Translations under genes and position numbers: made by a program
IMG/VR virus record: IMGVR_UViG_3300048930_000381
Span: 1 to 35,865 of that record
DNA: 35,865 bases
DNA from: a virus
Reading direction: 5' to 3' (one strand)
In this document: positions 1 to 35,865 of the stretch, piece after piece
Layout: each line of letters opens with the position of its first letter
Position numbering within the stretch: position 1 is the first letter of the stretch
Notes under the pieces: model-generated
What the model was told of the DNA's origin: nothing
Database searches by the model: none
What the model saw: only the letters and a program-made list of their open reading frames with translations

Positions 1-521
1 GCCGCGGCGTTGGTCTTGGCAATGCCGTCGGGCAGCGCCGCAAAGCGGTCTGCCACTTCGTCCAGGATCTCGCTGGTGTTCTTCAGCGTGCCGTCCGAGC
101 GCTTCACGCTGACGCCCAGGCGGTCGAACATCTCGGCCGGGGCCTTGATGCCGTCGGCGGCGTCGGATGCCACCTTGGACAGCTTGATGAGTGCCGCGGT
201 GAGTTCGTCCTGACTCACGCCGCTGAGGTCGGCCGCGTAGTTGAGCGCGGTGATTTCCTCGGTGAGCAGGCCCACCTGCCGCGCCTGCTTGGCCGCGGCA
301 TCGGCGGCGTCGATGCTGCCCTTGACCCAGTCGGTCACCTGACGCACGCTGACGGCCGCGGCAAGCGCCGCGCCGATGCCGGCCGCCACGCTGGCCACGC
401 GCGAGAAGGCGCGCTCCATGCGCTGGCTGTCCTTCTCTGCCAGGCGGGCGGCCTTGTCCATGCCCTGCTGCAGGCCGGCGAGCCGCGCCTCGAGGTCGAT
501 CGACAGGGTGGCGAGTGCCAT
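1..521 (-). CDS. Tail length tape measure protein (N-terminal part)
   Basis: This is the first 173 residues of the protein that sets siphophage tail length and acts in DNA ejection; the rest lies beyond the left edge. The start (MALATLSIDLEARLAG) follows the stop of the GT-type chaperone ORF by three bases. The visible part is alanine-rich and amphipathic with a hydrophobic stretch (VASVAAGIGAALAAAVSV, around residues 43-60) and motifs such as SGVSQDELTAALIKL typical of lambda-like tape measures. Its position after major tail protein and the two frameshift-linked chaperones is the canonical one. Confidence 0.9.
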   Translation of the reverse strand, partial: MALATLSIDLEARLAGLQQGMDKAARLAEKDSQRMERAFSRVASVAAGIGAALAAAVSVRQVTDWVKGSIDAADAAAKQARQVGLLTEEITALNYAADLSGVSQDELTAALIKLSKVASDAADGIKAPAEMFDRLGVSVKRSDGTLKNTSEILDEVADRFAALPDGIAKTNAA

Positions 522-524
522 GGT

Positions 525-1126
525 TCAGTCCTTCGCGTTCGCGGGCTTGTGGCGCTTGATCACGTCCAGGCCGTGCAGCAGCAGTTCGATATCGGCATCG
601 GGAACATCCAGCATGGCCAGCACGGCGGGCATGCCGGCCCAGTCGACGGCGCCCATGCCGTTGCTCAGCAGGTTCCAGGCGCGGATGGCCATGTGGCTGG
701 CTTCGGTGGGCTCTGGCGGTGCTTCGCCCTCGTACTGGATGCCCGCCTGCGCATCCAGCAGGGCGGTCAGTTTCCCTTGGCGGCCTCGCGCTGCTCGATG
801 AACTTGAGCACGTCGGCCTGCACTGCCTCGGCCACGGTCTTGAGCCACGCCACGTTGTCCAGGGCCAGCTCGCGCCAGGCGTTGGGGCCGAAGGGCACGG
901 CCTCGTCCTGGCTGCCCAGGGCCGGGCCGAAGATGCCCGCCGCAGTGAACCCGGGGCCGCGCCAGTCGACCACCAGATCGGCGTACGCCTCCAGCGTTCC
1001 GCCCTGCAGCAGCGCCGGCATGCGGGCCTCTGCGGGGCGGCGGATGCGCACCTCGCGCTGGTCGTCCAGGCGCACCCAGCGCTCGCGCCCGGCCAGGATG
1101 CGGGCGGTGACGGGGTCGGTGCTCAT
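525..1126 (-). CDS. Tail assembly chaperone GT-type fusion made by -1 frameshift
   Basis: In lambda-like phages a fraction of ribosomes slip at the end of gene G to make a G-T fusion, which helps wrap tail protein onto the tape measure. Here the short product (767-1126) ends just after the heptamer GGGAAAC (770-776). A -1 shift there enters an open frame that continues LTALLDAQAG and runs for about 80 residues to a stop at 525, four bases from the tape-measure start. The T-like extension has no good start of its own. Shifting efficiency and a stimulatory structure were not assessed. Confidence 0.8.
767..1126 (-). CDS. Tail assembly chaperone (G-like)
   Basis: A 119-residue protein starting MSTDPVTARILAGRERW; its ATG abuts the stop of the major tail protein. 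Size, acidic/basic mix and position between major tail protein and tape measure match the lambda gpG/HK97 gp14 group of tail chaperones. It ends EAAKGN, the last two codons being part of a slippery heptamer, so the same start also gives a longer frameshift product. Function is inferred from synteny and the frameshift signature rather than a catalytic motif. Confidence 0.82.
   Translation of the reverse strand: MSTDPVTARILAGRERWVRLDDQREVRIRRPAEARMPALLQGGTLEAYADLVVDWRGPGFTAAGIFGPALGSQDEAVPFGPNAWRELALDNVAWLKTVAEAVQADVLKFIEQREAAKGN
770..776 (-). promoter_or_regulatory. Programmed -1 frameshift site GGGAAAC
   Basis: On the minus strand the heptamer reads G GGA AAC in the G frame and directly precedes the TGA. 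It fits X XXY YYZ and differs from the lambda G/GT site (GGGAAAG) only in the last base. The -1 frame stays open for about 80 codons up to the tape measure gene. Confidence 0.82.
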
Positions 1127-1773
1127 CAGACGTTGGGCTTGAGCGGGAAGGCCGGGACAATGATGTTGAAGCTGCCCGTGCCACCGGCGCCGACATCCAC
1201 GTTTTCACCCGGCAGGCTGGGCGTACCGTAGGCCACGCGCAGCACGGTGCTGGTGGACACCTTGGTGATCTTGACCAGGATCTTCCCGCCGCCAATGGCC
1301 TGGCTCGCCACGTAGGCAAGCGCCGCGCTCATGGTTTCGGGGCTGCGGATCTGCACGGTGAGATCCTGCGAACCCAGCAGGCCGGCGACGTTGCGGGTCT
1401 TGATGTCCGTCAGCCGCGTGTCGTCGATCTGTGCCGCGGCGGCATCGGGCAGGTTGTAGTTGTAGGCCTCGGTGATGACGCCCCAGGTGGCCGCGGCGAT
1501 CAGGTCGCCCGCGGTGAACGTGCTGTAGTTGGTGGTGTTGAGGCCCGCGAGCTCGAAGGTGTCGGTGGCGGCGTTGTCCGTCATCACCGCCTGCTCGTGC
1601 GCCTCGACCATGCCCGCGGCGATGCTGAGGTAGCCCACGGTGCCGTCGGCGATGCCATGGGCGGTCTTGCTGGCCACGCCGGGGCTGGCCTTGGTGATGG
1701 CGGTCAGGGCCGCGGCGGTGGCAAAGGTGAGGGCGACTTCGACCTTGATGTCGCGCCCGACGATGGTGGTCAT
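1126..1773 (-). CDS. Major tail (tube) protein
   Basis: A 215-residue protein (MTTIVGRDIKVEVALTFATA) that should form the tail tube as stacked hexameric rings. It has beta-rich sequence with a repeated G-x-T-x-F pattern and a C-terminal segment of the type seen in gpV/HK97 gp6-like tube proteins (NVDVGAGGTGSFNIIVPAFP). It sits between tail completion genes and the chaperones, as expected. The start is preceded on the minus strand by a GAAAGGA Shine-Dalgarno. Confidence 0.85.
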   Translation of the reverse strand: MTTIVGRDIKVEVALTFATAAALTAITKASPGVASKTAHGIADGTVGYLSIAAGMVEAHEQAVMTDNAATDTFELAGLNTTNYSTFTAGDLIAAATWGVITEAYNYNLPDAAAAQIDDTRLTDIKTRNVAGLLGSQDLTVQIRSPETMSAALAYVASQAIGGGKILVKITKVSTSTVLRVAYGTPSLPGENVDVGAGGTGSFNIIVPAFPLKPNV

Positions 1774-1785
1774 GATGCAGTCCTT

Positions 1786-1872
1786 TCAGACGGTGGTGAA
1801 TCGGGCGGCGCCCGGGAACAAGAAGGCCAGCACGCGGCTGGCCTGGAAACGGGTTGCAACGGCGGGCTTCAT
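1786..1872 (-). CDS. Possible 28-residue leader or small ORF
   Basis: A short ORF (MKPAVATRFQASRVLAFLFP...) whose ATG overlaps the TGA of the DUF3168 gene (ATGA), the coupling used throughout this operon. It fills most of the 95-base gap before the major tail gene. It is short and has no recognisable homology, so it may be chance; the overlap is the only positive evidence. Confidence 0.3.
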   Translation of the reverse strand: MKPAVATRFQASRVLAFLFPGAARFTTV

Positions 1873-2222
1873 TCCCACCACTCGGCAGTCAGCACGGTGG
1901 CATCGAGCCCGAGCTCGGGGTCGGCACCGGTGGCGCGCAGCGTGACCACGCGGCCGTCGGCCAGCAGCGCGGCCAGCACGGCATCGGCCACCGCGTCGGC
2001 GGTGCCGGCGTCGTCGGCCCAGCACTCCACGCGCACCTGCACCTGGTTGGCATGCAGGCTGTTGTCCAGGCTGTACAGCGGGGTGTGCTGCGCGGTGAAG
2101 ACGATGTAGGGCGTGACGACGCCCTGCTCGACAACGTTTTGCGCGATTCGCGCGGCCGGCACCAACGCGGTGACGCCAGCGGCGGCCGTCAACAGGGCGC
2201 GGAAGTCGCTCTCGGCGCTCAT
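1869..2222 (-). CDS. Tail completion protein, DUF3168 family
   Basis: A 117-residue protein, MSAESDFRALLTAAAGVTALVP, with the DUF3168 signature of an early 'VPARI' turn followed by 'PYIVFTAQHTP' and an acidic C-terminal beta segment. Members (SPP1 gp17/HK97 gp10-adjacent proteins) cap the head-proximal end of the tail. It overlaps the preceding HK97-gp10-like gene by four bases and precedes the tail tube gene. Confidence 0.8.
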   Translation of the reverse strand: MSAESDFRALLTAAAGVTALVPAARIAQNVVEQGVVTPYIVFTAQHTPLYSLDNSLHANQVQVRVECWADDAGTADAVADAVLAALLADGRVVTLRATGADPELGLDATVLTAEWWE

Positions 2223-2788
2223 GGCGTCTGGCCCTTGTTGTTGAGCTTTGCGATGGCAGGGCCCAGCTTCTGCACGAAGATGCCCAGGGCCTGCTGCAGC
2301 CGGGTGGCGCCTTTCTGCAGAAAGCCGAAGCCGGCGCGGATCTTGGGGTTGGTGCTGCGCGCCATCTCGCGCCGCTGCCGGCGGCCTGCGGCACCGCGCC
2401 CACCGGTGCGGCGACCGGCCGGGTTCCAGCCAAACTCGAGCCAGCGCCAGTAGAACGGGTCGTCCTGGCTCTTGGCACCGCGGGCGCCCTTCTTGGCCGG
2501 CCGCACGTTGACGAACACGCCCACGTTGCCGGCGCGGCGCGCGATCTTGCTGGTGCGCACGCTGATGGCGTTGCGCACGGTTCCTGGCTTGCGGTAGGGC
2601 GCGGCCAGGCGCGCACCTTCGGCGCTGAGCACGGGCGCATTGGCGCGGGATTCGTCGCGCACCACGCGCGCACCGGCGGCCAGGGCGTTGCGCAGGGCAC
2701 GCTTGCGCAGCTTCTCGGGCACGCTGCGCAGCGCGGCCTGCAGCTCCTTCAGGCCTTCGACCTTGAGCATGATGCCGTCAGCGGCCAT
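2219..2788 (-). CDS. HK97 gp10-family neck/tail-completion protein
   Basis: About 189 residues, starting MAADGIMLKVEGLKELQAAL. The opening 'V-x-G-L-K-E-L-x-x-A-L' and following 'K-x-x-x-A-L-x-x-A-A-x-x-V' helix are the hallmark of the HK97 gp10 family. A very basic middle part (residues ~130-155) could contact DNA or the connector. The chosen ATG overlaps the previous gene by 11 bases; a start at 2770 (MLKVEG) is also possible. Confidence 0.8.
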   Translation of the reverse strand: MAADGIMLKVEGLKELQAALRSVPEKLRKRALRNALAAGARVVRDESRANAPVLSAEGARLAAPYRKPGTVRNAISVRTSKIARRAGNVGVFVNVRPAKKGARGAKSQDDPFYWRWLEFGWNPAGRRTGGRGAAGRRQRREMARSTNPKIRAGFGFLQKGATRLQQALGIFVQKLGPAIAKLNNKGQTP

Positions 2789-3119
2789 CCTTGACCCCCT
2801 GGGTGCAGTACAGGTCGACCCATTCGCGGTTGGCGCTGGGCACCACGGCCACGATGTCGTAAGGCGTGGCGCCTTCGAGCGCGCGCATGGCGGCGGTGAG
2901 GTCGGTGCGGTAGCGGATGCGCCATGCCATGGCGCCCTCGGCCTGCAGCTGGCCCGCGGCAAAGTACTCGCGCCCCTTGGCCGGCATGGGCTGGGCCCAC
3001 ACGCTGGCGTCGGTGGCCAGGCTGCCCCAGGGGCCATTGGGCTGGCCGCGGGCATCGACCCCGGCGGCGCGGGCCTGCAGGGTGATCAGCGTGTCCATGA
3101 AACCGGCGTTGAGCGGCAT
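2778..3119 (-). CDS. Phage head-tail adaptor (SPP1 gp16-like)
   Basis: 113 residues, MPLNAGFMDTLITLQARAAG. The N-terminus 'MDTLITLQ', central 'WAQPMPAKGREYFAAGQ' and late 'YRTDLTAAMR...YDIVAVVP' correspond to the head-tail adaptor family that plugs the portal after packaging. It follows the gp6-like connector by two bases and overlaps the gp10-like gene. Good match in length and order. Confidence 0.84.
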   Translation of the reverse strand: MPLNAGFMDTLITLQARAAGVDARGQPNGPWGSLATDASVWAQPMPAKGREYFAAGQLQAEGAMAWRIRYRTDLTAAMRALEGATPYDIVAVVPSANREWVDLYCTQGVKDGR

Positions 3120-3121
3120 GG

Positions 3122-3712
3122 TCAGGCGCCCCACAGGCGGAAAGGGTCGAGCAGGCGCTCGCTGTAGTGGCCTGGCAGATCGGCCACGCTGACCCCGGCG
3201 GCCACGTCTTCGCGGAACTTGTACAGCGTGCCCACGCGCAGCTTGATGTACGCGAGGATGGGCCCCGGCACCGCCGCGCCGCTGGCGCCGAAGCCGGCCG
3301 TGAAGCGCACGCGCACGGCGTTGACGGTGTCGTAGGTGGCGGGCCAGGTGGACAGCGCGGCCGACGGCAGCACGTAGCCGGGCTCGGTGACGTCGTCGAG
3401 CGTGTAGTCTGCCGGGTCGAGCACGGCGGTGGCGCCGGCCGTGTCGGTGTAGCTGATGCTGGTGATGGCCGCCACCGGCCCGGCCGGCGAGCCGCCCACC
3501 TTGATCTCGACGGCCGGGAAGGCGTCGAGCACGCGCTCCCAGGTCTGCGTGATGATGCTGCGGCCCATCAGGTGCTCGGCGTGCTGCCGCGCGGCGCTGA
3601 CCAGCGTGGCGATGAGCGCGTCGTCGGCGCTGTGCGTGACGCGCAGGTGCAGCTTGGCCTCGGCGGTGCTGACGGGCTCGGCCGCGGGCGCGGTGATCAG
3701 TTTCAGGGTCAT
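3122..3712 (-). CDS. Head-tail connector (HK97 gp6-like)
   Basis: 196 residues beginning MTLKLITAPAAEPVSTAEAK. The motif order 'P-V-S-x-x-E-A-K-x-H-L-R', 'D-D-A-L-I-A-x-L-V-x-A-A-R', 'G-R-x-I-I-T-Q-T-W' is diagnostic of gp6-like connector proteins that sit under the portal. The start overlaps the stop of the upstream repeat protein by four bases. The C-terminal third ('YKFREDVAAGVSVADLPG') matches the usual family tail. Confidence 0.87.
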   Translation of the reverse strand: MTLKLITAPAAEPVSTAEAKLHLRVTHSADDALIATLVSAARQHAEHLMGRSIITQTWERVLDAFPAVEIKVGGSPAGPVAAITSISYTDTAGATAVLDPADYTLDDVTEPGYVLPSAALSTWPATYDTVNAVRVRFTAGFGASGAAVPGPILAYIKLRVGTLYKFREDVAAGVSVADLPGHYSERLLDPFRLWGA

Positions 3713-5085
3713 CGGGTTCCCCCGCGGTAGATGGGACGGCGCGCGGTCTGCACATTGGCCGGGCGGCCCGCCAGTTGCAGGCGGCGGCCGGCGGGTGAGG
3801 CGCTGAGGGGCTGCGCGGCGCCGGGCTTCGCAGCCGAACCAACGATGACAGCCGAACTCGCCACCAGCGCCCCCATCGCCTCGTGCAACGTCAGATGCGC
3901 GGCCGAGCCGGCGATGACAGCCGGGCCGGCGGCAATCGCGCCCTCTGCTGTGTGCAGGGTCAGGTGCGCCGCTGCGCCCGCAACGGTCGCCGGCTGCGCT
4001 GCCAGCGCACCAACCGCATCGAATTCGCCATCGGCCGAGCGTTCCGCAGCGCCTGCAACGACAGCAGCGCCAGCGGCCAGGGCTCCCGATGTGGCGTGAA
4101 CGACGATGTGGTTGGCCGCACCGTCCACCGTTGCGGCCTGCGCCACCAGGGCACCAGTCGCAGTGTGCAGCGCCAACCTGGCAGCCGTGCCGACGACGGC
4201 AGCGCTTTGGGCTGTCAGCGCACCAGTTGCCGCGAAGGCTGACCCGTGAGCGGCGGCGCCAGAGATCGTCGCCGCCTGCGCGGCCAGGATGCCGGCTGCG
4301 ATGTGCGGATGAACCGCCGCCCCCGCCACTGTCGCAGACTGGGCGACAAGCGCCCCGGTCGACGTGTGAAGCGTCAGATGAGCGGCGGTGCCGGCTACCG
4401 TGGCGGCGTCTGCGGTGAGCGTCCCGGAAGTCGGATGTGAAGTCCCACCCGCCGAAGCCGGCGCGGTGTCGCCGTTTGTGCCAACGCCAAACTGCTGTAG
4501 CGTGTGCCCACCGACTGAGTTGTAGGCCGCGGCGCCAGCCCATCCAACGCCAGTGATGTTTGAGTCCGTGGTATCGATGTCCCACGACCCAGGCTCACCG
4601 CCACCATCAGCCCAGATTCGCGCCCGAATACTCGTGCCGTTTGCTCGGAATCGAATCCAGTAGTCCACGCCATTGGTAAGCGCGGTCGAGAACGTGGCAA
4701 CGGTCGTCGGCGTATCTGTGCCGACACACCGATGCACGCGCATGCGGATGGTCGCCAGACTGATCGCGTAGTGATTTGCCGCCTCGTCTGACCCGCTGCC
4801 CCGCAGCATAAACACCATGCCATCCGACGCCCCGGATTGCATGGTGACCAGCCCAAGCAACTCGATGTCGTCGCGATCTGAATCGCCGTCGATATCGTTC
4901 CACGACGCGCCGATCCAGTCGGCGCCATAGCCGCCGTTCCCAGGATACGCCAGGTCACCGCCGCTGACGCTGAACGACGGGTCGGTGTCGTACCGCTGCG
5001 TCCAGTCAGTGCCGAAGTCGGCAAAGTCGTCGGTGAAATACGTGGCCACGTCAGATGTCCTGAACGTCCCCGATGGATACGTCAA
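3709..5085 (-). CDS. Putative virion-associated repeat protein with jelly-roll-like N-terminus
   Basis: 458 residues. The first ~205 residues look like a secreted-type beta domain (FTDDFADFG, WIRFRANGTSIRARIWADGG) similar in style to LamG/concanavalin-like folds. Residues ~221-422 are nine tandem copies of a ~23-residue unit 'GALVAQAATVAGAAAHLTLH', giving a regular Ala-rich beta structure. A basic tail closes the protein. It lies inside the head operon, between capsid-accessory genes and the gp6-like connector, so a decoration, fibre or host-binding role is possible. Assignment as a virion protein is inferred from position. Confidence 0.62.
   Translation of the reverse strand: MTYPSGTFRTSDVATYFTDDFADFGTDWTQRYDTDPSFSVSGGDLAYPGNGGYGADWIGASWNDIDGDSDRDDIELLGLVTMQSGASDGMVFMLRGSGSDEAANHYAISLATIRMRVHRCVGTDTPTTVATFSTALTNGVDYWIRFRANGTSIRARIWADGGGEPGSWDIDTTDSNITGVGWAGAAAYNSVGGHTLQQFGVGTNGDTAPASAGGTSHPTSGTLTADAATVAGTAAHLTLHTSTGALVAQSATVAGAAVHPHIAAGILAAQAATISGAAAHGSAFAATGALTAQSAAVVGTAARLALHTATGALVAQAATVDGAANHIVVHATSGALAAGAAVVAGAAERSADGEFDAVGALAAQPATVAGAAAHLTLHTAEGAIAAGPAVIAGSAAHLTLHEAMGALVASSAVIVGSAAKPGAAQPLSASPAGRRLQLAGRPANVQTARRPIYRGGTR
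3820..4425 (-). repeat. Nine tandem ~69-bp coding repeats
   Basis: Within the preceding gene, units begin at residues about 221, 244, 265, 288, 311, 334, 359, 382 and 405, a period of 21-25 residues (usually 23). The conserved core is G-A-L-x-A-x-x-A-x-V-x-G-x-A-A-x. Copies ending in AHLTLHTA are the most alike, which suggests recent duplication. Confidence 0.85.
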
Positions 5086-5425
5086 TGCCTGGGCTGATCT
5101 GGCCGACGATGGAATTCAGCATGTCGCGCAACGACCAGCCGATTTGCGCGCTGAAAGTCAGCCCGGCCGCCAGCACAGCATCGCGCGTAGCGGTGCGGAT
5201 CGGCTGCGGGATGGCGGACCACGCCACATCGAACGACGCATCAGGCAAAACAAAGATGTCGGCATCCGCTTGCACGGATTGCAGGTCCGACACCGCGAAC
5301 TGATACAGACCCCAGGCGCTCGCGTCGCTCGACCATCCGCGCCACGAATCGGTATATGTGGCGATCTTCGGGTCGATGAACCCGGGCGTGTACTCGCCAA
5401 ATTTTGAAATGCACCAGCGCTTCAT
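5051..5425 (-). CDS. Hypothetical phage protein
   Basis: 124 residues, MKRWCISKFGEYTPGFIDPK, with no recognised domain. An AGGAG Shine-Dalgarno lies six bases before the ATG. It overlaps the repeat protein gene by 35 bases, implying coordinated translation. The C-terminal half alternates hydrophobic segments (LTFSAQIGWSLRDMLNSIVGQI). It may be a partner or assembly factor of the repeat protein; this is inference from linkage only. Confidence 0.6.
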   Translation of the reverse strand: MKRWCISKFGEYTPGFIDPKIATYTDSWRGWSSDASAWGLYQFAVSDLQSVQADADIFVLPDASFDVAWSAIPQPIRTATRDAVLAAGLTFSAQIGWSLRDMLNSIVGQISPGIDVSIGDVQDI

Positions 5426-5434
5426 GCGTTGCTC

Positions 5435-6019
5435 CTAGTTGACACGCCGGCACAGTGCCAGCCGATCAGCGCGCCCGAGCACGCTGCAATACGTCGATGA
5501 GCCCTCGACGCTGCGGGTAGAGCAGTCGCAGGCCGCGTCGGCAGGCGCACGCTCTGCCGCCTGCGCGCCACGGGTCACGCCGCCCACCTCGGCCGGCGTG
5601 GCCGTGTAGGTCGGACGGCTTCCGTCAACCGCCCGGGTGTTGACAGGCACACGCCAGTCCGGCAGCGGCGGCGGTTTCACGCACGCGGCCACGGCGTCGA
5701 ACAGGGGTGCCAGCACGTCCGGCCGCCCTGCTGCGGTCATGTGCTGGTCCCAGGCCTGCCGGCGCTGCGCGTCGCTGGCAGCGATGCCCTCGGCCAACAC
5801 GCGCCCCCAATCGGGCACAGCCTGCGACCACAAGCCCCAGGCGTAGTAGCCAGAGCGCGTGAAGTCGTCGGCCCAGGCCCAGGCCACCACCCAGCCATCG
5901 GCAGACTGGCGCACGCATGGCGGCGTCGAGTTGGCACTCAGCGGCCAAGGCCAGTAGGCCGGGGGTGCGGCCTGCGCGGAAGTGCAGAGCAAGGCCAGCG
6001 CGAAGAGCAGCCTACGCAT
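5435..6019 (-). CDS. Exported protein of unknown function in the head operon
   Basis: 194 residues with a clear Sec signal peptide: MRR, hydrophobic LLFALALLC, then TSAQA followed by APP, giving a likely signal peptidase I site after residue 18. The mature part is Trp-rich at the start (YWPWPL, WVVAWAWADDF) and has several Cys (CVRQ, ACVK, CDCS, YCSVLG, LCRR) that could form periplasmic disulfides. The ATG overlaps the preceding stop by eight bases. A periplasmic product from a virion operon is unusual; superinfection control or surface change is speculative. Confidence 0.65.
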   Translation of the reverse strand: MRRLLFALALLCTSAQAAPPAYWPWPLSANSTPPCVRQSADGWVVAWAWADDFTRSGYYAWGLWSQAVPDWGRVLAEGIAASDAQRRQAWDQHMTAAGRPDVLAPLFDAVAACVKPPPLPDWRVPVNTRAVDGSRPTYTATPAEVGGVTRGAQAAERAPADAACDCSTRSVEGSSTYCSVLGRADRLALCRRVN

Positions 6020-6428
6020 GCATCATCTCCCGGTACAGGGCCGCCGCTGCACGCGCCTGGTCTTCCATCAGCGACGCCAGCGGGTCGCGCGCCACGGCGG
6101 GTTTCACGCGGGCCTTGGGGCGCCGTTCGCCCGCCTCGATCGCGCGAGCAGTGTCGCTGGCGATGGCGACTTCTTCGGGGGTGTCGAGGGTCAACACTTC
6201 CATGCCTTCCTCGATGTCGACCAGATGCAAGGCCTTGCCGCTGCGGTATCCCGGGATGGCGCGGCGCAGCGCGTCGACGATGGCGCTGTAGGCGACGGTG
6301 GGGTCATCCCGGCCGGTCTTCCAGCAGGCAATCAGCGCTTCCTGCCGGGCGTCGTCGGCATCGAATGCCACGCAGGGCGCATGCCGGCGCTTGAAGCGCC
6401 ACACGGCCCATTCGATCGCCTTGCTCAC
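6012..6428 (-). CDS. Small helical protein with sigma-70 region 2-like segment
   Basis: 138 residues from a GTG that overlaps the previous stop (GTGA); an in-frame ATG 30 bases upstream at 6458 is an alternative. Residues ~20-60 (FDADDARQEALIACW...AIVDALRRAIPG) resemble the helix pair of sigma-70 region 2 ('D-L-x-Q-E-G-L-x-A-L-W' followed by 'I-x-D-A-L-R-R'). No region 4 is seen. It could be a small transcription factor or simply a helical phage protein. Confidence in the gene is good; the sigma link is weak. Confidence 0.55.
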   Translation of the reverse strand: MSKAIEWAVWRFKRRHAPCVAFDADDARQEALIACWKTGRDDPTVAYSAIVDALRRAIPGYRSGKALHLVDIEEGMEVLTLDTPEEVAIASDTARAIEAGERRPKARVKPAVARDPLASLMEDQARAAAALYREMMHA

Positions 6429-6829
6429 GGCATCGCTTCGTAAGTCAGCGACGAGCACGACACCGTGTCACCCGCGCCAATGGTCAGGCCGCCGGTCATG
6501 TTGATGTCCGAGCCAGACGCCGCGACCGCGCAATGCACGACGACCGTGGCGCCTGAGGTTTCCAGCGTCGCCGCGGCCACCGGGGAAGCGTTGCCGGTGG
6601 CATTGGTGTCGCTGGAAATGGCGTTGGCGGTGATGACGCCATCGGCGTTGCCGCCGGCCGAGCCAGCCGCATCGAATGCGGTTGCCGACAGGGGCAGCGT
6701 GGCGACTGCCGTGCCAGGCGAATCGGCGGTGCCGGACAGCCGGAACACGAGATTGCCCGACGCGCCGATGGTCGAGTCGACCAGATCGGCAACGGTGTTG
6801 CGGAATGCGACGGGGTGCGTCGTGCTCAT
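6425..6829 (-). CDS. Hypothetical virion-type protein
   Basis: 134 residues, MSTTHPVAFRNTVADLVDST. The body is Ala/Gly/Thr/Ser-rich and beta-prone, with phrases (LVFRLSGTADSPG, ATLPLSATAFDAAGSA, ANAISSDTNATG) that recur in small phage proteins encoded next to capsid genes. It may be a minor head or decoration protein. Neighbouring genes overlap by four bases on both sides. Confidence 0.6.
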   Translation of the reverse strand: MSTTHPVAFRNTVADLVDSTIGASGNLVFRLSGTADSPGTAVATLPLSATAFDAAGSAGGNADGVITANAISSDTNATGNASPVAAATLETSGATVVVHCAVAASGSDINMTGGLTIGAGDTVSCSSLTYEAMP

Positions 6830-6987
6830 GGCTGGTCCTTCGTCGGTTCAGGTTGTGCGACCGGCGTGCCGATCACGGTGTATTCCTCGACCTTGCCCGT
6901 GGCCGCGCGCTTGATCTGGATCGTTGCGCGAAGAACGGCAGGCTTGGCCTGGATCTGTTGTTCGGCAGGTGACGCTTGCGCATTCAT
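6826..6987 (-). CDS. Small phage protein of unknown function
   Basis: 53 residues from MNAQASPAEQQIQAKPAVL, with core 'RATIQIKRAATGKVEEYTVIG'. This start is preferred because the ORF upstream of it is low-complexity; the stop overlaps the next ATG by four bases. The pattern 'I-Q-I-K-R-x-x-T-G-K-x-E-E-Y-x-x-x-G' is a short beta hairpin common in phage head-operon proteins. No specific function is recognised. Confidence 0.5.
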   Translation of the reverse strand: MNAQASPAEQQIQAKPAVLRATIQIKRAATGKVEEYTVIGTPVAQPEPTKDQP

Positions 6988-7089
6988 GGGGGCCACATCT
7001 GTTAAAGGCTGCAAAGCGCCGCGCCCGGCGCGTGCGGTGTGCATGGCCGGGCGCGGGTGGGTTGCCGGGGTCAGACGGTCAGCGCCGCG

Positions 7090-7533
7090 TCACTCGACGA
7101 TCTCGACGACGGCGGCGTCGTCGTTGTCGCCGGCCGGGCCGTAGCGCGGCTCGAGCCCCAGCACCACGATCGAGCAGGTGCCGCCCGTCGTGTTGCCGGT
7201 GGTGATCTTGCCGCGGATGTGCTCCTGGTCGGAGCCCGCCAGGTCGGCCGCGTCGACGGCGACGATGATGACCTTGCTGTCGTTGTTGGAGGCGTGGGCG
7301 GCCAGCTGCGTGGCGGCCTTGACCGTCACGTTGCTGCTGCCGTTGCTCTCGCAACGCTCGACGACGCAGTCGATCGTCTCGGCTGCCATGTCGCCCAGGC
7401 GGAAGATGACCAGCGCCTTGCCGAACTTGGCCAGGCTGGCAGCTGTGGACGCCAGCGGCGTGGAGCTGGCGGTGCCGGTGGACCAGGCCAGCAGGGCGGC
7501 CTGTTCGGCCGCGGAGCCCTTGAGTGCGCTCAT
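7090..7533 (-). CDS. Putative head accessory protein
   Basis: 147 residues, MSALKGSAAEQAALLAWSTG, immediately downstream of the capsid gene. Sequence is beta-rich (ALVIFRLGDMAAETIDCVVERCE, KVIIVAVDAADLAG, CSIVVLGLEPRYGP) and ends acidic (DDAAVVEIVE). Position directly after the major capsid protein is where many siphophages place a decoration or stabilisation protein, which is the best guess here. A GGAAA Shine-Dalgarno precedes the ATG. Confidence 0.6.
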   Translation of the reverse strand: MSALKGSAAEQAALLAWSTGTASSTPLASTAASLAKFGKALVIFRLGDMAAETIDCVVERCESNGSSNVTVKAATQLAAHASNNDSKVIIVAVDAADLAGSDQEHIRGKITTGNTTGGTCSIVVLGLEPRYGPAGDNDDAAVVEIVE

Positions 7534-7568
7534 GGGAGTTTCCTTTGCTCAGATGTTGCAGCGGCCGA

Positions 7569-9080
7569 TCAGCGCGCCTGCAGGGTGACGAAGTGCGACA
7601 GCGTGTTGCTGCCGCTGCGGCGCGCGATGGGGGCCGACAGCCACGGCTGGCCGCCGGCGCGCATGGTCCAGCGGAACGCGGTGACGCCCTGGTCGAAGTA
7701 CAGGTGCATCGAGACGTCGCTCTTGATGCCGCCGGACTTGAACGGCGCGAAGTAGCCACCCAGGTAGGCGAAGATGATGTCGCCCAGGTCGCCCAGCGCG
7801 CTGCAGGCCTCGGTGGCGATCACCGGGCGGCCCAGCAGCGTGGCATACGGGCTGGCCGTCAGGCCGCCGGGCGGCATGTAGACGGGCATGCCGCCCACCG
7901 CGGTGCCGCTGGCCGACTTGACCACGGCACCCAGCTGCATCAGCTGCGGCTCGACGTCCTGGTTGATCAGCCACACCGCCCGGCTGCGCACGCTGGCCGG
8001 CATGCGCGACCACATCTTCACGATGTTGTCGGCGTGCACGGTGTCGTCGGTCTGCGAGCTCTCCTCGTTCACCGTGACCAGGCACGGCGAGTTCAGGATG
8101 CCCAGCATCTGGCCGACGCCGGTGCCGTTGACGATGTAGTTGTTCACCGCGAACTGGAACGCCTCGCCCGCCTTGGTGGTGAGGTGGTTGGACAGCAGCG
8201 GCGCGTCCTCGAGCAGCTCGTCGGTCATCGGCACGAAGGCGTAGATCTCGTGCAGCTTGACCGTCAGATCGCGCAGGCTGGGCTTGCTCTGCGTCATCGC
8301 CGCGGCCTCGGCCCGGGTGTACACACGCACGCCGGCGGTGGACCAGGGCGTGGTCTCGTCGGCCACCAGGCTGACAGAGTTGGACGACGTGGGCGCGGCA
8401 TCGCACCGGCTGAACAGCGAATCCTCGCTGGTCATGGCCAGGTTGGCCACCGTGGAACGGAAGTCGGCCGGCACGGCGAAGCCGCCGTCCGCGCCGATGC
8501 CTTCGCTGCCGTAGGTGGTCAGCGCGGCACGCAGCCGGCCGTCCATGTTGCCGGGCTGGATGCACGCGGCGCGCACGGACATGGCCCAGTGGCCCATGCT
8601 CTGGAAGCCGCCGTTGCCACGCGCGGCCGCCCGCGTGGCGGCGGTGCTGATCTGCGTGGTCTGGATGTGCGGGTCGCGGCGCTCGCCACCGGCGCGGGCC
8701 TGCGGCCGGGCCGGGGTGTCGGCGTCGTCGTCACCGGCCGGCTCGCCAGCGCTGGCGGGCGTGCGGCGCGCGTGCGGCTGGCGCAGGCGCTCGTCCTGCG
8801 CCGCGACCTGCGCGCGCAGGCCGATCTCGCCTTCGAGGCGCTCGACCTCGGCCGCGTTGTCGCGGATGCTGGTGCGCTCTTCGGTGGTGAGCTCGCGGCC
8901 GGCTTCGTCGGCCTTGGCCAGCAGCTCCTGGTTGCGCTGGATCAGGTCTTCCTGGCGCGTGCGGTAGCCCGCGACGATGGGGTCTTCCGCGTCGGCACGG
9001 ATGCCGATGCGCAGCGCGACGGCGACAAGCATCGCCTGCCGCGACTTCCAGAGGTCTCGATGGGTGTGGAGGCGTTGCAT
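7569..9080 (-). CDS. HK97-family major capsid protein
   Basis: 503 residues. The first ~110 residues form a charged coiled-coil (QEDLIQRNQELLAKADEAG, EVERLEGEIGLRAQ), the delta/scaffold domain normally removed by the prohead protease encoded next door. The fold begins around residue 185 with 'YGSEGIGADGGFAVPADF' and carries the family signatures 'YAFVPMTDELLEDAP', 'GEAFQFAVNNYIVNGTG' and 'GRPVIATEA'. Protein length and order (portal, protease, capsid) are classic. A rho-independent terminator sits just upstream of its start. Confidence 0.95.
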   Translation of the reverse strand: MQRLHTHRDLWKSRQAMLVAVALRIGIRADAEDPIVAGYRTRQEDLIQRNQELLAKADEAGRELTTEERTSIRDNAAEVERLEGEIGLRAQVAAQDERLRQPHARRTPASAGEPAGDDDADTPARPQARAGGERRDPHIQTTQISTAATRAAARGNGGFQSMGHWAMSVRAACIQPGNMDGRLRAALTTYGSEGIGADGGFAVPADFRSTVANLAMTSEDSLFSRCDAAPTSSNSVSLVADETTPWSTAGVRVYTRAEAAAMTQSKPSLRDLTVKLHEIYAFVPMTDELLEDAPLLSNHLTTKAGEAFQFAVNNYIVNGTGVGQMLGILNSPCLVTVNEESSQTDDTVHADNIVKMWSRMPASVRSRAVWLINQDVEPQLMQLGAVVKSASGTAVGGMPVYMPPGGLTASPYATLLGRPVIATEACSALGDLGDIIFAYLGGYFAPFKSGGIKSDVSMHLYFDQGVTAFRWTMRAGGQPWLSAPIARRSGSNTLSHFVTLQAR

Positions 9081-9100
9081 TGCCTGGTCCTTTCGGTCAA

Positions 9101-9126
9101 GAAAAAGGCCCGCATTCGGCGGGCCT
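9101..9126 (-). terminator. Rho-independent terminator between protease and capsid genes
   Basis: On the minus strand an 8-bp GC stem (AGGCCCGC/GCGGGCCT, loop CGAAT, 9106-9126) is followed at once by TTTTTC. It lies in the 84-base gap after the protease stop and before the capsid start, in the direction of late transcription. Read-through or a separate capsid promoter would be needed. Confidence 0.8.
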
Positions 9127-9164
9127 GGGGGTTGAGCCTCGCGGCTCGGGGAACGCGGCAGGAC

Positions 9165-9893
9165 TTACGCCCCAGCGCCGCGAGATCGGGCGGCCGCGCG
9201 GCTGCTGCGCACGCGGTCGGAAAGGGTGGCCATTTCGGCCCGGATGTCGTTGTTGCCGGGGTGCTGGCCGCCAGCCGCCTGGCCTTGCCGCGATGCCGAG
9301 ACGAAGCGCCCCGCCATCTGGCTGCGCCAGGCGGAAGCCGAGCTGTGCGCGGCCATGCGCATGTTCTCGACGACAGCGGTGGCCAGCTTCGCGTCCACCG
9401 CCTCCTTGCCGTAGAACCAGGTCTCTTCGGCCATCTGCTGGCGCAGGCGGGCACGGTCTCCACCGCTTCGGGCGACGTAGACGTCGAGGATCTGATCGCT
9501 GGTGCGATCCATGCGATCGGCCAGGGCGCGCAGGTCCTTCGCGAAGCCCGCTACACCGCCCCAGGCTTCATGGATCATGATCGACGCCGATTCGCTGATC
9601 AGGATTTCCGAGCCGGCCATGGCAATGACGCTGGCAATGGAGGCCGCGGTGCCGTCGATGTGGGTGACGACACGCGCTTTGTGGTCCACCAGCTGGCGGT
9701 AGATCGCCATGCCGTCGAATACGTCGCCGCCCAGGGAGTTGATGCGCAGGTCGATCGTCTCCACCGGGCCCAGCGCCTTCAGCTCGCGAGCGAAGGCATC
9801 GGCGCTGATGCCGCCGAACCAGCCCTCGCCGACGTCGCCGTACAGCAGGATCTCGGCCACCTTCTGGCCCTTGGCCTTGAACGTGATGGTCAC
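9165..9893 (-). CDS. ClpP-like (S14) prohead maturation protease
   Basis: 242 residues from a GTG overlapping the upstream stop. It cleaves the scaffold segment of the capsid protein during head maturation. ClpP features visible: 'DLRINSLGGDVFDG' (residues ~48-61), nucleophile Ser85 in GTAASIAS, and His108 in SIMIHEAWGG; the acidic residue lies further on. The C-terminal ~60 residues (GQHPGNNDIRAEMATLSDRV) are a disordered, self-cleavable type tail. Portal upstream and capsid downstream support the role. Confidence 0.93.
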   Translation of the reverse strand: MTITFKAKGQKVAEILLYGDVGEGWFGGISADAFARELKALGPVETIDLRINSLGGDVFDGMAIYRQLVDHKARVVTHIDGTAASIASVIAMAGSEILISESASIMIHEAWGGVAGFAKDLRALADRMDRTSDQILDVYVARSGGDRARLRQQMAEETWFYGKEAVDAKLATAVVENMRMAAHSSASAWRSQMAGRFVSASRQGQAAGGQHPGNNDIRAEMATLSDRVRSSRAAARSRGAGA

Positions 9894-10156
9894 GGCTTGG
9901 CCTCCTCGGCGGTGCTGGCGGTGCTGGCGGTGCTGGAGGCCTCGGCCTTGCGCGGGCGCTCCTTGGGCACAGGCAGCAGCGGCTGAAAGCCGTCACGGCT
10001 GAGGTAGGTCACGCGGCTGGCGGCGGGCCGCAGCGCCAGGAACTCGGCGCGCAGATCCTTCAGTTCGGCAGCGCTCAGCGGTTCGCGGCCGAAGATCACG
10101 TCCGACGACAGGCCGCGGATGTAGAGCTCGCGGATCTCGCAGTCTTTCAGTGCCAT
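9890..10156 (-). CDS. Small protein between portal and protease
   Basis: 88 residues, MALKDCEIRELYIRGLSSDV, with GAAAGGA as Shine-Dalgarno. The second half is Pro/Ala/Ser-rich, ending with the short repeat STASTASTA. Phages of this group often carry a small gene here, but no function is known to me. Its stop overlaps the protease GTG (GTGA). Confidence 0.6.
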   Translation of the reverse strand: MALKDCEIRELYIRGLSSDVIFGREPLSAAELKDLRAEFLALRPAASRVTYLSRDGFQPLLPVPKERPRKAEASSTASTASTAEEAKP

Positions 10157-10166
10157 GCTCGTCCTT

Positions 10167-11489
10167 TCAGTGCATGAGGGCGCGCGCCGCCTGGCGACGC
10201 ACCCGTCCGACCGGCGATTCGTCCGGCTCGTCTTCGGCATCCACCTGTTCCGTACGTGCAGGTGTCTGCACCGGTTCCGGCGGCATGGCCAGACGTTCCA
10301 GCGTGGTCATGTTGCCTTCGACGATGTACAGATCGCCCTGCGGTCCGATCTCGTCCATGTCCTCCAGGCGGCACCACTGGTTGGCGTTGATGACGCCGTT
10401 GCGCCGCATGATCTGCAGGCCTTCCTGGCGGCTCTTGAAGTCGCCGCGCAGCAGGCCCTTGAGGTCCATCTTGGTGAACAGCCCCTGCCTGTTCTGGCCG
10501 AAGAACTTGAAGTCGGCCTCCTGCTCCACCCGCAGCACCCATGGCGTGATGGAGTCGACGACGACCTCGATGCTCTGGTGCTCGATGTTGCTGAAGGTGG
10601 AGCGCAGCAGGTGCATCACCTTGTGCGGCGGCACGCCGAACCAGCGGCAGATCTCTTCGATCTGGTGCTGCCGTGTTTCGATGAACTGCGCGTTCTCGGG
10701 CGTCTCGCTGAACTTCTTGAAGTCCATGCCCTGGTCAGTGACGATGATGCGGTGCTTGCGGCTGGCGCCCCGGTGCTTGTCTTCCAGCTCGCGCTCGAGC
10801 TCGGCCTTGGCCGCCGGCGTCATCTTCACGCCCTGGGGCATGGCGATCATCCCGGAGGGCTGGATGCCGTTGCCGAAGTAGGTGGCGCCGAACAACTCGG
10901 TGGCTTGGGCCCAGCCAAGAGACTCGGCCGCGTAACTGATGACGTCCAGGCCCACCGCACCCTCGCCAAAACCGCGCAGGTGGAAAACTTGCTCTGGCAT
11001 CAGGATTACCTGCTCGCCACCGGGGCCACGCACGTTGTAAAGCAGTTCGCCGGTTTGGTCGTCGCGCTCGAACGTCACGCGGCTGGGGTGCAGCGGCCAC
11101 AGCGCGATCGGGATGCCGCGGCCGTCGGTCACGATCTCTGCAACGGCGTTGCCGTACCGACAGGCCCAGCCCACCATGGTCTCGCGCCAGGTGAAGCTCG
11201 ACATCTCCGCGTTCGGCCGGCGGTGGATCAGGTAGTCCACCGGGTGCGACGGAGCACGCGCGGCGCCGCGGGGGCGGTCCACCATCACCCGCCACGGCAG
11301 CTGCGCCACGGTGCGGCTGAGGTAGGTGATGCAGGCCCAGACGGTGGCATTCTTCAGAGCCGTGTCCTGGTCGACATAGACACCGGCCGCGCCACGGCGC
11401 CCGGTGAAGATGCGCACGACCTCGACGTCGCCCATCAGGGACTGCAGCGCGCCGCCGAGTGCCGCCCTCAAGCGCTGGTACACGTTCAC
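10167..11489 (-). CDS. HK97-family portal protein
   Basis: 440 residues from a GTG overlapping the large terminase stop. It would form the dodecameric ring through which DNA enters and leaves the head. Signature segments: 'ALKNATVWACITYLSRTVAQLPW' (residues ~44-66), 'WRETMVGWACRYGNAVAEIV', 'HLRGFG...GLDVISYAAESLG', and 'RHQIEEICRWFGVPPHKV', all standard in HK97 portals. The C-terminal tail is acidic then basic. Length is normal. Confidence 0.95.
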   Translation of the reverse strand: MNVYQRLRAALGGALQSLMGDVEVVRIFTGRRGAAGVYVDQDTALKNATVWACITYLSRTVAQLPWRVMVDRPRGAARAPSHPVDYLIHRRPNAEMSSFTWRETMVGWACRYGNAVAEIVTDGRGIPIALWPLHPSRVTFERDDQTGELLYNVRGPGGEQVILMPEQVFHLRGFGEGAVGLDVISYAAESLGWAQATELFGATYFGNGIQPSGMIAMPQGVKMTPAAKAELERELEDKHRGASRKHRIIVTDQGMDFKKFSETPENAQFIETRQHQIEEICRWFGVPPHKVMHLLRSTFSNIEHQSIEVVVDSITPWVLRVEQEADFKFFGQNRQGLFTKMDLKGLLRGDFKSRQEGLQIMRRNGVINANQWCRLEDMDEIGPQGDLYIVEGNMTTLERLAMPPEPVQTPARTEQVDAEDEPDESPVGRVRRQAARALMH

Positions 11490-13207
11490 GTCGGCATCCC
11501 TTCGCGTGCCGCCCGCTCACGGGCCAGCGTTTCGTAGACGGATTCGTTTGCCCCTGACTCTGGACTCAGCGCCATGACCTCGACGGCGCTGAACAGCGAC
11601 ATCAGCGGGTCGATCTTGGCGCTCCCGCTCGCCTGTTTCGTGATCAGCACGGCATTTCCCTTCGGTTCGACCTTGGCGTTCCCGACGCACCAGTTCATGA
11701 GCGGCTGCGGCGCGTGGCGCAGCGCCTCGCTCGACAGGTACAGCTCGGTCGACTTGATCGCGGTGGTGAGCCGCCATCCCTGCGACACGCCGACGATCTC
11801 GTCGTCGGCATAGCCGGTAGCGTTCAGCGCGTCCAGCGTTTGTTTGATGCACGCTGCGTCTACGCCGATCGCGCGCTTCTTGCCGTCCTGAAGTGATCCC
11901 AGCAGGCCGGCATCGTCGGCGCGCTTGATGATGGCGACGACAGCGTCGCAGGCTTCCTCGATCTTCTGGACGATCGTCAGGTCGCCATCGCGCTGAAAGT
12001 CCAGCAGCCGCGGCGCGATGTCCTTGCGGCGCTCGAGCACGATCGGCAGGCAGTAGGCGTGCGACCAGGACAGCAGGTCTCCGCTCTCCTTCTCCCGGCC
12101 CAGCACAGTCAGGCCGTAGAGGTCGTCGTTTCCGCCGCCGTCGATCGCCACCACCAGTACGCTGCAGCGCTCGAACAGCGCGTCGAGCGTGATGTTGGCG
12201 TCCGCCTGCTGCTCCCAGAAGTCGGCGCCTGACCAGCGGTCGGTGTGCAGCGCCAAGCCGATCTCGATATTCAGGTGCTGAGACGCCCAGGCGCGAAGTT
12301 CGGCCTCGCTCGTTTCCTTGGCGACAGCGTGCTCCTCGACCAAGCGACTGATCTGGATCGATCGGCCGGCGTTCGGCGTCACCATTGCCCAGGCCGCCGG
12401 ATCTGTCCACGCGGCCTTGTCCTGCTGCATTTCGCGCGGGAACTCGTAGAGCACTGGAAGCATCGCTCCCTCGCGTTGGCCGTCGCGGATGTCGCGCGCC
12501 TTCTTCAGCTCGTCCAGAAACACGCCTGCCGGAGGCTCCTCGCTCTGCGTCGTGATGAAGGCCATGAAGGCCTCTGGGTAGGGCAGCATGCCGCCACGCA
12601 GCTGGCGCAGGGCGCTCGCCGCCTTGCTCATCTTCGACACGACGTGCAACTCGTCGATCAGCGCCGCCACCGGCTTCTGCCCTGTCAGCACCGACGGGTC
12701 AAACGTCATGATCTGCAGCTCGGCCTTTGTCTCCCGGTGCACGATGGTCTTCAGGTGCTCGCGGACGTGCAGCTTCTTCGACAGCACCTCGTCCAGGGCG
12801 ACCGCGCCAGCCGCCGCGTCGAAGGCCAGCTGCGCCACGTCTTGCACCGGTGCGGTCATGATGAGCGTGGCGTTCGGGCGCTGGTTCAGCAGCAGCGCCG
12901 TCAGCATGAGCAGCGCACCATTCGTGGTCTTGCTGTTCTTTTTCGGGACCAGCAGAAACAGTTCCCGGATGGCGCGCTGTCGGGTCACTGGGTCGAGGCT
13001 GCCGAACAGGGCTCGCACGATGTCGCGGAACCAGTCGCCGCCGGCCTCGGCCATCGTCGGCGTGCCCGGCACGTCGGCCAGGCGCAGCTTGTTGAACACC
13101 GCCACCGCCCGGTCGCCCTCTGGGCTCACCGGCGGGAGGTCGCGGAACGGTGGCCTGCCGTCGCGCAGGCGCTGTGCCCAGTCAGGGCACGAAAGATCGT
13201 GACTCAC
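11486..13207 (-). CDS. terL: Large terminase subunit (ATPase/nuclease)
   Basis: 573 residues using the GTG at 13207 that overlaps the small terminase stop (GTGA); an ATG at 13243 would add 12 residues. It drives DNA into the prohead and cuts it. The ATPase domain shows the Walker A variant LLVPKKNSKTT and Walker B-like 'AALIDELHVV'; the RNase H-like nuclease domain begins 'LVVAIDGGGNDDLYG' and includes 'AIGVDAACIKQTLDAL'. This is the HK97/phage lambda-1 type (Terminase_1) arrangement. Confidence 0.95.
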   Translation of the reverse strand: MSHDLSCPDWAQRLRDGRPPFRDLPPVSPEGDRAVAVFNKLRLADVPGTPTMAEAGGDWFRDIVRALFGSLDPVTRQRAIRELFLLVPKKNSKTTNGALLMLTALLLNQRPNATLIMTAPVQDVAQLAFDAAAGAVALDEVLSKKLHVREHLKTIVHRETKAELQIMTFDPSVLTGQKPVAALIDELHVVSKMSKAASALRQLRGGMLPYPEAFMAFITTQSEEPPAGVFLDELKKARDIRDGQREGAMLPVLYEFPREMQQDKAAWTDPAAWAMVTPNAGRSIQISRLVEEHAVAKETSEAELRAWASQHLNIEIGLALHTDRWSGADFWEQQADANITLDALFERCSVLVVAIDGGGNDDLYGLTVLGREKESGDLLSWSHAYCLPIVLERRKDIAPRLLDFQRDGDLTIVQKIEEACDAVVAIIKRADDAGLLGSLQDGKKRAIGVDAACIKQTLDALNATGYADDEIVGVSQGWRLTTAIKSTELYLSSEALRHAPQPLMNWCVGNAKVEPKGNAVLITKQASGSAKIDPLMSLFSAVEVMALSPESGANESVYETLARERAAREGMPT

Positions 13208-13632
13208 TGAACCTGGGCGCCTGGGCTCAGCAGGCTGTCCCACTCGGTGCCGCGCGCTGCGGTCACCGCGTCGGCGTTGGCCTGCGCCTTCTTGCCGATC
13301 GGCTCAGCCTTCGCAGAGCCGGCACCATGCGCGGCTGGCAGCGGCGGCACGGCCTGCGCGGCTTCGTGCTGCAGATAGGCCCTGGCCGCAGAGCTGCTGC
13401 CCTTCTTGGCCGCCGCGTGCAGCGCCTGCAGCACCTCCATGCGCCGCGCGATGGCGCCTCCTGAAAGCTCGACCTCGAAATGCTTCTCCAGGGTGTCGCG
13501 GGCGATGCCCAGGGCCGTGGCGATGTCGACATGGCGCATGCCGCCACCGGCCGCGATGGAAACCTGGCGCCGCTGGGCAGCCGTGGGGGCGAAAGCCGGG
13601 CGCCCTCGCTTCCGGGCTACGTTCGCAGGCAT
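13204..13632 (-). CDS. terS: Small terminase subunit
   Basis: 142 residues, MPANVARKRGRPAFAPTAAQRRQV. An N-terminal helix-turn-helix ('MRHVDIATALGIARDTLEKHF', residues ~32-52) should bind the packaging site; a basic start and Ala-rich middle region for oligomerisation follow. It directly precedes the large subunit with a four-base overlap. A CGGAG Shine-Dalgarno precedes the ATG. Confidence 0.88.
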   Translation of the reverse strand: MPANVARKRGRPAFAPTAAQRRQVSIAAGGGMRHVDIATALGIARDTLEKHFEVELSGGAIARRMEVLQALHAAAKKGSSSAARAYLQHEAAQAVPPLPAAHGAGSAKAEPIGKKAQANADAVTAARGTEWDSLLSPGAQVQ

Positions 13633-13721
13633 GAATCGACTCCGGTCAGTTTCTCGTCAGGCAGAAAAAAACCCATGAATGGGAGGGAGATCGGTACGGA
13701 GAGCATGGCCCTGCAGACATT

Positions 13722-14075
13722 TCACCCCCCCCTGCCCCTTCGCGCCTCGGCTGCTGTCTTCTCTGCGTGGCACGGCCTGCAGATCACCTCGAGGTTCGAG
13801 TCGTCGTCCGTCCCGCCTTGCGCCTTCGGAATGCGGTGATCGACGGCAGCGTAGGTGCCAACGTGCACGTCATCGCGTCTCAGACACTCCTGGCAGACAT
13901 CTCCATCCCTGGCCCTGATGCGCTTCACCGCCTGTTCCCAAGCCCAGCCGTAGCCACGCTCGTGACGGCTGCCTCTGCCTGGGTCAGAGAAACGAAGCAG
14001 ACCAGCGGTTCCGACTCCGATGCGCGACGTCTTGGTGGCCTGCACCCGTGGCTTCGCGGTGTTCAATCGCCCCAT
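13722..14075 (-). CDS. HNH endonuclease
   Basis: About 117 residues from MGRLNTAKPRVQATK (earlier in-frame ATGs at 14108 and 14165 are possible). The HNH core is complete: 'DVCQECLRR' (first zinc Cys pair), 'YAAVDHRIPKAQGGTDDDSNLEVICRPCHAEKTA' with catalytic DH, Asn, and the second Cys pair. HNH proteins beside terminases assist packaging cleavage in HK97-like phages. The gene is just upstream of terS with an 89-base gap in which I see no other gene. Confidence 0.9.
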   Translation of the reverse strand: MGRLNTAKPRVQATKTSRIGVGTAGLLRFSDPGRGSRHERGYGWAWEQAVKRIRARDGDVCQECLRRDDVHVGTYAAVDHRIPKAQGGTDDDSNLEVICRPCHAEKTAAEARRGRGG

Positions 14076-14229
14076 GTTCGTGTGCCGCTGCCCATCGTGT
14101 GCGCCCATGAGGAGACCGTCGGCACCACTCGTCACCACGTCAGCGGCTGCCGGTGTTGATCCCACCTCCGGCTGGGTAGGCCTGTGCTCTGTGCGGTGGC
14201 CCGCGAGTGCTGAGCGATTGGCCTGGGGT

Positions 14230-14305
14230 TGGATGCGGAGGCAGGACTCGAACCTGCGACCTCGTGGTTATGAGCCACGCGCGCTACCTGCTGCGCCACT
14301 CCACT
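14230..14305 (-). tRNA. tRNA-Met (anticodon CAT), phage-borne
   Basis: Cloverleaf on the minus strand: acceptor AGTGGAG/CTCCGCA, D-stem GCGC/GCGC, anticodon stem CGTGG/CCACG with loop CTCATAA, T-arm GCAGG-TTCGAGT-CCTGC, and an encoded 3' CCA. The first acceptor pair (A:A) is unpaired. It could be elongator Met or an Ile2 tRNA needing lysidine; the sequence alone does not decide. Confidence 0.88.
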
Positions 14306-14315
14306 CTGAAACGAC

Positions 14316-14339
14316 GAAGGCCGCGCAGTGGCGGCCTTC
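14316..14339. terminator. Strong hairpin downstream of the lipoprotein gene
   Basis: A 9-bp GC stem (GAAGGCCGC/GCGGCCTTC, loop GCAGTG). On the minus strand it follows the lipoprotein stop and precedes the tRNA. Only a weak T-run follows, so it may be a terminator or a processing signal for the tRNA. Confidence 0.45.
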
Positions 14340-14361
14340 AGGTTGTTGGTTGTTGCTGGCC

Positions 14362-14604
14362 TTACTTCGTCCAGCCCTTCGACCGCATGCACAGGTCCAT
14401 CAGCTTATTCCGCCGTTCTGCCTTCTCGTAGGCCGCCAGCATCGCGTTCGGGTCACTGGACACGGCGCCCTTCTCGGCCTCAAACTTGCACACGGATTCG
14501 TCCTGGGCGAGATTCCCGCCGTGCTTAAGCCAGGGCTTCGGCGCCGGCGGTGTGCCGCAGGCTGCGAGGAACAGGGCGGCGGTGAACGCTGCGAGCTTGG
14601 TCAT
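14362..14604 (-). CDS. Small lipoprotein
   Basis: 80 residues from MTKLAAFTAALFLAAC. The lipobox LAAC (Cys16) after a short hydrophobic signal marks it for lipid attachment and insertion in the outer or inner membrane. The mature part is charged with two further Cys (ESVCKFEAE, LMDLCMRSKG). Phage lipoproteins in such positions can act in superinfection exclusion or lysis; nothing here decides. An upstream in-frame ATG at 14694 would bury the signal peptide, so it was not used. Confidence 0.75.
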   Translation of the reverse strand: MTKLAAFTAALFLAACGTPPAPKPWLKHGGNLAQDESVCKFEAEKGAVSSDPNAMLAAYEKAERRNKLMDLCMRSKGWTK

Positions 14605-14690
14605 GCTTGGTCTGCCGACACCGCCGCCTCCGAAATGGACGGGCTGGCCGGTGCTCAGTTGCGGTGCATTATAGGCAAACTCGGCGGAAG

Positions 14691-14945
14691 TCAAGCGCTG
14701 TCGTTTCCGATCAGCCGCTGACCCATCCCGACGACGCGGCCGAAGTTGTGCGCCCTGCCCTCGGTTGCCATCGCCAGCTTGGCGGCGTTGATCTCGACTT
14801 GGACGTTGTCGTTCAAGACCTTCATGTTCGCTGCGATGGCCATGCCCCGGGAAGCGTCCATGTTGCCAGAGCGCAGTTCCATGATGGTGGCGATGATCAT
14901 GCGGCGCACATCGCCGAATGTCGAAAGCTGCTTAGTGTCTTCCAT
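14691..14945 (-). CDS. Hypothetical phage protein
   Basis: 84 residues, MEDTKQLSTFGDVRRMIIATI, with an AAGGAG Shine-Dalgarno. The text 'MELRSGNMDASRGMAIAANMKVLNDNVQVEINAAKLA' is a helical pattern found in small phage proteins near packaging genes, often described as terminase-associated; I cannot assign a function. It overlaps the next upstream gene by 14 bases. Confidence 0.6.
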   Translation of the reverse strand: MEDTKQLSTFGDVRRMIIATIMELRSGNMDASRGMAIAANMKVLNDNVQVEINAAKLAMATEGRAHNFGRVVGMGQRLIGNDSA

Positions 14946-15237
14946 AAATGCTCCTTGGACCTAGCGCCCGGCAGTGGTGAAGAAGAATCGCCATCTCCGG
15001 CGACATGCGCTTGAGAGTTCCTTTGTCAGCCCTCAGCAAGTGGTCGAGTAACGCGCTGTAGCCTGGTTCATCGTCGTAAGCTGGAAGCTTCCCGCGGAGA
15101 AGGCCAACAGCCCACCACGCGTTGATCGGAACTAAAGACTTTGCGGTTCTGTTTGGAGTTCCAGATCCAGCTAGAAACGCAAAACGAGTAGCAATTCGCC
15201 GCAGTTCAGTGGGCGACAGCCAGCGATCTCTGCTCAT
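14932..15237 (-). CDS. Hypothetical phage protein
   Basis: 101 residues, MSRDRWLSPTELRRIATRFA, basic and helical, no recognised domain. It ends inside the following gene. It is the last phage gene before the transposon insertion; the promoter and leader that served it may lie on the other side of the transposon (beyond 17,466), so the insertion may have altered expression of the whole leftward operon. Confidence 0.55.
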   Translation of the reverse strand: MSRDRWLSPTELRRIATRFAFLAGSGTPNRTAKSLVPINAWWAVGLLRGKLPAYDDEPGYSALLDHLLRADKGTLKRMSPEMAILLHHCRALGPRSIYGRH

Positions 15238-15293
15238 GCGCTCAAGCGCCGACCAGATTCTTGTTCGTGCGCAACATCGCCTACTTGGGCGCG

Positions 15294-15301
15294 GTACGTA
15301 A
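15294..15301. repeat. Left target-site duplication of the transposon
   Basis: The 8-bp sequence GTACGTAA occurs directly before the left inverted repeat and again directly after the right one (17459-17466). Eight bases is the usual duplication for the IS1595 family. Confidence 0.93.
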
Positions 15302-15326
15302 GGGACCTATATACATAGCTAGCCAA
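15302..15326 (+). repeat. Left terminal inverted repeat
   Basis: 25 bp beginning GGGACCTATATACATAG; pairs with 17434-17458 with one mismatch at position 5. Confidence 0.93.
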
Positions 15327-15333
15327 AAAGTTC

Positions 15334-15362
15334 TTGACTAGCCGGACCTAGCTAGCCACAAT
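15334..15362 (+). promoter_or_regulatory. Likely transposase promoter
   Basis: TTGACT (15334-15339), 17-base spacer, CACAAT (15357-15362), just inside the left inverted repeat and 27 bases ahead of the transposase GTG. Confidence 0.5.
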
Positions 15363-15388
15363 GCGTTCCAACAGATCAGGAACGCGAC

Positions 15389-16342
15389 GTGACCAAGCCC
15401 GAAACCCTCAGCGTCTTTGAACTGCTCAAGCGGTTCCCAACTGAAGACTCTGCGCGCTTGTACTTTGAGGGTCAACGCTGGGCAAGTGGCGCCTTCTGCG
15501 CTCACTGCGGAAGCTTCAATGTGGTTGAGGTCAAGAACCACAAGCCGATGCCGTATCGGTGCCGCGACTGCCGCAAGCACTTCAGCGTTCGCACCGGAAC
15601 CGTTCTTGAGGAATCGCGCCTGCCGCTGCAGAAGTGGCTTATGGCTATCTACATGATGACCACCGCGCGCAAGGGCATTCCTTCGACGCAGATGGCGCGC
15701 GAGCTGGGCGTGACTCAGAAGTCGGCATGGTTCTTGGCTCAGCGGATCCGCGAAGCCTGGCTCGGCACGGCCTCGGCTTCGTCTTCTGGCGAAGGCGGCC
15801 CCTTGACGGGAGAGATCGAGGCCGACGAAACGTTCATCGGCGGCAAGGAAAAGAACAAGCATGAGGCCGACCGTTTGCACCAAGGGCGCGGCCCTGTTGG
15901 CAAGGCTGTGGTTGCCGGCCTGATGGAGCGCGGCGGCCGTGTTGTTGCCCGCCATGTGCCCAACACGTCGGCCAAGACGCTGCGCCCCTTCGTGGAGGGC
16001 AACGTGGTGTTTGGCGCGGTGCTCTACACGGACGAGCATGCTGCCTATCGCAGCGTGACTGGCTATGCACACACTTCGGTTAACCACTCGGTAGGTGAGT
16101 ATGTCCGCGAGCAGGCCCACACCAACGGCATTGAGAGCTTTTGGGCGCTACTCAAGCGCGGCCACTACGGCATCTACCACTACATGAGCCACAAGCATCT
16201 CCATCGCTACATCGGCGAGTTCTCGAACCGGCACAACACTGCTGACTGCGGCACCATGCAGTTCATCGATATGACTGTGGCGGGCATGGCCGGCCGCCGC
16301 CTCACCTACAAGGGACTGATCAATGGCAACCAAGAAGTCTGA
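15389..16342 (+). CDS. IS1595/ISXO2-type transposase
   Basis: 317 residues from a GTG after AGGA. An N-terminal zinc ribbon (Cys37, Cys40, Cys58, Cys61) and helix-turn-helix ('PSTQMARELGVTQKSAWFLAQRIR') lead into the ISXO2-like catalytic domain. The DDNK set is visible: Asp146 in EADETFIGG, Asp215 in YTDEH, Asn246 in HTNGIES and Lys256 in LLKRG. 'GGKEKNKH' after the first Asp is typical. It cuts and joins the element ends. Confidence 0.96.
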   Translation: MTKPETLSVFELLKRFPTEDSARLYFEGQRWASGAFCAHCGSFNVVEVKNHKPMPYRCRDCRKHFSVRTGTVLEESRLPLQKWLMAIYMMTTARKGIPSTQMARELGVTQKSAWFLAQRIREAWLGTASASSSGEGGPLTGEIEADETFIGGKEKNKHEADRLHQGRGPVGKAVVAGLMERGGRVVARHVPNTSAKTLRPFVEGNVVFGAVLYTDEHAAYRSVTGYAHTSVNHSVGEYVREQAHTNGIESFWALLKRGHYGIYHYMSHKHLHRYIGEFSNRHNTADCGTMQFIDMTVAGMAGRRLTYKGLINGNQEV

Positions 16343-17393
16343 AAAGATCATCGAGCCGATCGACGCGCCTTTCGAGGCCGTAGCTGGGGCCGTTGCAAGG
16401 CCTAAGCAGGCCGCCCGAAACATCAATGCAAACAATAGCTTAGCGACGGTTCCGGCCACTCAGCAGGCCGCCCACAGGCAGGTTCCTCTAGACCTCGGCA
16501 TCGAGATTCAGAAGGACATCAATGGCGTTGAGATGGGCGTGCTGGAGAACGGCATGCCGTACTTGACGCAGCGAGGCCTATCGACTGTCACTGGCGCGGC
16601 GCGAAGCCTGATCCAGACGATCACAAAGGAATGGGAGGACCACTACGAGGATGAGGTGATCGGCAAGGACCGCATCTCATTTTTCAAGCAGTACCTACTT
16701 GCTCGTGGGTTCAACGAGCCATCTTTGCACATCGAGACAGTGCAGGCCGGTTCTGTCCACTACGCATACCCTGATGTTGTCTGCATGGCGTTCCTGGAGT
16801 ATTACGCCTTTGAGTCAACGGGGAACAACGCCACCGCAGTGAAGAGCTATCGCCAGTTCGCCTCTTTTGGGCTGCGGAGCTTCATCTACAACGCCCTTGG
16901 TTACTCTCCAGAACAGAAGCTACTTGATAGCTGGCGCCACTTCCATGACCGCGTAGACATGACGGCTACGTCGGTTCCCCCTGGCTACTTCAGCGTGTTC
17001 AAGGAAATCGCGGTCATGCTGGTGCCGATGATCCGGGCCGGCATCTTCATCAGCGACAGAGTGGTGCCAGACATTTCTGTAGGACGCGCCTGGAGCGAAC
17101 ATTGGGAAGCGAACAAGCTTGGCGAGAAGTACGGCAGCCGTACACGCTATGACCACGAATACCCGCTCTACTACCCGCAGGCAAAGAGCAATCCACAGCC
17201 ATCGTTCTGCTACCCAGAGGAAGCACTCGGAGCATTTCGGGCTTGGCTGACCAAGACGTACATCACCTCCAAGTTCCCAGCGTACATGCTGGGGCAGACC
17301 AAGAAGGGAGCGGTTCCCATGGCGCTCGCTAACAAGGCGCTCAGCGCCTTTGGTGCTCAGCTTCTGGAGCCCCCGAAGAAGCGGATCAAGTAG
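16323..17393 (+). CDS. Transposon passenger protein of unknown function
   Basis: 356 residues, overlapping the transposase by 20 bases and therefore likely co-translated. Layout: disordered N-terminus (1-50), then 'KDINGVEMGVLENGMPYLTQRGLSTVTGAARSLI' (about 62-98), a style of small winged or KilA-N/BRO-like N-terminal domain found in phage regulators and some phage-defence proteins, then a long helical domain with many aromatics, and a basic end (PPKKRIK). IS1595 elements often carry cargo. A defence or regulatory role is a guess; no catalytic motif is seen. Confidence 0.7.
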   Translation: MATKKSEKIIEPIDAPFEAVAGAVARPKQAARNINANNSLATVPATQQAAHRQVPLDLGIEIQKDINGVEMGVLENGMPYLTQRGLSTVTGAARSLIQTITKEWEDHYEDEVIGKDRISFFKQYLLARGFNEPSLHIETVQAGSVHYAYPDVVCMAFLEYYAFESTGNNATAVKSYRQFASFGLRSFIYNALGYSPEQKLLDSWRHFHDRVDMTATSVPPGYFSVFKEIAVMLVPMIRAGIFISDRVVPDISVGRAWSEHWEANKLGEKYGSRTRYDHEYPLYYPQAKSNPQPSFCYPEEALGAFRAWLTKTYITSKFPAYMLGQTKKGAVPMALANKALSAFGAQLLEPPKKRIK

Positions 17394-17433
17394 CGCGCCG
17401 GCAGCCCGAGCATTGCAGCCATTGCCGCTGCAA

Positions 17434-17458
17434 TTGGCTAGCTATGTATATAGTTCCC
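17434..17458 (-). repeat. Right terminal inverted repeat
   Basis: 25 bp, reverse complement of the left end with one mismatch, ending ...TAGTTCCC directly against the second GTACGTAA. Confidence 0.93.
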
Positions 17459-17466
17459 GTACGTAA
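17459..17466. repeat. Right target-site duplication
   Basis: Second copy of GTACGTAA; see 15294-15301. Confidence 0.93.
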
Positions 17467-17473
17467 AGCGGCA

Positions 17474-17860
17474 TCACGCGCCCCTATTCACCAGCATCTG
17501 CCGACCATCCACGATCAGCCGCAGCAGACCCTCCATCGAATGCCCAAGCATCTGCGCGGCCTTCCTCGGGTTCGAGCGCTTGATGTAGCACCAGGACAGC
17601 GCCTGCCTGTGCGGTGCAGGGAGGTGGCTGACGGCCTTCTGCACCCGCTGCGCGTCGATGTGGTCAACCGGTTGCGCAGACGCCTTCCCATACTGCTGAT
17701 TCGCGTCTGTGCTGCGGTACATCCTGAACATCGGGCTTGTAACTCCGCCTTCCGATCGGTTGAACGACCATCGGGCCCAGTTGATGAGCCGCAGGTCAAT
17801 CGATTCCTGATGTGGCGGCACGTACCCGAAATCAACAAAGCTCATCTCATCTCTCTTCAT
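17474..17860 (-). CDS. Late-gene regulator, antiterminator Q-like / sigma region 4-like
   Basis: 128 residues from MKRDEMSFVDFGYVPPHQES. The C-terminal half 'IDAQRVQKAVSHLPAPHRQALSWCYIKRSNPRKAAQMLGHSMEGLLRLIVDGRQML' reads as a sigma-70 region 4-type helix-turn-helix, as in phage Q/DUF1133-like late activators. Position at the end of the replication operon, just ahead of late genes, is where Q sits. The transposon now separates it from the late genes. The ATG overlaps the upstream stop (ATGA). Confidence 0.72.
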   Translation of the reverse strand: MKRDEMSFVDFGYVPPHQESIDLRLINWARWSFNRSEGGVTSPMFRMYRSTDANQQYGKASAQPVDHIDAQRVQKAVSHLPAPHRQALSWCYIKRSNPRKAAQMLGHSMEGLLRLIVDGRQMLVNRGA

Positions 17861-18030
17861 CCCTGCACCCTCGCCACCCTGTAGTCCCGCCCGTTGATCG
17901 GCACGATCTGGCCACGCCGGAACTCCATCGGCGCCGGCAGTTCGGACCTGACGCGCGGGTCGTACTGCAGCGTGATCGGGGACCAGCCGCCGCGGCCGAT
18001 GGGGCGCAGGGTGACGGTGACGCGGGTCAT
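17857..18030 (-). CDS. Small phage protein of unknown function
   Basis: 57 residues, MTRVTVTLRPIGRGGWSPIT...VPINGRDYRVARVQG. It overlaps the HTH gene upstream and the Q-like gene downstream by four bases each, so it is clearly within the translated operon. The fold looks like a small beta barrel (alternating hydrophobics, ending 'INGRDYRVARV'). No function is known to me. Confidence 0.65.
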   Translation of the reverse strand: MTRVTVTLRPIGRGGWSPITLQYDPRVRSELPAPMEFRRGQIVPINGRDYRVARVQG

Positions 18031-18227
18031 CGCTTGCGATCCGGGTTCGCCATCGCCACGACCATCGTCTGCAGGGTGCCCTCGTTGCGAAGGTGCATGC
18101 AGGCGGTCCTGGCCTTTTCGTGTGTCGTGTCGAACTTCGCCGCGATGTCATCGAACGACAGGATCTCGTCCGGGTTCTCGGAGAAGAACTTCCGCAGAAG
18201 CGGCGTCAGCTTCTGGGTGGTGCTCAT
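18027..18227 (-). CDS. Small winged-helix/HTH protein
   Basis: 66 residues, MSTTQKLTPLLRKFFSENPD. 'ILSFDDIAAKFDTTHEKARTACMHLRNEGTLQTMVV' reads as a winged helix: helix, turn, recognition helix, then beta wing. It may regulate the operon or help replication initiation. Four-base overlaps on both sides tie it to the RuvC-like gene and the downstream small ORF. Confidence 0.65.
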   Translation of the reverse strand: MSTTQKLTPLLRKFFSENPDEILSFDDIAAKFDTTHEKARTACMHLRNEGTLQTMVVAMANPDRKR

Positions 18228-18700
18228 GCCTTCACCTTCTGCCCGTAGTGCGCCAGCAGCAAAGCCTCGGCGCGGTTGTGGTCCTTCTGGCGCTTGAGCA
18301 TTCCGGCCTGCAACGGGTACAGCGTGCGCGCCACTTCAAGGCTCTGCGCCTTCTCCGACTTCAGCAGCCCAAAGAAGCGCTTCCAGGTCGACGGCTGCAC
18401 GGTCAGCACCTTGACGCCAGCCACGTCGAGCACCGCCTCGACGGCGCGCCGCGTGCCCATCAGCGACCCCATGGTGTGCGCCGTGTTCGGTCCTGGCCTG
18501 GGCCGAACGTCTTCGATGATCGCCAGCGCTGCCTCTCCGGCTGGCGACATGCCGCGGATGAGGTTCAGCAGTTGCCGGCCAGCAATGCGCTTCCCTGCGG
18601 CGTCCTCGACCACCGGAAGATCGACGATCGACGCCGTGCCGTGCGCGTCAATGGCGGACATCGCGCCGCAGACCCCGAGGTCGATTCCGAGGACGATCAC
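18224..18700 (-). CDS. RuvC-like Holliday junction resolvase
   Basis: 158 residues from a GTG overlapping the upstream stop (GTGA). RNase H-fold resolvases nick four-way junctions before packaging. Catalytic acids fit the family: Asp7 in GIDLGVCGA, Glu63 in IIEDV, and Asp140 with Glu145 in KDHNRAEALLLAHYG. The segment 'QPSTWKRFFGLLKSEKAQSLEVARTLYP' is typical of phage RuvC proteins. Length matches the phage members. Confidence 0.87.
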   Translation of the reverse strand: MIVLGIDLGVCGAMSAIDAHGTASIVDLPVVEDAAGKRIAGRQLLNLIRGMSPAGEAALAIIEDVRPRPGPNTAHTMGSLMGTRRAVEAVLDVAGVKVLTVQPSTWKRFFGLLKSEKAQSLEVARTLYPLQAGMLKRQKDHNRAEALLLAHYGQKVKA

Positions 18701-19125
18701 CGCTGCTGCTCCAGCCGACGCTCGCGCCAGTCGCGCGTGATCTGCCCGGTCCATCCGCTCGGCGACTTGAACTCGTAGCGACCGAGCGGCGCCGTCTCCC
18801 GCGTGATCTTCGTCGCCGCGGTGATGATCGGATCGCCGGCAGGCATGCGCGCGTTCGCATCGCGGATGCTGGTCATGCGCTGCGCCGGCTTCTCGTCGAC
18901 CTTCGGCGCGAACTCCGGCGCGAAGTACAGGCTATGGCGATAGGTCGGCCGGACGTTCACCAGGCGTTTGTCGCGCAGCATGCGCTGCAGCGGGCGCTCA
19001 ACCGATTGCCGGTTGACGCCGCGCGCCTTGGCGATCTGCGACGGCTGCATGCCGCTCTCGCCAGCTTCGCGCACGAGGCGCACGATGTCATCCATCGCCA
19101 CGGTCGGCGGGATCGGGGGCTTCAT
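18697..19125 (-). CDS. Winged-helix DNA-binding protein
   Basis: 142 residues from MKPPIPPTVAMDDIVRLV, with AGGAGAA upstream. Residues ~10-60 form a helix-turn-helix ('VREAGESGMQPSQIAKARGVNRQSVERPLQRMLRDKRLVNVRP') with a following wing. The C-terminal part is basic. It may be a regulator or replication accessory factor. The stop overlaps the RuvC-like GTG. Confidence 0.68.
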   Translation of the reverse strand: MKPPIPPTVAMDDIVRLVREAGESGMQPSQIAKARGVNRQSVERPLQRMLRDKRLVNVRPTYRHSLYFAPEFAPKVDEKPAQRMTSIRDANARMPAGDPIITAATKITRETAPLGRYEFKSPSGWTGQITRDWRERRLEQQR

Positions 19126-19325
19126 GCTGTTCGTTCTCCTGTCCCAAGTGGCCGCCCAAGCGGCTTGATCTGCGCCACGATCCGCTTGGCCCACTGCAGG
19201 GCCTCGGGATCGGTCTTCCGCCCTTCACGGTGCAGGTAGAGCACTCGCACGGCGCACAGGCGGATCAACTCCTGCTTCTCGGCGATGTCGACCGCGTCGT
19301 GGGGCTTTGTGGGGTGCTCGTTCAT
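19122..19325 (-). CDS. Hypothetical phage protein
   Basis: 67 residues, MNEHPTKPHDAVDIAEKQEL, helical and basic, linked by four-base overlaps to the methyltransferase upstream and the winged-helix gene downstream. No function recognised. Confidence 0.6.
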   Translation of the reverse strand: MNEHPTKPHDAVDIAEKQELIRLCAVRVLYLHREGRKTDPEALQWAKRIVAQIKPLGRPLGTGERTA

Positions 19326-20392
19326 CCAAACTCCACGTTGGCGAAAAGCGGCGCGTCCTCGGTCACGCGGCCGTGAGCCAATTCGGCATACGCCTGATTC
19401 AGTTCGACCAGCACGGCATCGCGCTGTAGGCGGTCAGCGACCAACCCAGTCGTTCCTGATCCGCCGAAGGGATCGAGCACGATGCCTCCTTCTGGGCACC
19501 CAGCTGCAATGCACGGCTCGATCAGCGCGGCCGGGAACACCGCGAAGTGCGCCCCTGCGTATGGCTGCGTCGGCACCGTCCACACACTGCGGCGGTTGCG
19601 CCGGCCGGTGTCGTATTCGCTCTCGTCGCGGTCGGCCCGGTGCGTGCCCACGGTCTGCCCGGGTATCGCCTCCGCGCGCTTGCTGTGGTCGCGCTTGAAA
19701 CTGTCGCGCTTGCTGCGCTGCCGCTGCGCGTAGGCCACCAACCCGGCCTTGGTGCGGTGCTTCTCGTCGCCGCTGTCCTCGTATTCAGCCGTGTGCTTGT
19801 GGCTCACGTTGCCGGGCAGTGCGCCGGTCGCGACCTCACTCATGGCCTCCGCGTCCCAGTAGTACCGCTCACTCTTGCTCAGCAGGAACAGGTACTCATG
19901 CGCCTTGGTGCATCGGTCGCGCACGCTCTCAGGCATGGGGTTCGGCTTGTGCCAGATGATGTCTTGGCGCAAATACCAGCCATCGGCCTGAAGGGCGAAG
20001 GCCACGCGCCACGGCATGCCCATCAAGTCCTTGGCCTTGTAGCCAACGGGTGGCGGCATCCACTTCCCGCCGCGCGGTCCTTCGGTGTCCATGCCGCATT
20101 CCTCCCACCGCTTGCCCTGCGCCCCGCCGCCGCTCTTGCCGGTGCCCGCGTAGCTGTCCCCCAGGTTCAACCAAAGCGTTCCGTCGTCGCGGAGCACTCG
20201 CCGCACCTCTCGGAATACTTCGACCATCTTCGCGACGTAGGCGTCTGGCGCGGCTTCAAGCCCGATTTGCGCTTCGTGCCCGTAGTCACGCAAGCCGAAG
20301 TAAGGAGGCGATGTGACGCAGCAATGCACGCTTGCGTCAGGCAGCGTCTTGAGCACTTCTCGGCAATCGCCTTGGAGGATGCGGACAGTCAC
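19322..20392 (-). CDS. Phage DNA methyltransferase (N4-cytosine/N6-adenine, beta type)
   Basis: 356 residues from a GTG overlapping the helicase stop (GTGA). It transfers a methyl group from SAM to an exocyclic amine, probably shielding phage DNA from restriction. Motif IV 'TSPPYFGLRDYG' (residues ~27-38) precedes the SAM-binding motif 'DPFGGSGTTGLVA' near the C-terminus, the beta-class order; SPPY favours cytosine-N4 but adenine is possible. Between them lies a variable target-recognition region (residues ~200-270). It is a resident phage gene, distinct from the five cassette methyltransferases. Confidence 0.92.
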   Translation of the reverse strand: MTVRILQGDCREVLKTLPDASVHCCVTSPPYFGLRDYGHEAQIGLEAAPDAYVAKMVEVFREVRRVLRDDGTLWLNLGDSYAGTGKSGGGAQGKRWEECGMDTEGPRGGKWMPPPVGYKAKDLMGMPWRVAFALQADGWYLRQDIIWHKPNPMPESVRDRCTKAHEYLFLLSKSERYYWDAEAMSEVATGALPGNVSHKHTAEYEDSGDEKHRTKAGLVAYAQRQRSKRDSFKRDHSKRAEAIPGQTVGTHRADRDESEYDTGRRNRRSVWTVPTQPYAGAHFAVFPAALIEPCIAAGCPEGGIVLDPFGGSGTTGLVADRLQRDAVLVELNQAYAELAHGRVTEDAPLFANVEFG

Positions 20393-21315
20393 AGATCCCC
20401 CATGCGATACGGCTCCGGCGCGCTGTAGCGGTCGGGCATGAACCGCAGCGACGGCCAGTCGAGCCAGAACTGCAGGCGACCTTCCCATTCGCCGTTGCGC
20501 TGCTTCTCGACCGTCACCAGCGCGTCGGGCTTCTCCGCCATCAGCGCGTCCATGTGGCCGGCTTGGTGCGCCTGGGCCTTCGCGCGATCAGCCCACACCG
20601 TGACCACGTTGGGCGCCTGATCGCTGATCGACCCGCTGCCCTTGATGTCGTACTTCGTCGGCGGGCTGCTGTCGTCCCCGCTCGGCGGCTTGCGGCAGTG
20701 CGTGATGAGGTGGATGTGCAGCCCGGTCTCGACCGCCACGCGGACCAGGCCGGTGACGAAGGTCTTCTGCTGGTCGAGGTGTTCCTCGCTGTCGACGACC
20801 ATCATCATCGAGTCGAGGAAGACATGCTGCCCCTTGTGCTCGTCGGCGAAGTAGCGCATGAGGGCGAGCGCGCTGTCGCCGTCGATCTTCCCGACGTGAT
20901 CGAACAGCCACAACCGGCCATCGGACCAGCGGCCAAGCTCGCCCAGCTGCTGCTCGCTCGGGCGGCCGACGCCGAATGCCTGCTTGGCCATGCGCGCCAT
21001 GGTCCGGGCCGGCGACATCTCGAGCGACGCGATCATCACCCGCTGCCGCTGCACGCAGAGGTCAAGCGCTACCTGACTCGTGAACATCGATTTCCGATGC
21101 CCGTTGTAGCCCGCCCAGCACGTCAGTTCGCCAGGGCGGAACTCCAGGCCGCGGGCCTTGTTCGCTAGCATCGTCGGCCAGCGCTGGCGATCCTCGGCCG
21201 GCGCGAATTCGGCGCGGACCGCGTCCAGGAACTCCGAGGCCGGCTGAACCTTGGCCGTGAGGTCCATCGTGCGCAGGTAGGCCGAGAGGTCGACCGCTCC
21301 GTCGATGATGTTCAT
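20389..21315 (-). CDS. Replicative DNA helicase (DnaB/RecA-fold)
   Basis: 308 residues from an ATG overlapping the upstream stop. RecA-fold motor: P-loop variant 'AGYNGHRKSMF' (residues ~68-78), Walker B 'HVFLDSMMMV', and 'HIHLITHCRKPP' as the H3/sensor strand, as in phage and Twinkle-like helicases. The P-loop has Arg where the usual Gly precedes Lys-Ser (GxxGxRKS). A DnaB N-terminal domain is absent, so it is a short form. It should unwind phage DNA together with the upstream proteins. Confidence 0.85.
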   Translation of the reverse strand: MNIIDGAVDLSAYLRTMDLTAKVQPASEFLDAVRAEFAPAEDRQRWPTMLANKARGLEFRPGELTCWAGYNGHRKSMFTSQVALDLCVQRQRVMIASLEMSPARTMARMAKQAFGVGRPSEQQLGELGRWSDGRLWLFDHVGKIDGDSALALMRYFADEHKGQHVFLDSMMMVVDSEEHLDQQKTFVTGLVRVAVETGLHIHLITHCRKPPSGDDSSPPTKYDIKGSGSISDQAPNVVTVWADRAKAQAHQAGHMDALMAEKPDALVTVEKQRNGEWEGRLQFWLDWPSLRFMPDRYSAPEPYRMGDL

Positions 21316-21767
21316 CGGATTCCCCAGCCCGAAAAGCACGCCCGGATGTAGGCGCTTTTCTCCGCGTCGCTCGACGTGCGCCAGTTGACGGCCGGCAGCG
21401 GCTCAAGGTCGCGCCTCTTCGGCCACAGCCTGAGCTTCGGGTACAGCGACAGGACAGCGGCCTCGTCGCCCGTGTCGGCGTCGCAGATGGCGATGTACGG
21501 CTCCGCGATGTCCCACAGCGCCTTGACGGTCGGCAGCGCGTCGACTCCCTTGCGGACGATCACGGCCACCTGCAAACGCCGCAGGCCAGTCCAGTCGTAG
21601 GCCTGGCCTGGGTCAGCGAAGACCACATGCCGGTTGTCCCAGATCCCGGTGTCGCCGCAGAGGCTCACGAGCACCGACTCGGACGCATCCATCCGCGAGC
21701 GGTAGGTCGGGAAGGCGCGGCGGATCTTCGCCATGTTGCGCGGCTCGCGCAGAGGTGAGGCTGTCAA
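21312..21767 (-). CDS. Replication-associated protein, possibly Toprim/primase-like
   Basis: 151 residues using a TTG (21767) that overlaps the upstream stop and follows GAGGGG; an ATG at 21734 lacks a Shine-Dalgarno. Strand-loop pattern 'YIAICDADTGDEAAVLSLYPKL' has the D-x-D of a Toprim-like site, which would fit between the DUF1376 protein and helicase. The rest (LVSLCGDTGIWDNRHVVFAD) is unassigned. The primase idea is tentative. Confidence 0.55.
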   Translation of the reverse strand: MTASPLREPRNMAKIRRAFPTYRSRMDASESVLVSLCGDTGIWDNRHVVFADPGQAYDWTGLRRLQVAVIVRKGVDALPTVKALWDIAEPYIAICDADTGDEAAVLSLYPKLRLWPKRRDLEPLPAVNWRTSSDAEKSAYIRACFSGWGIR

Positions 21768-22492
21768 ATCGTGTTCCCCTCGAAGATGTCGCGGGGCCTG
21801 CCCGCGGAAGCCGATGAGCGCTCTGAAGGCCGGGCCATTTCGGCGGCCTTGCGCATCCAGTTCCGCCACCGACCAGGCCAGTCGGTCGCAGCGGTGGCGA
21901 AGGTGTGGTCGCGGAACTTCGGGGTCTCTGCACTGATGCTGACCCCGGGGCATTCGGACCTGGCCCAGGTCACCATGTCGTCGGTGACGACGAAGTCCGG
22001 TGGGCACTTCTTCGCGGGTCGCGGCTTGCCCGCGGCTACCGGAGTAGAACCGTTAGGTTCTACGTAGGTATTGGTGTCTGGTGTCTGGGGACGGGCGCGC
22101 GGTGCATTGCCTTCGCTATGCGTTCGCATTGCGTCCGGTGATGCGTTCGCATTGCCTTCGCTATGCGGTTGGCGGTGCGCCCAGCGTGCTTCCGCTGATG
22201 CCTTCGCTTTGCGCTGCTTGTCCTGGAAGCGGGCGATCTCCTTGTCGCATCGGCCATGGCGCCAGCCGTCTGGCGTCTCGGTGAAGAACTCGCGCAGCAC
22301 GGTCTCGACGGCCTCGCGGTCCTGCTTCGACTGAGCACGCACCAAGCGGAAGACGTCGCGCGTGGCGATCGGCAGCGGCGCCTCCTTGATGTAGTAGGCG
22401 TCGAGCAGCCGGCGATATGCGCCGTCCTCCAGCATCGACAGGTGCGCGGTGTCGCGCAGATAGTCGCCGAGGTGGTGCTCGTAGTAGTTCAC
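21764..22492 (-). CDS. DUF1376-family replication protein
   Basis: 242 residues from a GTG overlapping the upstream stop, with GGGAGG ahead. N-terminal domain 'YYEHHLGDYLRDTAHLSMLEDGAYRRLLDAYYIKEAPLP' is the DUF1376 signature found in phage replication operons, likely a DnaT/GP O-like DNA-binding module. A low-complexity linker with an imperfect HSEGNA repeat (residues ~105-135) joins a C-terminal domain ('VTWARSECPGVS...TDWPGRWRNWMRKAAE') seen in helicase loaders. Confidence 0.84.
   Translation of the reverse strand: MNYYEHHLGDYLRDTAHLSMLEDGAYRRLLDAYYIKEAPLPIATRDVFRLVRAQSKQDREAVETVLREFFTETPDGWRHGRCDKEIARFQDKQRKAKASAEARWAHRQPHSEGNANASPDAMRTHSEGNAPRARPQTPDTNTYVEPNGSTPVAAGKPRPAKKCPPDFVVTDDMVTWARSECPGVSISAETPKFRDHTFATAATDWPGRWRNWMRKAAEMARPSERSSASAGRPRDIFEGNTI
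22104..22167. repeat. Micro-repeat inside the DUF1376 gene
   Basis: A 19-bp unit GCATTGCCTTCGCTATGCG occurs at 22104-22122 and 22149-22167, with a shorter related copy between, encoding the HSEGNA linker repeats. Confidence 0.7.
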
Positions 22493-22722
22493 GCTGTGTT
22501 TCCTCCCACGCATGGAACGTGGGGGTACGCATTCGTGGGGGATGCGCCCACAGTGGCGGCATGCCTGTTCGGACACGTCGCAACACCATCGCTGTCGATC
22601 AGCGCGGGCTGGATGTAGCCGGGCGCGTTGGAGTCGGCCGCGTAGGTGAAGCGCTGGCACGTCCGGCAGATCGGATGCGGGCGCGTCGGGGTGATGCGGG
22701 ACTTCCCGCCTGGGCAGATCAC
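22489..22722 (-). CDS. Small Cys-rich phage protein
   Basis: 77 residues from a GTG overlapping the Cro-like stop. Cys at 'MICPGG', 'ICRTCQRF' and 'ATCPNRH' could bind zinc. Its stop overlaps the DUF1376 start. Function unknown. Confidence 0.6.
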   Translation of the reverse strand: MICPGGKSRITPTRPHPICRTCQRFTYAADSNAPGYIQPALIDSDGVATCPNRHAATVGASPTNAYPHVPCVGGNTA

Positions 22723-22928
22723 GCGGTGGCCTGCTGCGAAACGGCCCCCAAGTGAGGCCAGAACTTCGCAACCGAGTCGACGCGAGGATTCTTGGTCTCG
22801 CCGCCTCGGATCTTCAGCAGCGTGTGAAATGGCACCCCAGACAGTTCGGCCAGCCGCTGAAGCTGCCCCGTCGTCATGGGTTCGAGCGCCGATGAGACGT
22901 CGGCAGCAGTTGGCACGGTGTGGTCCAT
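22719..22928 (-). CDS. Cro-like repressor, first gene of the leftward operon
   Basis: 69 residues, MDHTVPTAADVSSALEPMTT. Helix-turn-helix: 'TTGQLQRLAELSGVPFHTLLKIRGGETKNPRVDSVAKFWPHLG' (residues ~19-60), the lambda Cro/CI-like pattern. It should bind the AACCGNATNCGGTT operators just upstream. The predicted -10 lies only six bases before the ATG, so the message may be leaderless. No separate CI-type repressor is visible on the other strand. Confidence 0.8.
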   Translation of the reverse strand: MDHTVPTAADVSSALEPMTTGQLQRLAELSGVPFHTLLKIRGGETKNPRVDSVAKFWPHLGAVSQQATA

Positions 22929-22934
22929 GCCTCA

Positions 22935-22963
22935 ACGCTACCTTATTCGGTTGGCGCAGTCAA
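22935..22963 (-). promoter_or_regulatory. Leftward early promoter
   Basis: On the minus strand TTGACT (22958-22963), 17-base spacer, TAGCGT (22935-22940). Two operator copies overlap it. Confidence 0.6.
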
Positions 22964-23045
22964 CCGGATTCGGTTTGATCGCGGTGGCCCCTGTTTTTTG
23001 TAACAGGCCAACCGAATCCGGTTGACAAGCTAACCGTATTCGGTA
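22939..23045. promoter_or_regulatory. Four repressor operators
   Basis: Copies of the 14-bp palindrome AACCGNATNCGGTT at 22939-22952 (degenerate), 22962-22975, 23010-23023 and 23032-23045 (last base differs). They form two pairs spaced about 22-23 bp, two turns of helix, one over each divergent promoter. A small hairpin (CCTGTT/AACAGG, 22990-23007) sits between the pairs. Confidence 0.88.
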
Positions 23046-23049
23046 AGAT
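23022..23049 (+). promoter_or_regulatory. Rightward early promoter
   Basis: TTGACA (23022-23027), 16-base spacer, TAAGAT (23044-23049). It overlaps the two right-hand operators and would drive the recombination operon and possibly the cassette genes beyond it. Confidence 0.75.
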
Positions 23050-23105
23050 GCATCCATGCGCTGCCCAAGGCGCCCCACCGGGGCAGGCAGCGCGGGAGAT
23101 GCGAG

Positions 23106-23567
23106 ATGGGGGCATGCCTCAGTGAGCCGGACTTCGGCGTCGAGACGATCCCGGGCCTGCTGGTCGACGACCTGACACAGCACCGCGACGGCCAGCAGGC
23201 CGTCGTCCAGGCCATGCGCGCCACGAACGCCGAGCAGCGCGTCCGCATCGAGAAGCTGCAGGACATGCTGCACGAGACGCAGCGGCTGAATTCGGCGCTG
23301 GAGGCCAAGATCATCGCGGCGCAGGCGGTCGACGCGCGGCAGCCGATCGACTGCTACGGCGTGGCGCGGCTGGCGAAGAACCTGCCGACGCAGATCGACC
23401 TCGCGCATGTCGTGCTCGCCATCGGATCGAAGGCCCTGGACCTTGGGAACATCAAGGCCCGCGACCTGTGCGACGAGGCTTTCGACCTGCTCGACCCGAG
23501 CGGATGCGCGGAAAACGTCGCGCTCGATGTCGGCGACAGCCCGCGCCAGCGGCCGGAGGTGGAGTGA
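23106..23567 (+). CDS. First gene of the rightward operon, coiled-coil protein
   Basis: 153 residues, MGACLSEPDFGVETIPGLLV. A coiled-coil stretch (QAVVQAMRATNAEQRVRIEKLQDMLHETQRLNSALEAKI, residues ~30-68) is followed by a compact helical domain. Position right behind the early promoter corresponds to lambda N or cIII, but there is no similarity to those. The stop overlaps the next start (TGATG). Confidence 0.6.
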   Translation: MGACLSEPDFGVETIPGLLVDDLTQHRDGQQAVVQAMRATNAEQRVRIEKLQDMLHETQRLNSALEAKIIAAQAVDARQPIDCYGVARLAKNLPTQIDLAHVVLAIGSKALDLGNIKARDLCDEAFDLLDPSGCAENVALDVGDSPRQRPEVE

Positions 23568-23776
23568 TGGGCGAAGTCTTCTTCGGCGGCACCGACGACG
23601 ACTACCCGTCGCAGAGCCACCCGTTCATCACCGGCCCGAGCGATCTGGAGCGGCAGGCCGCGCGCCTGTACCCGGACAGCTACTACCTGCGGTCCGAGTG
23701 GATGCGCGCGGTGGCCGTGGTCCGCAGCACCTCGCGCGGCTGGCATCTGGACCAGCCGGTGGAGCGCAGGCAATGA
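23567..23776 (+). CDS. Small early protein
   Basis: 69 residues, MGEVFFGGTDDDYPSQSHPF, ending GWHLDQPVERRQ. Acidic N-terminus, basic C-terminus, no recognised domain. Start and stop overlap neighbours (TGATG, ATGA), which supports translation. Confidence 0.6.
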   Translation: MGEVFFGGTDDDYPSQSHPFITGPSDLERQAARLYPDSYYLRSEWMRAVAVVRSTSRGWHLDQPVERRQ

Positions 23777-23856
23777 AGCGCGATCACCCGCCCATGTACT
23801 ACGTGATGCTGGCCCTGTTCCTGGGCTGGGTCGCGGCAACCATCTTCGGAGGCTGA
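23773..23856 (+). CDS. 27-residue single-pass membrane protein
   Basis: MKRDHPP then a hydrophobic helix YYVMLALFLGWVAATIF. Its ATG overlaps the previous stop (ATGA). The basic start implies an N-in orientation. Function unknown; short early phage membrane peptides often affect host membrane processes. Confidence 0.55.
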   Translation: MKRDHPPMYYVMLALFLGWVAATIFGG

Positions 23857-23857
23857 G

Positions 23858-24094
23858 ATGCACGACTTCCCGAACGCGATGCCGGCACTGCCGCGCCGCA
23901 TGGACGAGGAAACGATCGCGCGGCTTCGCGCCGCCGAGGGCCAGATCGACGACGAGCACGACGCGGCGCGGGACTACGAGTCCGAGGACGGGCGCGATGG
24001 CGCAGAGTTCGGTCCGTTCTCATGCCGCCTGATGTACGTCTGCATGCTGATCGTCGCCGGCATTGGCGCGGCTGTGCTCTGGTGGCCGCGGTGA
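23858..24094 (+). CDS. Small C-tail-anchored protein
   Basis: 78 residues; charged helical N-terminus (MDEETIARLRAAEGQIDDEHDAARDY) and one C-terminal membrane helix (LMYVCMLIVAGIGAAVLWW). It starts one base after the previous stop and overlaps the exonuclease GTG by four bases. Function unknown. Confidence 0.6.
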   Translation: MHDFPNAMPALPRRMDEETIARLRAAEGQIDDEHDAARDYESEDGRDGAEFGPFSCRLMYVCMLIVAGIGAAVLWWPR

Positions 24095-24939
24095 ACGCGC
24101 CCGAGAAGCTGCCGATGGGGTTGGTGCGCGGAATGCGGGCCGAGGACTACCACGCCATCGCCGCCATGTCGGCGGGCGGCCTTAAACGCATGCGCCAGAG
24201 TCCGGCGCACTTCTTCGGAATGCAGCTGGACCCGAACCGGCCACCGCCCGGGGAGCCGACGCCGGCCATGAAGAACGGTACGCTGGTTCACTGCGCGATC
24301 TTCGAGCCCGAGGCGCTGGCCGAGCGCTACGTCGTGAAGCCGGAAGGCATGAACTTCAGCACGAAGGACGGTAAGGCCTGGCGTGATGCGCAGACGGCCG
24401 AGATCATCGACGCCGTGCAGATGCAGGCCGCGCAGACTCAGGCCGCCGCGATTCGCGCCCTGCCCGACATCGCGCCGCTGCTGGCCGACGGCTATGGCGA
24501 GGCGTCCGCATTCTGGGTCGATGAGCAGACCGGTGAACTGTGCAAGTGCCGGCCCGATTGGACGAGCCCGACCGGCGAAGGCGTGATTCTCGTCGACGGC
24601 AAGACCTGCCAGGACGCCAGCCCCGAAGGCTTCGGGCGTGCCATCTGGAACATGAGCTACCACCTACAGGCCGCGTGGTATGCGGACGGCTTTCAGACAG
24701 CGACCGGCCTGCGCGTGCACGGCTTCGTGTTCGCCGCCGTCGAGTCGGCCTGGCCGCACGCCGCAGCTGCTTACATGCTCGGCGACGACGTGATGGACGC
24801 CGCGCGCCGCGAGAACCGGCGCCTGCTCAACCGCTACGCCGAGTGCAAGCGCATCGGCATCTGGCCGGCCTACGGGTCTGCCGTTCAACTGATCAACCTG
24901 CCCGCTTGGGCGCAACGACAACTGGAGAACGCTGAATGA
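24091..24939 (+). CDS. RecE-like PDDEXK exonuclease (DUF3799/YqaJ type)
   Basis: 282 residues from a GTG in a GTGA overlap. It should resect duplex DNA to give 3' tails for the annealing protein encoded next. Active-site motifs in order: 'GTLVHCAIFEPE' (His67), Glu137 in 'GEASAFWV', Asp156 in 'CKCRPDW', 'LVDGKTC' (Asp169, Lys171) and 'QAAWY' (QxxxY at 193-197), as in RecB-type nucleases. Standard two-gene recombination module with the following gene. Confidence 0.9.
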   Translation: MNAPEKLPMGLVRGMRAEDYHAIAAMSAGGLKRMRQSPAHFFGMQLDPNRPPPGEPTPAMKNGTLVHCAIFEPEALAERYVVKPEGMNFSTKDGKAWRDAQTAEIIDAVQMQAAQTQAAAIRALPDIAPLLADGYGEASAFWVDEQTGELCKCRPDWTSPTGEGVILVDGKTCQDASPEGFGRAIWNMSYHLQAAWYADGFQTATGLRVHGFVFAAVESAWPHAAAAYMLGDDVMDAARRENRRLLNRYAECKRIGIWPAYGSAVQLINLPAWAQRQLENAE

Positions 24940-25970
24940 ACGAAGTAATCGAGTCACCATTCGCCGCGCGCACCGCCGTCGCGCCGCACGACAGCGCCGG
25001 CAGCCGCCAGAACCAGAGCCGCGAGCTGGCGGAGACGCAGACGAAGTACCTGATGGCCGAGCGCTTCCCGCGCGACGAGGTCGCCGCGATGGACCGTATC
25101 CTCAATGCCTTCTCGCGCCCGACGCTGGCGGAAAAGGCCGCCTACCAGTTCGCCCGCGGCGGCAGCGACATCGCCGGCCCGAGCATCCGGGCGGCCGAGG
25201 CCATCGCGCAGCAGTGGGGCAATATGGACAGCGGCTGGCGCGAGCTGCAGCGCGGCACCGATCCGAGCGGCGTGCCGTTCTCCGAGGTCGAGGCCTTCTG
25301 CGTGGACCTGCAGAGCCGCAACAGCAAGCGCCTGCAGTTCATCGTGCGCCACTGGCGCGACACGAAGCAGGGCGGCTACAAGCTCAAGGACGAGCGCGAC
25401 ATCTACGAGCTGTGCGCGAACCAGGCCCAGCGCCGGCTGCGCGCGTGCATCCTGGCATCGATCCCGGGCGACGTGACAGAGGCCGCGATGCTGCAGGCCG
25501 ACACGACGCTCAAGGCGAAGGCCGACACCAGCCCCGAGGCCATGCACAAGATGCTGGAGGCCTTCGAGCCTTACGGCGTGAAGAAGGAGCACATCGAGAA
25601 GCGCATTCAGCGCCGGCTCGACGCGATCACGCCGGCCCAGGTAGTGAGCCTGAAGCGCATCTATGCCAGCCTGCGCGACGACATGAGCACGCCGGCCGAG
25701 TGGTTCGACATGGGCGAGGCGCCGCCGCCGGCAGATGCTGTCGGCAGCCTGGAGAAGGTGCGCGCGGCGACCGCGGCGAAGAAGACGCCGGCCGCCAAGA
25801 CCACGCAGACCACCAAGACAGCCGCCGACTACATCGGCGAGATCGATGGCGCCACGAGCGCGGAGACGGCATCGCTGGTCCTGGACGAGGCAAAGGACGT
25901 GCTGACGTCAGAGGAGTGGCAGAAGGTCAGTGACGCCTACAACATGGCGTGGACGGAAGGCGCGAAGTGA
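24936..25970 (+). CDS. Putative single-strand annealing recombinase
   Basis: 344 residues, MNEVIESPFAARTAVAPHDS, in ATGA overlap with the exonuclease. Core 'ARGGSDIAGPSIRAAEAIAQQWGNMDSGWRELQRG' and 'ACILASIPGDVTEAAMLQADTTLKA' recur in phage proteins encoded beside RecE-like nucleases. The C-terminus is a Lys/Ala/Thr-rich linker (AAKKTPAAKTTQTTK) and a small acidic domain. I infer RecT/Bet-type annealing from the gene pair; the family cannot be confirmed by eye. Confidence 0.72.
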   Translation: MNEVIESPFAARTAVAPHDSAGSRQNQSRELAETQTKYLMAERFPRDEVAAMDRILNAFSRPTLAEKAAYQFARGGSDIAGPSIRAAEAIAQQWGNMDSGWRELQRGTDPSGVPFSEVEAFCVDLQSRNSKRLQFIVRHWRDTKQGGYKLKDERDIYELCANQAQRRLRACILASIPGDVTEAAMLQADTTLKAKADTSPEAMHKMLEAFEPYGVKKEHIEKRIQRRLDAITPAQVVSLKRIYASLRDDMSTPAEWFDMGEAPPPADAVGSLEKVRAATAAKKTPAAKTTQTTKTAADYIGEIDGATSAETASLVLDEAKDVLTSEEWQKVSDAYNMAWTEGAK

Positions 25971-26179
25971 CCCGCCTCACCGAAGCCGAAACAGACGCAG
26001 CCATCGAAGGCGCCTGGCAAGCGCCGGGCCCGCGGATCATCTTCGCGGAGCCCGAGCCGGATGACTCGCCGTGCGAGAACTGCGCTCGGCTGCAGGTCGA
26101 GCTCGACGCCGCACGCCAGCAGATCGAGCACCTCAACCGCCTGGCCCTGCGCGCACGAAGCGCGACGGCCGGGCGCTGA
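25967..26179 (+). CDS. Small protein with CxxC motif and coiled coil
   Basis: 70 residues from a GTG overlapping the previous stop. Acidic segment with one CENC motif (DDSPCENCARLQVELDAARQQIEHLNRLAL) followed by a coiled coil. Common as a small gene after recombinases; function unknown. Confidence 0.55.
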   Translation: MTRLTEAETDAAIEGAWQAPGPRIIFAEPEPDDSPCENCARLQVELDAARQQIEHLNRLALRARSATAGR

Positions 26180-26300
26180 CCCATCACCGCAGCGGCCGGA
26201 AGCCCGGTGAGGCCAATCCTCCCTGCCGCCAATCAGCCCCGGGTTGCGCCGGGGCCGCTGCACCTTTCCATCGCCACAGCCTGAAAGGCACACGCACACC
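26180..26300 (+). promoter_or_regulatory. Intergenic stretch with GC hairpin
   Basis: The only sizeable gap in the rightward operon. It holds a 7-bp stem (GCCCCGG/CCGGGGC, loop GTTGCG, 26236-26255) with no U-run, so it is not a classic terminator, and a GAAAGG Shine-Dalgarno for the next gene. Confidence 0.4.
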
Positions 26301-26918
26301 ATGAACGCCTTCGACATCCCCGCAGAGACCCGCGTCAAGATCACCAAGGCCACGCCGCGCAAGGAAACGCACGGGAAAGAACTCGTGCAAGCCATCAGCC
26401 TGCGCATGGAATGGTGGCCGACCGACAACGGCGCCGTGAACCTGCTGCACGAAGGCCTGCAGGACGCGATCTGGTGGACGCCGCCGGAGGCCGCGGCCCA
26501 GGCCGATCTCGATGGTGTTGACCCGGTGAAGAAGCACCGCCGATGCCCGACGCTGCACATGCCGCTGAAGGTCGAGACGGCGTTCTCCGGCTACACGCTG
26601 ACCATCGACCACGGCATCGACGAGACGACAGAGCTCGAGCTCTACGGCTGTGGCCTGGACAAATTCGCTGTCGACGCGAAGGAAGGCGGCAGCGTGGCGA
26701 TCTCGTGGTCGCTGGCCTCGAATGCGTCGATCACGCCGCAGCTGGTCGGCGCGCTGTGCGGCCTGGAGGGGTGCGAGGTGGTGGTGACGCTGACGCCTCC
26801 AGCGCCTGACTCCGAAGTGATCGACGGCACCGGTGCCGCGTTCTCGGCGGATCACCCGGAGGCCGGCGACATGTTTGCCGCGGCGCATGGCGATGCGGTC
26901 GAGGGCGCGGAGGCTTGA
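26301..26918 (+). CDS. Last phage gene before the integron, unknown function
   Basis: 205 residues, MNAFDIPAETRVKITKATPR. Beta-rich first part (QAISLRMEWWPTDNGAVNLLHEGLQDAIWW), then 'LELYGCGLDKFAVDAKEGGSVAISWSL', and an acidic C-terminus (DHPEAGDMFAAAHGDAVEGAEA). Its style matches proteins encoded after phage annealing recombinases, perhaps a DNA-recombination accessory. Its TGA (26916-26918) lies one base before the predicted attC crossover point, so the integron begins exactly at the gene end and leaves it intact. Confidence 0.7.
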   Translation: MNAFDIPAETRVKITKATPRKETHGKELVQAISLRMEWWPTDNGAVNLLHEGLQDAIWWTPPEAAAQADLDGVDPVKKHRRCPTLHMPLKVETAFSGYTLTIDHGIDETTELELYGCGLDKFAVDAKEGGSVAISWSLASNASITPQLVGALCGLEGCEVVVTLTPPAPDSEVIDGTGAAFSADHPEAGDMFAAAHGDAVEGAEA

Positions 26919-27012
26919 ACGGGCTGGTGAGCCGACAAGGAGGCGCTGATGAGTGACCGAAGCGAGACGAAGCCGCCCGCCGACGAAGGTCGGCTCGACC
27001 GGCGGGTTAGGC
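26914..27012 (-). repeat. attC 12 (distal, phage junction)
   Basis: Outer core on the minus strand is GTTCAAG rather than GTTRRRY, as expected where the last cassette meets foreign DNA; inner core GTTAGGC on the plus side (27006-27012). Arms GGT-GAGCCGA and GGTCGAGCCGA show the extra base that sets minus polarity. The loop carries AAGGAGG (26937-26943) and the ATG of the next ORF. Confidence 0.88.
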
Positions 27013-27278
27013 GCGTGGTGTGCGCGGCGCTGCGGGCGGCGGACGGACGGCTGCTGCTGGGCATACGCCACTACAGCACTGACATGCACGCGCAGCTTGC
27101 GCGCCGCGACGACCGCAACCGCTTCCAGCACTTGAGCGGTGACGACCAGGGGTTTGTGGATCAGCACGGCGTCTACATGACTCGGCGCGAGGCCTACGAC
27201 GTTGCATTGCAAGCGGGCCAGATCGTGAACCACGACGCCTGCGAGATTGGGCGCCTGTACTCAGAGGCGTTGTATTGA
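26949..27278 (+). CDS. Phage-type protein whose start lies in attC
   Basis: 109 residues. The only usable start is ATG 26949 inside the attC loop, five bases after a perfect AAGGAGG. Residues 1-21 (MSDRSETKPPADEGRLDRRVR) are attC-encoded; the conserved part follows: 'CAALRAADGRLLLGIRHYSTDM', 'DDQGFVDQHGVYMTRREAYDVALQAGQI', 'GRLYSEALY'. That DQGFVDQ/LYSE pattern belongs to a small protein family found in many phages; function unknown. It is the first of two ORFs in cassette 12. Confidence 0.8.
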   Translation: MSDRSETKPPADEGRLDRRVRRVVCAALRAADGRLLLGIRHYSTDMHAQLARRDDRNRFQHLSGDDQGFVDQHGVYMTRREAYDVALQAGQIVNHDACEIGRLYSEALY

Positions 27279-27312
27279 ACACAGGCCACGCTGTGGCCGG
27301 AGCGGAGTAACG
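27276..27312. repeat. Possible decayed attC or cassette leader
   Basis: Between the two ORFs of cassette 12 is an 8-bp palindromic stem (GGCCAC/GTGGCC) followed by CCGGAGCGGAGTAACG, which resembles the leader found after other attC sites. Arms and cores are missing. It may be a fused-cassette scar. Confidence 0.35.
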
Positions 27313-27483
27313 ATGGAGAACCCGACAACTGCCGAAGACATTGCATTCTGGGCGCAGATCGTTTTAGCCAATGTCTGGGCTGCGTCCGGCGCCGAATGGT
27401 GGGCAGTGCCCTTTATCTTGATGGCGCTTGCGCTGCGCCTTCCGTACTGGCTGCGCGCGTGGAAGCGGGGCCGCGTGGCCTAA
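27313..27483 (+). CDS. Small membrane protein (cassette 12)
   Basis: 56 residues, MENPTTAEDIAFWAQIVLANVWAASG, with one hydrophobic helix (WWAVPFILMALALRLPYWL) and a basic end. A GGAG lies upstream. Its TAA stop is part of the next conserved core (GCCTAAC). Function unknown. Confidence 0.6.
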   Translation: MENPTTAEDIAFWAQIVLANVWAASGAEWWAVPFILMALALRLPYWLRAWKRGRVA

Positions 27484-27564
27484 CGGGCCAGGTGAGCCGG
27501 GCGCGCGCTGATGTGTGACAACGACCCACTGCCGGAGCGCCTCGGCTCGACCTGGGGGTTAGGC
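27478..27564 (-). repeat. attC 11
   Basis: GCCTAAC (27478-27484) to GTTAGGC (27558-27564). Arms AGGTGAGCCG/AGGTCGAGCCG; extra base gives minus polarity. The loop contains an ATG (27511) that opens a leader ORF. Confidence 0.92.
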
Positions 27565-27591
27565 GTGGTTCCGAAGCGAAGGGAACGATGA
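27511..27591 (+). CDS. attC-encoded leader peptide
   Basis: 26 codons starting in the attC loop (MCDNDPLPERLGSTWGLGVV...) and crossing the right arm. Its TGA overlaps the double ATG of the following gene (GATGATGA), suggesting translational coupling. No Shine-Dalgarno as strong as in attC 12 or 5 is present. Confidence 0.4.
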   Translation: MCDNDPLPERLGSTWGLGVVPKRRER

Positions 27592-27881
27592 TGAAACTGT
27601 GGAAGGTTGACGGCGTGATGTTCGAGGTGCGCGAGGTTGAAGGCACGCCATGGCCAGGCACGGACTCAGAGGGCGACGCCTGCTACATCAACAGCCACTA
27701 TCCGACCAAGGCGGCGGCGCTGCACAAACTGGCCGATGAATGCGCGGCATGCCTACAGATCAATGCACGCACTCGGGCGCAGTTGCAACAGCAGATTGCC
27801 GCGCTGAACCAGCAAGACCTCGACGCGAAAGATGCCTACAGCGATGCCATGAGGCAACTGCTGCTGATGCGGGACGCCTAA
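27588..27881 (+). CDS. Hypothetical cassette protein (cassette 11)
   Basis: 97 residues (MMKLWKVDGVMFEVREVEGT), start choice 27588 or 27591. N-terminal half is a small beta domain; the C-terminal half is a coiled coil with two Cys (ADECAACLQINARTRAQLQQQIAALNQQ). GAAGGGAACG precedes the ATG. The stop TAA is in the next attC core. No known function. Confidence 0.7.
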   Translation: MMKLWKVDGVMFEVREVEGTPWPGTDSEGDACYINSHYPTKAAALHKLADECAACLQINARTRAQLQQQIAALNQQDLDAKDAYSDAMRQLLLMRDA

Positions 27882-27934
27882 CGCAAAGCTAAACGGCGGG
27901 CCGTAGGCCCGTCCGTTTGAGCGACCTGTTAGGG
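27876..27934 (-). repeat. attC 10
   Basis: GCCTAAC (27876-27882) to GTTAGGG (27928-27934), 59 bp with a short GTA loop. Arms GCTAAACGG and GCTCAAACGG; extra C on the canonical side. Confidence 0.95.
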
Positions 27935-27958
27935 CTGTATTTGCAACGAGGACAACGA

Positions 27959-28708
27959 ATGCTGGAAACCGTGACCATTGGGCAAGCCACACTGCACTGC
28001 GGTGATTGCCGCGAAGTGCTGCCGACGCTGGCGAGCGTGGACGCGGTGATAACCGACCCGCCCTACAGCGAACGGTGCCACGCGGGCCACGATGCCGGCG
28101 CCTCGAAAGCACGCGACAGCGCCGAACGGCAGGCCCTGGGCTACCGCGCGCTGACGCTTGAAGACGTGGCGTACTTTGCCGAGCAGTACACGCGGGTGTG
28201 CAGCGGCTGGGTGGTGTGGATGACCGACAGCGACTTGGCGCTGGCTGTGCGCACCGCGCTGGAGAAGGCCGGGCGCTATGCGTTTGCACCGCTGCCCTTT
28301 TACCAGCCGGGGCGCGCTGTGCGCCTGAGTGGCGACGGCCCCAGCTCGTGGACGGACTGGATCGTGGTGGCGCGCACCAAGGCGCAGATGAAGTGGGGCA
28401 CGCTGCCGGGCGGCTACGTGGCCGGGCCTGGCTGGAACGACAAGGCACGCATGGGCGGCAAGCCGACCCTGCTGATGGACGCGCTGGTGGCGGACTACTC
28501 GCGGCCCGGCTACACGGTGCTGGACACCCACATGGGCGCGGGCACGACCGGCGTTGCATGTGCCCGCGCTGGGCGGAAGTTCATAGGCTGCGAGGTTGAC
28601 CGCGCGGCCTTCGATTTGGCGTGCCAGCGGATAGAAGCCGCTTACGCGCAAGGTTCCCTGCTGGATTTGGCACAGCCCGTGCCGGAGCAGCAGGGCATGG
28701 GGTTTTGA
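27959..28708 (+). CDS. DNA methyltransferase, DNA-adenine type (cassette 10)
   Basis: 249 residues from MLETVTIGQATLHCGDCREV (ATG after GAGGACAACG). Site-specific N6/N4 methyltransferase (PF01555-like): motif IV 'AVITDPPYSERCHAG' (~31-45) first, then C-terminal SAM motif 'LDTHMGAGTTGVACARAG', where His replaces the usual Phe/Pro of DPFxGSG. 'TDSDLALAVRTALEKAG' and 'GRAVRLSGDGPSSWTDWIVVART' lie between. No paired endonuclease is visible, so it is an orphan, fitting anti-restriction or regulation. Confidence 0.9.
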   Translation: MLETVTIGQATLHCGDCREVLPTLASVDAVITDPPYSERCHAGHDAGASKARDSAERQALGYRALTLEDVAYFAEQYTRVCSGWVVWMTDSDLALAVRTALEKAGRYAFAPLPFYQPGRAVRLSGDGPSSWTDWIVVARTKAQMKWGTLPGGYVAGPGWNDKARMGGKPTLLMDALVADYSRPGYTVLDTHMGAGTTGVACARAGRKFIGCEVDRAAFDLACQRIEAAYAQGSLLDLAQPVPEQQGMGF

Positions 28709-28709
28709 G

Positions 28710-28811
28710 CCCTAACGTGGGAGCTAAGTTGGAGACGACGGCGGCACCCAAATAACCGGAGCGCGACGGCTGTGGACGCCGTTGGCTCTCAACTTGAGCG
28801 AAGTGTTAGGC
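28710..28811 (-). repeat. attC 9
   Basis: CCCTAAC (28710-28716) to GTTAGGC (28805-28811), 102 bp with extended stem. Arms GCTAAGTTG and GCTCAAGTTG. Confidence 0.93.
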
Positions 28812-28829
28812 CCCAAAGTGGAGAACAAG

Positions 28830-29168
28830 ATGGACGACAAGACGCTACTGCTAAAGGCCGCGCAAGCTGCCGGCTACGGGCTGAACGCTCGCAAGCAAAG
28901 CGAACGCGAGGCCGAGATGCCGAACGAGCCTTCGCTGTGGCTGACGCACGCGACATGGTGGAACCCGCTGACCGACAGTGGCCAGGCGCTGGACCTTGCC
29001 GTGACGCTGGAGATGGACATCGGGCAGATGCTCACCGAGGGCTGCGTGACCGTGACCGGCGTTGCCTTCGACGGCGAAGCGCTGGCGCACGACGTGCCTT
29101 GGGGTACGGACCCACGGGCCGCCACGAGGCGCGCGATTGTGCTTGTGGCCGCCGACATGGCGAACTGA
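28830..29168 (+). CDS. Phage ABA-sandwich/DUF2591-like protein (cassette 9)
   Basis: 112 residues from MDDKTLLLKAAQAAGYGLNA (GGAG eight bases upstream); a TTG in attC would add 16. 'LWLTHATWWNPLTDSGQALDLAVTLEMDIGQM' is the hallmark of small phage proteins with an alpha-beta-alpha sandwich (pattern WNPL-x-D-x-G-x-A-L-x-L-A). Widespread accessory gene of tailed phages, function unknown. First of three ORFs in the cassette. Confidence 0.78.
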   Translation: MDDKTLLLKAAQAAGYGLNARKQSEREAEMPNEPSLWLTHATWWNPLTDSGQALDLAVTLEMDIGQMLTEGCVTVTGVAFDGEALAHDVPWGTDPRAATRRAIVLVAADMAN

Positions 29169-29185
29169 CAAGGAAGACTTGACAC

Positions 29186-29329
29186 ATGGCATGCCCAAAG
29201 TGCGGTTGCAAGACCGTGTACCAGCTCGATGACGAAGACGACCCGCAGGACGACCGGCTGCAACGCTGCGCAGCCTGCGGCGAAGTGTTCGACCTCGACG
29301 ACCATGCAGAGGAAGACGACGATGAGTGA
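29186..29329 (+). CDS. Small zinc-ribbon protein (cassette 9)
   Basis: 47 residues: CPKCGC near the start and CAACGE after a short linker form a four-Cys zinc ribbon, flanked by Asp/Glu-rich segments (DDEDDPQDD, EEDDDE). Similar small ribbons bind nucleic acid or polymerase subunits. Ends in an eight-base overlap (ATGAGTGA) with the next ORF. Confidence 0.75.
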   Translation: MACPKCGCKTVYQLDDEDDPQDDRLQRCAACGEVFDLDDHAEEDDDE

Positions 29330-29762
29330 CGGTGTGAACGCTTCAGGCCCGGCCCATCTGGCGCCGCAACCAGCCCCAGGGCTGCACTTCGATGCGCGCG
29401 GCGTGCTGGTGCCTGTGGAGCCCGACCCGTGGGTGCGGCTGATGATGCTGGCGAACGAGTACGCGGGCCATGTGGCCGACGCGGCGCAGCACCGGGCCGA
29501 GAGCCGCGCCGACATTTCGCGCACTGCTGCGCTGAAGACGCTGGGCAAGATGCGCGAGGTGTTCTTTGCGCACTGCAAGGAAGTGGAGCAGGGCACACGG
29601 CACGCATGCTCTATTGCCGTGTGGATGACGCTGCAGGAAGCGCTGGCGCCCGACGCCGACGACAAGGGCCTGGACGGCTGGATGCGCGAAGCAGAGCAGC
29701 GCGTGAAGCTGGGGCCTAACGGCCGAAGCAAGCGGGCCGCCGAAGGCGGTCCGCTTGGCTGA
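29322..29762 (+). CDS. Hypothetical protein, C-terminus encoded by attC (cassette 9)
   Basis: 146 residues, MSDGVNASGPAHLAPQPAPG, overlapping the zinc-ribbon ORF. Helical core 'WVRLMMLANEYAGHVADAAQHRAESRADISRTAALKTLGKMREVFFAHCKE'. The last ~16 residues (GPNGRSKRAAEGGPLG) come from attC 8, so they are unlikely to matter. No function recognised; third gene of a multi-gene cassette. Confidence 0.68.
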   Translation: MSDGVNASGPAHLAPQPAPGLHFDARGVLVPVEPDPWVRLMMLANEYAGHVADAAQHRAESRADISRTAALKTLGKMREVFFAHCKEVEQGTRHACSIAVWMTLQEALAPDADDKGLDGWMREAEQRVKLGPNGRSKRAAEGGPLG

Positions 29763-29772
29763 GAAGTTATGT
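29714..29772 (-). repeat. attC 8
   Basis: GCCTAAC (29714-29720) to GTTATGT (29766-29772), 59 bp. Arms AGC-AAGCGG and AGCCAAGCGG. Confidence 0.93.
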
Positions 29773-29778
29773 GGCTGA

Positions 29779-29976
29779 ATGAACGCGAGAGCCCTCCGCC
29801 GCCTACGCCTTGCCGGAGCGCTGCTGCGGCCGGCCATCGCAGACGTTGGCGAAGCGTTGCGTAGAGTCGAAGCGCTCCCGCACCCGGAACGTGAGAAGTT
29901 GCGCGAACTAGTGGACTGGGCAGAGGAATACGAACTGGCCTCGCCACCAGGAATCGAACCTGGATCTGCGCCTTAG
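29779..29976 (+). CDS. Doubtful ORF running into the antisense tRNA
   Basis: 65 codons, MNARALRRLRLAGALLRPAI, helical. The final part (LASPPGIEPGS) is the standard artefact of translating the opposite strand of a tRNA T-arm. It may be a short real gene truncated by the tRNA, or noise. No clear Shine-Dalgarno. Confidence 0.25.
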   Translation: MNARALRRLRLAGALLRPAIADVGEALRRVEALPHPEREKLRELVDWAEEYELASPPGIEPGSAP

Positions 29977-30010
29977 GAGGGCGCCGTTCTATCCGTTGAA
30001 CTACAGCGAG
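29936..30010 (-). tRNA. tRNA-Arg (anticodon CCT) inside a cassette
   Basis: Full cloverleaf on the minus strand: acceptor CTCGCTG/TGGCGAG (two wobbles), D-stem GTTC/GAAC, anticodon stem GCGCC/GGCGC with loop CTCCTAA, T-arm CCAGG-TTCGATT-CCTGG, discriminator G and encoded CCA (29936-29938). 72 nt without CCA. It reads AGG, a rare codon in this GC-rich DNA. It is oriented with the attC polarity, opposite to the ORFs. Its 5' end lies seven bases from the next ORF. Confidence 0.93.
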
Positions 30011-30016
30011 AGGACT

Positions 30017-30349
30017 ATGAGCAAACCGACCGGAATCTACATCAACGCGCCGCTGCCGGACTACACGTATTTGTTCCGCTGGTGGATGACCGACGACGAA
30101 GACCCAGCGGGCACGCAAAGCCAGGTGGTGGTGGTGCGCAGTGACCACCCGCTGACGATGAAGGCGCTGAAGCAGCACCTCGAAGACCTCGGCGCCAAGC
30201 CGGAGCGCTTCGAGCTGGTGGAGGTGCCGCGGAACTGCGCAGCGAAGCTGGACACTTGGGAGCCATTCGTCGAGTTCGCCGTGGCCAACGATTCAACAGT
30301 GCAGCGCGTGCCGCTGCTGAAGGAGTGGTGGCATGACCACCAAGCGTGA
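30017..30349 (+). CDS. Hypothetical cassette protein (cassette 8)
   Basis: 110 residues from MSKPTGIYINAPLPDYTYLF; GAGAGGA precedes the ATG. Compact alpha-beta pattern ('YLFRWWMTDDEDPAG', 'VVVVRSDHPLTMKALKQHLEDLG', 'FELVEVPRN'). No known family. Its end overlaps the RMF-like gene by 17 bases, implying joint translation. Confidence 0.7.
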   Translation: MSKPTGIYINAPLPDYTYLFRWWMTDDEDPAGTQSQVVVVRSDHPLTMKALKQHLEDLGAKPERFELVEVPRNCAAKLDTWEPFVEFAVANDSTVQRVPLLKEWWHDHQA

Positions 30350-30554
30350 AGCCCGTCAGGAGGCCGCCTACCAGGAAGGGCGCCGCGCCGCTGACGCCGG
30401 CCGCTGCGGGCACTCGCCATACGACAGCGCAGACCCCGGATGGGCCTGGATCGGCGGGTACGAAGAGCGCATGGGTGAGCTGGGCTCGCCGGCAGTGCGG
30501 ATCTTCTGCTGGCGCTGTGAACAGCTGGGCGACCCGCAGCGTGCGGCCACATAA
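30333..30554 (+). CDS. RMF-like small protein (cassette 8)
   Basis: 73 residues. 'AAYQEGRRAADAGRCGHSPYDSADPGWAWIGGYEERM' matches the ribosome modulation factor pattern (A-x-x-x-G-x-x-A-x-x-G-x-x-x-x-C/P-Y...W-x-x-G-W/Y). RMF dimerises and silences ribosomes in stationary phase; phage and plasmid relatives are common. Two C-terminal Cys (FCWRCEQ). The stop TAA is part of the next attC core. Confidence 0.68.
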   Translation: MTTKREARQEAAYQEGRRAADAGRCGHSPYDSADPGWAWIGGYEERMGELGSPAVRIFCWRCEQLGDPQRAAT

Positions 30555-30650
30555 CGTTCGAGCTAAGCGGGGCCAAACGGCCGCGCAGGAGTAGGAAGAT
30601 GCAAACACTGCTGGCCGCCGTTTGGGCTCCGCTTGAGCGAGGGGTTAGGC
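30549..30650 (-). repeat. attC 7
   Basis: ACATAAC (30549-30555) to GTTAGGC (30644-30650), 102 bp. Arms GCTAAGCGG and GCTCAAGCGG. The loop carries AGGAG (30587-30591) and ATG 30599, in frame with the next gene. Confidence 0.95.
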
Positions 30651-31072
30651 GTCTGTTTCCGAAGCGAGAGGAAGACCGAATGACGATGACACAGCGATAC
30701 GCCGGAATGCTGCGGCGCCACGCAGGCGAGTGGGACAAGCAGGCCATGCCGGTGCAAGCCGAGTGCGCCCGGCAAGCCGCCCGGCATATGGAAGAACTGC
30801 AAGCCAAGGTGGACGCGATAGCCAGCCCGTGGCAGCCCATTCGGACAGCGCCGAAAGACGGCTGGGGCGTGTTGGTGTTGCTGGAGGGCAGCGACATGCC
30901 GCACGGCGCACGCTGGCTGCGCGGCAAGGACGACCCGCACGCCACCGAGGCCACCGAAGGGCCGGGCTGGCACCTGACGTGGGACGGTTCGCCGGTGGCT
31001 GAGCACGACGGGCCGCGCTACTGGATGCACTGCCCCGATGACCCAGATGCTGGAGCCGATGAAGACGCCTAA
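30599..31072 (+). CDS. DUF551-like phage protein (cassette 7)
   Basis: 157 residues from the attC-loop ATG, or 130 from ATG 30680 (MTMTQRYAGMLRRH), both with a Shine-Dalgarno. The longer form adds attC-encoded MQTLLAAVWAPLERGVRRLF. Helical N-terminal part, then 'WQPIRTAPKDGWGVLVLLEG', 'GARWLRGKDD', 'RYWMHCPDDPDA', the pattern of phage DUF551-type proteins (W-x-P-I-x-T-A-P-K-D-G). Function unknown. Stop TAA lies in the next core. Confidence 0.75.
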   Translation: MQTLLAAVWAPLERGVRRLFPKREEDRMTMTQRYAGMLRRHAGEWDKQAMPVQAECARQAARHMEELQAKVDAIASPWQPIRTAPKDGWGVLVLLEGSDMPHGARWLRGKDDPHATEATEGPGWHLTWDGSPVAEHDGPRYWMHCPDDPDAGADEDA

Positions 31073-31166
31073 CGTTCGAGGTGATGCGTGACCAACGGCT
31101 GCACAGAGATTGAGGCGGGCACAGTGGACGAGGCCGTTGGGCATCGCCTCGACCGAGGGGTTAGGC
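31067..31166 (-). repeat. attC 6
   Basis: GCCTAAC (31067-31073) to GTTAGGC (31160-31166), 100 bp. Arms CGAGGTGATGC/CGAGGCGATGC: here a G-T pair replaces the usual bulge, so polarity is read from the flanks. GAGGTGAT and GTG 31088 lie in the loop. Confidence 0.85.
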
Positions 31167-31771
31167 CCCATGCGACGGCTGCGGGCTACGGCTGCATATT
31201 GGCCGACCCGCCCTGGGCGCTGACGATGGCCGGGCAGCGCAAGCGCGCGAAGGAAGGCAAGAAGCCCGAGGCGCTGCCGTACCCGACGATGACCATTGCG
31301 CAGATATGCGACATGCCTGTGGGCCAGCTTGCCACTGAGGACGCGCACCTGTGGCTGTGGACAACGAACCAGCACCTTGAGGACGGATTCAAGGTGATGC
31401 GCGCGTGGGGGTTCAAGTACCTGGCGCCGGTGCATTGGGTGAAGCCGACAGGCATGGGCAACTGGTTTGTGCACCGCACGCAGACGATGCTTTTCGGCTA
31501 CCGCGAAAAGTGCAGGTTCCCGCTGGCGCGCTACCGGCCGAACGTGTTTCACAGCGGCGACCCGAAGCGGCACAGCGAGAAGCCGGAAGCGGCCTATGAA
31601 CTGGTGGAGGCGGTGAGCCCCGGGCCGCGCTTGGAGTTGTTCGCGCGGAAGAAGCGCCACGACTGGCATACCTGGGGCAATGAGGTGCCATGCGATGTAT
31701 TCATGGGGCCTAACGCTAGGTTGAGCGGACCGCAACGGCCCGCACAGGAGGTAGAGCATGGGACAAAGTAG
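31088..31771 (+). CDS. MT-A70-family adenine methyltransferase (cassette 6)
   Basis: 227 residues from GTG 31088, the only in-frame start. MT-A70 motifs: 'CILADPPWALTMAGQ' (DPPW, ~38-52), 'YPTMTIAQICDMPVGQLATEDAHLWLWTTNQHLEDGFKVMRAWGFKY', 'HWVKPTGMGNWFVHRTQTMLFGYR', 'LELFARKKRHDWHTWGNE'. Makes N6-methyladenine in DNA. Residues 1-27 (attC 6) and the last ~20 (attC 5) are attC-encoded. It ends inside attC 5, overlapping the next ORF by 14 bases. Confidence 0.92.
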   Translation: MTNGCTEIEAGTVDEAVGHRLDRGVRPHATAAGYGCILADPPWALTMAGQRKRAKEGKKPEALPYPTMTIAQICDMPVGQLATEDAHLWLWTTNQHLEDGFKVMRAWGFKYLAPVHWVKPTGMGNWFVHRTQTMLFGYREKCRFPLARYRPNVFHSGDPKRHSEKPEAAYELVEAVSPGPRLELFARKKRHDWHTWGNEVPCDVFMGPNARLSGPQRPAQEVEHGTK

Positions 31772-31809
31772 CCGGGCCGTTGTGGGTCCGCTCGAACCGT
31801 CAGTTAGGC
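31708..31809 (-). repeat. attC 5
   Basis: GCCTAAC (31708-31714) to GTTAGGC (31803-31809), 102 bp. Arms GGTTGAGCGGACC and GGTTCGAGCGGACC, one extra C. Loop has AGGAGGT (31746-31752) five bases before ATG 31758. Confidence 0.95.
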
Positions 31810-32066
31810 CGCGCGGCTTGGACAGCGTGCGCCTGACCGACAGCGACCGTGTGCGCGACGGGCTGGAGGACATGCTGACGGCCGCCATAGGCGACCACGG
31901 ATATGACTTGGGCTTCGTGGAGCCAGGGCTTGCGCTGTTGGTGATCGAGGCCGCGAAGCGCGCAGAGGACCGCGAGGACTGGTTCCCGCGCGGCAAGTGG
32001 GCCACGGTGCAGGCGATGCAGGAACGCACTGAGCGCGAACTGCGATGGCTGTTTCGTGCGGCCTAA
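31758..32066 (+). CDS. Hypothetical protein starting in attC (cassette 5)
   Basis: 102 residues. ATG in the attC loop follows a perfect AGGAGGT; residues 1-18 (MGQSSRAVVGPLEPSVRP) are attC-encoded. Then 'LTDSDRVRDGLEDMLTAAIGDHGYDLGFVEPGLALLVIEAAKRAEDREDWFPRGKWATVQAMQERTERELRWLF', a helical acidic domain of unknown function. Stop TAA is in the next core. Confidence 0.75.
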   Translation: MGQSSRAVVGPLEPSVRPRGLDSVRLTDSDRVRDGLEDMLTAAIGDHGYDLGFVEPGLALLVIEAAKRAEDREDWFPRGKWATVQAMQERTERELRWLFRAA

Positions 32067-32123
32067 CGTGGGAGCTAACTTGCGGGCCGCCTGCGGCCCG
32101 TCAAGTTGAGCGACGGGTTAGGT
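32061..32123 (-). repeat. attC 4
   Basis: GCCTAAC (32061-32067) to GTTAGGT (32117-32123), 63 bp. Arms GCTAACTTG and GCTCAACTTG. Confidence 0.95.
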
Positions 32124-32154
32124 TTCACTGGCGGCGCACAAACAAAGGATGAAG

Positions 32155-32865
32155 ATGGCTGAGAAAGTAGTGATCGGGAACGCGGAGCTGTGGCACGGTG
32201 ACTGCCGCGAGGTGCTGCCGCTGGTGGCGTTTGATGTGCTGCTGTGCGACCCGCCTTACGGCATTGACGGTGGCAACGGTGGCGATGCGCGCGACTTCAA
32301 CAAGGGCGGGTATGCGCTGACCGGCTGGCAGGACACGGAGGAATACATACGCTGGTGCGTGGTGCCCGTGCTGACGCTGGCCGTAGCCAGGGCAAAGCGC
32401 GCCGCGATTACGCCAGGCGTGCGAAGCATGAGCTTCTACCCGCGCCCCGCCGACGTAGGCTGCTACTGGACGCCTGCCGCCGCCACCCACGGGCCTTGGG
32501 GCTTCACGACTTTTCAGCCGATCCTGTACTACGGCAAGGACTACCGCGCCGGCAAGGGCGCCTTGCCTTCTGGCCGCGCACTGACAGAAGCCGCTGAGAA
32601 GAACGGCCACCCGTGCCCAAAGCCGCTGAACGCTTGGCAGTGGCTGCTGGACAAGGTGGCAGAGCGTGACGATGTGGTCTTTGATCCTTTCATGGGCAGC
32701 GGCACCGGGGCGGTGGCCTGCCACCAGATGGGCCGGCGCTTTGTCGGTGTTGAAATGGAGCGCGCGTACTTCGACATTGCGTGTGAACGCCTGCATCGTG
32801 CAATGGCGCAGGGGCAACTGCTGCCCGAACCACCGCGCGAATGCGTGCAGGAGGGTCTGTTGTGA
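32155..32865 (+). CDS. DNA methyltransferase (cassette 4)
   Basis: 236 residues from MAEKVVIGNAELWHGDCREV (AAAGGATGAAG before the ATG; ATG 32149 is less well placed). 'LLCDPPYGIDGGNGGDARDF' (motif IV), 'GVRSMSFYPRPADVGCYWTPAAATHGPWGFTTFQPILYYGKD', 'HPCPKPLNAWQWLLDKVAE' and SAM motif 'FDPFMGSGTGAVACHQMG'. Beta-class N6-adenine or N4-cytosine enzyme without a partner nuclease. Related to the enzymes at 27959 and 34361 but clearly diverged. Confidence 0.93.
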   Translation: MAEKVVIGNAELWHGDCREVLPLVAFDVLLCDPPYGIDGGNGGDARDFNKGGYALTGWQDTEEYIRWCVVPVLTLAVARAKRAAITPGVRSMSFYPRPADVGCYWTPAAATHGPWGFTTFQPILYYGKDYRAGKGALPSGRALTEAAEKNGHPCPKPLNAWQWLLDKVAERDDVVFDPFMGSGTGAVACHQMGRRFVGVEMERAYFDIACERLHRAMAQGQLLPEPPRECVQEGLL

Positions 32866-32866
32866 A

Positions 32867-32925
32867 ACCTAACGTTGGAGCTAAGCGGGACGCCGAAGGC
32901 GGTCCGCTTGAGCGACCAGTTGTGC
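32867..32925 (-). repeat. attC 3
   Basis: ACCTAAC (32867-32873) to GTTGTGC (32919-32925), 59 bp with a GAA loop. Arms GCTAAGCGG and GCTCAAGCGG. Confidence 0.95.
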
Positions 32926-32949
32926 GGCTGTAGCCGAAGCGAGAGAACG

Positions 32950-33168
32950 ATGGCACGCAAGAGATTCAGATGGACCCGCAGCAAGTACAAGCACGCGGCG
33001 TCGCTGCTTCGGCTGATGTCGCGGCAGTTGAACTATGAAAGCTGCCCAGACCAGCCGCCGCCAGTGGTGCAGGAGCTTGTGGATCTGTGGAACCGCTACG
33101 CGCGAACTCCAGACCCGCTGCTACGGCCGTTGAGCGAACGCCTTAGCGACCGAGAGATTCCTTTCTGA
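32950..33168 (+). CDS. Hypothetical protein (cassette 3)
   Basis: 72 residues, MARKRFRWTRSKYKHAASLL, very basic at the start, ending RPLSERLSDREIPF. GAGAGAACG precedes the ATG; this leader (CCGAAGCGAGAGAACG) also follows other attC sites. May bind nucleic acid; unknown. Confidence 0.6.
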   Translation: MARKRFRWTRSKYKHAASLLRLMSRQLNYESCPDQPPPVVQELVDLWNRYARTPDPLLRPLSERLSDREIPF

Positions 33169-33177
33169 GAGGACACC

Positions 33178-33594
33178 ATGAAGCTGGAAGAGTATTGCGG
33201 CGTGTGGCAGACCGTGAGCGAGCGGGAGACCAGCGACGGCACCCGATACAAGATTTGCCAGTGGCGCTGCCCCAACTGCGACAAGGCGTGCTCTTCACTA
33301 GAGCTGGCCGGCGAGTGGTGCCACGGAGACAGCCTGGTGCAGAGCTTCAAGGAAGGCGAGCACCGGATCATGTGTAGTTCGTGCTGGCTGGGTGATGGCT
33401 ACTTGCCGGCGCTTAACAAGGCGGTGAACGCACTGGCCTGCGCATGTGTAGGGACGCCAGAACCCGAGAGGTGGGAAGCCTACCAGGCAGTGTGCGCCGC
33501 CGTTCGTTCAGAAGCTCGGCGGCGTCCGCACCTTCAGGCCGACGAACGCCACAAGCCGCACAACGCCAGAGTTCAGCAGGAGCCACCGGCATGA
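33178..33594 (+). CDS. Zinc-binding protein (cassette 3)
   Basis: 138 residues, MKLEEYCGVWQTVSERETSD. 'CQWRCPNCDKACSSLE' and 'IMCSSCWLGDGY' give a plausible four-Cys zinc site across residues ~20-65. Second half is helical. The final ~12 residues (NARVQQEPPA) come from attC 2. TGA overlaps the next ATG (ATGA), so translation may pass across the cassette boundary. Confidence 0.7.
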   Translation: MKLEEYCGVWQTVSERETSDGTRYKICQWRCPNCDKACSSLELAGEWCHGDSLVQSFKEGEHRIMCSSCWLGDGYLPALNKAVNALACACVGTPEPERWEAYQAVCAAVRSEARRRPHLQADERHKPHNARVQQEPPA

Positions 33595-33657
33595 CCATGT
33601 TGACCGAAGCCACGACAGCGGAAGCCGGTGGCTCTCTGCTGCAACGAAGTGTTATGC
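33558..33657 (-). repeat. attC 2
   Basis: GCACAAC (33558-33564) to GTTATGC (33651-33657), 100 bp. Arms CAGCAG-GAGCC and CAGCAGAGAGCC, one extra base on the usual side. An ATG (33654) lies in the core GTTATGC and another in the loop (33591). Confidence 0.88.
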
Positions 33658-34202
33658 CGCTGCGTGCGGCGTATGCAGACCCGCCGTATCTTGGGTGCGG
33701 CGTGAAGCACTATGGCGCCTTGCACGAGAAGGCCGCAGACTTCGACGACCCGGAAACGCACCGCAAGCTGATAGCGCGCCTGTGCGACGAGTTCGACTGC
33801 TGGGCCTTAAGCCTACACGAGCCGAGCCTGCGCACGCTGCTGGCTATGTGCCCCGAGGATGTGCGTGTCGGCAGCTGGAACAAGCCGTTCGCGTCTTTCA
33901 AGGCGAACGTGACGCGGGCCTACACCTGGGAGCCCGTGATCTTTAGGTTTGCAGCATCAAGGCCACGCACGCGAGAGCAGCCGACTTGGCGCGACCACTT
34001 GAGCGCGCCGATAGCGATGCGCAAGGGATTTCCAGGGGCCAAGCCGGAAGCCTTCAGTTTCTGGATTTTCGAGGGGATGAACCTGCAACCGACAGACCAA
34101 TTCTGCGATGTCTTCCCCGGCAGCGGTGCCGTGACGGAGGCATGGCACAAGTGGAGCCAACGCCAGCAGCCGGTGCAGACCGGGCTGTTCGCTGCGGCAT
34201 AA
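33591..34202 (+). CDS. DNA methylase-like protein (cassette 2)
   Basis: 203 residues from ATG 33591 in attC 2, coupled to the previous stop; or 182 from ATG 33654 in the core. Domain opens 'LRAAYADPPYLGCGVKHYG' (motif IV); 'CWALSLHEPSLRTLLAMCPEDVRVGSWNKPFASFKANVTRAYTWEPVIF' follows; SAM motif 'DVFPGSGAVTEAW' is near the end. This compact group occurs in phages and actinobacteria. Substrate base is unknown; N6-adenine is likely. Stop TAA is in the next core. Confidence 0.85.
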   Translation: MTMLTEATTAEAGGSLLQRSVMPLRAAYADPPYLGCGVKHYGALHEKAADFDDPETHRKLIARLCDEFDCWALSLHEPSLRTLLAMCPEDVRVGSWNKPFASFKANVTRAYTWEPVIFRFAASRPRTREQPTWRDHLSAPIAMRKGFPGAKPEAFSFWIFEGMNLQPTDQFCDVFPGSGAVTEAWHKWSQRQQPVQTGLFAAA

Positions 34203-34254
34203 CGTTGCAATTAAGCGGCTGCCGTAGGCAGTCCGCTTGAATTGCGTGTTGGGC
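34197..34254 (-). repeat. attC 1 (proximal)
   Basis: GCATAAC (34197-34203) to GTTGGGC (34248-34254), 58 bp. Arms CAATTAAGCGG and CAATTCAAGCGG; extra C. The GTTGGGC core equals that of attI. Confidence 0.96.
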
Positions 34255-34360
34255 CTGGTGCCGGAGCGTGACGGACTATGCACGCCACGAGCGGATGCCG
34301 TACCCGGCATGCGCGGACTGTATTAGGAGCCTTGCGAAGCAGGGCGATTGAAAGGCAGCG

Positions 34361-35056
34361 ATGACCAAGGAAGTGAAGATCGGAACCGCCACGCTCTACC
34401 TCGGAGACTGCCGAGACGTGCTGGCTTCGCTGCCGCGCGTGGACCTGATGCTGACGGACCCACCCTACGGCATAGGCATTGACGGGCAGAAGGAAAGCGT
34501 GAACCGCAACCCGAAGCACAACCGCAAGGCGCACGACTTCATGGGCTGGGACAACGAGACGCCAGAGCGCCTCGTGTTTGAACTGCTGCGCTACAAAAGC
34601 GCGGGCCAGATTGTGTGGGGGGGCAACTACTTCACCGACAAGCTGCCGCACCCCACGAAGGGCTGGCTGTTTTGGGACAAGGGGCAGCGCGGGCTGACGA
34701 TGAGCGACGGCGAACTGGCGTGGACCAGCTTTGACTTCCCGACACGCGCCTACACCCTGAACCGCGTGGCGCTGCAAGAGGACGGCGGCACCGAGCACCC
34801 GACACAGAAGCCGCTGCGGCTGATGACGTGGTGCCTGGGCCTGGTGCCCGACGCGCGCACGGTCTGCGACCCGTTCATGGGCAGCGGGACCACCGGGGTT
34901 GCGTGCGCGCAGCTCGGGCGCGAGTTCATCGGCATTGAACGCGAGCCGCGATATTTTGAGATTGCCTGCCGCCGCATTGAACAGGCGCAGGCACAAGGGA
35001 CGCTCCTGGTGCCGGAACTACCGCCGGTGCCGGAGCAAGCGAGCCTTGAGGTTTGA
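34361..35056 (+). CDS. DNA methyltransferase (cassette 1, next to attI)
   Basis: 231 residues, MTKEVKIGTATLYLGDCRDV; AAGG lies upstream and a ~106-base leader separates it from attC. 'LMLTDPPYGIGIDGQKESVN' (motif IV, ~33-52), 'WGGNYFTDKLPHPTKGWLFWDKGQRGLTMSDGELAWTSFD', 'HPTQKPLRLMTWCLGLV', SAM motif 'CDPFMGSGTTGVACAQLG'. Beta-class adenine methyltransferase of the phage Dam-like type, no partner nuclease. First position by attI implies the latest insertion. Transcription here points toward attI and intI. Confidence 0.94.
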   Translation: MTKEVKIGTATLYLGDCRDVLASLPRVDLMLTDPPYGIGIDGQKESVNRNPKHNRKAHDFMGWDNETPERLVFELLRYKSAGQIVWGGNYFTDKLPHPTKGWLFWDKGQRGLTMSDGELAWTSFDFPTRAYTLNRVALQEDGGTEHPTQKPLRLMTWCLGLVPDARTVCDPFMGSGTTGVACAQLGREFIGIEREPRYFEIACRRIEQAQAQGTLLVPELPPVPEQASLEV

Positions 35057-35057
35057 G

Positions 35058-35128
35058 GCCCAACTTCAATTCGACGACACCACCTGTCCGCTAACCAGCC
35101 CGACCTGTCCGCTAACCGAGGCACCCGC
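35058..35128 (-). other. attI recombination site and intI leader
   Basis: Core GTTGGGC on the minus strand (35058-35064), 64 bases before the intI ATG. Two exact 15-bp direct repeats (ACCTGTCCGCTAACC at 35082-35096 and 35103-35117, 21-bp period) resemble the accessory IntI-binding repeats of attI1. No clear -35/-10 pair was assigned. Confidence 0.78.
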
Positions 35129-35865
35129 ATGGAAGCCGCCACCGTTATCACGACACCCACCGCGACAAAGCCCGCCAAGCTGGAAGACCAGATTCGCGCA
35201 GCGTGTCGCGTTCGGCACTACTCGCTGGCCACGGAGCGCGCCTACGTGTCGTGGTATCTGCAGTTCGTCCGCTGGGCCGGCCTCAAGCACCCGGCCACGC
35301 TGGGCGGCGACCGCGTGGAGGCGTTTCTCTCCTACCTGGCCGGCGAGCCGCGCAACGTCAGCGCAAGCACGCAGCGCCAGGCCTTGGCCGCGCTGCTGTT
35401 CCTGTACCGCCAGGTGCTCGGCCTGCAGTTGCCGTGGCTGGACAACATCACGCGAGCCAAGCAACCGCAGCGCCTGCCCTGCGTGCTCAGCCAGGACGAG
35501 GTGCGGCGCCTGCTGGCCGCCCTGCCACGCACCAGCGCCGGGCTAGCCTTGTCGCTGGCCTACGGCACCGGCATGCGCCTCATGGAGATCCTGCGCCTGC
35601 GCGTCAAGGATCTGGACTTCGACCGGCGCACCATCACCGTCCGTGGCGGCAAGGGCGACAAGGACCGCACCACCATGCTGCCGCGTCACCTCGATGCCGG
35701 CCTGCGCGCGCAGTTGGCGCACCGGCGCCGTCTGCACGACGTCGACCTGGCCCGCGGCATGGTCGACGTCGAACTGCCGCACGCCTTGGCCACCAAGTAC
35801 CCCACCGCCGCGCGTGAATGGGGCTGGCAGTGGCTGTTTGCCGCCGCCGACTACAGCTCCTGCCC
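35129..35865 (+). CDS. intI: Integron integrase IntI (C-terminus outside window)
   Basis: 245 residues visible. Tyrosine recombinase that joins attI and folded attC sites. N-terminal SAM-like domain 'HYSLATERAYVSWYLQFVRWAGLKHPATLGGDRVEAFLSYL' (30-70), then catalytic domain with box I Arg150 in 'LAYGTGMRLMEILRLR' and beta Lys175 in 'VRGGKGDKDR'. The IntI-only insert 'ELPHALATKYPTAAREWGWQWLFAA' (about 215-239) is present and excludes an ordinary phage integrase. The HxxR and Tyr boxes lie beyond 35,865. Confidence 0.97.
   Translation, partial: MEAATVITTPTATKPAKLEDQIRAACRVRHYSLATERAYVSWYLQFVRWAGLKHPATLGGDRVEAFLSYLAGEPRNVSASTQRQALAALLFLYRQVLGLQLPWLDNITRAKQPQRLPCVLSQDEVRRLLAALPRTSAGLALSLAYGTGMRLMEILRLRVKDLDFDRRTITVRGGKGDKDRTTMLPRHLDAGLRAQLAHRRRLHDVDLARGMVDVELPHALATKYPTAAREWGWQWLFAAADYSSC

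Follow-up and report, generated by a model that had tools for sequence, protein, structure and literature searches.

Can a tRNA gene be the cargo of an integron cassette, and what might it do for the phage that carries it? This question is raised by a 35,865-base IMG/VR virus record without end repeats, analysed here over its whole length (the window), in which a first-pass annotation had described a tRNA-Arg(CCU) gene inside a cassette array. Judged from its sequence features, this tRNA is a real and unusual cassette cargo and is probably functional; our leading guess is that it simply supplies a tRNA, and the main rival is that it is a silent passenger.

ARAGORN identified a tRNA-Arg gene with anticodon CCT at positions 29936–30010 on the minus strand, and the Rfam tRNA model matched the same segment with 61.5 bits (E 3.8e-11), which bears out the annotated complete tRNA with a CCA encoded in the DNA (29936–29938). 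The gene folds into a cloverleaf with the conserved pairs, and it shares its anticodon loop, CTCCTAA, with every chromosomal tRNA-Arg(CCU) gene in the comparison. Its nearest chromosomal relative among 349 genomes of the Rubrivivax order is identical at 67 of 75 positions (89%), and nearly all the differences, as read from the alignment, lie in stems and keep the pairing. We aligned the window tRNA with 12 chromosomal tRNA-Arg(CCU) genes, most of which come from the order to which a Rubrivivax MAG, described below, belongs. Standard pairs occupy 98.5% of the cells in this alignment of 13 genes, and 13 of the 21 stem pairs show changes on both sides, compared with an average of 7.2 in shuffles and at most 4 in slid structures, a covariation that is a constraint in the chromosomal lineages and not necessarily one that has acted since capture of the window tRNA. 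The minimum free energy of the window tRNA alone was not distinctive (z −1.17). With its stems intact, the tRNA looks functional. Its 18-base anticodon arm was absent from IMG/VR in an exact search, and searches of phage and plasmid DNA matched only distant tRNAs. The window's other tRNA, a tRNA-Met(CAT) at 14230–14305, adjoins the terminase region and has an apparent A1-A72 mismatch; it could be an initiator-like or Ile-type tRNA of an unusual kind.

The tRNA-Arg(CCU) gene lies within an array of 12 attC sites (26912–34254), all canonical on the minus strand, with R''/L''/L'/R' boxes of consistent polarity. Its cassette is the interval between the attC sites at 29713–29772 and 30548–30650, both on the minus strand, and is the eighth when intervals are counted from the integron integrase gene intI, as the annotation had it. 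The first of these sites, in canonical polarity, is the attC of the tRNA cassette itself, while the second belongs to the neighbouring cassette nearer intI and forms the right border. Both carry R''/R' boxes of the GCCTAAC-like/GTTAGGC-like type. Folded as single strands, the attC sites of the array, these two included, form the attC hairpin on the minus strand with two bases bulged in the 5' arm, a C in TC-AAGC and then an A; such 5'-arm bulges resemble those in the top strands of the known attC sites aadA7 and VCR. The covariance-model scores of the two sites, 63.9 and 76.7 bits respectively, come from a model built in part on these same sites. Starting at intI, which stands at the right contig end, the attC series extends leftward in the ordinary arrangement. 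This intI gene (35129–35863, plus strand, Pfam Phage_int_SAM_4 and Phage_integrase) is cut by the contig end, and between it and the array lies a likely attI (35056–35128, minus strand), inferred from two direct repeats GGTTAGCGGACAGGT and from its position 5' of intI. The window intI is 50–96% identical to intI-like genes of other contigs, several of which stand beside attC arrays. A separate viral contig (L207) has two attC arrays of opposite polarity, at 220–2162 and 8641–12926.

Three ORFs on the plus strand share the cassette with the tRNA. A small ORF of 65 amino acids (29779–29976) has no Pfam or PHROG match, and it ends in 12 codons (ASPPGIEPGSAP) that are read from the strand opposite to the tRNA. 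An ORF of 110 amino acids (30017–30349), assigned to no family convincingly, begins 7 bases past the tRNA 5' end and has no relatives in IMG/VR, INPHARED or the 349 genomes of the Rubrivivax order. The third, of 73 amino acids (30333–30554), is the neighbour that had been called RMF-like; that resemblance stands in so far as phmmer weakly matches it to solved RMF chains from the PDB (E 0.0015), but membership of the RMF family (PF04957) does not follow, as its Pfam score of 22 bits is under the gathering score of 27.9. Neither this ORF nor the 65-residue one has relatives in IMG/VR or INPHARED. A second copy of the tRNA cassette was found in none of the collections searched (IMG/VR, INPHARED, Rubrivivax-order genomes, phage and plasmid DNA), which leaves its attC sites as the one ground for regarding this particular cassette as mobile.

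Phage genes lie on one side of the array only, because the contig ends in intI. They include the major head protein, portal and terminase large subunit (7569–13243, minus strand, assigned with PHROGs), and with these genes present and the attC sites sound, the scenario that the first-pass annotation had held in reserve, a sole chromosomal tRNA copy flanked by artefactual attC sites, falls away. Homologues of the window phage genes occur in three further IMG/VR contigs whose intI falls in the clade of the window intI (72–96% identity), capsid and portal genes homologous to those of the window accompany this clade in other contigs, and in a contig from another sample (G004) related genes for tail, head and intI follow one another as they do in the window. 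Additionally, the Rubrivivax MAG (locus L084) contains a bounded 35.6-kb prophage (33445–69064) with structural genes, three attC sites, intI and a tyrosine integrase, so that array and intI lie between the prophage ends. With intI tied to these capsid and portal genes in related contigs, and with the complete Rubrivivax prophage as a further case, we assign the window array, on these sequence relationships, to a temperate phage. Two window cassette genes, 27959–28708 and 28830–29168, have counterparts (99% and 90% identical) in a second phage integron, that of locus L038, whose intI is only 53% identical to that of the window; these identities indicate recent cassette exchange between phage integrons. 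The first of these genes, which has a Pfam N6_N4_Mtase match, is also one of three related DNA methylase-like genes in the array, the other two (32155–32865 and 34361–35056) being alike by tblastn.

To place the tRNA cassette among other cassettes, we counted 227 inter-attC intervals, 11 in the window and 216 elsewhere, in loci from IMG/VR and bacterial genomes, a sample biased to relatives of the window intI and attC. ARAGORN found a tRNA inside one of the 227, the window's own, and in 0 of the 216 others. A scan of IMG/VR with a 14-base attC pattern gave, among the matches listed, mostly non-attC sequence, from which the covariance model picked the real sites. In the open-licence papers searched, no tRNA cassette is described. 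The annotated view that tRNA cargo in cassettes is unusual agrees with both the count and this literature.

The orientation of the tRNA sets it apart within the array. The clear protein genes are on the plus strand and are inverted relative to the minus-strand attC sites, contrary to the usual orientation; the tRNA is the exception, lying in the canonical sense direction like a classical cassette gene, antisense to the ORFs and with attC polarity, just as first described. Homologues of the window cassette genes in three further loci (L020, L038 and L043) are likewise on the plus strand with attC on the minus strand, and it is on these homologous genes that the orientation claim rests, a strand call based on GC3, made for all arrays, being unreliable at low GC and used only as a hint. 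In the array region 26912–35056 and in the same three loci, the inverted protein genes run with the phage early genes toward intI. In the window these early genes (24022–26918, plus strand, by PHROGs: an exonuclease VIII-like gene, PHROG 3657 and one other) read into the array, and the inverted cassette protein genes may be served by phage transcription. For the window tRNA, no sigma-70-like promoter was seen, and the gene opposes the direction of the phage genes; expression is for these reasons only putative.

Codon use does not point to a demand for this tRNA. AGG is rare in the window, as had been annotated: 21 phage genes use it at 2.45 per 1000 codons and 17 cassette genes at 3.98, a difference that is not significant (p=0.25), and we rejected AGG demand as support for the tRNA cargo. 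ATA codons stand at 4.87 per 1000 in the cassette genes (27313–35056) and at 0.17 in the phage genes (p=8e-6), an enrichment that points to foreign origin. The suggestion that tRNA and RMF-like gene together form translation-directed cargo fares poorly: AGG is not enriched, the RMF-like match is weak and on the opposite strand, the other two cassette ORFs resemble no family convincingly, the tRNA has no promoter of the kind sought, and the cassette is without relatives in the collections examined.

In sum, the window holds an intact tRNA flanked by attC, in an array that has intI at one end and phage genes at the other, and related contigs repeat this linkage. The reading we favour, at somewhat better than even chances, is that a normal tRNA-Arg(CCU) gene is cassette cargo in a temperate-phage integron and has a plain supply role. 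The cassette tRNA would be transcribed, processed and charged in the manner usual for tRNA-Arg(CCU), would enlarge the AGG-decoding pool of the host in lysogeny or infection, and could be shuffled between integrons as a cassette. We saw no sign of a specialised mechanism beyond normal tRNA supply.

The strongest competitor, which we regard as unlikely yet a serious contender, is that the tRNA came in with a piece of host or phage DNA as the cassette arose, and is now silent or decaying. The missing promoter, the lack of codon demand and the strand opposite to the phage genes are all consistent with such a passenger, as are the reading of the 65-residue ORF 12 codons into the tRNA and the fact that no relatives keep the tRNA. 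Against this reading, the stem pairs, anticodon loop and CCA have all been preserved, and the fold is broken by no substitution.

A more specific role, which we consider improbable, is that of a replacement for lysogeny, on the model of tRNA-dependent lysogeny: integration would take place at the tRNA-Arg(CCU) gene of the host, and the cassette copy would offset the loss or reduced expression of that gene. Integration at a gene of the same isotype is seen in the Rubrivivax relative, the window contig ending before its own integrase. There, a 14-bp repeat marks the two prophage ends and matches the host tRNA-Arg(CCU) gene exactly over its bases 1–14, with the tyrosine integrase 91 bp from that gene, and the prophage separates the gene, at its 5' end, from its upstream DNA. 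Relatives of this integrase in IMG/VR have the core CCGTAGTTCA at ~90 bp from their integrase gene, which together with the prophage site gives the replacement idea its appeal, and only one match to the window tRNA was found in the Rubrivivax MAG. However, the mature tRNA is intact in this prophage, so that, in the relative at least, integration does not fail to rebuild the tRNA, and the IMG/VR records with this type of integrase, one of them 42 kb long, hold no tRNA. CCU tRNAs are, moreover, often dispensable where a UCU tRNA can read AGG.

The closest relative with a readable attP also points elsewhere. In this contig (G001, locus L164), intI (165–1166) is followed by a tyrosine integrase (1138–2337), a stretch resembling the 3' half of a tRNA-Val(CAC), and lysis-like genes, and the tRNA-Val half, in the stretch to 2405, is likely the attP; it was read by eye, and Rfam gives it no score. 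More broadly, six loci (L024, L044, L045, L047, L079 and L084) have a tRNA 2.1–2.7 kb past the intI start, a position that fits integration at tRNA genes. An extension of the replacement idea, which we hold to be slightly less probable still, is that a phage lineage integrating at tRNA-Arg(CCU) keeps its replacement tRNA as an exchangeable cassette, with stable lysogeny shuffled by the integron; if this were true, the capacity for stable lysogens would be a trait passed among phages by an integron.

It is very improbable, in our assessment, that the cassette serves counter-defence, with the extra tRNA substituting for one cut by a host anticodon nuclease. Such a role has been proposed for phage tRNAs (PMC10264068). 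The CTCCTAA loop here, however, shows no change from the chromosomal genes compared, whereas the published signature of evasion is an altered anticodon loop. That an error of assembly linked a host tRNA to the phage array is extremely unlikely, since the tRNA cassette, though seen in one contig only, is continuous in that contig with attC sites of the same array on both flanks, and the gene order around intI recurs in the related contig from another sample.

The supply reading can be set beside several known systems. Integrons and CALINs in temperate phages, some with DNA methyltransferase cassettes, have been described (Qi et al. 2023, PMC9892861), and the window resembles them in having intI, attC and cassettes inside a temperate phage genome; it differs in its tRNA cargo, of which the main text of that study makes no mention, and in protein genes inverted relative to attC. 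Like phage-encoded tRNAs in general, the window tRNA is an intact gene in a phage genome, but here the gene is bounded by attC in a cassette. Tentative parallels to tRNA-dependent lysogeny (Guerrero-Bustamante and Hatfull 2024, PMC10865867) lie in a temperate phage with a tRNA and an isoacceptor targeted by a related phage; unlike in that system, the Rubrivivax prophage leaves the host tRNA intact and has no tRNA of its own. Finally, peptide deformylase in cassettes was presented in 2025 as, to its authors' knowledge, the first gene found there that belongs to a key, conserved process of translation (PMC12690207). That cargo is likewise related to translation but is a protein, whereas the cargo here is a tRNA, and by the same statement a tRNA would be new as cassette cargo.

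These results suggest a simple test for surveys of integrons, in which a tRNA finder is applied to the DNA between attC sites. Cassette arrays are usually seen as stores of protein genes, and a tRNA cassette would extend integron cargo to non-coding RNA. It would also connect phage tRNAs, phage-borne integrons and prophage integration at tRNA genes, fields that seldom meet.
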